NCBI GenBank assembly: GCA_021234535.1
Contig: CM037843.1
Span: forward strand, 2,188,820 to 2,252,819
DNA from: Stichopus chloronotus
Lineage: Eukaryota; Echinodermata; Holothuroidea; Aspidochirotida; Stichopodidae
Direction: 5' to 3'
DNA: 64,000 nucleotides
Of the stretch, positions 1-64,000 are shown piece by piece. A model generated the notes under the pieces. That model saw nothing but the letters and a program-made list of their open reading frames with translations, was not told the DNA's origin and made no database searches. How positions within the stretch are numbered: position 1 is the stretch's first letter; the number at the start of each line of letters is the position of its first letter. Both the position numbers and the translations under genes were made by a program.

Positions 1-1132
1 TAGTACCGTTCAAGATTAGTAATGTATCATATTTTGATTTGAAACAAACGTTATACTATAAAGAGATTTTCTTCCATATGATATATACTTTACAGCATCA
101 GTGATTCCCTTTGAAGAAACCCTGAGCATTACTTTTAAGTTACAAGTCAGTAGTATAATTTAGCTGTGGAAAGTTTCAACCTGTATAAGAAAGACAAATA
201 AAAACATCGTCTTGACTGTGCAAAATACACATTTTGCACATTTCTTGTTTTTATATGTCCGTTGTGGAGGACGACCAAATTTTTGGGAGGACAACCAAAT
301 TTTTGCAGCTGGTTGTCCTTCGGACAACCATTTTCAGTTGCTTAAGGATCATCCCTGAAAAGTGTCTCTTGAAAATAAAATATAACAGATCTTGTGAAGC
401 CTTCCAAAAATTTACAATGATTGTATCCTAATGTGGTGAGATGTATAGCAAATAGCCCACCCACCTTGGCGATTGCGTATTTCATCGCTGGTGAAAGTGA
501 ACTGCTGACTATTTGTAAATTACAGGGGTCGTGTTATTGAAAGAAGCATATAAATGATATTTTGTTGTTTACCAATCCTAGTGGCTTTAAATGTTTACAT
601 TCAAGGTTAGAACTTGTAGAAAGCTGGCATTGTTGTGGGTTGTGATATAGCGTTACGTGTGTAGGCCTACAGAATGCATCAGTTTGTCACGGAGCAATCC
701 ACACCTTCCTTTCAAAACAAGTTCAATTTTACACTATTGTGATATCAATGGCAGGCGGGGAAGCGAAGCATGATTTGATCACCATCTCTTAGTCCTGAAA
801 AAAAAGAGGGGGACATTTACTAGACGGGGTGTTTATTAGAATAAATACAATAATACACATAAAATGTAATGTATACATACATGATATTTGGCAAATAGTC
901 CTGTCTTTAGCAAGAAATCAGAAATTTTCAAAAAGTTGTTGATACTGAAATTCATGCAAAGTTTTCCGGGTGCAAAGTATTTGTCCCTCTCCATGCAAAG
1001 AGCCATCAGCTTATTTGGCTAAGATAATTTGCCTTAAAACACAACTTTGGATTGAATTGCTTTCAACAGTATGTTTCACAATACAGTCTAGGAAATTTCT
1101 ATGTATTAAATATTAACTGTTTATATACATAC
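1..1132. other. Non-coding flank, intron side of SET gene
   Basis: On the minus strand this lies immediately 3' of the SET exon, so it should be intron. I looked here for the remaining SET motifs (the NHS and terminal tyrosine parts) on the minus strand and did not see them; the next exon is probably outside the window. A short local repeat occurs at 264-304 (a unit of about 20 bases ending in CCAAATTTTTG, twice). It is followed at 310-330 by a perfect 9-bp hairpin (TGGTTGTCC / GGACAACCA, 3-nt loop). Nothing else is recognisable. Confidence 0.5.
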
Positions 1133-1283
1133 CACTTGTTTCCAAAAAAGAATAAAAAGCTTCCTTCCTCAGATGAATAACATCCATCCCTTCTCTCCCC
1201 TTCCTCGGCAGTTACATGTTCTCCTTGGTACTCCAGAAGAAATTCACCTTTTAGAAAGCTTCGAGTAGCAAATACTCCAGAAC
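1133..1283 (-). CDS. SET-domain lysine methyltransferase, internal exon (first half of SET)
   Basis: This is a partial protein lysine methyltransferase; the family transfers methyl groups from S-adenosylmethionine to lysines, usually on histones in the nucleus. About 49 codons are visible. They begin with the SET start motif SGVFAT, followed by FLKGEFLLEYQGE, the hallmark strand-turn-strand of the SET N half (compare KGRGV...GDFVVEY in KMT5A-type enzymes), then EEGERR and FLFFF. The exon is bounded by a pyrimidine-rich acceptor (TTCCTTTTTCTTTGACTGAAG, then GT) and a strong donor (G|GTATGT at 1132-1127). It starts in phase 1 and ends in phase 2 inside a Trp or Cys codon. The phase-1 end of the exon at 23407 joins it exactly, giving ...HISDFIG+SGVFATRSF. 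The catalytic NHS and C-terminal tyrosine are not in the window. KMT5A/SETD8-like is the best family guess; orthology is not certain. Confidence 0.75.
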
Positions 1284-1749
1284 CTTCAGTCAAAGAAAAA
1301 GGAATACTGTAATGCTTGCACTGTTTCGAATGGCCTTATAAGTGTAGAGAAGTCTCCTGTCTCCACAGAAGCATTGATCCTGTAGAGTAACTTGCATTCA
1401 ATTCTGGTATTCTCAAGAAATACTTTACTGAATTAGCATCTGACATCAGTAAACCACATATGAAGCTGTGAAGTTACAGGATCATTAATTTTTTAGTTTG
1501 TATCCTATTGTAGCTGTGTCAGGGCTGTATGTCACACTTGCTCTATCGCTATGGGCAAATGAAGAATCAAGTTCGACATACTGTACAGTACTGTAACTTC
1601 TCATATCAATTGGCTTGCCCAAATAGGTATTAGTGAACCAGAGGGAAATACCTGCAATGGTTACCAAGTAGAAGTCACTGTACAGCAGTCTTATCAATGG
1701 AGTATAGCAATGGGTACAGTATTTGTTCATAGTACAATTATGGTGTAAA

Positions 1750-1802
1750 TTGCAATGCAATATGTTTAGTTTGCTATGCAAACTAAACATATTGCACTGC
1801 AA
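1750..1802. repeat. Near-perfect 25-bp hairpin with 3-nt loop
   Basis: The left arm is 1750-1774 and the right arm 1778-1802. The inner 19 pairs (left core TGCAATATGTTTAGTTTGC) are perfect. One A:C mismatch at 1755/1797 is followed by five more pairs; the loop is TAT. This is a compact palindrome, not a typical microRNA precursor, since the loop is very short. It could be the centre of a fold-back element. No function can be assigned. Confidence 0.8.
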
Positions 1803-2977
1803 CAATGCATCTTTGAATTAACATTAGTTCCAGATTTGTCCCGACCATGCCCTGTTCACATGCACGACACTGGCCTGTAGCCAAGTTCTAATAACGTTGT
1901 TGCTGACTACTACATAGTGTACAGTACTTACAATTACACAACTAACAGAAGTGTACATACGTATTGTGTGGCCGGCTGGAAGCAGAAGACCACTGCGCAG
2001 AATCCGAATGTATAAAGTACAGATGAATGGGCTTAAAATATTGTCAGTGATTGTGGTACTTGGCTGAATCTGCATTCCCACCCTAAGTGACTGAGGTTTT
2101 TTTTTGGCGGGAATTATGGGAAAAGTGTAACTTTATTTTGCTACCAACACGTAGACCTAGGTTCCAAATTTGTAGTAAAAAGATTACATTGTACATTACC
2201 TTATACCCCACTCATCTTTTTCCTCAGCTCATTTAACATATTTGAAAGGATAAGCTCAACAATTCCCCAATCCAAAAAGTGGAAATTCCCCTTAAACAGT
2301 GTTAAACGTATGTAAAGGTGGTACTGTGTGAAAGTACAATCAATGTGACGATTATACTGTAGTAGAGGAGTCATCGCCTGTTGATATTTTTGAAATTGGT
2401 TCTGCCCTAGCTTGTGCAGTGTACATACTTAAATACCACATTTTTCAGCTCTACTACAAATTCACGAACATCAACTACTGCCAGTTGCAGAAGCTACCCG
2501 TGACCATTAATTTCATAATATATTAACTTTAGAGACTGTCCCTTGCACTACAGAGTAGTAGTAAGGAAAGTTTGTGAGTGACATCTCTGCAAGAGCCAAT
2601 CTGAGGTTAGCATTTAAACAGGTGCAAATTGCCAAATTCCTCACTGCCTTGAACACACATCAGAAAATTTTTTGTACATAATATGATGACCACATTTTTA
2701 TTGCAGCTTGTATATAGTATATAGAGCTGCTTTCTTGCGGACCGTAATACAAGGGAATAAACTTAAGCTTTGCACCTTACATGGAGTATTCAATTTAGAC
2801 ACATTTTCTATTTTTCTTGACCACAAAATAAGATTTGAAAAACCCTTTTTTGACATCTTCAGTAGAGCTCAAGTATAACTCCCATAGCTGCGCGAATATG
2901 CTTGTCTACACTCCTTTACACTTGTTTATATGTTTTTATACTTTTTTGTATACTTGTTTGTACTCGTTTTTCTACGC

Positions 2978-3170
2978 ACCATATACGCGCGTGGCATTTG
3001 TAAAACATGAAACCAGCCAAAACCAGCCAAAACCAGCCAAACCCAGCCAAAACCACCCATGACCAGCCAAAACCACCCATAACCAGCCAAAAACACCCCA
3101 AAACACCCAAAACCAGCCAAAAACACCCCAAAACAGCAAAAACGGCCCCAAAACTACCCAAAAGAAGTCA
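2978..3170 (+). repeat. AACCAGCCAA tandem-repeat element, copy 1
   Basis: A flank reading ATACGCGCGTGGCATTTGTAAA is followed by ACATGAAACC, then a tandem array of about 10-bp units (AACCAGCCAA, with variants AACCACCCAT and AACACCCCAA) running to about 3170. The same flank and array occur in inverted orientation at about 20866-21025. The array is open in several frames, which gives artificial Trp/Gly/Phe-rich reading frames; these are not genes. It is likely the terminal array of a dispersed element. Confidence 0.8.
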
Positions 3171-3179
3171 AACACAGCT

Positions 3180-6100
3180 ATAATAATTCAACATGGTGAA
3201 AGGAAATGTTGCCGTCTAAATATCAGGTGACTGAATCCGGTCCGGCCCTGTTTTTTTTTTCTAGCGTATACAGCGTCAGAGGTATGGGTTTGCGAAATTT
3301 TAGATGCCTTGCTTACTTGAGTGTTGTTTCCTTCAAGGTTGCTAGTTTAAGAAGATATTTTTCAAAAGTCATTCATGTCTAATTGTTTAACGTTGTCAAT
3401 GATTGCGATACATGATACTGGATAAAAATGAATTGACTTGAACACAGACTATATATGACCCAGCCAGAAATATCTGACCGCCAGTGTCAAAGTGGCCCAC
3501 GGAGGGCCACCGGAGCCACCTGGTTGAACAAAATCTTGTATGATTATATGCAGTCGAGCCAATGGCCCTTTCTTCGGCGGACCGGCTGCGTGGTCACCGA
3601 GGTCAGTTCTTCGGTTGACCAAAGTTTGCTATCAGAGATATGGGACTGAGTAACAAAGAATTTGATTTAACCTGGGCTTCCCCTACTGGAGTGCTTGGCT
3701 TCTATTTCAACAATGCCATGTCTACCCCACCTCCTCCCACCCCATCTGCCCATACTTTTAAGGCTGTCTGTCAATTCAGTTGCAACCTTATCTTCCTCCT
3801 TACATTTTGACCAGCTGGCTGTGTAAAGACTCTCAGGCTAATGACATATTGCTGCAAGACTTTATCAATGTGACAAGTTCATCCCAGAAATGTAACAAAG
3901 TGTCTCTTTTCTTAGGATGTCAAATCATTTGCAGCTAGTTTAGCAACTGAGTGTAGTTATCAACTCGAGTCTCTACTTTTCTAATAGCAGAAATTCCCTG
4001 AGTTTTCTATCTTCTCAGAGAGAATTGGAGGGTTGTGACTCAGTCACGACTTGGTTTTGTCTGTGGTTTATTCAGGTCATGCAAAGGCCCACGGATGAAG
4101 GGATGTGCTTTGCTTTTGTAAAGGTGTATAATGGCTAACAAAAAATGATCATGAAAAGGGGAGTTGGGCTATAAATTCAAATGAACTAGTGAGACGTTTC
4201 ATCTGGAACCTTCTTTACAAGGGCATCTGGATTTCGAGACATCGTTTGCATCGTTGGTTCATACTCATCCTACAATCTGTACCTGATTTTTCACCTGTGC
4301 TGCAATTGATGGAATATCATGGCATGCTTACCAGGAGTATACACAGAGTGTGATGTATCTAACTACTATCTCCCATAAACTGACGATAGATTAAAAGTCT
4401 GACTGCTGCATTCACCAATGAAACCTCGACTCTTGGTATATTAGTTGAGAAATAACAAATTACAGGGAGCTTTCATAACAGTCATGTAAAACTCTGAGTA
4501 ATGGGGGAATAGTAGAACACTCGAAAGAAAACAAAAAACGCTTGAAACGTTGAACGAATGCTCTAGACCGCGGTACAGAGAGTATGAACACAAATGAAGC
4601 AGCGTAAGTTTTTATCCTGTTTCATTTAATTTATGTTCTTTATTCCAAACCTTTGAATCCCTTTAATGCAGCACAGTCAGTGGTAAAGAACTGACAAAAA
4701 CTTCCAACGTTCAAAATACAACTTATATGCATCAGAATATGATTTATGAACTGCTGAAGCAAAAACATGATACTACATGATAGGATAAAGAAAGCGAAGA
4801 CAGATACCACAGAAAAAAAAAACATTGAAGTGGATGTGTTGCCCTAAGTGTTAATCAAAGCACCATATTTTCCTTGAAACAACTGAACCCACCCCCACTC
4901 TGCCCACTTATGGACGTTCCTTGATGACTCTGGACAAATTTCGGTAGACCGAGACTAAAACTTCATGTGGAGTGGAGGCTTCACGAAGACGATGTTCAAA
5001 GGTTATACATTTCAAGATGTTTTCACTTCGAATGACCTACTCACAAGTTATTCAAATATCACTTCAAAAGAGTTAAGCGGTAAGTTTGCTTTTTCACTAA
5101 AATTGGCCTCAAATTACTGTCCCTGTTTACTTGAGAATAAAGTTGCTTTAAAGCTTGATGATTAGGAAAATAATCTATACACAATTTAAATTTGGCATAG
5201 TTAATATTTCAACTTCTGAACAAACACTTTTGCTTTAAAAGAGACCCTTAACTTATAGGGTTGTATTACAAGGGGAGGAAAATGAATGTTAAAACTACTA
5301 AAGAAAAACGTATACTAAGTATTGTTCTTGTAACTCCAGCTATCTAATTCAGTAGTCTGTGATGTAATGCCTGCCCTACTCAATTTACCCCCTTTTGTAT
5401 TATTTTACACACTAGGTTCCGAGGCAGAACTGAATTACTTTATGACTCAACTATACAAGCTGTCCAACATTCTCTTCAACGTACAGTAGAGTTACCTGCC
5501 AAGTCTCTGTGAATGCTACAGTAGCTGGAGAATCCTGTATAGCCCTCACATAGGACGATATACAAATACAGTTACTGCAGTAATTATACACTTCCCATGC
5601 CATAACTCTTACTAGTATGAATAATAGAGAGGAAATAACTCCTCCCCAACATAATACCAGAGACTAAGCCCCTACATAGGTCTGTTTCATAACAATGTAA
5701 AATTTCCATAACAAACTTTTTGTTTGCAAAAAGAAAAGCTATAAAAAAATCACAATTTTCCTATTAGCAAAACGTACTACCAACTTTACTAACTGGACAG
5801 AAAGCAATGAAGGAACTAGTTGCAATTGATATTAACAGCCAAAAAATCATTACTGACTAGTAAAAGAGGTGTTCAAAACTTATTTAAAGACAGTCAATGC
5901 TCCAAAATGAATTTATAATTCAAGAGGCTACAGTATATGCATTTCGTTTGAAGTACAGTACATGAAAGGAAGATACTACAGGTTAACATTAAAGATACGT
6001 TCAAGAAGACAAACTGCTTGTTAAGGAGCGCAGTTCTTAACTAGTTCCAAACGGCACTAGTTTTACAAGCATGCTGTATGAATGAGAAAATAGAAGGAAT

Positions 6101-6231
6101 GCAAGCTCATCCAATTTTACAAAGTAAATCACTGTTAGTTTGCCTCAGACAGCTAAAATGATCCTTCCTCACAAAATACCATGTATCAATAAAGTGATAA
6201 TTGATGATTGTAGGTGCTAATGAGGCATGAT
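3180..6231. other. Intronic DNA without recognised features
   Basis: AT-rich DNA within the SET-gene intron. The only local structure noted is a 7-bp hairpin at 3492-3510 (GTGGCCC / GGGCCAC). I saw no coding region, and no clear end or terminal inverted repeat of the nested element downstream (on its strand) of 6232. Short reading frames here have no recognisable motifs. Confidence 0.5.
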
Positions 6232-9200
6232 TTACAGTTTGTAGCCGAATTCTCTCTCTAATAACGTCAGGTGTCCATGCTTTAGGGAATTTTTCACTTC
6301 ATCAGTTATCTTCATTAAATTTAAAGTGAAGTAGGGGTGTCTAGGCAATATGCATTTTTTGAGGTCTAAATGATAGTAGGCATTCCTTGTTCGGCTAACA
6401 GTTGGCACCCATTTCCCATCTCCATCTGGGTACATGTAACGTTCTTCATGTTTCAGGCAAATATCAAACGGAATTGCAACAAATTTTGTAGGAAAATCAA
6501 CCTTGCAAGTAGCGCATACCCTTGTTTTCTTTCCAGAGAGATACTCTAAGTAAAATGGGTTCTCATTGTGGTAAACCTGGGAAAATTCTGCCTGTGGTAG
6601 AGGTATTCTTTCCCTTGTCAATTCCACATTCACATCGTTTTTCTTGCTCCTATACCTTTGTTTCGGTTTCTTGCCTCCATTCTTGGGTAATTTGTCCCTG
6701 TAAAGGGCTGACAAATTTGCTGGTCGCTTCCTTTTTCCCAACCATTGAATGTAATCTGAGAGTCTTCCTAATATTTGAGCAACTGCAACTGCATGTGCAC
6801 ATATCCTTGTGCTAGCAAAAAAAGCACATTCACACTTCATTTTATTGTCCTCAAATACAACAAATACTGCTGGAGACTCTGGAGAGCTTTTCTTTTGCAC
6901 ACCTGGATCTTCTGTAGAGAGTTTATTGGTAACCATCCTCCCATTAGGAACATTACCAGGTACAGGCATTATACCATTTTTTGAATTGAGTAACCTTTCA
7001 GCTTTCTCCCAGATTCCACCAAGTGTGGCTGCCGATACGCATATACCTGTGACAGATGATGCAGGAATTGTCAACTTTACATAAGTTGAAGAATTTTTTT
7101 CTGGTTGCAATAACTGTCTACATTGTACATTTTCAGCGACTGAGGACACATTGGGTTTGTATGAAAAAAACTCCTTTAAATGAGAAGACCTTTGAGCAGA
7201 TGTTTTGCACCGCCAAACATTTGGTGGAACTCTAAAATGCCCAAATTCTGAGCTCAGTGTATATTCTCCTGCACTGAAGACTGCCTTTTGAGCTTCTGCA
7301 TACTGACGATCCACAATTTCATACTGTTTTTCATTGAAAACTACCCATTTGTTTCGCTTCCAATCTACTGACTGCTTGCTTAAAAAATTGACACACTCTA
7401 TACTATTCTGATTGTAATAAGCCGGGGGGCAACCCAACCCTGCTTGTTCCCTCACCGACTTAATCATCTTTTGCATCATTGGAGTTGCCTTATGTTTTAC
7501 AAAATAACCGGCAAACTTAGGTTACTCATTCTTTGTACACTGTGATTCAACCAAATTCCACTTTGGAATAAGAACATCAAGTTTGCATTGAAAATCATAC
7601 TCGCTATCAGCATCTATTAAGCCTCTGCTAAACAGTGGTCCTTCCTGTTTGCCGAAAATGTCATACATGATTTCCTTAGCTTTTTCATCAGGAAAGCTAA
7701 AAGCTCGTAATTTTCTACGGATATTATCCTTAAAATGGTTAGTGCACAATAAATTTGTAGCATCACCACCAAGACCTTTTCTAAGACCTTCAAATATATT
7801 TCGTTCATCATCAGTACCAATAAACTGAATATTTTCCAAGTGTGGGGAGAATAATTTGAGCTCGCTCCCTAGAAAAGAGAAAGGCTCCTCATCGCGATTA
7901 AAATGAACAACGCAAGGACCCATGAATACAGGATGCTTTCCTGTTTTGGGATTTATAAGACTAAGGTTCTGGTAAGCTGTGTTTGTTACATAGAAATCAC
8001 CAAGGTTGTATGTTGTATCTACGCTAAATATGCAACAAGATCCACGCACTGTACAGAATCTTTCAATATCCTTTACTTGTTGGTCAGTAAAATTAACCCC
8101 CATTGGGCCATTCTCTCCCAATTTAATATTTCTAACAAATCTACGTGTGGCATCAAGGTGTAGCTGTTGCTGGGATATGACCTCACCCAACCAATCATTA
8201 CAATATTTTCCCCTTTGTCCTGCTAATGAATTTGCTCTGTTGATGTCGTACAGTTGTTGGCGATCTCTTGGTTCTACAGATGCGTCCATAGAGTTAACAC
8301 CTCCAGCATCTTCAAAGGTCTTTCGATAGACCTCGCCATAAGAATGGTTCCCTTCCAGGGACATTCTCATGTTTTCCATAATGCTTTGCTGAGTGCGAAT
8401 GTACTGCCTTGCTATATGCTTAGAATTGCCGTGTGGCTTTATATCAATTTTTCCTGCTTCACCCTCCCAAAAGTAGTGAATAAGCATGTGATCAAGCCAT
8501 TCATTTGCATGAAGTGGTCTTACTGCTGTCACAACCCGTTTATAATTTTCATTGCTTTTGTTCATGGCATAATACCTCTTCAAAACAAATACATATTGCG
8601 AATCAACATACTTATCATGATATGATCAACCAATCCTGGTTTTCAAAACTGGTTCGTTAAATTCTGTAATAGACACTTTGCTTGCCATTTCAACCTTTTG
8701 TGAAGATGAACTAATAACAGCATAGTAATTCCTCGTGGCTGTTCCCTGAACTTTCCAAGCACCACAGTTACTAGAATCAATACTATCTTTCACAATTGTG
8801 CGATTGACTTTGAAAGAACAACTCTGTGGAACACCATTTACAAAAGGTGGCTTAGGCACTGATGAACATATCAAAGAAGTCTGCTTATCACGCACCAAAG
8901 TATCTATTAGTTCTGCAGCAGAGTATGGTTCCTTCCGAAATTCATAAACTTTATTGACAAGTTCTGATGGCACCGTACCTGTCAAGTCACAGACTGGTAC
9001 CCTGGCTTCAATATCTGAGTCTTGACTAGAGGTTAATTTGGCCTTGCTTTGGCCTGAAGGTTTCTCTTCAAGTTGATCATAGCTTTGGCTTGCACAGTCA
9101 CTTGATTGAGGATTCTGTTCCTGCTCCTCTGAATGACTTTTACGGACTTCTTCATTCTTGAACTGTTCGTCTTTTAGTCCTTCCTGAACGTCATTTGGAA

Positions 9201-9247
9201 GACAATCTTCTGTAGTCTGGGTAGTCACTTCATCCTGTTCACAAACC
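6232..9247 (-). pseudogene. MULE-like DDE transposase with SWIM zinc finger, two in-frame stops
   Basis: One continuous frame of about 1005 codons is broken only by TGA at 8628-8626 and TAA at 7524-7522. The order of parts is: (1) an acidic, Ser/Gln-rich linker (about 9247-8950); (2) a possible FLYWCH/WRKY-like DNA-binding segment (CGAWKVQGTATRNYYAV, about 8765-8710); (3) a transposase core (7522-8583 region) with catalytic-type Asp in VDTTYNLGDF, a second Asp in FIGTDDERN about 70 residues later, and the CTNHFKDNIRRKL helix typical of MULE/MuDR cores; (4) a SWIM zinc finger CECX8CAH (about 6810-6850); (5) a C-terminal Cys/His-rich module (CATC...CLKH...). MULE transposases cut and paste DNA by DDE chemistry. 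The third acidic residue was not placed with certainty. Coding sense resumes in the same frame after both stops, so they look like point mutations. No start codon lies near the N terminus; the frame opens at an acceptor (AACAG|G at 9248), suggesting it is spliced to the upstream kinase-protease exon. Confidence 0.7.
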
Positions 9248-10806
9248 CTGTTAATCAGAGGTAGTTGGTATAAAGTGAACTATACAGGTATACTGTAAGC
9301 TCCGTAGTGAGCACAGATGTACAAACCAGACAGTGCAAAAATACCCCTCCTGCTGAAATGAACATATTTGCTTCTATTCTCCTGTTTTGTTCAAATTAAC
9401 AGTGTTTCAAACTAAATTCCTGCCATTACAATTTAGGATCAGAATGTCTAGGATCCAGAGATCAAATAAAACCATTTATACCATACTGATAACAAACAGA
9501 CTTCAAATTGCCCCAAATGACCTCTGACCACCCAAATCCAGGGGCATTCACTAAGAGGAAGGGCCCAGGGTCAAATCAATTTTTGTTTTGTTACAGGGGT
9601 ACTTTTTCCAAGCAATCTAATGATTAAAGTTTCATTGAAATCCGAAGCATGGTAATCAAGATATGTCATCACATTTTCAACAAAACGTGATCTTGAAGCA
9701 AGCATATATCATATCATACCCTCACATTAATGAACATTCTTTTGTTTTTATGTCACATTTTTAACCTTTTTTTCCCTCAACAATCCCATATTATGCAAAT
9801 GTAATTGTCCAAGTGGCTTTACAAACTTACTGTAGCTACCATAAAGTCCTAATTACTTTAAGGTCAGCACAACAGACTAAAAAGCCAAAGCCAATGCATT
9901 TCTGGTCAATGCAAGGAAGTGATACAAATTTGCTGCCCTCAAGATTACTTTAGAACACAAATCTAATAACTTTATTTGCTGGTATTTCGAGAAATACATG
10001 TCCGATTTGGAAAGAAGCTTTCAACAGATTATATAGATACAATTCCTCTTTCACATGTGAAACTTATTTTTGCCTGAAACCTTCCTATAAAAGTCCATTG
10101 ATATCTTCAGTATGACATCCATCAAAGTTTTCATGTGAGAGGAATAATGTTTACAAAGTTTGGACTTGAGCTCTTATGACAACCTTTGACTTCCACCTTA
10201 CTAAATCAATATACGCCATACTGTACACATATTACTTCCCGTGGCTGAGATTGTTTGCAAACTTTTGATCTTGTGACCTTTCGTAACCACAAGGATTCCT
10301 TTACCTTGGCAAAAACAAACAAGACCATCTATACTCAATGTGGATTACCAACTTGCTAAGTCTGAAATCCATTGAAATTTCTATGCTTGATATATCATTT
10401 TTATGAGGCTTCAATCCTTTGACTTAGAATGACCCAGTCATAACCTTGAACACCACGACCAAAATAGGGCCCAGTAAGTTAATATCTAAAAGTCAAGTAT
10501 AAATGTCATCAAAGATCCTCTGCTTGAGACAGTGTTGGCTGAGGGATTACAGTTATCCTGCAGCTACGTAGCTCAAAAGTTCCCCCCAAACAATTAAATG
10601 AACCGGAAAATTCACTCTATTATTTTCCAAAAAACAAGAGTAACATAGCAAATACAATTCTGCTCAGCTCCACACAAACCTCAGAGGAAACTCATCATCT
10701 CTGACTACCCGAATAAAACACACTCTCCTAAGTTTTCATCAATGGGATTTAAAGATCCATGGGTTTTAGACAACATACAAAGATACATACAAAGATTTAT
10801 AATTAC
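9248..10806 (-). other. Predicted intron joining kinase-protease to transposase
   Basis: The donor AAAAG|GTAATT (10807/10806) lies at the very end of the kinase-protease frame, whose stop TAA is inside the donor. The acceptor is ...CTCTGATTAACAG|G at 9248. The upstream exon ends with AG and the downstream one begins with G, so splicing gives AGG (Arg) and keeps both frames open. The 1.56-kb interior is AT-rich and carries several diverged copies of TGACCTTTGACC-like words (about 9517, 10185, 10275, 10425), which look like fragments of a common dispersed repeat. No coding sequence was recognised inside. Confidence 0.5.
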
Positions 10807-12589
10807 CTTTTATTCAATACCATAAACGATTGCACACTTGAGGGTTTAACTCCACTTGATTCCATTCGTTTCCAAATCCACTGGCAAATCCTTTCTGCTG
10901 TTGTGGCATCGACAGGCTCATATACTAGTATTAGACTATTTCCATTACCTCCGACTGTTGTTGGTACTGGATGGGTATCTATTACAATCAACTTTCCTTC
11001 CATGTGAATAAGGGTAAGTATCAGTTGGCCACATGTAAAAAATGTTGCCGTGTTCTCAGTAGCTGTTTGCAACTTCAAAATGCAGTCATGTAATTGCTTT
11101 TTACCAGCAGTTGACATGTAAGAGAACTGACATAACATTTTTTCTTCAAGGCTAAGTGAATTCTTTGATACAACTCCACATTGGCATAGTATAGATAATG
11201 CTTCTGATATATCATACATTTGTTCCACATTTCTTTCAGTATTGAAATGGTATGGAGCATTTACAATAATTTTCTCCACTTTTGCCTTCAGAGAATCTAC
11301 AAAATTATGTTCAGTCTCTGTTTCTTTGTAATTCCATCCTAGTAGATCAACTGCAATGCACAGTGACAGGAAGGAGCAAGCATTGGTGCCATCATTAGCT
11401 GGCCATGCACCTGGGTCCACACCTTGACATATTTTCTCATCATAATAGGTCAGAGCTGTACTTTGGCTTACAGACAGTTGTATACTGATTTTTCTGTCTG
11501 ACCCTGTGACCTTTTCCACAGATCTCATGCCTGAGCTGGATTCATCTTTGTCACTTCGATATTTTGGATGCTTTAATGTTAACATTTCCACAACTTCATT
11601 TGCTAGAGGTCGGCAAGAGACATCAAATGAGGTACGTTTGTCAAACACATGTTCCAAATGTTTCCACTCTGAGAGATGAAGGTATTTGTACTTTGTGGAT
11701 TGCTAGGGTTTTTGCTTGTTTCTGAGTAAACTTTCAAGAATGGAAGTCCAATTTTGACCTGATTGGAAAACTTCTTTCGAATATGGTGCCTTTAGATCTG
11801 GGTTTATTATATTAAATAATGTCATCCCAAAAGACCAAATATCTGCTTTTTTAAAGTCATCATTTGTCATACTAAGGTTGCATGTAGGTGGATGTTTTAT
11901 TTCAGGTGCCATGTAGACTGGTGTTCCTCTTTGAACTCTAGAAGTATGTGTCTGCACCAAGGTCTGGGTCTGAATGAGATTTGACCGACTCTCTCCGAAA
12001 TCTGTCAGCTTGCATATGATGGGGTTTTCTCTAATTAGTGCCGCTCTTTTCAGTGAATCACCTTTGATAAGGTTATAATGTGAATTTGAAACTAAAACGT
12101 TTCCTGGCTTGAGATCTCTGTGCACAACATTTTTCTCATGCAAATACTGCAATCCCTTTGCTACATCTAATGCAATGTTTGCTGGAAAGTTTTCAAATCC
12201 AATAAAATCTGATGTTCTGTCTACAAGGTCCAAAAACTCCTTGAGTGAACTTACTATTTTATCTGCCCCAAACAACTGAAAGTCAAAAGATATAAACTCA
12301 AGCATTATTGCAAGTGGCTCATTACAAAAGCCTTTGAAAGAAACAATATTCTCATGTCTCAATGCTTGTAGAATAGCTGCTTCTTTCTTAAAACTCTTCT
12401 CCTCATCATCTGAGTTCATCATTCCAACTTTTTGACAACTATCTTCTCTCTCGAATACGTTCCTGTAAACACAGTGCCATAAGAACCATTCGCAAGATAC
12501 TGCAGATCGATGACGTCTTTCCACAGGAAACTCTCACCTCGATGAACTTTTCCTTTCTTTGTCCCAAGCTTTGGAATTTTGAAAGCCAT
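10807..12589 (-). pseudogene. Protein kinase plus papain-like cysteine protease (C76/tegument-DUB-like) fusion; one frameshift, one stop
   Basis: About 594 codons. The ATG at 12589-12587 is in strong context (AAGATGG) and is followed by a glycine loop (LANGSYGTVFTG) and the ATP-binding Lys (IVVKK). The frame then meets a stop at 12421-12419, while the kinase continues in another frame from about 12425: helix C Glu (FKKEAAIL), HRDLKPGN, DFGES, YMAPE and DIWSFGM. A TAG at 11705-11703 interrupts the C lobe, but the conserved subdomain-XI part (CRPLANEVVEML) follows in the same frame, so kinase and protease were one protein. The kinase is Ser/Thr or TKL/RIPK-like. The protease part has a Cys motif (DGTNACSFLSL, about 11390-11360) and a D-x-H motif (IDTHPV, about 10980). 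That arrangement resembles the herpesvirus tegument deubiquitinase fold (peptidase C76) more than classical USP or OTU. Activity on ubiquitin is inference only. The frame ends at a splice donor, GTAATT. Confidence 0.7.
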
Positions 12590-14371
12590 CTTGCCACTGC
12601 AATGTCATGCATGAATAGGAGATAAAAGTGTTTATATTATCTGCAGTGATGCAACAAGCTGATGTAGGATTCATTCTAGCACTCATTAAAGTTGATCTGA
12701 AAATAAAATATACAAGGTTTTCACAACTTGAACCCAAATGACCAGAGGCCTCTGCAGAAAGCAGTAAGGTACTTTCGCTCAATAGGTTACAGCAATATAT
12801 CCCATGTGTCCAAGCTTCCCTTCTTGAGATATCATGTTCCTAATATTTTAACAATTTTACCCTATTTGACCTTTCAGGAATGACCTTTGACCACCATAGA
12901 AACAACGGTATTTTTCTACTTAATATAATGCATTGTAAGGGCAAATTATCAAACATTTCCATGATTCCCAAATCCAGATATTGTGTTAACATTGTTTTCA
13001 ATTAGTTCCTTTGGTTTTAAAATTGTTGCAACATTTTTAGAGCAAAAAGCTTTTCTATGGTATTTCATTACTTCATGGCCACATTAGCCTTCTGTGGGGG
13101 CCTCTAAGATTTATGTCCCAGGTTTGAGAATTGTCAGGGTTTCCTTGCGTGAGATATCATGCTAACAAGCAGAGTGTAACAAATGCACCCACACACATAT
13201 ACGCATACACATGCGCCATCATGAATGTAAAAGTTTCTCCTATCATAATAAAAAAGGAGCCTTGACACAAGTGCCTTTAAGGTATGACCATGTTTGAAAA
13301 TAAATGATTTTAAGTTATTTACTACAATATTTTTTTTCCATTCAGGTCAACCACGATTGTGGAAAAGAAAATAGCTGTCAGTACAATGATTACTTCAATT
13401 ATTTTTTTAAAGTAGTTCAGTGTTTCTATTACGATCTGAGAACTTACATCCCAGGAATGCAGCCACATTAAAAAGTATGCGTACCACCAAAAATCCTTGA
13501 GTCCTCCCATCTTGAAAATGCATATGAGTTGCATGCAATACATACAGTAACTGGCACTGTGTCAACACTATACCATATCCAGTGCTACTATTCTTACAAC
13601 AAAGTAACATACGCGAAATGTTAACAAATGTGAATACCTTCAATCACACTAGCTTTGTACCATTCATTACCAACCACTTAAAAAAAATACAAACAATAAA
13701 ATAATAAACCCAAGTGTGACTACCCAGGCTGCCTGTGCATTTACTTCAGAAAACATTTAGTCCCATACCTAAGCTTTCAACATAATGTTAGTATATTACT
13801 GTGGGTTTAAAATTGCAGCAAAAGATACAATGGTTTCCTAGGGTCACATAGGCCACCAAACCTGCCACAATTAGAAGACCATGGGAAGAGAACTGAGAGC
13901 TTATCATAATGAGTCATAACAACTATTTCACGGTTATATTAGAAAGCTCATACAGAAAGAATATCACAGCAATCACAAAAATTCATGTAAGTCCTAACCT
14001 CATGAGTTTTGTGCACAAACATTTTGCAGCTTACCCAAAGAATTAACCACTGTATTAAACTCTGTGTCTAAGTGCAGTGGTAAATTGCTTACACAAAACT
14101 CACTGGGGGTCTGAAGAATTTTGTGTTGCTTTGGTACTGAAAGAAATGTTTCCAAACTGCTGACTATTAGCCAATAGGATCAACCCAATAGGGGGAAAAT
14201 AGACAAACTACAGAGTTTCTTGTATCTCTGCTATCAATGTGTTTGGGCAGACTTTTCTTTGTAATCCTGTAATATATTGTGTTATGATTGGGAAGATTTT
14301 GCACTGATCTTGACTGCAAATTTGAGAAGGAACATAAGCACATATTGGCTTTATCACTCTGCACTTAAAGT
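12590..14371. other. Intronic DNA with dispersed repeat fragments
   Basis: Upstream of the kinase ATG the minus strand has a stop codon in frame at 12607-12605, so the coding block begins at 12589 or at an unseen splice junction. Between about 12790 and 13210 two related modules share GAGATATCATG (about 12827 and 13149). Nearby words TGACCTTTGACCACC and a CACACACATATACGCATACAC tract also look like parts of a common dispersed repeat. No gene or clear terminal inverted repeat was found. Confidence 0.45.
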
Positions 14372-14510
14372 GATTGCGTGTGTGCTGAAAACCAAGAAGA
14401 TAAGATCATGTTTGATCTTAACTTTTTCTATATTTTTAAATGTACACACAAGGTTGTACATGAACGGACTATGTCTTTCAATGAAGGAAAATGACAGTAA
14501 CTTCTTCGAA
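14372..14510 (+). repeat. Direct repeat, copy 1 (about 140 bp)
   Basis: This segment matches 15579-15733 in the same orientation. Shared blocks include ATGTTTGATCTTAACTTT, GGTTGTACATG and CTTTCAATGAA, then AAAATGACAGTAACT. By eye identity is roughly 80%, apart from an extra pyrimidine-rich stretch in copy 2. Both copies give a short similar peptide frame, but most base differences change the amino acid, so it behaves as non-coding repeat rather than a conserved exon. Confidence 0.7.
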
Positions 14511-15578
14511 AAGCAATAGGATTGGCATAAAAACAGTAAAAAATAGACATCATATTGGAAAATTAACGGTTCTTACTATAAGCGCCTACATAATGAATAT
14601 GCAGCAGTACAGGTCTCACTAGTGTATCAAAAACATACTACTCAAGTCATCGCTCCTTTGTAGGTATCAGGAATTGTAGTATTTGGTGAAAGGAAGCACT
14701 GTATTTACAAATAACCTACCAATTGAACACAACATTGCGATGTCAGTGATCCTGAGTTGTTTTGACTAACTGAATATTCAATACTAGTATTTTTCATATT
14801 GGCTTGCTCAAAGAAGCACACCGTTGATTTGAATGAAAACTGTCAACCACTACATTATCGTATTCTACACTTTTTTGTTGTTATGTTAGAAGAATTTAAA
14901 ATCATATGGCAGAATTAACAAACTGAAACCTATTTTTTTCCCAGATTGTCTGAATGGTGTAATTAAAAGCCTTAACAAACTTTTGGAGATGAAATTTCAA
15001 TGTTTTTACTTTCAGCATACTCACACAATCACTTTTAGGGAAAAGGTATAATACTTCAAGGGGGTTTTACAGATTTTTTGATTTGGTGATTAAGTCATTA
15101 GAAATGTTGCATCCCGTAGATGCAAGCAATGGGAGGAATTTGTGTCCCTCGGTGAAAACTGGACCCAGGATCCTGCATTCGTAAAAAAAAAGCTGCAGCA
15201 AATGTAAGCATATTTTGGTCATTAGTAACCACCAACTTATGTCTAAAGTTTTTTGTAACTTTTCAAATTTGTTTGACCGATTCATATCAACTAAGATGGC
15301 ACAAACACAAAAACTTAATTAGCAGACTTTGTAGTTTATGCCATCTTGGTTAATGAGGATCAGAAAAGAAATGACTGAAAAAAAATATGTTAAAATAATT
15401 ATTGCTACATCCTGGGGGATTTTCCGAATGAGTTAAAACTAAGGTTTATGAACTATTTTTATAAGTATTTTATTTTGGATTTCCACCATCTTGGTTGACC
15501 TGTATTCCAAAGTGATACATATTATTGAAACATTTGTAGTCATTTATTCTTAAATATCACCGTAGGCTATATTAAAAA
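14511..15578. other. Spacer between the two direct-repeat copies
   Basis: AT-rich DNA with no recognisable gene. The spacer may be single-copy sequence caught between two insertions of one repeat family, or part of one larger element; the sequence alone does not decide. Confidence 0.35.
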
Positions 15579-15733
15579 GATTGTGAGTGTACTGAAAAAG
15601 CAGAAGGATAAGACTATGTTTGATCTTAACTTTCACTTTTTCTCTTTTTTTGTGATACTTTCAAATGTACATGTGAGGTTGTACATGGACGGACTACATC
15701 TTTCAATGAACAAAAATGACAGTAACTACTTTG
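15579..15733 (+). repeat. Direct repeat, copy 2 (about 155 bp)
   Basis: Partner of 14372-14510. It contains an extra pyrimidine-rich insertion (about 15630-15662, CTTTTTCTCTTTTTTTGTG) absent from copy 1. The two copies lie about 1.2 kb apart in direct orientation. Confidence 0.7.
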
Positions 15734-15739
15734 ATTGCA

Positions 15740-17150
15740 GGTTGGGTGCATGCAGCATATTTTCACATTCCTGTTGCTCGTGCTAAGAATTACAAGGTTA
15801 ACAACATGCCCTCTCTTTCTCTAGCAGTTCTTTCAAATAACCTTAGTTTCACCTGGTTATTGTATGCCTTCCATAGCAAATTTAGGCCTAACATTTACAA
15901 TAACAGGTACACCAAAGCTTGTCTTATTAGGCTAACCAGCGCCAAGGGTCTAGAACTTGAACAGACCAATTGGAAGTTGGCCTGGGCCTATAGCATAATT
16001 GTAATAATATTAGGCCTAAAATTATACTGGAAATGTGATTCCTTGTTTAAATTTTGGACTTTTTTTTTCTTTTTGGCATGTCTTTAGTTTAGCCTTTGTC
16101 TAAGCTCATTTATTCGGTGAAACATATCAAGTAGGCCTATATCGATGTAAACCCATACGCTGTTTAAGTATCTGGAATGATCAGATTGTGCCTATATTAA
16201 AGGATCATGCTATTACAAGCCTGAAAGACAAGACAAAGCTGCGTAGCCTATAAGCTATATTGCTAATTGGAGAAATGCAAGCTTCACGCACTGCACCGAT
16301 GGATTATGGGATTGAAAATGGATTATCGTTCACATGATGGAATTTTTGCCTATGTGCAGCATGCACACATACCTTGCCTACGGTACCTTCAGAGGTTTGA
16401 ATTGCTTTTTGGATGCTTTAAAATCTAGAGAGTTTTTATGCATGAAAAAGGAAGAATTTAAGTTATTTCTTTCTATGAGAGGCGTTGTGCTCGGTACTGA
16501 AAAACACCACTGATGACCTTGCAGGGCATATTGGGCCGAAAAGCTTGGACTAGGCCTAGAGCCGTGAAACAGAGTGATGAGGAGGCAGAGGTTGTGACTG
16601 AGAGATCTAAGCAACAAACATTAGTGCTTTTTGGAGGAATGGTCCACCTAAGGCCTGAATGTATTTCATCTGGTTGGGAGGCATCGACAGAGGGTTTGCC
16701 ACTTTGCCTGACACCACAAGAGCTCATATTGATAGCAAAGTTAGAACTGATAATAGGTGGCTCAACAATGTAAATGTTCATGTAATGGGTACAATAAATG
16801 CTGGTTATCTGGAATGGGGTAAGTTTACCCTCTGGACCTGTTGGCTTTCCCCAGGCTAAATTTTCGTTACTTTCCTCCCACTGAAACTCCACACTAAGCT
16901 ACACACTCAACCTGAAAGTGTATTTTGTAAAACGTAATGCTGTACCTAGGCTAGAGTCCTGTCACCTTAGCTCCTTAGCAACGTGTGTGGGGCTGTTGAG
17001 CCCTTTGTCTTAGGGTTCCTTTATAGAGAACCCTACTTTGTCTTTCCAGTGTGCATTGCATGTATAGGCTACGCACTCGTCGATTAGCAACATAGCTAGG
17101 CTGGGGCCTAGCTTTAAAGTTGGTACAAGAGTGTATAAACAGGGAACAGC
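15740..17150. other. AGGCCTA-rich DNA, no supported gene
   Basis: Many TAGGCCTA-like words occur here (near 15891, 16011, 16132 and 16551). Open frames of 86 and 139 codons exist on opposite strands over 16473-16892, but neither shows a motif I recognise and no convincing splice sites bound them. The region lies inside the SET-gene intron. Confidence 0.4.
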
Positions 17151-17202
17151 CATGTAAGTGGTGTTATCCACTGCTGTTACCTTGTGTCCAAGCGCGCCTA
17201 CT

Positions 17203-17341
17203 ATGCCGGACAAATCTGATAAGCGTGCTCAGGATCCGAGCTTGAACTTACCGCCAACAAACAGTCTTGGCCGTCCGGACAACAAAAACACGTCACCAGC
17301 TTCACGCCATCGGAGACTTTTACAACTTGACTTCAGAATGT
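17203..17341 (+). CDS. Possible short coding exon, unrecognised
   Basis: An ATG at 17203 opens a frame of 47 codons (MPDKSDKRAQDPSLNLPP...), polar and Pro/Ser/Arg-rich, ending near a possible donor (GAAT|GTGAGG at 17340). The stretch is richer in CpG than its surroundings. At 17397-17427, just past it, two CCAAT-type boxes face each other (GTGATTGG and CCAATCAC). This could be a first coding exon of an uncharacterised plus-strand gene, but no downstream exon was found. Chance is a serious alternative. Confidence 0.2.
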
Positions 17342-17396
17342 GAGGCCCAGTAGATTCATGTACGCAAAAACTACAAATGTAGATCTTAAAACCTTC

Positions 17397-17427
17397 GTGA
17401 TTGGTTGGATGTTAACCAGCCAATCAC
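17397..17427. promoter_or_regulatory. Inverted pair of CCAAT boxes
   Basis: GTGATTGG (17397-17404) and CCAATCAC (17420-17427) form an exact 8-bp inverted repeat and carry ATTGG/CCAAT cores of the type bound by NF-Y. They lie in a locally CpG-containing stretch. Promoter function is inference. Confidence 0.3.
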
Positions 17428-18034
17428 AACTCACGACACGTTCAACGTAACGTTTGGGTGCAGAATTCTTAACGTGTACTTTGACAATGACTTCCCTCAT
17501 TGCGTTTGCCTTACGACCACTGTACTGTGAGATCACTGCACGTGTTGACAGTAGATACTTCGGTTAGGGGCCACTGATGGGTGTTTAGATGTAAATACAG
17601 TAATTTATGTGACCGAGTGTAGTGGTACATACAGGCTTACATTGTAATGAACTTTTTCGGTCAGCTATTCACCGCGGAGAAGTGAATTCAGGACGGTCAC
17701 CAAAGAAAAAAAAAATGTAGGCTATGGGCACTCTGAGTCTGGACGTGGGGCGTCACAGCTCACCTACGAAATACAAGAAATTCAGTGACACATTTGCATC
17801 ATCGTTAAGATCATGTGTACTTATGTTCATTTTGTTTCATACCTGAAGTTCCCAACTAAGATACAAACAAAGATTTTTAAGAACTGTTATTTTGTGGTAA
17901 AAAAAAATGCTTAAAATGCGGATCACTCTGATACACGTACAAACTTTCGATTATTTCTTTGTATTTACAACCACGTGCCAAACGAAATCACGCAGGTTCG
18001 AAGTACAGTCAAAATCTGCAGTAAAACATGGGAT

Positions 18035-18235
18035 CAACCCTTCAGTCAGACATATTTTCAGTCAGTCCGACATGTTTTCAGTCCGACAAGTTTTCAGTCC
18101 GAAAGTGAAATGCACATTTTTAGTCGGAAAGATAAACTTTTTTAGCGAGAACGTAGAAAAGACGTTTTCCGAAAGTACACGCTTTGAGTCCGAAAGTTTC
18201 AGTTCGACAAGTTGTCAGTCCGTCATGATTTTTAT
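18035..18235 (+). repeat. Degenerate tandem repeat, TTTTCAGTCCGACAAG type
   Basis: A unit of about 16-17 bp containing CAGTCCGA recurs at least six times between 18041 and 18225, with variants CAGTCAGACA, CAGTCCGAAAG, GAGTCCGAAAG and CAGTTCGACAAG. Spacing is regular at first and then irregular, so this is an old, decaying array. No coding sense. Confidence 0.65.
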
Positions 18236-18239
18236 GTCA

Positions 18240-20860
18240 TCTCAAAACACCTAATATGTATTACTGTTTTTCATGCATTTATTTTTATCTTATTAGGCCG
18301 TATTGAGAAATTGCAGGCATGGAATCATATTTCAAAGCTTCGTACAGCTTGAAACACTCGGGAAGTGCTGTTTCCCGCCATCTGGGTTTGAAAAGCCAAA
18401 AGTTTTGTTATACGGTCCGCGTCAACGGGATGGTGGCGCTCCACTCAGCCCCTCCAATACTTGTTTACCTTTATGTTACGCTCATGGGTGCAGGTGTCAA
18501 AGAAAGTCAATTCTGCAGCCTAATTGGGCGACTAAAAATGGCAAACATGATTCTTTCTAGACAAAGGGGAGGCGGTAACCCATCCCCTTAGAAATCTCCT
18601 CATGCCTCGTAGGTCTATCTGTGGACGGACCGATTTGAATTCCTGGTTCAAGCCTTGGTGGGCGACACCCTACCCCTATTCCCCTCCGTTAGGAAGGCGG
18701 TCAAGTACGTATGCATGAGTCGACTTTGCCCTCAGTTCACAAAGAAAAGAAAAAAAAGAAATCATGCTACACCCCTGAAACAAGATGAAATATCCCCTAA
18801 AAAAGGTAGAATAGGCTATTTGGTGATGTATTCCAGCCAAAGATTTGACACAAATTTGCATCACGCCTGTATTACGTGTGCAAATACCCTTAGCCCCTCC
18901 CTCCATCAACCAGATCAGAGAAAGGCGCCCGGACGAAATTGCACCAGAGGAGAACGCTGGTACGGTGAAATCTTTTGAACATCTTACATCTATGTAAACA
19001 TTCAAAAGTTTGGGTGTCCAAAGTTACGCACCGTAATTTCAGATTCCGCGGCAAGTTCACTCTCCACTGCTGAACATTTGTGGAATACTTCCTCCAGCTT
19101 AAGTATAGGATTTCATTGCTACTAGTTGAATCACCATATGACGTGCGAGAACATAGGCGTGTGAGGGCGACTTTCAACTGATGTAGCCCGCGAGAGACGG
19201 TCAAACCAGTCAGGTCGCATCGTGTAGGATCGTGGTGAAACCTCTCAACATGTGCATGAGGAAGGCATTAGGATTCATGAGAGCGTATTCGCGGTGTTAT
19301 ATCAGGGGAGTTAATATATACAGGCGAAACCTGTGCATGACAGAGAGGTTTACTTCCTACCAATCGGACAATGTATCGCTTTGAGTCAGCAGATTACGAT
19401 GTTGCACTGCGCATACCATGTGATTTATCATGTGCGTGTAGACCTAGCACTTGCCGATAAATGCTACGTAGACCTGTAATATGACACAGCATTGTACTTT
19501 AGGTATGGAACTGAGCACTATAGTCAATAGGCTATACGTGCAGAGCAGCCTGTGTCAACTTATCGAGGGGCGGTTGGGGAGCCGGGGGGTAGGCATTAGA
19601 CAGAATAAAAGACTATAACACCCGAGGAGGGGATGCCACATCCCAGTTTGTTACTCATTTCCATATGCCTTGTGTATGAGTATGAAATACAGTTTCAACT
19701 AGTAGAATTGTGCTTGCCACAAGTCCCTTGGGACTGTGGACATATGCTGCACCCCGTGATTGCAGATCCGCCCAGTAACACATACTACTTAGGCTAATAG
19801 ATGAGTACATCTTAAATGAGATGACACAAACAAATAAGCCTGGCCTAGATGGTATAACGGCACGCACTAAGAGCCACGATGTATCCCTTCGAGAACGAGC
19901 ACGAAACACCACCACAGTGAAAGAAAACTCACACATGTCAAGTAATGCCTGATATAAATTAAGCTACAAACTCTGTTAAAACAGAAGCCGGAGTAATGCT
20001 AGGCCTCATATAATCCGCCAGCAACGAATTCTGGCGGTAAAGATACTTCTTCAAATAGCGAAGTAAAATTAATACGGTAAAAAACAATGAAGAACACAAT
20101 GATCGCACTATATGTCGTTGGTCATGGTATGGTAGTTATCAGTACAGTACACGACTATACCAGGCAGCTTGGGCATTAGCTGCACAGGTCACTGTCAGTA
20201 CAAGCTACGATGAACAGAGTTGCTACTGGGTGGGAATGACTTGAAGCAATCATTTCCTCTATTTTCCCTGAGTGAAAGTCGGTAATATTTCGGAAGGGTA
20301 CTCTGTGTTACACACTCTGATAAGATTCAAGATTCAAGATTCAAAGGGTCTTGCAAGCAGGCTAAAATGGCGATTAGCAGTTAATAAAACAATAGAAATG
20401 TCTGCGTCACTGTTCACCGTTGAATACGTTGAATCTGCATTTTACTTGTGTGCGCAGGAACATATACATAACTATTCATGGGCACCAACGCAGATGTAAA
20501 TCAGAAAAAAAAATCACATGACTCGCTGAGTAAATCCAAGAATCGAAGCTATGGGCTTGGATTAATTCGTTCCTCATAATGCTACCTCAGTCGTTAAGAA
20601 CATAATTTTATTTAAGCCAACATGTATGACGACACATGAACAATACTCTGCAATGCAACCATTAAAAGGTAATAAGACAACAGACAGAAGATCGGCAAGA
20701 TCATACCACGGAAATGCTCCCCCAAATAAAAAAAAAATTCAATAACACATCGAAATTTTCAATTTGAAATGTGCAGGGCACATTTGAGAAGACATCATCA
20801 TGGTAGTGGGTACGTGCAGTACGCCTGTCTGACTCCCTCTGAATCATATTGTATTTCGGC
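18240..20860. other. Intronic DNA without recognised gene
   Basis: Overlapping open frames on both strands (18303-19204) have no recognisable motif and conflict with one another. The stretch 18360-18600 is more GC-rich and looks like a dispersed-repeat fragment. A tandem GATTCAAGATTCAAGATTCAAAG occurs at about 20323-20346. No RNA gene was recognised. Confidence 0.4.
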
Positions 20861-20865
20861 GGATT

Positions 20866-21025
20866 TGGGGTGTATTTGGTTTTGGGTGGTTTTGGGTGGT
20901 TTCGGCTGGTTTTGGGTGGTTTCGGCTGGTTTTGGGTGGTTTCGGCTGGTTTTGGGTGGTTTCGGCTGGTTTTGGCTGGTTTCGGCTGGTTTCATGTTTT
21001 ACAAATGCCCATACGCGCGTATAGA
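20866..21025 (-). repeat. AACCAGCCAA tandem-repeat element, copy 2 (inverted)
   Basis: On the plus strand the array reads as TTTCGGCTGG and TTTTGGGTGG alternating (about 20875-20992). It is followed by TTTCATGTTTTACAAATGCC and ATACGCGCGTAT. The reverse complement matches the flank and array of 2978-3170, 18 kb away in opposite orientation. Here the two 10-bp variants alternate, giving a higher-order 20-bp unit. Confidence 0.8.
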
Positions 21026-21454
21026 GAAACTGCTTTATGTTTGCCGATATCGATTGCCTCTTATACGCACATACGGTCGTACAATCACGTATACTACATC
21101 ACTGTGTAAAATTTTCAGCCGTTTGATTTAGCGGCCGGACAGAGTTGCGGTTAGAGAAACCGCTATTACACTGGAAGATAGAGGGAACTGAGAACATGAT
21201 AACATTGCCGTGGTAAATTATCGTTCAGCATGTACATAAAAACAAACAGCTTTTCAAACGCTTACTAGGGGCCTAGCGCAATGAAAGCCTACCGTGAATA
21301 ACAGTACTGTCAATAGTGTACAGGTTTGACAATAGCAGCAATGTGTTTGTTGAGGGGAACGCAACATCGTGGTCATTAAAACCGCAAAGACTTAAGGATT
21401 GACAAACATGCTGATTCTTCTTTTTTTCAGTTAGGGTCTCGACATAATAGAAAA

Positions 21455-22180
21455 TCAGAGTGAGGAATTTTTAACTGAGAAAAAAAGAGAGAATGAGCAA
21501 AATAATACCGCTCTCTGTGAGGTACTGTTCGCTAACGATATGCAATACAAAAGTAGGCTGAATTGATTAAAAGTTAGTTGCAAAAAAGTTGTCATGTACG
21601 TATTGGTACATAACTTTTTACATAACAGAATAAACACATCGGAAAAATTATGAAAATAACATTGAAGCAGTGAAGGCGATTTTTCGTACGTTAAAATATC
21701 AAACCTGGGTTTTGGTGAAAAAAAACGTTGTGCAACTCCAAATAGCTCCGTATTTTCAAAGGAGAGTCCACTTAAAAGAAGGTACTTTTTATTTCCCTCG
21801 CGCCGAAGGCTGTAGTATAACGTTGCTGTAAGGTTACACATAAATATTTTGTCTTTACCCAGTTGGCATTGGATGCTGCTTGCTGTAAAGTTTTTTAGTT
21901 GTTTTCTCTGCATGGGGCTAATTATGCAGCTGTAAGCTGCGCTCACAGGTGGTTTTGAAAAATTCTGGGACGCGCATGACCAGGGTCTTGACCCAGATAT
22001 CTTAAGAAAAATAGAGGTAGAAAAAGTTTCCAGGCCATTCTTTTCAAGGGAAAAAAAGTAATTGGAGCAAAGTACACCTGTGAAAGTTGGTTCACAAGCC
22101 TCGCAATCTGGAAATTTAATGGAATTAATAATGAAAACTTTGACATTAACATGGGATTCTTTTGTGCACGGACACTGCAT
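21455..22180 (-). CDS. Long unrecognised open frame, 241 codons
   Basis: A true ATG at 22180 opens 241 codons without a stop in AT-rich DNA. The N-terminal third is Cys-containing (CPC, CEAC, VLCS, SC). The C-terminal part is rich in Phe and Leu with hydrophobic stretches, but no clear signal peptide or domain. No Kozak-like context or splice structure argues strongly for a gene, and an ORF of this length could occur by chance in 64 kb. It lies in the SET-gene intron on the same strand. Function unknown. Confidence 0.2.
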   Translation of the reverse strand: MQCPCTKESHVNVKVFIINSIKFPDCEACEPTFTGVLCSNYFFSLEKNGLETFSTSIFLKISGSRPWSCASQNFSKPPVSAAYSCIISPMQRKQLKNFTASSIQCQLGKDKIFMCNLTATLYYSLRREGNKKYLLLSGLSFENTELFGVAQRFFSPKPRFDILTYEKSPSLLQCYFHNFSDVFILLCKKLCTNTYMTTFLQLTFNQFSLLLYCISLANSTSQRAVLFCSFSLFFSVKNSSL

Positions 22181-23406
22181 GTTTTGGTGAGTTATTTCTT
22201 TTATGCATTATATGGAGCCAACTTAAGTGTGAGACTCGGTAGAACAAGGCCTGCTTGTAATATTTAAATTGGAACGTAGAAATTATGAGAAACTGCCTTA
22301 TATCGCTCTGGATTGGTGAACGCTTTTTTTTCTATTCTTTTCTGAATGCGGACTTGACTTTCAACTGGAAAGTTTAGGCTAGCAGAAAATCATATAAAGG
22401 CACTGAATCATCTTGTATAAAGTTAATCATGTTGCATAAAGTCCTTAGCCTTTTGTCTGACCTCCTATGTCACTCACATTGGCTTTTGCTACAGTTAGTA
22501 AGGTCTCTGTAATGTAAGTCATATGATTTCGTTTTTGTTTTCGCTGCACCGGCCAACCGGCGTCAGTGTTGGTTTGGTCAACAGGACCATACACTCATTT
22601 GCATTAAATCATGAGAATCGTGCCGCAGACGCAGGCCTACGCATTTTTAAGTTCGTTATCAGCAATTTTTTCCCAATTTACCACTAAATATGGTTTGGCG
22701 GCTCGCATAAAACTGAAACAACAAAAACGAGTAAGACAAAAACTACGGACGACGATTTCCTGCTATCACGGAAAATACCAATTTTGGGGAAAGTTTCTAA
22801 AATAAGATATATTTTTACATAGAGAAAGACAATGATAAAGTTTACATGCCTTGTAATTATTATTAGTAAATAAGGACGGAATGAAGACACAGGAACATTT
22901 TTTCTGCATTTCATTCTGCATGACTCATGGTGGGTAGAGAAAATTGATTTGCAAGCAAAGTTTGCAAAGATTGCATAAAAGCAATGAGATTTTGAAAGTG
23001 GTCATAATCGGTTCTGTGTAATCGGTAGCACTCTGAATTTTACCAATGTTGAGTATTAACCGATTTAATACCCAATCATCGGTATTAAATTGGCATTAAA
23101 GTATGCGAATTATCTAACAGATGATTGGTGGAACACTAGTAGTTTTATGGTAAAGGACATGACACCTGACCATTACTCCATAAGAAAAAAACACATCAAT
23201 ACAGTTAATTCCTTTTTTATTTGCTAGGCTAAATGCAATAAAAACCTGGAAAACCTGGATACTATGCAGTTTGGCAAACTTAAGAAACCTGTTTCGGATA
23301 ACAGATTTTAGATGCTTGCATAAGCAAAATATACCATACTCTAATCTTCAAGTTTAATCTATTTCATCAACATCATGTTTAAAGACAAAGCAATCAAAGT
23401 ACGTAC
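22181..23406. other. Intronic DNA next to the SET-gene donor
   Basis: AT-rich, with no recognisable gene. A locally repeated ATTAAT/GGTATTAAAT motif occurs around 23050-23100. The stretch ends at the GTACGT donor of the upstream SET-gene exon. Confidence 0.4.
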
Positions 23407-23536
23407 CAATGAAGTCACTGATGTGTCTCACAGTAAACCCTGGCTTATCTTTTTGATGTAGACAATGGATTTTCGCCTCTTCGATGGGATTACAAGATGG
23501 GCGCGAGGTGCTCCGTAGAGCTCTTCTCTCCTGCAT
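23407..23536 (-). CDS. SET-domain methyltransferase, exon just upstream of the SET core
   Basis: About 43 codons of open frame run from an acceptor (ATCTTACAG at 23537, or a second AG at 23531) to donor ATTG|GTACGT at 23406. The peptide contains NPIEEAKIHCL, then HQKDKPGFTVRHISDFIG. In KMT5A-like proteins the same type of segment (...QKDKPGF.V...) lies immediately before the first SET strand. The exon ends in phase 1; joined to 1283 it restores Gly and reads straight into SGVFAT, which is the main support. Codons before the acceptor in the same frame look intronic. Earlier exons were not found. Confidence 0.6.
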
Positions 23537-23539
23537 CTG

Positions 23540-25450
23540 TAAGATATTATTAAGCGAAATTGCAATAAGGAGTTTAGAATGTGCTCCATCATGAAGGTCT
23601 ATGCCCTCCACACATAACTTGTGCTGTATGGACCATAGTAAAATCAAACTCGGATACAGAATCATATGTGTGCAATAAGAGACTAACACACAGTACATTT
23701 GAGCTACGGGCATGCCAATTACTGTACTTTACTTAATCAGTGTACTGTAAAATGTATGTAAATTTACCAAATGAAAGTACTACAAATGAAATACAGTGTT
23801 TACCCTCCATATTGCATCATGACACTGACAGTGAAATGTGATGCAGTCTACAGTACTGTACTGACAGTAACATAAGCTGTTCACATGCCAAAGTCAAAAC
23901 TGCACAATTTAACAAATGGTACTGTAGTATAGAGGCCAGGGATCTGTAGAGAATTTTGCAAATACAGTACTGCAGTTTGCAGCCCTGTTCAAGGACTAAG
24001 GTTGTCGATCAGTGTTTACTTGTGGTCAAAGAATGTTGGTAGAAGTTCATAATGCCAAGTGTTACTTAGAACTTGCACTTTAAGTAACGTTAGTACTGTA
24101 CTTAAAGTATCCTAGCAACAATACAATTGATACTGTACAATACAGTACTGTAGGCCAAGAAAATAGGTGAACAGTAGTTTCTGTGTAGGCTACCAGTCCC
24201 AAGGATCAAACACACTGTAGGACAGTATTCTGATCCTAACCTAAGGATGTAAAAAATTAATCGGGATTAGTAAGTTTATTTGTGACAGGCCATGTATGGA
24301 AGGCAGTGTTCTCCATGAGAGGTTTTAGGGAAGCAGTCAACCCTTGATTTAAAATTGTCACCCCTGAAATAGTGACCGTATCTATCATGCGCCTAGGCTA
24401 CCTCATTTTCCTCATTCAGTCAACGTTATGCCTAGACAAAGTTACGTTGGCCACTCGTTCACAAGTTAAAATTTTTTTCAATTTCAGGTAGGGGCCTAGG
24501 CGGCAGGCATAGCTAGGGAGTAGCGCTAACATATATGCCTTCATTAGGGCCCATAGTGGAAAGTGCTGTACAGTAACGATATTTCACACAAGGACCTTTG
24601 GCGTATGAAATTGTATGCCAATGCTTTACGCATGGCCTAGCCTATGAAGTATAATTAACAGTTAAAGAAATGTCCATAGACTCCGTCAGCATGCGGCTTG
24701 ACATAAATAAACAATAGAAATTTGGAATCCATGGTCACAACAAGGGTAGCAGACAACTAAAATAGTGACTAAATGGGTCCATGTCTACTTTTTAAGTAGT
24801 TTTTTTATTTCTTCGGAGATTGTTTTTTCCTTAGTCTTTTTATCTCACAAAGTTGTAGACGTTCTGAGAAATCCTGTGAAGTGAACGGAGAGAAATTAAA
24901 CCTGCAAAAGAAGGTTGGAAGAGGATTTAAACCAACGCGGGTAAGAGAACAGTCGCACCCCAGTCATAACCCAAACCCACCACGCTACAAGAGCGTATAT
25001 ACACTGTTGCAGGCAGGACTACGAGTGCTCATTGAAGCATATCGCGGTATATTTGTGTGACGTGTGACCACGGATTCTAAATTCGAGGCTGTAGGCCTAG
25101 TCTTACTCTTTAGCTTAGACAGCAGCCTAGGCCTACTGCAGGCTGGGCCTACATTGCTGCTGCCACTGTTGCCTCTGATGGCATTATTTACAGTCGAATA
25201 TATTGGAATATTGTTATTGGCGCAACGTAAAATTGGTGAGTTGTGGGTAGCATATAAAACACTCAATTTTTGTAAGTACATTTTGACGTAATTCTCTGGC
25301 GTATGACAAACTTTCCAGTATAGATTGATTAGATCTAGGTTATGTAGGCCTAGCCTTAAGAATTGGAATGCTGCTCCGTCCTGATCAAGGGCTATGTCAG
25401 GCCTCTGTGGGAACCCAAGAATGTGGCCAATCGGATTGCTGAGTTAGTGA
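23540..25450. other. TACAGTAC/AGGCCTA-rich DNA, no supported gene
   Basis: Between about 23700 and 24160 the word TACTGTA or TACAGTA occurs many times, often as the palindromic CAGTACTG. AGGCCTA words are frequent around 25085-25150. No earlier exon of the SET gene was recognised on the minus strand, although one is expected in or beyond this region. Confidence 0.4.
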
Positions 25451-25460
25451 GTACTGTAGC

Positions 25461-25597
25461 CTAACGTTAGTAATATTAGTTTTCCTGGACAATTATTAAT
25501 AATATCACTAAGTTAACTAACGTTAGGCCTAGTAGTAACGCCTAAGTTGGCATTGGCTAACCTTAGCCTTAGGAGCCTAAATTAGGTCTAACGTTAG
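25461..25597. repeat. Three copies of the palindrome CTAACGTTAG
   Basis: Exact 10-bp palindromes lie at 25461-25470, 25517-25526 and 25588-25597, embedded in TAGGCCTA-like sequence. Two looser TAACGTT sites follow at about 25675 and 26056. They may be binding sites or parts of a repeat unit; which one is not known. Confidence 0.7.
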
Positions 25598-25599
25598 GC

Positions 25600-27950
25600 T
25601 AAATTGTGTATGTTGAGCTTAAGACAATAAGAGTAAGGCATTCACTATGAGTTCCATAATGCCTGAGCCCTGAGTAACGTTAATCCTTCGTGAATTTTGA
25701 GTTTCCAAAAATAACACGTACTGTAGGCCTACAGTAGGTATACCACTTCTGAGGTGTATCAGTTCTGCGAGTTCATTTACCAATTTCCGTTCAAAAATCG
25801 GAATACACGAATATATCACGATATATTCACTAACTCCTTAGCCTGTATAAAGAAAATTACTTGCAGTTCTCCACTGAAAAAAAACTGTGCTCATGCAAGA
25901 TTCCGCTGATGAATTACAACGAGTCCAAAACAAAACAATTTTGTGATCAACTGCCATGGTCAGTAACTTACATCGTGTGAGCACGTTAATTTTTCCACTC
26001 TTTCACTTTCCTGATCCTATCAGCTACATCGTTGCAAAAGTTTGATATACAAAGGTAACGTTGAGTGTGTAATTTCTACCATCAAGTAACTGCTTTATCC
26101 ACCGATATCCCTAAAAAAGATATTTTTGTCTTCAAAGCCCTAAAGGTTACTCACTTGTCCTGCGTTGCCAACCTAACTACTTGTGCGTAGTGCAAGCTAG
26201 CGCTAAAGTGCAATGGGGCAAATTCTATGGGATGCCAAAAGGGTAAATTTATAGCGACAACCACTCTTTGATGAAGACGACGTCTGGGTGTCAGCGCGGA
26301 AACTTCACGCCAACAGCTTATTTGGCCAATAATTCGACATGCCCCTGCGTGACTGCCGAACGGTATCCCTAAGTTTCGTTCTTGTTGCACCCTTCTGAAT
26401 AAACTGGGGTGTCAAACTTGGTAATTTAGTTAACTTTTATACTCAACAATTCCAATGCCTGAGGGTGAGTGGAATCTTTCTGAAATGTTCAAACTGACCA
26501 ACCCCAATCAGATCCTTAATGATACATTGCTGAGATGTATTAATACTGACTGCTGATGTGACAAACAGTTCATCCTTCCCTTTATGTAATAACGATTACC
26601 TTTAACTTTACTCTTTGTTTGATCTTTATTTTAGGTTTGTGTTGAGGGTTTGGGAAAAGGGGGAATCAGCTCCACCTCCAAGAATTAAAAAAGATTTAAG
26701 TAAAAAGTAGATAAGATAAAGTCATCATGTTTGTCTTGTCACCACTTGAGTAGTCTTCACTCTTCATCTTATGAATTTTTATTATAGTTAACAGTAATTG
26801 CACAATCATCACATATTCCTTTGCATCTTCATCATGTAACTTTGCATCATAGATGTTTCACCAGTCTTCAACAATAGACTTCCCTTTTGGGGTTCCATAG
26901 AATCACTCCTCAAATAAAAATGGACAGAAATGACACGGACACTGACCAGCGCTCATACAAGTGTTGTTGTGGAATATATTCAAATTCAGGTGATACCATT
27001 TCTGTAAGATTTATTTTTTTACCTCACATCAAACCATTACATTTAAAAAATCCAAACCTGGTACCAAAAAGCAGACGAATATTTCAGTGTGGCATTTTAA
27101 TTGAATCCGGTAATATTTTATTTTGCCAGTGATGTACAATCTTTTATCTCGCCTACGCAGAAAGTGTACACCTACTGTAGTGCATGTGGTCAGAACGTAT
27201 TACTCTCGACTTCTTTCAAAACGAGTTTGCAAACAAGAAAATGTTCATAGCCTACCTTTTATTTCGTCTTTGCCTCGCATGCACTCATTCCACCAAAAAT
27301 GGCAAAATTGGCGCCTCGATCGAATAGTTGACGTAAATACGCATGTACCGTGTGGGTCAATTCACTGTTAATGTTATGTCAAACATGACCATTGACAGTG
27401 TACTTATTACTATAGTATAAGGCAGATAATGCTTATACACACAACATGGTTCAGTGTGTCTTGCGCCAATGCGCATGCTGCATATATATTCTCTTCCTCG
27501 AGAAAAATAGGTACCTTTTTTCGTATATTGTGTTTTCCGCTTCGACTGATGAATTATCTATAGATTTTTTCCTTTTATTGTTAGACTTGGTAGTCAAGAA
27601 ATTTATTAGCAAACTTGCAATAAAGATATACGGACTAAAATTGGTCCTAAATTACTAAAAACTTGATGTCGTCTAAATGACTCAATTTAAACCCCCCCGC
27701 GAGATATACGGTCACCAATTTGAAGCTAACGTCACACCTAGACTGCAACTTATAATACCTTCTAACTTCAACACCATGAAGTTAAGGCCATATAGAACCA
27801 AGAAACCGAGCAAGTGCTGTAAAAGAAGCCACACCGAGTTGGAGATAGACACGCAAACAATTAGTGAACACGTATATGTTCACCAAATGTCAATGTTCAC
27901 GAAATGACGCATTTTTCTCTATGGGATGTACACGAAAGTGACCATCAAGG
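25600..27950. other. Intergenic-like DNA, no recognised gene
   Basis: Short open frames on both strands have no recognisable motifs. No RNA gene, mobile-element end or tandem array was identified. Confidence 0.4.
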
Positions 27951-27956
27951 GAAATA

Positions 27957-28032
27957 TTTATATATATATATACATACATATACATACATATACATACATA
28001 TACATACATATACATATATATATATATATATG
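27957..28032. repeat. TATA/CATACATA microsatellite
   Basis: A TA run flanks a higher-order ATACATACAT array with several copies, and TA returns at the other end. It is a simple-sequence tract; reading frames over it are artefacts. Confidence 0.9.
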
Positions 28033-28162
28033 TGGGGGGTTGAGGTAACTCCTCGATCTTCTTTTTGGGGGGAGGAGGAGATTTTTGGCCGAATGTGTTT
28101 TTTACCAATTAAGCGAACTGCTACAATGAGTTAACGTATCTATGAAAAATACATATGTGGTA

Positions 28163-28196
28163 AAATATTGCACCAGAAAAATCTGGTGCAATATTT
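28163..28196. repeat. Perfect 15-bp hairpin, 4-nt loop
   Basis: AAATATTGCACCAGA at 28163-28177 pairs perfectly with 28182-28196 around an AAAA loop. It could be a small fold-back remnant. A run of T is not present directly after it and no transcript is evident. Confidence 0.75.
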
Positions 28197-28689
28197 ATTA
28201 GTTCATTGTGTATAAGTGTGGTACAACAATCGATGATTGCATGAAAAAGTAGAACTCGTTCTTAATTGTAACGATAACTTTTGAAAATGACAGCCACATT
28301 GAAAAAGATGTCATACAATATTATTTTGATAGATGGGAAAGCATGAGAAGAGTGATGGTTTGTCTAGATCTGTGAGAGGGTTGTAAGGGAAGAGGTGTCT
28401 CAACCCCCAAACTTAAATGCAATACTTGGCTTCTTTTGAAGTCAAACTAGATTGAGATATGAAAAGTTCCAACTGGTATGTCAGACTTGCTGAACAATCC
28501 TAACTCCTAGACAGAAATATGAGAAGATCATATAAAATTTCAGATTTAATGAAAATTTGTTTCAATTACCAGGTAACCTCACAATTGGTACAATATTTGG
28601 CATCCTTTTACGTCATAAGATGTGGTAGACTGAAAAATGAAAAATTTTAACTGGCTCTTTTAGATTTTCCGACTATCGTGGCTCTGACT

Positions 28690-29160
28690 TTTGTTTTGTT
28701 GATGGGGGGGGGGGAGGAGGAACTTCCCAGGTGGCGACGCCTTTGCGTGTAGATCGACAGTTTATTAAAACACATGTTCACAGACAGAATTTTAACGTAG
28801 GTTATGTTCATAGGGTAATTTAAAATTTTGTTTGTGTTCTTATCTGGAGGGAATGTGCGTCATTCCCCTACCTTCTTTTGTCCAATGACATAACACGAGA
28901 AGGGGACCACTACGCACGAAGCCGCGCGGACGTTGGCATCTGCGATATGTAGATGAATCTAACCTTGTTACATGAACACCTTAACTGCATGGTCACCCAG
29001 CCAGCGATTACATTAGTCACTTACCAAAACTGTTACCATGTCCCACTACCATTCAAAAAGTGAGTGAGCCGAAACAATTCTCTTTACGAAATGTGGGGGG
29101 CGACATATGTCCCCCTATCAAAGTGGGGAGGCCCCCTCCCCCCAGGAGTGACGCCCATGT
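28690..29160 (+). repeat. G-rich dispersed-repeat-like segment
   Basis: An 11-base G run (about 28704) is followed by GAGGAGGAACTTCCC. Near 29090-29160, GGGGGGCGACATATGTCCCCC and AAGTGGGGAGGCCCCCTCCCCCC give a G-to-C fold-back, followed by GGAGTGACGCCC. This resembles a common class of G/C-rich non-autonomous repeats in invertebrates; the family is not identified. Confidence 0.35.
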
Positions 29161-29189
29161 TTCTGAATATCAATGGTTCATATATTTTG

Positions 29190-30833
29190 TCTTCAATTCC
29201 TTCTTTCCTGTTTAAATGTTATTTATAATCATAGCTCTTTGTGTTATTTATTTCTACAGGAGTGTCACGTCTTACAAGCTTCCCCATGCTTCTTATAGAC
29301 TCTCCTTAGTCTCTTTTCTTTTTTCGTATTTTGTATATATTTTCCTTTTCAATTGTCATATCGTAAATGCTTTTCAAAAGAGACTGAAATAAATGTTAAT
29401 ACATACATTTATTTATCGTTTGTTTAATACAAGCAAACAAATAAGATGGACAACATTAATCGACCGCGTGTGTATTCATGACCATATCATCTCCATGGTA
29501 AATTAGTCTACAAGTAATTCAGAGAAGTGAATATCGGGAAATGATTTTAGGCCATTAGCATATGAATAACATACCGTGACCCAAACGCCTTCGAATGAAG
29601 TGGTTACCAATAAAAACTGAAGTTTGTGATTACGAGTAGTGACACGTACCTGTAGCCTACGGTGCATATGTATATTTTTTTAAGAGAGGGGGGGGGGGGG
29701 GTAAGTTTTACTGGGTCACAACGCGACTTCAAATACAGTCGAAAAAAGATCAACTTGGTAAAGAGAAATTCTTTGTTTAAGTAATTTTCAAATTCATTAA
29801 ATTATGGGAGTGCACGATCCCGTTTTCTTCCGGTATTTCCGGTATATCTCTAAACGGCTACTAGTATAAATGATCGTTTAAAGCATGAACTTCTCCTCAG
29901 CGGTAACATTGTCTAATACCAACGTACGTTCTCAACGGGAATGCGCTCTTAGTATTTCGTTGCAACTCTTTTGACTTTGTGTAGGAAAGTTGCGTCGAAA
30001 GTAAAACAGCCTCAACTCGCCCGTCGTTTTCTTTTTACAACTTAGCTGTTAGAGGGCGCTATTTGTGACGCAACAAATTGTCTCTCTACGTAGTCTCAGA
30101 TTTCACAGTTCGATTATACTGTGGAGCTACAATAGCTTCTTGATAATTCGTACGGATGAATTCGAATGCCGTTGATAACAACCCTTATGAATGTCCAGTT
30201 AAGTTGATGTGGTACGTCTACTCACATGCGGCATGCTTGGTTACGGATTACTGTGGCATGCCTAAGTGCTCATGGTTGGTAAGGTGCTACTTTGGCATGT
30301 CTGCTCACTACGGTATGTTTGGTTGCTGGTTATTTTTTTGGCATGTAATTACGTGAACCTCACTGTTCATAAGATTCTGCTGATAAGAGGTACTTAAATG
30401 TTTATTATATAATCCACTCCACAGTGCTTACTTTGGTTCCTTGTAGCTTACAGTATTTGCAGTGGTTTCTTGGAAACCCCAACCGGATGGAAAATGTTGC
30501 ATATTGGGTGTTGTGAATATCGATAGTACTTCTCGATAAACCTTTTTGTATGTTGTACTCCTACCCTCTGTTGGTGTATTCAGTGTACTCGTTTCGGCTC
30601 AGTCTTATGCACGACCAGGAAAGCTGTACTCCCCCCCCCCCCCCCCCCAACAATGAGTCTACCACTAAATTTGCAATACATGTTACCTGATGATTACTCA
30701 ACCATCAAAAAGTTCGATCTATTAATAATGGCAGTGTGCTTTATTACCGGGAATTCTAAAGTACCCTTTTTTTAAGGTCGGTGTTTATCTTAGAAGGCAG
30801 TATTGGAATTTCCCTAACTAGCCTATATGTCAA
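29190..30833. other. No recognised gene; contains poly-G and poly-C runs
   Basis: A 14-base G run lies at 29688-29701 and an 18-base C run at 30631-30648. A plus-strand open frame at 30156-30356 has the locally repeated word GGCATG but no recognised motif. Confidence 0.4.
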
Positions 30834-30840
30834 TTTTGAA

Positions 30841-31020
30841 TAGTACACTGTTAAAAATGGAAATTGAAAATTTACAGAAAGTGAAATAAAATAAAGAAAT
30901 AAAGAAATGCAAAAGGAGTAGAGAAATGTTCTGGCAATTATTTTCCACAAAAAATCCTGTAATTCTTATTTTTACCTTTGTTGTATTTTCTGTAAATTTA
31001 CAGGCACTTTTAACAGTGTA
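30841..31020. mobile_element. MITE-like element with about 35-bp terminal inverted repeats
   Basis: The left end (from 30844) reads TACACTGTTAAAAATG and continues to AAATTTACAGAAA. The reverse complement of the right end (31020 inwards) reads TACACTGTTAAAAGTG, also continuing to AAATTTACAGAAA. The element is about 180 bp with no coding capacity. TTTTGAA occurs at both flanks (30834-30840 and 31021-31027), a possible target-site duplication if the left end starts at 30841. It is a non-autonomous DNA transposon; the superfamily is not assigned. Confidence 0.65.
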
Positions 31021-31029
31021 TTTTGAAAT

Positions 31030-34000
31030 AAAAAATAAAATTTATTTAATCAAAAAACAACCTGGTGTTGAAGATTCTGAACACTCAGGGGGTAACATTT
31101 TTTGAAGAGGCAATAATTTGCAGGTGTGAATCATGTAGAATGTATATTCATGACGCTTTAACAAAAGATGAAAGGCTAAAAGGGTACCATGTCGATAGAA
31201 AATGTCACATCTTTATATTACAGACATGCAGGAAAATGCTTTAAGCGCTTTGACATTTTCAATTGTTTATTCTCTTGACGGGTCCAGCTATTAGCCCCCA
31301 CACACTCGAAAGGAATTGCAACACAACACAAGGAGGTAGGGCGATCCTTTCGACATGTCCGCGGGGAACATTTCTCTTCTTATGGCAATAATTTCGGTGA
31401 GACATCTCTTTGGAGGCGCCTTATTCGAGTCACGCTTTATAGACATTACAAAGGATTTCAGTTTAGCCACGACTTTGGAATCATAGCGGACTTTGTAGAT
31501 GTGACAATTTTGATTACGTGAATGCACACTAATGATAGGAAAAAGGACAAGGCCTACAGACAGACGAAAATAACAAACTGACTGACCGACACGTATCCAG
31601 ACAGATAGACGGACAGATGGACATCCTGACATTGTATGAAATCAAAAGTTAATTTTTTTTAGATGTTATTGCATGTGTTGCAAAGAAACGATACTTCGAG
31701 TACGTTTTAAACACAGAGAAGATCAGAGCAGGAAGGGGGGGGGGGAGGGAGGGGTAACACAAGGAGGTACATCGAGAACTCCTTCCTATGTATCCGACTA
31801 GCTGCTGTTTTGTCTACCTCTTACAGATTCAATGGGCTTAAATGGTATTAGGAACTCAAACATAAAAGGACCATGTCGTCTGCTACATGGTAAATTTACT
31901 TCAGCAAATTTTGTGCATAGCTATAACACTGTCAGGGCGCTATTCGTGAAAACTAAGTTTCAACTTCCGACGCCTATCACAGTATGACGACTTTGATTAA
32001 ACCTGGGCACACCTTTCTGGAACTTGCGAGATTTTGTGGAAATTGATAAAATGCTACAATAAATTAAAGTTTTAAGACGATTTAAATCATTTACACGTAT
32101 GACAAAAGCTTTTTGTCTTATTCTCAATATTCTATCTTGATTCCAACGAGATTTGTGAGACGGCAACAAATTTCGCATCAAATTATTGTTCTACGTAATC
32201 CTCTTTTTTTTGGGGGGGGGGGGGGAAGAGAATAAGCAGATGCGAATATAAGTTATTTGGATACCAACTAGAACTTGGATATAACACACAAAAGTAAAGA
32301 GGTGTCCTAAGACATACTCATCTATTATGAATTGAAACTCTTATCACACAGGAGAAAATCTAATAGGATTAGCATAAATAAAACTTTTAGCTGATGCAAC
32401 TCCATCCGTATTGATGAGATACACTCTTATCTAGACGTGAACTCTCTTTTGAAATAATGGTTTTTGTTTGGTTTAATCAGTTTCGGTTACCTAACAATTA
32501 AGTTATTTATCGTATTGATTAGTAACTGTAATAACAAGTTATAAAGCAAGTCGTAATGTGAGTCTTCCAGTCACCTCATAATTATCCTACGACAATTTAC
32601 ATCGGAAGTTAATCTTCTGAGACGTTAATAAGATACTGCAGTGTTCACGGAAGTAAAAGTGGTACTGCCCTGACTAAGAACTTTCGATTATAGTTCAGTT
32701 GTACTATCTCGATATATGTTGGCAGTTTTTCTAAAATCTTTGTCGATCATCTTGCAAAGTTCGATAACTGTTTACATTGAACGTTCCTGAGTGGTACCTG
32801 AATAAACATGTCCACAGGGTCATTATACCTAATCATCACTTTTATTTAGGGTTTAGGAATAAAATAGTGATACAGAAACCCCCCTTGCCTCATGTGCTAG
32901 TACTTAAAATAAAACTTCACCTGATGCCGAAATGATGTAGTTTGATGATAACGACATATTCATTGGAAAGAGGAAAAGAGTACTTACAGTGACTTTTATG
33001 GTTACAAATGACTCCATCAATGGTGATAATGTTAGTTATTTAGATTTGTTCTCCTCCTGACATCCACGCAGTTACCCGAGCAGCGAGGCACTGTGATACC
33101 TCACCGATTTGTAAGGAGATAATCTGGTGTAGTGACCGATGTTAAAACTAACAATGAAGTCAAAGAAATTCCAGAAGGTTGAAAGAAAAAAAAAAACACA
33201 TTCATTATCTTCTTGCATACTATTGTTACTGGAATGTGATTTAGTTTTGCCATAAGAAGTCTAAAATACCTAAAAGAGATATGATCACAGAGGGTGATCT
33301 CCACAGAAATGTGCTACAAAATCTTTAGTTTCCTGAGATAATTTAGTGATCGGCCCTATGTTTGGTATTGAAAGTATACATTTACTGTTTGCATAACCAT
33401 GGCATAACCACCTATCAAATTTGATTTGAACTTAAAATTCTTCAAAGACTAATTTTGTTCATATTCTAGAGTACTTATTCTAAATACTTATTCTAGGTAA
33501 ATGAACTATGCACATAAAGGAAAACCAAAACATATTTTGAAACACTTTCCTTAGAGATGATATCACACGTTTTTTATTCTAACTTACGGTATAATTGCAT
33601 TTTACAAATCTCAAAAAGAATTATTATATTTCCAAAAATAAACATATTCAAGGTAGGAGATGTATTTTCTTCCATATGTATCGAATGTCCACCACATTTT
33701 TATCAGACTGTGTATATTTGATCGACAAGATGATTTTTTTTTTAAGCTGATCAATTAAAACTTAGACTTTCTTTGTTTCCCCTGCCACCTTCTGACAAGA
33801 TGATTGTTCCGCACCCTTAATAGTTAATAGATACACTAACATTATGCATGAAAACGCTTGTACGTTCTGATGCAGTATGGGGTTTGTTGTAATCAATTGT
33901 CTCATTTTAATCTCTGAGCCTTTTTTTCACTTACTGAAGAGGACTCTAAGCTGCACTAAAAATATTTAAGTCATGTGACTCTCAGAACGAAGTTTATCCG

Positions 34001-37000
34001 TCACTTCTCTCCAATGGAGTTAACTGATAATGAGAAGAAGAAAAAAAAATAGCGATGAAACAGTTAACTGCCTCTCCAAATGGAGTCTATCGACTCTCGA
34101 CGGAAGTTCATCCGTGAGCATCCATTTACCAGTAAATACCATTATTAATTCCCATTTGGACATTTCAGTGATCAGACTCTGCACAAGTGGTTATAGTCTC
34201 CCATTCTTAAGTCATTTTAGAGCCTAGCGTTATCATGTGACTGGTCTAGCTTGTAAGAGTCACACAGACTATATGTAGCTGTATCAATGTCCTCAATGTG
34301 ATTCATTATAAATTAGTCACTACTACGTTCACGTGAACCCTGGTCACCTCTCTCAGTAGTCAACTGGTTGCTTAATTACAGGTTGATTTATTAAAGATGG
34401 CTACACTCAACCATCTGTGCTTTCGGTTTAATTCTTGAATCACGTGCTAGCCTTTGGTCGTTCATGCGGCATTTAAAAAAACCGCTAATAATTGATATAC
34501 GCTAACTCATAGGAGGCCTATTCTCCGCCAAGTATAAACAAAACGAACACAAGAGGAGATTAAGAATAAAAAAAAGAAAACACAGAGAAAGCAGCAGTAA
34601 TGAAGAAATGAGTTGAATACAATCAACCCATACATATACTATTTACCGAACATTATAAGAACTCATATATCTTCCAGTGACTTCAAATGTGTCTGATGAG
34701 AATTTTCATCCAGCGTGTTGTCCAAGTTAAACTGGGATTTGAGAGTGTGTGTGTATGTGTGTGTATTTATGCATGTGTGTATTTTGCTGCTACATTTTGC
34801 GACTATTCCCTCAAAACTGCAAGACTTCTTAAATAGAATATCCCCTATTCTACTGATTTCTATTCTAGTATGTGTTTACTTTGTGCCCTCCACACGCCAT
34901 CAGATCAGCCAACAGTATAGGCCTTTTACTTAGTTATCAAGACAATGTGTAGTCCGACGAACAATCTTACTTCACACGAATATTACGTATATACCCATCG
35001 ACAATCGCAAAACAGAAATAAGTGGATTCTTTTGTTCATGTTTTAGCAATTTTCTTCACTGTTCATCACTGAAAAATGTAAAAAAAAATACTTACGACCG
35101 AAAAAGTCGTTTTAATCCTAGCACTGCCTGTCTTATCTTTTTTTTTAAATTACTGCATTTACTCTTTTCATCCCGATAAACTTTTTCATAAACATAATTA
35201 CAGTTGTTTCGAAATTAGCTGGCCACATTACTTCTTTTTCAGCCATTAACTATCTTTTCTTTCTATTTTACTTGGATTTTTTTTTTTGCTATTCATCCTT
35301 TGTTCAGAACGTTGGTAGTGCGTGATAGCAATAATCGTCGTAGGTTTTTAATCATTTCTTTGCAATCATTAATACAGATATGGGAATGATCGTATAAATC
35401 TCTAAAATCGTTTTAAGAAAGAATGTAAGAAAGACACCAATCTTAGCCATTTTGTTGTTTTTCAATTTGGTTTCATTAAAATTAATCTTCATAATTATGC
35501 CAACATTTTCATAATTAACAGTATTTTCAATTAGTGTTTTTAATGTTAAAGTACATTAGGAAAACAAAGCCTATCGATTACCCTACATTAATGAAGATGG
35601 TTCCAATTTTCCGACAGATATTGTTATTGATACCCTTTTTTCATCTATGATACAGATTCATATTTCATGGCGAGCTTTGCCAGTTTATGAAAGAGAAAAA
35701 CCCGCTTATCAATATCAACGGCTGCAGTAATTTACCAAAATTTGTTGTTTTAGAATAAATCTTAGTAAATCACAGTAACGCGCATGCGTGGGACCCAGTT
35801 ATACCTTCATATATACTTTTAAACAATTTAAAAGGACTTCATTAAAGTTACAAAAATATTGCACATTTATGTGTTGACCAATGTTTCAATGGTATGGGGG
35901 AGGGGGAGGAGAATCTGAGGCAGAGGATTGCACATTATGTGCTAAGAAGAAGACTCTTTTGACCCGCTGAAGAAAAACGTATATATGTTCGTGAGAAGAG
36001 TTGATATTATTAAAGTTTAATGATGATAAGGTCTTTACATTTTTAAAATTGATTATATGCAGGCTTTAGAGGACAGTTATTTTAAGAAGCCAATGGACCA
36101 CACAATTGTGGAGGAATTGGCCGATGACCTATTCATTACAACTTCCTAATACCAACTTAGCAATTTTAAATGAAAAGTTGTATTTTTTCACAAATTCGGT
36201 TCAAATGGGAAATCCTTACATTATTCGACAAACCCAGCTTACTGTGTGACCTAGTTATAGGGATCAAATCAAAACCTTCCGGTTGTTATACGCTACATTT
36301 AAGCTGTTTTTGCTTCAAATGCTACCTTTTATATCCACTCGGCGACAGTCTTCTTTCTAAAAGAAGACAATTTCAATGTTGTAATTTATGACATTAATGT
36401 GTGCTGCAAAAACAATCAGTATGAATGAACCGTGAAATACCAACCAAATGGAGGATGAAGAAGAAGAAAGCCTCAAAGCTATTCGACGAGCGTGTGTCTC
36501 ATTAAGTTTGACAACCTATAAATACAGTGATTCAAAAGAAAATTCGTCAGCACGTTACCCTCCCATTGGACCCCCCCCCCCCCCACATACACACATACAT
36601 ACACACCTCTAAACAAACAGGAAGAAAGTAAATATGCTTATCTTCACCATAGATACAACGATTCAAAAGAAATGTTTTATTACGGTACGGTAGTAAAGTT
36701 GCCAACATTATAACTCTTAAAATATTTCATCATGTGCAAAAGAAGCGCTTTATCAATAGCACAATACATATTGTAATAGACAGATGGAGACAACATGACA
36801 GTAAGTCACGTGATCACGGGATGAAGACATTTCCTTTGATCTGAATGACTTAATTTGTCTAATTTGTTTGTTAAGTTTTTTTTTTTAGTTTGCCACAACA
36901 AATGAGGAAATAAATATGCACTTACATGCCAAGCTACAAAATTTCGAAAGTGAAACTCCGACCAACATAAATTTGTCTTCGTTTTCACAACTTCATATGA

Positions 37001-40000
37001 AAACTGTTGAATCTAACTATTAAGGGAATAATCATACTTTAGGATCAAGGTGAAGAATTCCAATTCCAATTCCATAAAGAAAGCTAGTAAGCGTCCATCG
37101 TCTCTATCCCAAATGATACCGGTATTACTAGCAATAACATACACAAGCCTGGTGAAGTTTAATGCCTCAGGATAAGTACATGGTGACATTTTGTTAACGT
37201 GAAATCTGCTAGATGAGTACGTTACACGATCGTAGACGAAGACTTATATCTGAGGCAAGAAAAAAAAAAAGCAGACTCATGATTGAAAAATCATGTTAGA
37301 CATAGAATATTTAAAGTTACTGGACTATGTTTATAGAATCACCTCAGACTGAAGTAGTGCTTAACGAATAATGGCAGAATTATTTTTTTTTCATTTTCAG
37401 GGACAGAAATTAGTCAAAGGTACAAAATATTACGATCTTGTTCTGTTTTCGCAATTTTGTTTTCGTATAATACTGTACTTAATCATAAAAGAAAAGAGAA
37501 AAGCAAAAGAAAAAAATCCTAAAACAAGTAAAAAAAAAAATAATACAATGACATTAGTTATCAGTCAATGTATGTACCTCGTCAAGGACGGCTGTTTTTT
37601 TTTTTTTTTTGGAGAGAAGTAAACGGTAATCGCAAAAGGGGTGCATAAATTTTGGTCTCAGTCTAAACAAAGCTGACACATATACTCCGTAAATCTGTTT
37701 GTCTATTAAGTAAAACCCAGGGCATCCCCCATTTGGACTTATATTTAAAAGCTACTGTATAGGCTGGTAAAACTGCTGTGCACGTTAACATATTGGTCCA
37801 ATTGTTCCTTATCGATTTCCATCCCTGTGAAACTTTCTCCTCTTTAGGAGAAATTAGGAGAAAAGAAATCACCCACCAGCGTTTATCTGCCAAACATTCT
37901 GTCCGTCAAGCAGGTAAAGTACTATGATTTGTCACCAGATTTGATATGTAATTCAATTTTCTTAGATTTTTTTTTTCTTGTTGCCTCGTTTGGATAAGAG
38001 TTTCATAATTTACAGAACGAACCCAAACTACATATCGTCCCAATCGAAAGGCTAATAGCAGTTCTTATGGTATTTTTTTTACGGAGTTAACATAAATAAA
38101 ATAAACATAAATATGTGAATATATGAAAATCATTATCATTGCACAGGTAAGATAGACAGAGAGTACATCAGATTATGTAGACTCATATCTTGGTTCATTA
38201 TTGGATGTGTAAAATGTTTACGTAAGAAATTTGCAACCGTTCCTCGTTGCTGAAAAGAATATTGATAAGACATTCTTCCCATAAATTAAAGAGACTAGCA
38301 ACACACTAGCCTAACAGCTACTAAAATGATTTAAAGTCGACAGCAAAACAGAAGATATTCAGAAGTTGTATTCGAAGATTCTTCTGGTATCATAATTTGT
38401 ATATTTCATCACGGCTTGTTCACGATTTGTTTACTTTTATATTTATTACAATGACCCATAAGATACGAAGAAAATGCAAAGCTTAATATCAACTTATTCC
38501 AAATACGTTTATTTAAATTTCTTTGAATTATATCAAGAAAGTGAAGGATTTAATCCTTACCGTTACTCGTCCCACACTCTCTTTGTATGACACATAGTCC
38601 GGTTCCCTCTCCCCCCCCCCCCTCACTCTCCCCTTTCACATCCCAAGTCCGACTCTGGTACCGCGTTTTCCTGAACAAGAATTTTATTATGCTCTACGGG
38701 ATGATATCTTTGAAATAAAATCATTTTTTTTTTAATATTCTCAAGGAACTTACCACCATTTAATATACCTGTAGATATGTATGATTACTTGTAAACCTTA
38801 CAATCTCATACCAACAAACACACACAATCACACACACACAACAAAAACACCTATATTTCCTGAAATCATGGTCGATCTCATTTCGATGTCGACCATCTAA
38901 TTCAGTTAACTTCACTCAAAAAAAGCATACGTATACAAGGATGCTGTACCTTATTGTAACAAGTAACTTTAACCTCTGTACGTGCTACAGCAATATACAC
39001 AAATATTACACATAGTGTGTGAGAAATTTATCGTGGAATGCGTTTTTGGTTTTAAAACAATCTAAAACTATAAACATGGCCAATGTAGGAACAGCTGCAG
39101 GGATCGATTTTGCCATCATGGAATTGATTTCTTTTCGAGGCCCCTCGATAGACACACTTTTGTAACACCAATCAAACCAAATTAAGGGGGCGATAAATTA
39201 ATAGTCGTGACCGTCCAGCACTTATACCAAATACCTTCGTTTTACACTAACACAATATATCGTTGATATTGCTATAACGGAAACCTCCAATTACTTTATT
39301 AACTGATTAAAAATGAAATACCTCCAATAATTTTATTAAATGTTTGACATAAAATCAAAAGATGAATTAGTTTGAAACAACTTCTAAAAAGCTATATTAT
39401 ACTTAATTGGTAATAATTTTCAAAATGTATGTAAGTCATAGGTCCCTCGATGAACTTACTTATTTAAAGTAAATTTACCTTTGAGTTCTCACGTCTCTCT
39501 GTCATTGGTTTAGTTGTACGTTATTACAATAAATTAAACTAGATTCATTTTCTTGGATATGTCCTTGAAACAAAGAGGCAATTAATTAAGTGCAAAAAAT
39601 AAGCCCAACAAAATAACACCTATCTACTAACACCTCATTTGTACCGAGAGAGGATACTTTAAAAGTAAGTTTGTTTTTTTTTTGGTGCAACGGAAATTCC
39701 TTTCCTATTTATTATACAGGAGTTAACCACCGTTGACACGTCAGGTAGATTTTGTCTCTCTTTTTATTTGTTAATGAAATCCATGATGAGACCATGGAAC
39801 ATTTGTTTTAGAAGTGCCACAAATTGACTGCTCCTTTTTGCTAGATCTGAAAAATCCATGTTTATTAGAAGATGTCTTTTTCAAGGCCAAGGACGATTTA
39901 TTTATTTTCGTTTTTTTTTTTTCTGTCGGTTTCCCTTTAGATCGTCCTTGGAAATTATTCATCTATAGGCCAAAAAGACCTTTTTTTTCTGGGCGAATTG

Positions 40001-43000
40001 GAAAAATACTTTGAGTTTAGTCAAAGTTTAAATTTGAACAGTGCTCCCAGACAACGTTTTCGAATAAAAATTGTTGTAAACATCTTTTTCATTGTTGCTT
40101 GTATAACTAAAAGTAAAAGAGTTTTAAGTATTCATCGTCCCTTCTGCTTGTCAACTCTTTGTTATCCCCTCCTTCAATTCTGCACCTCATTTTCTCCCCA
40201 GTTTTGACAGTGTATAAAAATAATCCTACCAGCCAACGGGGTTGTTTTTTTTTTCTCGTCAAATAGAATCTTCCTCTTTACATACAGGAGTCGCAACAAC
40301 ACATATAGAAAAATAATAAAATAAGTTTTCACACGGTTGAATGCGATGTTGTTTTTCAAATTAACCTGCTTTCTTCTTTTTACCCAATTTTAATTACTGT
40401 TTGTGACATATTTACCTGATTTTGATTCAATAAATGAGTAGTAAACTTCCACTGTAAAGCGATAAAAAACTACCACCTGCTTGGTCGATTCCTGATCGAT
40501 ATTTCAAATTCAAGTTGTGAGGAGGCCCCTTGAAAGGGTCTTGTTTTTTTATATTTCAAAATCTTCATTGTTTCCTCCATTACGCCATTTCATTTTAGTA
40601 TCAAAATGAAAAATGACTTAACTCTATCAGTCGTCGAGACATTTGACAAATCCTTCTTTAACACAACTTAACGTAAATGTCAAGACCTGATCAAAACTTC
40701 ACGGTAAAGTTTCGAGAGTAATTTCGTAGTACTTTAACTCTCCGAAGTGCACGTTAAGTGTTTTTACATGGACGGTGATATACCATTTTGTAGTAGTTAC
40801 AAAAAAGAAATATCCAATTTAAAATGCGATAATTTGTAATTTTGTGTTCGTAGTGAGCTGTTCATAAAGAGCCACAAATGCGACCCAGTTGTAATTAGTT
40901 GGATGACATCGAGGTGCTCCTGGACCAGACTGGTCTGAACTTATCATCTACTTTTCAAGGATTATCTGCTATCACCTATATGAAATATACATGCCACTGA
41001 GGGCAACTTAGATAATTGTCTGATCCTATTGCACACTGTAAAAGTGTTGTAGAATTACAGAACAAAAATGAGGAAATGGACAAAGGAAACGGAAAAAGTA
41101 CTATTTTTTTTTAAACAACTTGAAAGCACTTTTTTTTGTTTCTTCCGGAGGTTTAGTCACATCTTAAGATGATTCTTTTCGATTGCATCATGCTGGGTAT
41201 CTTCTTAACTGATGAATGTGTCTAATTTTCCTTATTCAACTTATACCCCAGATGTCGGACATTCATTATTAGGTCAACTACTTTTAGTTGGACAAGATGA
41301 GTGACACAAATATGTATGAGTAGAAAAGAGAACTGAATGTTTTCATCTCTTAATCCGGTATATAGAAACAATACCTTGGTTACGTCAATAATTATTCAAA
41401 CTTACTTTAATGTTGGCAACCAAAATGAAACGGATCTTCAAGAATGCTCTCCCCCCCCCCCCCCCCCCCCCACTTTCATTTTATTTGTCCTCACAGAGTA
41501 GATAAGCGTCTTGACGAGATGGCAGGGATGAAAAAATCCCCAAGTTAGCCATCTTCAAAAGATAAACACTCTTGAACCCATTTCAGTATATATTGAGCTC
41601 GATCATGGTGTTCTAGATCTATCGCAAGAGTAAGGCATTGGAAATCAAAGCAGGTTTATCAGGCATGATAATGTCCTCATTCGTGAATCTATATTTAACA
41701 ACTCTCCCTCTCTCTTTCCTCACACTGAGATGTAAAAGGCAAATATTATCTTGGAATATATTCTCTCACCTATAGGAAGAGTGATAAAGTGATATTTAGC
41801 TTTCATCTGCACCGTACAGACTGACTCTCTGCAAATCCAGATATTACTTCAATTTTGTGGCCTGTGGGTCGACCTCTTTCATATTTTTTCCTCTTTTCAC
41901 GGATTGTCCATTTTCATGCAGGTTTGTGACACAGAGTTACGGGTTAGAAATTTACGTTCGAGGGAGCACGTTGCTATTTCTTTCTTATTATAAACCGTGG
42001 TCCGGAGCAGGAGTGTTGTTTGTTTTCGTACCATAAATTGGCATCTGTATACTGGGGTTCTCTTAGAGTAATCACCACCGTCTATTTGTTCATTGTGACG
42101 TTACTTGTTTGCAGTATGTGCACCATTAGGGACCGTACTGAGTGTGATGCAAAATTTGACGAAGCTCCTACGATCTGAGTGACCGATATGATTGAATACA
42201 ACAACCAATGAGTTGGTAAAAATTATTTTACTGTATAGCACACCTTCATTTTGGGGAGTTTAAACCGCTTCTAAAAAGAGAAGAATATCATATAACGTCT
42301 CAAGTTGATTATAGTAAGATAAACTTGAAAACCAAAGAGAATTAGTGACATTTGTCTGTGTTTGTATGCCTGATTATGTAGTCCTTGATTCCACTGAAGA
42401 CAGCCCATATTTTACCGTCTATTTTAGGGAAATATTGACTAATTAAGGGCTATAAAAAAGCTTTTAACAGCCTGATATCGTCGATAGGTGTTGTGATAAC
42501 GGTTTAATATGAATTGACGGTTAATAGACCACACATGCATTGATACCACCATCTGAGTTACATTTTCAATAAACTGGTAACCCCATGAGAAGAGAGGTGG
42601 CGCCACAGTTTCATCATCATCCCCCTCCCCCCACCAGTTTCAGCATTACCTTCATACGCTCTTTCTCTTTGCATTACATACAGAATGATGGGACACTTTA
42701 TTACGTTCTCCATCATCATTACATGGTAGGATGCTCAGGGACATTCGTCTGCTGATTATAAAAAGTGGCGATGTACCGTGTCTGCTTCTGAATCAACCAT
42801 CATTCTCCAAGGTATACGTGTTACCCGTTTCAAACACGAATATCCGCCAACTTGTCGATACTAGTTAGGCTCTGCAGCAGCGTGCACTGTCGTGTCTGCA
42901 TTCCATCTTTTGAATCAGGTGATGTGTTTCCTTAAATCACAAACAGGAGGTGTGAACTGCCTCTCCTCTTGGGTGATTCATTCCTAAACATCGTGCACAT

Positions 43001-45790
43001 ACAATAAACAGATGTTCGAACACTACCCTTGACTATTTATTGCAGAAGTTATACGAAAAGGTGTACGGTATATATTTTCTGTAGTCAATGTGCGAAAGGT
43101 AACCGAAATTTGTTTTAACACGACGGGCTCGCATGCATGTAGCCAAACTCCTCTCAGCAAATTGTTTAAGTGTACGATCTCACAACTTTTGTATTTACTA
43201 AGTTTGTTAACCACAAAAAGTAGTTACAACGGTAAACTTTCCAGAGATTATTACAGTCAGCTATACACCACTACTGGATTACAGTGTACTCGTTCTCGTA
43301 TGTGGTTGACGTATTACTTTGACTTTCAGTTAATGTTGGTAATTTCAGTAATTGTTCATGTTTTATTCATCTTTTCCTCTATTCTTTATTTTTTTAGTCT
43401 GCCCTGGTCTGCTAATGAAGTGAGACCACTAATGAAGGCAATATATACATCAAGACGGCACACACACACACAAACAATGTAAAGTTTACAAAAGTACTTC
43501 AACCATGATATATTATTTGAACCACATGACCGTGAGTGACTTATTCTCTTACAAGATAATTTAGAAAGATTATAGCTCAAAAGTACTTTTCAACATTCAC
43601 ATTACATCAAGTAAAACAGGCTCTTTCCGGTAACTTGACACAGATAAGTACACACAAACACACCCAAATACACATAAAATCATTTATTAACTGAAAAAGA
43701 ACAAATATTCCTGTCTACTTCTGTCTACATAAATATTCAGCTTTGATTCTGTGCTATTTTTGTCCCTGCAGTATTCAAATCACATTCCGAATAAACACAG
43801 CTGAATAACTAAAAACATATTCACACATTTACATGTCTCTCTGTCTGTCAGTCAATCGATATTACCTATGCAAGCATTCAAATGTGTGTGATGAGGGGAA
43901 AAAATATATTTGAGAATTACATCAGCATATAGTACCGTTAGACGCTCGGCATACCTTCCCTTTCACAGGGAACAATTTATCAGGTATTGGATCTCAATTT
44001 GCTACACAATCTGGCTAAATTTGCAACATAAGTATAAATATGTATAGCAAGAAATCTGTCCGCAAAACCTAGAAATTACCACACAAACTTCAATCTCCAA
44101 TTAAAATCTTGTTTTAATCTTCATTCTTTCTTTGTCGTGTGTACTTTCATTACGAATATTTTGTTTCGAATTCTTTCTGTTTCACAAAATCTAGAACTGT
44201 TACTTGTTTTTTGTTGTTAACAAGATACGATTAATAGAGATTGTAAAAAAAAAGACTGGATCATATTGCCGATGAAAATATACTGGTAAATGGAAATAAC
44301 TTCAATATAATTTCTCATTAATTATGTTTTCTCTCTTTTTGTTCTTCTTTATTTATATTTTACTATAGCTTAGTCTTTTTTTTTTGTTATTAATACATAT
44401 TCTAACTAGGAGTTATAGTTCATCTGTCTCGATCTTAACTATAAACACGTCCATTGATTATACATAGACCCAAAAGAATCCAGCTCAGCACTGCCATCAT
44501 AAGTTTAATGTGTGTTCGCAAAGTTAGTAAACAAGTACATAGGAATATACTCACAAATTTGTCGAATATGTGTTGGAGGAAGATAGCAACGTAGTTTATG
44601 AGCCTTATAGATGAGTTACCAAAATATCCACAACCCTTAAAGGTCATGGATGACTAGGAAGGACTCATATGTGTGATTTAGACCAGAGGGTTAGTTCGAC
44701 TTCTTTCACAGGTTATTTTGAGGCAGTTGGACATGTTTTTGTAAATAGTCCACTCTGTGATATCGGAGTGGTAGGCAACAGGGAGTCTACTTCTTAGTAC
44801 ACGTACATAGTACTCTGTTGTTGGAGAAACGAGGTAAAAAATCAGGCCAACATGTTTAGTGAAGGTGGGGGGGGGGGGGAGGAGAGAGCACAATTGAATG
44901 TATCACATTTTGCTGTCATACATGAGAAGGGTCATAGTCAGAGGATGGTGTTAGATGGGGAAAGTCTAAGATCACGTGGACGCACATCTCACAAATCTTT
45001 ACAACATCATCCCGCCCAGGACTGTCGTCCATCAGGGAGCATAAACAATATATTAACTCAAAACGCATTACTTGCTAGTCTCCCAAGACTCCAAAGAAAA
45101 GTAGTATCAAAGTATCCGATACGGTTTGTATGTAAAGGCAGGGAATAGCAACTCCCTGGTAAAGGTGGCCAGAACTTTGTGAACCGAATTTTCCATAAAG
45201 AGATTTGCGTCAGTAGAAGGCTCCATTTTGACACAAATGTACTTTTTGAGCTATAAACTGTGACTCTTTGTGTAACCTAGTAATCTGGAAGACTGACTCT
45301 AATAGCCCAAGGCTTTGTTTTTAATGACATTAAATATGAGGTAGAAATGTTCTTTCCCTAGCAGTTCTTGTATAAAGCATTGAATGTTTCACTCTTAACT
45401 TTAATTGAAACTAAAAACAATTAGTGTCTGAAGTTAGTATAATTCTCACAACTTCTGGTGATAGTTCGAATTTTGCTCGGAGAATATACACACACGGCAG
45501 TTAATCTCGTTTCGAGTAAATCGTCTTACACGAACCAATTATGAAGCACATGGTAAAGCGGCGCCAATTTGAAATAGCAGGAATTACAGAATTTCGATTG
45601 TGATGTTGTAGACTAAGAGGTGAACGGTCGTAAAATAATAACATTATACGGAGATTATAGATATTGCTGTTTTGTAAAATAACGCAGTGAACTTCGCGAG
45701 AATGATACAAACTAATATTTGTAAAAGAGATTGAAGTAATGCCTGTTTCAAAGATATACACAGAATTAGAGCACCACTCTTTTATTTTAT
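31030..45790. other. About 14.8 kb of AT-rich DNA without a recognised gene
   Basis: I read both strands for known protein motifs, and specifically for the missing TM1-3 exons of the downstream receptor, and found none I can defend. The longest frame (43090-43482, 130 codons, plus strand) has a hydrophobic stretch but no receptor signature. The region holds homopolymer runs at 31735, 32212, 36571, 38611, 41451 and 44867, a GT tract at about 34745-34790, a CA tract near 43460, and small hairpins (for example TCTCC...GGAGA near 37838-37857). It may be a large intron or intergenic DNA. Confidence 0.45.
41451..41471. repeat. 21-base poly-C run
   Basis: Uninterrupted C from 41451 to 41471, the longest C/G homopolymer in the window. 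It could form i-motif or quadruplex structure and is a likely spot for sequencing length error. Confidence 0.9.
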
Positions 45791-45809
45791 TTATTAATGA
45801 GGGCCTGGT

Positions 45810-46410
45810 GGTAATGTTGATGATGGTCCTTGTGGAGGAGATAATGACGGTGATGATGACGGTGCTGATGTGGTGGTAATGATGATGACGATAATGATAA
45901 TCATTATGACGATGATGAGGATGGTAGCAATGATGGTGGTTAGGAAGATGATGATAATGATGAGATGAAAATGATGATGATAAGCATGATAATGGAAGTG
46001 GTGGTGATTATTTATATGACTGTGATGATAACGACGATGATGATGGTGGTGGTGGTGGTGATGAGAATGATGAAAATGGTGATTGTGATGACGATGGTAA
46101 TAATGGTAACAATGATGGTAATGATTAGGCTGATGATGATACTGATGATGAGGTGAAGATGAATGATGATGACGATGATGATAATGATAACAATGATGAT
46201 TGAAGTGATGATGATTATTTGATGACTTTGATGATGATGAAGATGATTATGATGAAGATGAGAATGATGATGGTGACGCTACTTATTATAATGATCATGT
46301 TGATGAGGAAGATGATGAAAGTAATGATGATGATGCTTATACCAATGATATTCATAATCATGACAATGATTATGATTATGATGATAGAGATGAAGACGAC
46401 GATGAAACTT
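45810..46410. repeat. Diverged GAT/GATGATGAC triplet array
   Basis: About 600 bp of imperfect GAT triplets with GGT, AAT and GAC variants. It is open in most frames (Met/Ile/Asp-rich artefacts). The array is old compared with the pure one at 52418. A full TGACGTCA palindrome lies downstream at 46535-46542. Confidence 0.85.
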
Positions 46411-46509
46411 TTGAATGTTGGTGATGCCCCACCGCAATATCCAAACGCAGCTGTGATATTTGGTGGAGCTGAGGATTGTGAGAGTGTTCGCCGCAAACTC
46501 TTTGACTAA

Positions 46510-49500
46510 GAGTTGTGTAATATATGTAACGGTATGACGTCATGACAAATTGACCTTGATCCCGTAGCAAGTACATTCACTTTCTTTGATATGAATATTT
46601 GAGAGATGTACAGCTCTCTGAAAGAGACAAAAACGCTTTTCCTTGAAGAAAAATCATTGTAGATACGAATAGAACAAGTTTCACTGTGTATACTTTGAAG
46701 ATTGTACAGCGACCGAAAACAAAAGTTTGCTTAAAGGATGAAGTACTATGTCAGGTTTCAGTAGAGGTGCTTATAATGGGTGATTGTTAAGTTGCATGCT
46801 CATGACCAATGATCACCCATCTACTTAAGATGAATACATCCAAAGGGTAGGTTCGTGTTCGGGGAAACATCGTGCAACAAAGAGGCAACTCCAAATGCAT
46901 CCTGAAGCTTACGACAAAATGCTTGAAGCAACAGGTACATTTATACGTGCTCAACGAAAGAGTATTAGAATGAAGAAATAACCCGTCAGGTGATACCTTA
47001 CTAAAAAAAGGATGGTAGAAATTGCGAGGCTTTGAAATGATTACCTAAAGTAGCACACGTGATGTTCTATTCGGCATAAGATTATAAATGGAATGCCATT
47101 GATGTATTTTCAAAAATTTATACAAAAGATGAAACTAATGCTTTGACAGATTAACAAATCGTAAAAGATGTTCTGAAACATTCATGGTAACAATACTAAT
47201 CATGATCAAATATATGATAAAGAAAGAGTAAGGGAACCGAATTACATTTTGTTTCAGCCATGAATTAACTACATTTTAGCCAATTGTATCTATATTTAAG
47301 TAGTAACGCTAACCTATCACGAACTAATTTAACACTTTATGATAACACAGTTGGTATTCACATAGCGTTGTAGAGTTTTGGAAGTTTAAGAATTATCTCA
47401 GTTTACAATATTACCAATTATCATTTTACAATATTTAGAAATTTATTAATTTTAATGCAAACAGATGAGAATTCCTAACAGTTATGTCCTATGTAGCTAC
47501 AACGTAGTCTTTACACAATTTAACACTACGATTGCTTTCCTCTTGCTTTTCACTTTGATTCTGAAAGAGATTTATAAACGTAGTTGTTACTCTGTCGTTG
47601 CTGTTCTATTTACGATGATGTTTCATTGTGATAGCCTCATTTAAAATCGACATAAACGATAATGAAGTGATAAAGATCACCTACATCGTCCCTGCAGATA
47701 CCCTCCTTAAAGCGAAAATTACTCTCTTTTTAACATTGACGGGATCATTAAATGGTTTTTATATACTTCTGTCACTCAATTAATCAATTTCCGATTGACA
47801 ATCTTTTGAGGCCAACGTGCTAACGTGAGGACATATGGACGCACCTTGGCAAATGCAGACCATAGATCATAATTGTATAACATAAGCATCTACGAGATTA
47901 TGTTTCATTGATAGTTCTTGGGTATGACTGCTGACATCTTTCGACTGTGAGGTCACGGGGGGTGGGCATAATGAAGGAGGAGGGGGAGAGTAATTGTGTT
48001 TTGCTGTTCCGTCATATCTTTCCTTTTTTCATTCAATAGACTCCGCAATGTCATCCAACTGTCAGTTTATGAGTGAAGACGACAGTGTTCCTCCTAATAT
48101 CTCATAAAGTTTAATTAATTGTACCCGAGGCATAGCCTCACAAAACCAGTCGCTCCCTTTGTTGTTGGTGAATGCACCCTTTTAATGCACACTTACTGAC
48201 CTTTGAGTCGCTCGGGGAGTTATAGAACATGTTAGTGTTGTTATTTTTATACTGTACACGTCATTTAGGATTCAGAAATTTAACATTGTGTCGTGAATGA
48301 CTTTTCATTAGGCATTCTGCTATGTTCAACCTACCTACGTAGATAAAATATTTTATCGTACTCCAACTTTTTACAATACATCAGTTACCACAGACTTTGT
48401 ATTTGTTGTTCGTAAGTTGTGACATGGACCTACTTAGAAACCAATTATAGAATGAACTCGTTTGGTTAGTTCAGAGGGTTGCAGTACTTGAGATAAAGAG
48501 CAGAACATACCTTTAACAACATGCTTCCATGTAATAAGAACTTTACAGCAAACCTGCCAGGAAATACACATAAATTTACTGAAGTAAAGTTATTATGAAT
48601 TGTTATGAATCGGTCCCTTGGAGGTTATCCACAGATACTGTTCCCATCCGGTGAGTTTACAAATTACATTCAAATCCGTCATAAAACAATCTTAAGATCC
48701 GCCCTCCTTATTTTGCTTTGAGTAAATGTGTAACTTTGAGAACAACAAATGCTGTTAGTGGGTCAAAGTGGAGAATGCCATGTCATCCTTGATCAACTGA
48801 TTTCAGTGCGAATTAACAAATTATAAAAGTTCAACTCTTGGATGTAAAGAGAGATTTTTTTTTTTTTGCAATCCTAATAAGGAAACTATTCAAACTATAG
48901 ATAATTCGCGGGTTTCCCACGTAACAAATGCGATGTGTTCCACAAAGATACTGAAAGTGATCTGAAATTGCAAATATTTTGTTTGTCTTAAAGTTTTATT
49001 TTCAAATTTACATTTCGCATACCACTTCCAGTTCCCTGACCCCCACCTCAATATTCAACCGCTCTGACATATTTCCTTCCGCTCGTAGCTATTAGCGGTT
49101 TTAGATAAAACTCTGGTTTGATATCATGACTACCACATTAGATTTCTTCGCAATACGTCGGGGAGTTGGGCACAATTAAGATACGGGATGCAGGAGATGT
49201 TTATTCTGTGGCCTATACTTCTCACCAAACATTCCGTCTTGCCTCTCTTTCCTTTCGTTCTTTGAGAAGCAAATAAATTACCAGGCGGTCACGTGATCAG
49301 CGATTATGAAACCACCCCATCTTTTGGATTGGAGGTCGATGGAGATTTCAAACAATCACTTGTGGGCCTACCTTACGCAGACGTTTGATGTGAACCAATC
49401 ACGAGAGTGCTGCAGATACCGAAAAAAAAAAAACAGAGGATGAAGGTGGGGGGGTGGGATGATGATTTAAACCCCGAAAAGGATTGAATTGTGACGATAT

Positions 49501-52240
49501 AAGAGAAATATTCCTTTATTAAAGTAACCTAGTAGCTTCTCCGTACATCTGGAAGATGGGGAGAATCCTTTAAAACCCAGAAAACACTGAAACCGGAGGG
49601 GGTACATGGGACTCGAGAAGAAATTGGGATGAGGTCAGTAAAACAATTTTCGTGAATAGTAATAACAGGGTAAATAAAAAATAAACAAATATATAAAACA
49701 GAGCATACTTTCAAGATGCGCTTCTGTGTAGCCCCACAAGTTGCATGCATATCGTCAAATGTGACATGTAGATACAACATTAATGAAAAATGAGGGTAAA
49801 GTAACTAAAAATCAAATAAAAAAGCAAACAATAAGATCTTTGAAAGGGAATAGTGATATTGTTTGAGTGTGTGGGTGTGTGAGTATGTTGTAGTGTCTTA
49901 TTGTCAGTGTTTGGCTACGTTCATCGACCTGGGGCAAATCTCCAATGTCACAGTGATATTTATTTTTTCTGTCTTACCTCGTTCTTCATTTCTTCTTCTT
50001 TTTTTTCATTGATTTCTGTTGAAGTTTCCCTGTTTATATTACCGCAAATCTTGAGTCAGCACATTCCCGGAGGATGCTGAATTTAGAGTAAATAAGCCAG
50101 GTCTACATGGGACCTTTTGATTTATTTGCTGTATTCCTTTTAATGCTTTAATAATGATGGTGAAAACCCCTAAGATTGAAAATGGTCGTGTTTAAGCTGA
50201 GCACGCTCCCCTGAACTTTGCCTGTTCGCTACATGTAACATTCAATGGCTTCACCTCGCCGGAGTATTAGCAATACGATATACCCGTGTTTGAAGCGCGA
50301 ATGGCCTGAGCGGTGATTTGCATTTGCATTTGAAGATTCTTCGCGAGACGCCATCAGCGATTTAAAATTTGATCGTCGTAAAGCAAGGAATATTTACAAT
50401 TTTAGCTTACCCGAGGAAGAAAAAAAAACGACGTAATTGCAAAGAATCTCGTAGTTCTCTTTATGACATTTAAAAAAGTCACCGGTGCTTTTGAGAAGAG
50501 AGAGTTAGCAGTAAAAAGAATATATTCACCACAATTTTTGAAGCATCAAGAATTATTTAATTTGTTTTGTATTACATTGGTCGTAAATTAAGATATATGT
50601 CAAGATATAGAAGCAAACTTCAGACTGAAGTACGACAATAACAATGTATTGATTTCATATTAGAGGTATTGTGACCATATCTTGTTTGCTAGCCAAAATC
50701 ACAGCCTCGCCAATAACTGTTAGAATTAATGAAAATTGGTCAGTGAATAGGTTAGTTAAGACAGTCATTTACACCGTAGCACATCAAGAATAAGCGCAGA
50801 AATATGGTTTACACAAAATGGGGATAGGTAAATTGCTAAGTAAACTTAACATTGTACTTGAGTAAAATGAGACATATTTAGCAGAAAATTGAAGCTGGCT
50901 TTCATTTGAGGTTATGTATGAAGCTTGAATGTATTCGGTGGGATGTGACAATAGTAATCGAACATAATTTATGTTAGTTGTAGTGACCCTGATGGATACT
51001 GACTTGATTCACATCGATGCAGGGGCATAATTTAAAATGACTCAGACAATGTAAATGAATTTAAAGAGTCATTAGGAAATATTTGCACACTTTCTTTCAT
51101 CTCATGCAAGTACCACATTGTAGTCTTCTTCAAGAGGGTCTGCATGTGGGAAATGATATATCAAACAAAATTATATGTAAAGGGCGTATAGGGTGATAAC
51201 AGATAAAAACATTTGCTAACGAAAGTCTTTGTGTTTTATACGACTTCCATCTCACGTACAAATCCTGAATTGCGATACAGCAACACATTGCTGAATAATT
51301 TCTTTCTCAAGCCCCAGGTAAATTATCATGTGTTTTGAAATGTAAATATGGTATTCTGGTGTGTATATAACATCCACGCGAACAGACAAACCAGTCTACT
51401 GTATAAGGTACGGCAATGTCGACAAACCACTTAGTTGCTGACTAAGGATGTATGGTCACAGTCCATAACTTCATCTGTTTAAAGGAGCAGGTGTCTACAC
51501 AGTGGACCAACTATATATAAAGGGGTCTTATAGTTTAGCCTGAGGTGCAAAATGGCGAAAACCACAGAGGGTTCGGAATAGGTGAACCAATAAACACGTT
51601 CAACCATAGGGAAAACACCCTATCGTTATTTATATTAGTTTAACCCACCCAACGCCATCCCATCCCATCCCACCCCCACCCCCCCCCCCCGCCTTTTATC
51701 ACATTGTTTACATGTCTGTTCCTTTTGTGTTGTTTTTAGTGTTAAAGGTTTACGCATTTTCATGAGCCTTTACCTGAGTACTATATATTATTACAGCATT
51801 CCCTGGGTATACTCTGTGGGAGCACAGTATATAAAAATTAAAGTTAACTTGAAACAGCGCCACGTGGCTTTGGGGCAATAGACGATCCAATAAAGTTTAC
51901 CGTGAAAGAAATACGATTTAAAAATATCAAGATTGTGGTTACTTTCCCCTTGGAAGGTTCAAACATTAGTCCCAGATTCTGTTTGAAATCAGACCCCTAG
52001 TGTGGTTGATATATAGTCGTGAATATGAAACTTTGTCGTCGACACCAGTGATAGATAGACTTCCTTGTATAGATTTATATATACCCGTGTTGATGGATGA
52101 GAAATATTAGAGAAAAAGCATTGCTTTAAGCTGAGTGCAGATCGATGCAATGATAAGCTATTAGTAACTCCCTACCATAACAAAATGTCACCGTCTTTGG
52201 GTCAAACACAGTCAATATACAAGACCACTCCAAACATATG
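46510..52240. other. AT-rich DNA upstream of the receptor exon, no recognised gene
   Basis: Expected to be part of the receptor gene's upstream intron, or its 5' region. I searched for TM1-TM3 signatures on the plus strand and found none. A small 9-bp inverted repeat (ATGGGTGAT...ATCACCCAT) lies at 46776-46820. C-rich runs occur at 51666-51690. Confidence 0.4.
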
Positions 52241-52261
52241 AATTTTTGATATTAGCTGTGC

Positions 52262-52412
52262 ATGTTTGCTGCGACGATGATGGTGAAGATGGTGATGATT
52301 ATGATTATGATGATGGAGATGAAGATGATTATGACAAGGATGATGATAGTAATGATCACGGTGATGACGATGATGCTTGTGATGATGATGGTGAATGTGA
52401 TTATGGTGATAG

Positions 52413-52489
<77 letters not shown>

Positions 52490-52490
52490 A
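52262..52490. repeat. GAT microsatellite just upstream of the receptor acceptor
   Basis: A diverged GAT region (52275-52417) passes into a nearly pure run of GAT triplets (about 52418-52488), ending roughly 75 bp before the 3' splice site at 52563. The pure core suggests recent expansion. Confidence 0.9.
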
Positions 52491-52563
52491 TGATGTCGTT
52501 CACGGTGACGATGATAAACTACATTGTTTTTTAATTGGATGTTTCATTGTTTATATTTTGCAG

Positions 52564-52939
52564 GTATCTAGTGATCGTCCATCCTCTTAAATCCCGTAAT
52601 TTTAATACGAAAGCAAGAGCCACGAGGAACCTGATCATCATTTGGACGATTCCATTTCTGATCTTCCTGCCGTATTTTTATCCCTTCGAAGTAACCACTT
52701 TCACCCTTATCGGTGACTATGGAGTAATCAAACGGCTCGTCTGCCAACACAAACTAGTGTTTCTGTCCAAGACTTTCGACAGCCTGTATCGAATTTTCCA
52801 ATTCTTTATCATCTTTGTGATTCCTGTGGGACTGTTGTGCTTCACTTGCGGTAGTATCGCAAGAAGGTTACTACATTACACCGATGATGATAAAATGCTC
52901 AAGAATTCGGTAAAGAAAGAAGAAAAGGGAAGGAGAAGG
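52564..52939 (+). CDS. Class A peptide-type GPCR, exon for ICL2-TM4-TM5-ICL3
   Basis: The exon encodes a seven-transmembrane receptor segment acting at the plasma membrane through G proteins. An acceptor (ATATTTTGCAG) ends at 52563; the exon starts in phase 2, giving R/Y then LVIVHPL, the consensus that follows the (D/E)R of TM3. TM4 (NLIIIWTIPFLIFLPYF, about residues 19-35), an ECL2 cysteine (RLVCQHK), and TM5 with its proline (FFIIFVIPVGLLCF) follow. ICL3 is basic and acidic (DDDK, KKEEKGRRR) and ends at donor AGG|GTAAGG (52940) in phase 0. The frame runs past the donor to a stop at 53041, so donor choice rests on GTAAGG and on the next exon starting VAKMVL. Neuropeptide receptor (TRH-, trissin- or galanin-receptor-like) is likely; the ligand class is not determined. 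TM1-3 are missing from the annotation. Confidence 0.8.
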
Positions 52940-54573
52940 GTAAGGAGCTTTTTTATTAACATCTATAAAACTGCTAAAAAAAACAACGTCCTTTTCCCCA
53001 GTTATACCTCCTGCTTAAAACAATCCAATGCTACATCTTAGCCCCCACGGGCCTACCTCCTCCTGTTGATTGGGCGGTACCAGTAACAGTTAAACACCAT
53101 CTAAACGTGGGTGAGCTTCCTTGGTACCTGTGTTTGGAGTGGAGGAGGGAAAGTGGGATGATTAAAAAAAGAAGAAAAAAGAAAAATTAATTACGAGACA
53201 TCTATACACTCGTTCTTCACAGATCTCACCCTCCCATCTCCGTTTCCTTGGTCAGGAATGGCATAACTTGCTACAATGTAATGAGATTTGTAATAATAGT
53301 CCTCCCACATTCCTGCTATATATGCGTGTGCTAAATTGCGTTGTGTTCTTGTAATACAATGTACCCGTTCAAATTATTTATATCTATTTTTTTTTGTCTT
53401 TATTATATTCGACACTATTATATGTGTCTCCTTTCAGTCCCTTCTTTCCCATGTCTCACGCCGTTGGTGTACATTTTCATTCTCATCATCATCATCATCA
53501 ATTGCCCTCTTTGGTATCAACTGGCTAGAGTCTATTACAGCTAATTCAATTCACTTGGAGTAATTTTGTAAACTTATTTCGAGCTCTCAGTCTCTTTCTT
53601 TTTCTTTCTTTTATTTTTGTTATTTCTCTTTCGTCCATAGATGTAACATTGATTTTCGTCTTTTGTTTCCTCGCCTTCCTTGCTTTTTTTCATTTCTTTC
53701 CTTTTAGTTCCTTCCATTTTTACCGTGAGTGATCGGCACATGCGCACACGAATACTTGCCATGCGATGTAATCGTGTCAATCTCTTCCTATGTAGTATCT
53801 CTCTTTTTCTGAAGTCGACACAATTTCTTTTTTTTTTCCACTGTTTCTTTTTGTTGCCGTTTCCTCCTAATCTTGTTGTCTATTTATCTATTTTTTTTTG
53901 CTTTACTTATGCAGTCTCGAACTCGTTGCGAGTAAATGGTGAAAAACTTGGCATCATCTGTACTTTGACAGCTGTACATACAAAAAGGCTGAACATTGAC
54001 GTCTTGTCGTTTGGTGTTTATACTACCGTCCTAGAATCTTCACCTTCGATTAAGTTTTGCTTTCTAAGACGGAGTTCAAGTCACAGATTAAGATTGATGT
54101 GAGGTGGATTCGTCAAAGAGATATCTTATCTTGATAGTTATGATGAAGATCTTTCAATCTCTCAACAATGTGCTACCGCTCTTGAATTGTATACCGTACT
54201 GAATGACCGGTTTAATCTGACATGATACCTGCAGCAGAAAACTAGTTTCCCTCTCCTTCCTACCGGTTTCTTTTTTTTTTTTTTTGCTTTTAGTAAAAAA
54301 AATGGGCTGTTTTAGTAGATTCTTACCATTTTGTTTCTTCTTCATTCATAAGACAGCCCACCTGCTGAATAACTGACAAACAAATATTTTACCAGAGCTG
54401 TCCCACATTTCACTGGAACATGGTTAAAGTTTAAACATGAAATCCTCGATTTAATGTCAACCTCTCTCCTAAACACGATAAAATAAAAGTCATTTATTTA
54501 CTGATAAGTACATAACAACTAACGTACCTGGAGATCTAAACTCAACATCGAAGGAGAATTCACACACACACAG

Positions 54574-54575
<2 letters not shown>

Positions 54576-54668
<93 letters not shown>

Positions 54669-54690
54669 TATATAGATATATATATATATA
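54576..54690. repeat. TA dinucleotide microsatellite
   Basis: About 57 TA units with two TAGATA interruptions near the 3' end. Long AT palindrome, prone to slippage and cruciform formation. Confidence 0.95.
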
Positions 54691-54985
54691 CAGTAGCAGT
54701 AGTAGTGATAGCAGGCTCGTAGTAATAACAGCAGAAGTGGTAGTGTAGCAGTAGCACCATTAGTAGTGGTAATAGTAATAGAAGAAACGGTAACAATAGT
54801 ATAGTTTTGGTAGTAGCAGTAACAGTAATATTAGAAGTAGTAGAGGTGGAAGTAGTATATTTACTAGCAATAGTAGCAGTAGCCACATAGTAGTAGTAGT
54901 GGTAACTATATGGTAGAAGCAGTAACTAGTTGTAGTAACCAATAGTAGCAGCAATCAGTATCAGCAGTAGCAGACTACTCTTGTG
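54691..54985. repeat. Diverged CAGTAG/AGT triplet array
   Basis: Imperfect AGT/CAG/TAG triplets directly abut the TA tract. The array is open on the minus strand as Leu/Thr/Tyr-rich frames, which are artefacts. Confidence 0.85.
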
Positions 54986-56814
54986 ATAGCAGTGTATACT
55001 CATCGTTCTTTTAACATAAATTTAGTTCGTTATGTGACCATTGTATGGGAAAGACGTGACTTACCCCTGAACACTGCCCCCGCCCTCCGTCATAAGCTAT
55101 CGACTTAAGTAAATAGTCGCTGTTATCTCAGATACTGTAACACGATATTCCCATAGACTCAAAAACAGTGTTAACCAAGCACGTACACTTTTTGCTGACA
55201 ACATCTCTAATAGTCATGAGCACTCTTACATGATATATTTGTCAGCATTAGATCAGCAGCCTCTTCCTTAATCCTCTAGGGTAAACTTTTTTAATCACTC
55301 TTGTCTTCATTTGATGCCATACTGGATCACCTCCCAGTGTATACACATAGCGTAATGATACGAGATTATTGCCTCCTTATGGAATCTGGTTAACGTCATT
55401 CCAAAGGTTACTTACAGCGAATCACCCTACGAATTTTTCAGACGTATAATTTTCTTATTAGTAACTGTTCATCTGGATAATTTCTAGACACAAATGTTTA
55501 TCAAATTATCATGAGGTATCTGAAGTCAGTTGCATCTCAATTAGGCACAGGCTGAAAGGATGAGGATGATGGGTAATTATAATACCGCCCTCTCTCTCCT
55601 CTAAATTGAAAAGTTTTCTGATATGTCTTTGTGTTTAATAATTACCTCATGTAAATTGCAGAACACAAAGTTTATAAATCATTAAATCATTACTTTGGAC
55701 AACTTCGTAACACAACTCTACTCTATTAGAGGCAGCGCATTCCATACTAGCAATTCCCACCCCTCATCTTCTTTTTCATTCCTTATATTCTTTCAACTCT
55801 TTCATCGTAAGCAACGTTGGTTTAAGTGATGTTAAATTTAATAAGCGATTGTCTATACGGTAGACTCGGTAGTTAAACCCGCGACTACCGGGCATTTATA
55901 GCTCATTTTAAAAAGGAATAAAATGGAAAAAAAGTAGACAAACCATTAAAAGTGTGAGGAAGAATTAGATTGGCAATAACTCCTCATTAAGGCTACCACC
56001 TGGCATTGACATAAACCGTCATTCTTTATGTTCATCGTCTGGAGACGAATCAGTCACTGGTGTGCGTGCAGTGAAACTTGTAATAAAGTCACTCTTAAAG
56101 TAAGTTGATAAAATATGATACCTTTCAAAAAGTTAAACGGGTAAAAGGAAAACAAAAAATGTACATTAGAAAAATAAACAGATGAATTCAGTTGGGGCTT
56201 AGGGGTTAGGGTTGACAATGAGCTAAGAAGACATTATGTATGGCCTTGTGGTACTGTTTAAATTCAGTTCAAAATGATAAAGTTCATATCAATGGTGGAC
56301 GCACACGAATGCCCTCACCCCCTCCCCACTGCCATTACGGAATCAATCAAAGCACCTAATACCCTATTTGAGAGCGAACACAAGCAATTCAAGGCTGAGA
56401 CTTTGACTAAGTTAAAGAAAGCTAGTTAAAAAAATATTCGTCGTGGCGCTACAACTTATTAAATCGTTTTAGGGCTGATTATTTGGTGAAGAGGAGTTTG
56501 TTACAGCAAAGAAAACGATTTAAATTTTTCGTTGCACGCCGTGATTTCTTAATCTGTTAATACTTTTTGAAAATACAAACGTAAATAAGTACATTCCGAG
56601 TCATTTTTGCCATACGTTGTTGTTACGGATAAGAAACACTTTGAAATTTTAATGCCTTTGTATGGGGAGAATCAAGCTCCTTGTTTAAGATGAAAGTGAT
56701 TTTAAGACGAATGATCAAACATCATACCCGCATGGAACAGTCGTCATTTAACAACGATCGTTTCATGGTGACTTTTATCACTTTATTCTCAGCAGCAAAT
56801 GATCACTGTGCTGA

Positions 56815-56935
56815 TCTCGAGTCAGTGACGTCAGTGATGTCAGTGATGCTCAGTGATTGTAATGTCGGTGATGCTCAGTGATGTGAGTGATGGTCAGTGA
56901 TGGTAATCTCAGTCATGGTCAGTGATGTACGTCAA
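56815..56935. repeat. GTCAGTGATG tandem array containing a CRE palindrome
   Basis: About ten diverged copies of a 10-bp unit GTCAGTGATG (variants GCTCAGTGAT, GGTCAGTGAT). The first units form TGACGTCA (56826-56833), the full CREB-type site. It lies in the receptor intron. Regulatory use is inference. Confidence 0.65.
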
Positions 56936-58918
56936 ATTTCAAAGTCAATTTTGTCAGCAATCTGATAAGTCAATTCCACTTAATTCTTAGGTCAATGACT
57001 GCGCAAATCACATCAATGATGACGACTGGCTCTATTGCATTTTATCGACAACTGCTACGACATTGTGATAAATGTACTTTAAATCTGACCAACCGGAAAG
57101 GGAAAATGGTGCATGGTTTGAGTATGAATGAATACCCACTGAAGTATGTTACTACTGTTCCAGAGGGGGAAGGGGGTGATAGTCAATTTGAACTTTTTAT
57201 GTTAGTCTCAACGCTTTCTCAGTATATCAAGGTAAAATTAAATTATACCGTGGCTGTAAAGAAACATTATTATTGTGATGTCTTTATTATCGTTTTCTTC
57301 TGTTCCCCACATATGTGCGTGTGTGTGTATGTGGGTGTGTATGTGTGTGTTTTATAGCGAGCTGAAATTAGAATATATCTATTTGTATTTCGATTTTGAT
57401 CGTTTGAGAATGGGGTGTATTATTGCCCTATGTGAACATCTGTGGAGCTAAAAGTAATTTGACAAGTCAATTTGGAATGCCTGAAGTGACAGTATTTCGT
57501 CATGGTTAGTATACCTCATTAAAGAGGAAATCAGGGTTTGACTGAGAAAATTCACCTTTAGTTGATTTTTATTTCTAAACTGATTGTTCACAGAAACATA
57601 GAGACGTTGGGAAAGTGTTTGAGGGTAAGAAACGGTAATTATTGCGTTAATTACTGTTGAATAAGAACTCTTAATGTTTGTCGGGTACAAAAAATAAATG
57701 TTCATGTACAAGACAACACAACCTCCTCTATACGATGACCAATCACAGCGTAAGACTGAGATGACATTTATGAATAAACATAACCGAATGTTTACGGTTC
57801 CCATGCTGTACGTCTTCGCGAAAGGAAATTACTCGTATATGCAAACCATACAGCTGTTCACTCACGTCGCGACTTCGATTTTTTTGTTTACTGTTCTAAA
57901 TAGGAAGCCCCACCTCCTCATACCATGAAAATGCGATAGTATTGAATATTCATATTTGATTCGATAAATATGCATGTTACAGACTTTTGGAGTTCTCCAC
58001 CAACTTTTTGCGAATTTGACTAGTTTATCGAAATTGTCCACATGTTTTGAGATAATCTTGATCATGTTTGTTAGGTATAGCTCATTGTACAATACCGGTG
58101 GGCAATTGCAGTGAAATTAATTGTGAAAATAAACCCTGATTTCCCCTTGGAAAAAACCTACAAGATAAGCATACTAAAAGTACAAACAGATGTCTACATA
58201 GTAATGAAAACGTATTACAACTGTGGCCATAAAGGAGGACATAGCATCTAGATCTCACAATAATAGCACAATGCTCACAATCCACTATATATGTCATTTT
58301 TTGTTTGTTTCTTATTTTCCTGTTGTTATTATTATACTTATGCTTTATTTCAAATGACTATACAAGAAATTTCACCAACAAGGGCATTGACGCAAACGAA
58401 TCTGTTTAACAGAAATAAATAAAAAAGTATGGCGACAGAGTGACTTAAATTTGTGATGAATAAGTAAAACATAAAGTCATTGAACTCGAGCACATGGTGT
58501 AATAGGATAAACAATAACATATGTAAGACATTTTATTTTGTTTATTTTCCTTCCTTGACAGAATGGGCCGCAGGTGCATTTTCAAACAAATCAAATCGAA
58601 TTAGGCAATAAAGCAAATCTAGTATCCTATACGTGTTGCACGTAAATGTAACCGCGACAGTGAGATTTGAAGTTACGAGAATTAATTTGCAAATTTACGA
58701 GTTGTGATTACAGACCTAATTGAGAGGAAGTCTACAAATTTTGAATCATTGAATGAGGCAAAAATACAGAAATGATGCAACCAATAATCGTAAAACAGAA
58801 GAACGGATATCAATATCCATAAACTTCTCTTCCCCGTTATCAGTAATTGCGAAATTACAAAATGACAGTATTTTGTTGCTAATCTTGTGAACTAATGTTT
58901 CTTTCATTTTTTTTGCAG

Positions 58919-59698
58919 GTGGCTAAGATGGTGCTTGTTGTCGTTTTTGCCTTCACCTTTTGCTGGCTTCCTCATTATATCGTCACTATGATCGCTGGCT
59001 TTACCAGGCTGCTTCATGTCGCTAATTTCATTTTCGTTCAAGTTCTGGTGTACACCTGCGGATTCATGAACTCATGTATGAATCCCATCATTTACGCCCT
59101 TATGTCCCGAGCTTTCAGGAAGGGCTTCTGGGGAATCTTGACCACCTGTTGCCCCCGTTACCGCTATCTAGTCGGGGGAAAGTCCCAAAGACGCGATCCG
59201 GGCCACCAGAGCACGAGCGCCGTATCGGAGGGGGTGAGCAACACGACCAACCACCAAGGCCGAAGAAAGCCGTTTGTCAGGGCGGAGATGACTCAAGTCA
59301 CGGGAGCCTCATCGGACGCCGATGACGACATTTGCCTCAAAAAAATGCACAATCGAGTAAACAACGATTACGTGAACAGCAGAAACGGAAGAACGACTGA
59401 AATTGAGGATAACACCGAAAAACGACAGAGGTTATTAAACAACTTACTGGACGATGCTGACGACAAAAAAGATGACGGCAAGTACGACCCCGATCCTCCT
59501 ACTGAAATTATTAAAGACAATTCAGACGACAGAGGTACCCCAAACCAAGAAAAGCTCTCTCCTGTAACGCCGGTGAATGGAAACATGACGTCATCCCAAA
59601 GCGAAGGAGATGCACTCATAGCTTCTCCGCCCCTTTCTCCTACCAGTCAAGTCTCTATGTCACCCCCAGGTCACTTTGAAACACAGCCTCTACTGTAG
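58919..59698 (+). CDS. Class A peptide-type GPCR, last exon (TM6, TM7, C-terminal tail)
   Basis: 259 codons after the acceptor TTTTTTTTGCAG. TM6 carries the CWLP toggle motif (residues 15-18 of the exon). TM7 ends NPIIY (55-59). Helix 8 (RAFRKGFWGIL) is followed by CC (77-78), a likely palmitoylation site. The long tail of about 180 residues is polar, with acidic patches (DADDD, DDADDKKDD) and many Ser/Thr, as expected for GRK and arrestin sites. It ends ETQPLL, an [DE]xxxL[LI]-type endocytic sorting motif at the extreme C terminus. Joining in phase 0 to the exon at 52564-52939 gives ...GRRR+VAKMVLVVV, a typical ICL3-TM6 boundary. The stop is TAG. Ligand unknown. Confidence 0.88.
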   Translation: MAKMVLVVVFAFTFCWLPHYIVTMIAGFTRLLHVANFIFVQVLVYTCGFMNSCMNPIIYALMSRAFRKGFWGILTTCCPRYRYLVGGKSQRRDPGHQSTSAVSEGVSNTTNHQGRRKPFVRAEMTQVTGASSDADDDICLKKMHNRVNNDYVNSRNGRTTEIEDNTEKRQRLLNNLLDDADDKKDDGKYDPDPPTEIIKDNSDDRGTPNQEKLSPVTPVNGNMTSSQSEGDALIASPPLSPTSQVSMSPPGHFETQPLL

Positions 59699-59850
59699 AG
59701 GGATATATATATATATATATATGGAAATATGGAAAAAGAAAAAAAAAACAGATCTATACTTATTCCTACAGTATAATTTAACAACAATGTGAATACAAAA
59801 TATTTCGAGCGTTCAAATAAACAGCTCTTCGTCAGTTGTACATATGAATG
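59699..59850 (+). other. Receptor 3'UTR and candidate poly(A) signal
   Basis: A short TA run (59703-59721) and an A-rich stretch follow the stop. AATAAA at 59816-59821 could be the cleavage signal of the receptor transcript, about 120 nt after the stop. However, it lies inside a sequence (59780-59850) whose reverse complement, GACGAAGAGCTGTTTATT, continues to CGAAATATTTTG and resembles the 3' part of retroelements such as Penelope-like elements. The signal may therefore derive from a mobile element. Confidence 0.4.
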
Positions 59851-59944
59851 GGAGCAGTCGGAGAAAAGATCGACTGGGACCGTCGTATCTGCTCGGATGA
59901 TAGATTTTTCATTGACAAGGCTATGGAATTAAATGTTCTTTTTT

Positions 59945-60382
59945 TCCTTGACAGAGGCTACCCATAAGAACTTCTTAAAGTGTTTGACCTACCTCGATCG
60001 AATTTACTTTCTTACCGGGCTAAACCACGTTTTGATCGGCTACTCCTTGTGGTCACCCACCACCTGACGTGGACCACCTTCATAAGAAACGTTAAACTAT
60101 CCTGAGGTATCCTCCACTCCGATCCTGATATTGCTGATCTGTTTATGCAACCCCCGTAGTGGCCTACAAACAACCACGGAATCAAAAATCTATTCTGGCT
60201 CGCAAGTAGCTACCCCCGAAAACTGCGCCCCCCCCCCCCCCCCGAGCAATACAAAATGTAATAAGTCACGCTGCCTTGTTTGTAATCAATACTGCACCCA
60301 CCATTCACCATCAACCTTCAGGTCACACCCTACACCATGGTAACTTCAACTGTGACTCACGTTTGTCCCACGCTAAATGTCC
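59945..60382 (+). pseudogene. Penelope-like retroelement fragment, RT C terminus and Cys linker
   Basis: Conceptual translation in shifting frames gives, in the expected order: FLDRGYP (59946-59966); RAKPRFDRLLLVVTHHL after a frameshift (about 60018-60067); PVVAYKQPRN...ILARK (about 60152-60205); [11 protein letters not shown] (about 60262-60294); and NFNCDSR near 60340. The order RGYP, P.VAY..P.N, CxxxxCxxC, then NFxCDS is that of the reverse-transcriptase tail and linker before the GIY-YIG endonuclease in Penelope-like elements. At least three frameshifts or stops and a 16-base C run (60228-60243) show decay. The GIY-YIG domain itself is absent, replaced by a microsatellite. Confidence 0.6.

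Positions 60383-64000
<3,618 letters not shown>

Follow-up and report, generated by a model that had tools for sequence, protein, structure and literature searches.

A single 18-kb transposon of the MULE superfamily in Stichopus chloronotus contains a protein kinase, a cysteine protease candidate, and a transposase together. It lies in the window, the whole 64,000-nucleotide stretch of DNA analyzed here, and its features are collected in Table 1. The first-pass annotation had placed three enzyme types on one strand at 6232-12589; its coordinates were right, and the strand is the minus strand. The complete-looking kinase, the DDE/SWIM transposase, and the mobile nature that it had proposed were all borne out, and the terminal inverted repeats and target-site duplications that it had suggested looking for were both found. 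The full account is an 18-kb MULE that likely encodes all three enzymes in one chain, with the kinase and the protease either shielding the transposase or adjusting how the host responds, and we assign it a probability of roughly two in three. It is built on what was observed directly: the element ends and their 9-bp duplications, copies scattered through the genome, the profile match of the kinase, and the conserved transposase triad and Cys/Asp-x-His pattern.

Table 1. Features of the element and its gene, in window coordinates
Feature	Positions	Strand	Basis and remarks
Whole transposon, 18,019 bp	2992..21010	gene on minus strand	Copies elsewhere end here; inverted ends; 9-bp duplication
Left 9-bp target-site duplication ATACGCGCG	2983..2991	+	Read in sequence
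Right 9-bp target-site duplication ATACGCGCG	21011..21019	+	Read in sequence
Left terminal inverted repeat	2992..3125	+	(G/T)GGCATTTGTAAAACATGAAACC plus 10-bp minisatellite array
Right terminal inverted repeat	20877..21010	-	Complementarity to left end
Exon A, kinase then protease candidate	10807..12589	-	ATG 12589 to predicted donor; frameshift near 12425; in-frame stop 11703-11705
Protein kinase domain	11580..12560 (limits approximate)	-	Pfam profile, alignment; HRDLKPGN 12122-12099, DFG 12002-11994, APE
Papain-like cysteine protease candidate	10807..11490 (limits approximate)	-	Motif only; Cys 11378-11376, Asp 10979-10977, His 10973-10971
Predicted intron, 1,559 bp	9248..10806	-	AAAAG/GTAATT ... 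AACAG/GGTTTG, phase-preserving
Exon B, MULE transposase, 1,004 codons	6232..9247	-	Open frame, alignment; in-frame stops 8626-8628, 7522-7524
DDE core	7396..8019	-	D 8019-8017, D 7812-7810, C/H codons from 7746 and 7737, E 7398-7396
SWIM zinc-finger motif CECAFFASTRICAH	6793..6834	-	Profile search, alignment

Boundaries and genomic copies of the element

In two copies at other loci, the match to the window runs to 2993 and then breaks off. The terminal inverted repeats are built of 10-bp minisatellites and comprise 133 nt with 86% complementarity to 20877-21009, the array at the left end extending to about 3163. As is typical of the MULE superfamily, such repeats flank the element, and the same 23-base end, with at most two differences, was found in the copies read; five copies have this end sequence on either side, and a sixth has it at the single end read. 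Target-site duplications of 9 bp, within the 8 to 11 bp that define the superfamily, were perfect in all seven independent insertions with both ends read (four large insertions and three short derivatives that have their ends in common with the 18-kb element and lack the gene). Inverted ends and duplications thus bracket one transposon, inside which all three enzymes lie.

The three-enzyme unit was located, whole or partial, at six genomic places including the window, the other copies being mostly 95 to 98% identical, and its recurrence at six places with the same ends indicates more than chance. When the genome was searched with the 23-mer end sequence (≤2 mismatches), 54 + 44 occurrences were obtained, compared with 0 + 1 for the reversed control. 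These form 31 convergent neighbor pairs spaced by less than 25 kb, 11 of which have a spacing of 4.79 to 5.10 kb. Two of the latter were read, and in both the ends and subterminal parts were kept (mostly 90-98% identical) and the gene was lost.

Transposase, kinase, and protease candidate

The D, D, C, H, and E residues of the transposase were the same in all 24 rows of the alignment (the window and 23 relatives), and we take them to be the catalytic residues of the MULE superfamily. The Pfam searches proposed in the first-pass annotation gave a divided result. Pkinase (PF00069) matched the window open frame 12533-11706 with an E-value of 4.8e-26; the SWIM CxC..CxH motif was found in the transposase with a window score of 14.3, below the cut-off of 19.6, and neither a MULE match for the window transposase pieces nor a significant protease-family match was obtained. 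Among the homologs, P0023 and P0025 exceeded the Pfam cut-off for MULE, and P0007 and P0001 exceeded that for Transposase_mut. A search of the PDB with the transposase profile returned four chance-level rows only (best E 0.03).

In the window copy, the first ~50 residues of the kinase, with the ATG at 12589 and the glycine loop, are in a different frame from the rest. In the sister copy at C5:28.77M, a single open frame covers the whole domain (PF00069 E 1e-32, profile positions 6-259 of 263), complete with the Lys, HRD, DFG, and APE elements. An unbroken kinase-protease relative, P0026, was found in Holothuria leucospilota with 51% identity, along with two further relatives that are more distant. 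The kinase part of P0026 matched 271 PDB sequences at E ≤1e-8, with STK33 and ULK1 first.

The pairing of kinase and protease candidate is conserved in three other proteins. A papain-like protease with NAC and DTH motifs had been proposed for the region behind the kinase. The motif part of this proposal stood: in all four proteins compared (that of the window and three others), the Cys in NDGTNAC and the DTH are invariant. As to family and fold, no significant match was obtained in Pfam with the protease domain alone (best DUF7359, E 0.052; in another search, only SelR, E 0.21) or among PDB sequences (no rows in one search and nine chance-level rows in another, best E 0.1, with no protease or VTD among them), and fold searches with protease models of poor quality (pLDDT 53 and 40) gave no meaningful match. 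The candidate has the Cys and the invariable Asp-x-His by which the VTD class is defined in the available text of PMC9741609. This active-site pattern is compatible with deubiquitinases and may indicate a role in signaling or ubiquitin; that the protease acts on ubiquitin is a tentative proposal, with the odds slightly against it. The VTD-type Cys/Asp-x-His pattern also occurs in UFSP2 and ATG4.

One spliced protein or two genes

A predicted donor and acceptor connect exon A and exon B in frame, and the kinase-protease and transposase parts probably form a single predicted spliced protein of ~1,600 residues. The exon A donor came second among the 326 GT sites of a 5.25-kb stretch when scored with a rough matrix, and a higher-scoring donor at 12537 (GAG/GTGAGA) could skip both the kinase and the protease. 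The splice sites are identical across copies, but among sequences that are only about 1-3.5% apart such identity says little. Changes between the copies showed no third-codon-position excess and at most a mild second-position dip in exon A.

The one gene-like unit that had been suggested was supported by its in-frame splice pair, but no fused protein was found among the 23 transposase relatives in the protein database (none exceeded 1,059 residues, with up to about 1,757 allowed), where the kinase-protease and transposase halves occur as separate proteins. This distribution fits two genes in one MULE, namely a kinase-protease gene with its stop at 10803 and, for the transposase, a second gene whose first exon escaped detection; the two would move together and yield two proteins like two-gene Mutator elements. 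P0026, whose annotated end falls on the KR that closes exon A, is equally consistent with a gene of its own for kinase and protease; P0027 terminates two residues after that KR end, at PRSG, and some related MULE proteins, P0005 and P0011 among them, have their own Met start and an acidic N-terminus. We nevertheless consider two genes unlikely, since the stop after KR arises from the GTAA of a good donor that is in phase to join exon B, and no in-frame ATG precedes the conserved part of exon B.

Origin of the kinase-protease part

MULEs are described as capturing pieces of host genes, a 276-bp Ser/Thr kinase piece in the mosquito element Muta1NA3 being an example in the part of PMC5225508 available, and P0026 could itself be a normal gene of Holothuria. 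The kinase-protease part could be a host gene carried as a Pack-MULE passenger with no part in transposition. We regard such a capture as improbable: the genome search with the protease half yielded no host donor, as all seven of its matches lie in copies of this element, and the reading frame spans both domains fully, on the same strand and in the same phase as the transposase. A domesticated host gene family can be practically dismissed. The copies in the window, at C15:2.14M, and at C2:13.26M do have flanks in common and so go back to a single insertion that was then segmentally duplicated, but the three remaining large insertions and the three short derivatives are each flanked by a 9-bp duplication of their own, and every one of the six gene copies read is broken. 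The breaks are at partly different places (in the window copy, one frameshift and the in-frame stops of Table 1), so the account likely describes the past behavior of the family and not that of these copies now.

Comparison with known elements

KI-MULE is a plant element with an Ulp1-type protease and so differs from the present element in its host and in its protease. As described in the available part of PMC8277862, it links a MULE with a cysteine protease, as is proposed here, and no kinase is named there. The animal MULEs Muta1, Phantom, Ghost, and Curupira, to the extent covered by the available parts of PMC5225508 and PMC6446971, share with the present element a MULE transposase (with SWIM in several clades), duplications of 8-11 bp, often long inverted repeats, and non-autonomous derivatives with matching ends; the 18-kb length, the ends made of 10-bp minisatellite arrays, and the presence in the gene of a kinase together with a D-x-H protease candidate set our element apart from them. 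The words "kinase" and "protease" are absent from the main text of PMC6446971, as available. That source already lists MuDR-6_HM, in which a MULE is combined with an Ovarian Tumour (OTU) domain, and OTU was found above the Pfam cut-off in P0025 and below it in P0024. In these OTU-MULEs, a ubiquitin-type cysteine protease likewise lies ahead of the MULE transposase, but it belongs to another family, there is no kinase, and P0024 and P0025 fall in a separate transposase clade (100/100; the tree is midpoint-rooted and P0025 is a long branch).

VTD deubiquitinases are reported in Helitrons, herpesvirus tegument proteins, and cnidarian fusions in the text of PMC9741609 available, in which the words "kinase" and "MULE" do not occur. 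They resemble the protease candidate in having a Cys followed by Asp-x-His and in being carried by transposons, and the Cys-to-Asp distance is 133 in the window and 129-130 in relatives, while the residue numbers of that paper give 129 for DrT1-VTD2 and 121 for Wc-VTD1. The differences are that no significant sequence match was found, that the carrier is a MULE rather than a Helitron, and that the protease is placed behind a kinase. Divergence within the VTD family exceeds the reach of simple profiles. Muta1NA3 is likewise a MULE-family element with kinase-gene sequence, yet the available part of PMC5225508 describes a fragment in a 1.6-kb non-autonomous element, whereas here a full kinase domain is in the element's own gene. 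The literature searched showed no MULE with a kinase as part of its own gene; this is what is new here. D-x-H-type proteases in transposons are described in PMC9741609.

Proposed mechanism and significance

In the mechanism we propose, the transposase would bind the minisatellite ends, cut, and insert the element with a 9-bp stagger, and the same transposase would also mobilize the ~5-kb derivatives without the gene. Removal of the 1,559-bp intron would place kinase-protease and transposase in one chain. The protease may strip off ubiquitin or a ubiquitin-like tag; the simplest substrate would be the transposase itself, which would then escape degradation. The kinase might phosphorylate the transposase or a host regulator and in this way time or license transposition. 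This exact role of the kinase is doubtful. Between them, the two added enzymes would let the element influence the control systems of the host cell or evade them. A deuterostome MULE lineage whose ~1,600-residue protein combines a live kinase, a deubiquitinase-type protease, and a transposase, and which has long been retained for the help it gives against host control, is conceivable, if somewhat less than evenly probable.

DNA transposons are usually thought to carry a transposase only and to leave signaling and protein turnover to the host. If the proposal is true, a cut-and-paste transposon would manipulate host signaling much as large DNA viruses do. If the protease is of the ubiquitin type, it would be a third example of such enzymes carried by transposons, the earlier two being OTU in MULEs and VTD/OTU in Helitrons. 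It also raises the genetic question of whether the targets of the kinase and the protease are the transposase, repair, or silencing, for which the unbroken P0026 of Holothuria offers a concrete, testable protein.

Structure and copies of the 18-kb element

The window element is a complete 18-kb Mutator-type transposon (MULE), flanked by target duplications and accompanied in the genome by a family of shorter derivatives. The first-pass annotation had raised the idea of a mobile element, to be recognized by terminal inverted repeats and target-site duplications, and both were found around it. A search of the genome (719 Mb, 267 contigs) with a 7.3-kb DNA query revealed copies beyond the window at C15:2.14M, C5:28.77M, C5:6.01M, C2:13.26M, and C15:10.99M (contig and position), mostly 95–98% identical. 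Reading outwards, the match ended at window 2993 in two copies with unrelated surroundings. The end sequence reads GGGCATTTGTAAAACATGAAACC, and behind it lie arrays of ~10-bp repeats (AAACCAGCCA/AAACCACCCA); at the left end in the window, its first base is T. The inverted repeat between the two window ends covers 133 nt with 86% complementarity. The 9-bp duplication ATACGCGCG flanks the element in the window and at C15:2.14M, and further 9-bp duplications were observed around large copies (ATTCCTAAG, TCTGATAAG, and CGTTTTATA). Because the window and C15:2.14M copies have common flanks, they represent one insertion that was duplicated later; the C2:13.26M copy showed the same flank at the one side read. 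The copies at C5:28.77M and C15:10.99M are internally deleted (without window 8601–5703 and 9336–4965, respectively), retaining kinase and protease with the transposase mostly or wholly gone.

Features of the window (window coordinates)
Feature	Position	Strand	Basis
Whole element	2992–21010 (18,019 bp)		Ends and 9-bp duplications
Open frames, kinase then Cys/DTH domain	ATG 12589 to 10803	minus	Open-frame reading
Open frames, transposase	9279 to 6232	minus	Open-frame reading
Rhodopsin-type GPCR exon	52535–53041	plus	7tm_1, E 4.1e-15
Rhodopsin-type GPCR exon	58883–59698	plus	7tm_1, E 1.8e-8

Gene content and transposase

The kinase, protease-like domain, and transposase noticed on one strand at 6232–12589 are real, as judged by open frames, the Pfam kinase match, and invariant motif residues. 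Pfam searches with the window frames, proposed along with that observation, bore out the kinase (PF00069, E 4.8e-26); the SWIM finger was weak (E 0.031, under the Pfam cut-off), and the protease and transposase core of the window copy gave no significant Pfam match. Three in-frame stops (11703, 8626, and 7522) and one frameshift near 12425, in the kinase, break this copy; sister copies have an intact frame at some of these sites and their own breaks elsewhere.

A search with the translation of the transposase exon (exon B, P0002), its two stops ignored and residues 200–860 scored, yielded 23 proteins with E values down to 7.9e-228, the best relatives being P0003 (52%) and P0004 from Ptychodera flava (45%). 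In an alignment of P0002 with all but one of its 24 relatives (P0019 left out), D410, D479, C501, H504, and E617, the residues of Mutator-type transposases, were invariant in 24/24 rows. Homologs P0023 and P0025 passed the Pfam cut-off for MULE, and P0007 and P0001 that for Transposase_mut. In the tree, the window grouped with P0003 (100/99) and P0004 (100/100), separate from P0023–P0025 (100/100; midpoint root, long branch of P0025). An OTU protease precedes the transposase in P0025 and likewise, below cut-off, in P0024; a kinase was among the precomputed domains of 0/23 transposase relatives.

Kinase and candidate protease

The search with the protease half recovered three proteins, in each of which a kinase precedes the protease: P0026 from Holothuria leucospilota (586 residues; identity 46% across the part searched and 51% over the whole alignment), P0027, and P0028 (28–29% identity). 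HRDLKPGN, DFG, the Cys of NDGTNAC, and DTH were invariant in the window and these relatives (4/4), and such motif retention at 37–51% identity suggests working enzymes. All seven protease matches in the window's own genome were copies of this element. Judged by its PDB matches, with STK33 and ULK1 first, the kinase part of P0026 is a general Ser/Thr or Tyr kinase.

Neither Pfam nor PDB nor fold searches gave a significant match for the candidate protease, and its structure models were poor. According to the available text of PMC9741609, the Asp-x-His order marks VTD deubiquitinases, and also UFSP2 and ATG4, and VTD deubiquitinases have spread via transposons, chiefly Helitrons. The Cys-to-Asp distance is 133, 130, 129, and 129 in the window and the three relatives, while the residue numbers in that text give 129 for DrT1-VTD2 and 121 for Wc-VTD1. 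The domain likely works like a D-x-H protease and may belong to the VTD class.

Additional domains listed in a MULE survey include Ovarian Tumour, SET, FAR1, and others, and "kinase" and "protease" have no occurrence in its main text as available (PMC6446971). The mosquito element Muta1NA3 holds a 276-bp fragment of a kinase gene (PMC5225508, available part), and MULEs are described as rare in animals in the accessible part of a survey of 100 animal genomes (PMC8277862). In literature searches over partial texts, no MULE emerged whose own gene includes a kinase domain. Within the reach of such searches, the combination of kinase and D-x-H protease is new among MULE accessory domains; that it acts on ubiquitin or on signalling is a good hypothesis.

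One spliced protein or two

The first-pass annotation had described one gene-like unit, and a splice pair that keeps the frame (K R V C E Q D E) argues for it: the kinase–protease exon (exon A) ends at AAAAG/GTAATT and exon B starts after AACAG/GGTTTG. Among the 326 GT sites of a 5.25-kb stretch, a rough scoring matrix ranked this donor second, and exon B has no ATG upstream of its conserved part. The donor is the same in 5/5 copies in which it is present, and so is the acceptor; as the copies diverge by about 1–3.5% only, this identity is weak evidence. Against a single protein, P0026 ends at the same place as exon A, and no fused kinase–protease–transposase protein was found among the 23 relatives from the exon B search; moreover, the top-scoring donor of the region lies at 12537 (minus), right where the kinase begins. 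Read from ATG 12686, it keeps the frame into exon B and could give a transposase isoform without kinase and protease. We favor one spliced protein joining kinase–protease and transposase, with a probability of about 0.7.

Despite the same insertion site, the C15:2.14M copy (loci L008, L043, and L044) differs from the window by 1.7% in exon A and by only 0.5% in the upstream stretch; either copy may be a mosaic from gene conversion with others. The ~290 bp directly upstream of the kinase start (12711–13000) have >25 other genome matches at 70–79% identity, and may be a repeat in its own right or a regulatory stretch common to other elements. Within the predicted intron, 9548–10090 has three other genome matches (L015, L017, and L018) at 67% identity.

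Short derivatives

With at most two mismatches allowed, a search of the whole genome for the 23-base end gave 98 sites (54 forward, 44 reverse), compared with 0 and 1 for the reversed control pattern. These formed 31 convergent neighbour pairs <25 kb apart, with a spacing of 4.79–5.10 kb in 11 and of at least 13.8 kb in 6. Three pairs, none a copy of the gene-bearing element, were read: L064 and L065 (~5 kb each) and a 14.8-kb pair on C8, a derivative of the ~5-kb type made longer by a stretch of N. They have in common with the large element roughly its positions 1–1000, 1120–1800, and 16676–18018 (81–98% identical), carry the 9-bp duplications GATAGCGAC, TTTCCGTAT, and AGTTACACA, and lack the gene within their readable sequence. 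This pattern is the usual one for an autonomous MULE with derivatives mobilized in trans, and the large element's transposase would have mobilized these derivatives.

L064 (1203–2282) and L065 (2838–3971) contain a ~1.1-kb block with many direct and inverted internal repeats, unmatched in the 18-kb element. Two convergent end pairs, C2:12962042–12962112 and C13:2108176–2108266, are merely 71 and 91 bp apart and are perhaps palindromic remnants. Elsewhere in the window, the two GPCR exons derive from one gene or more than one.
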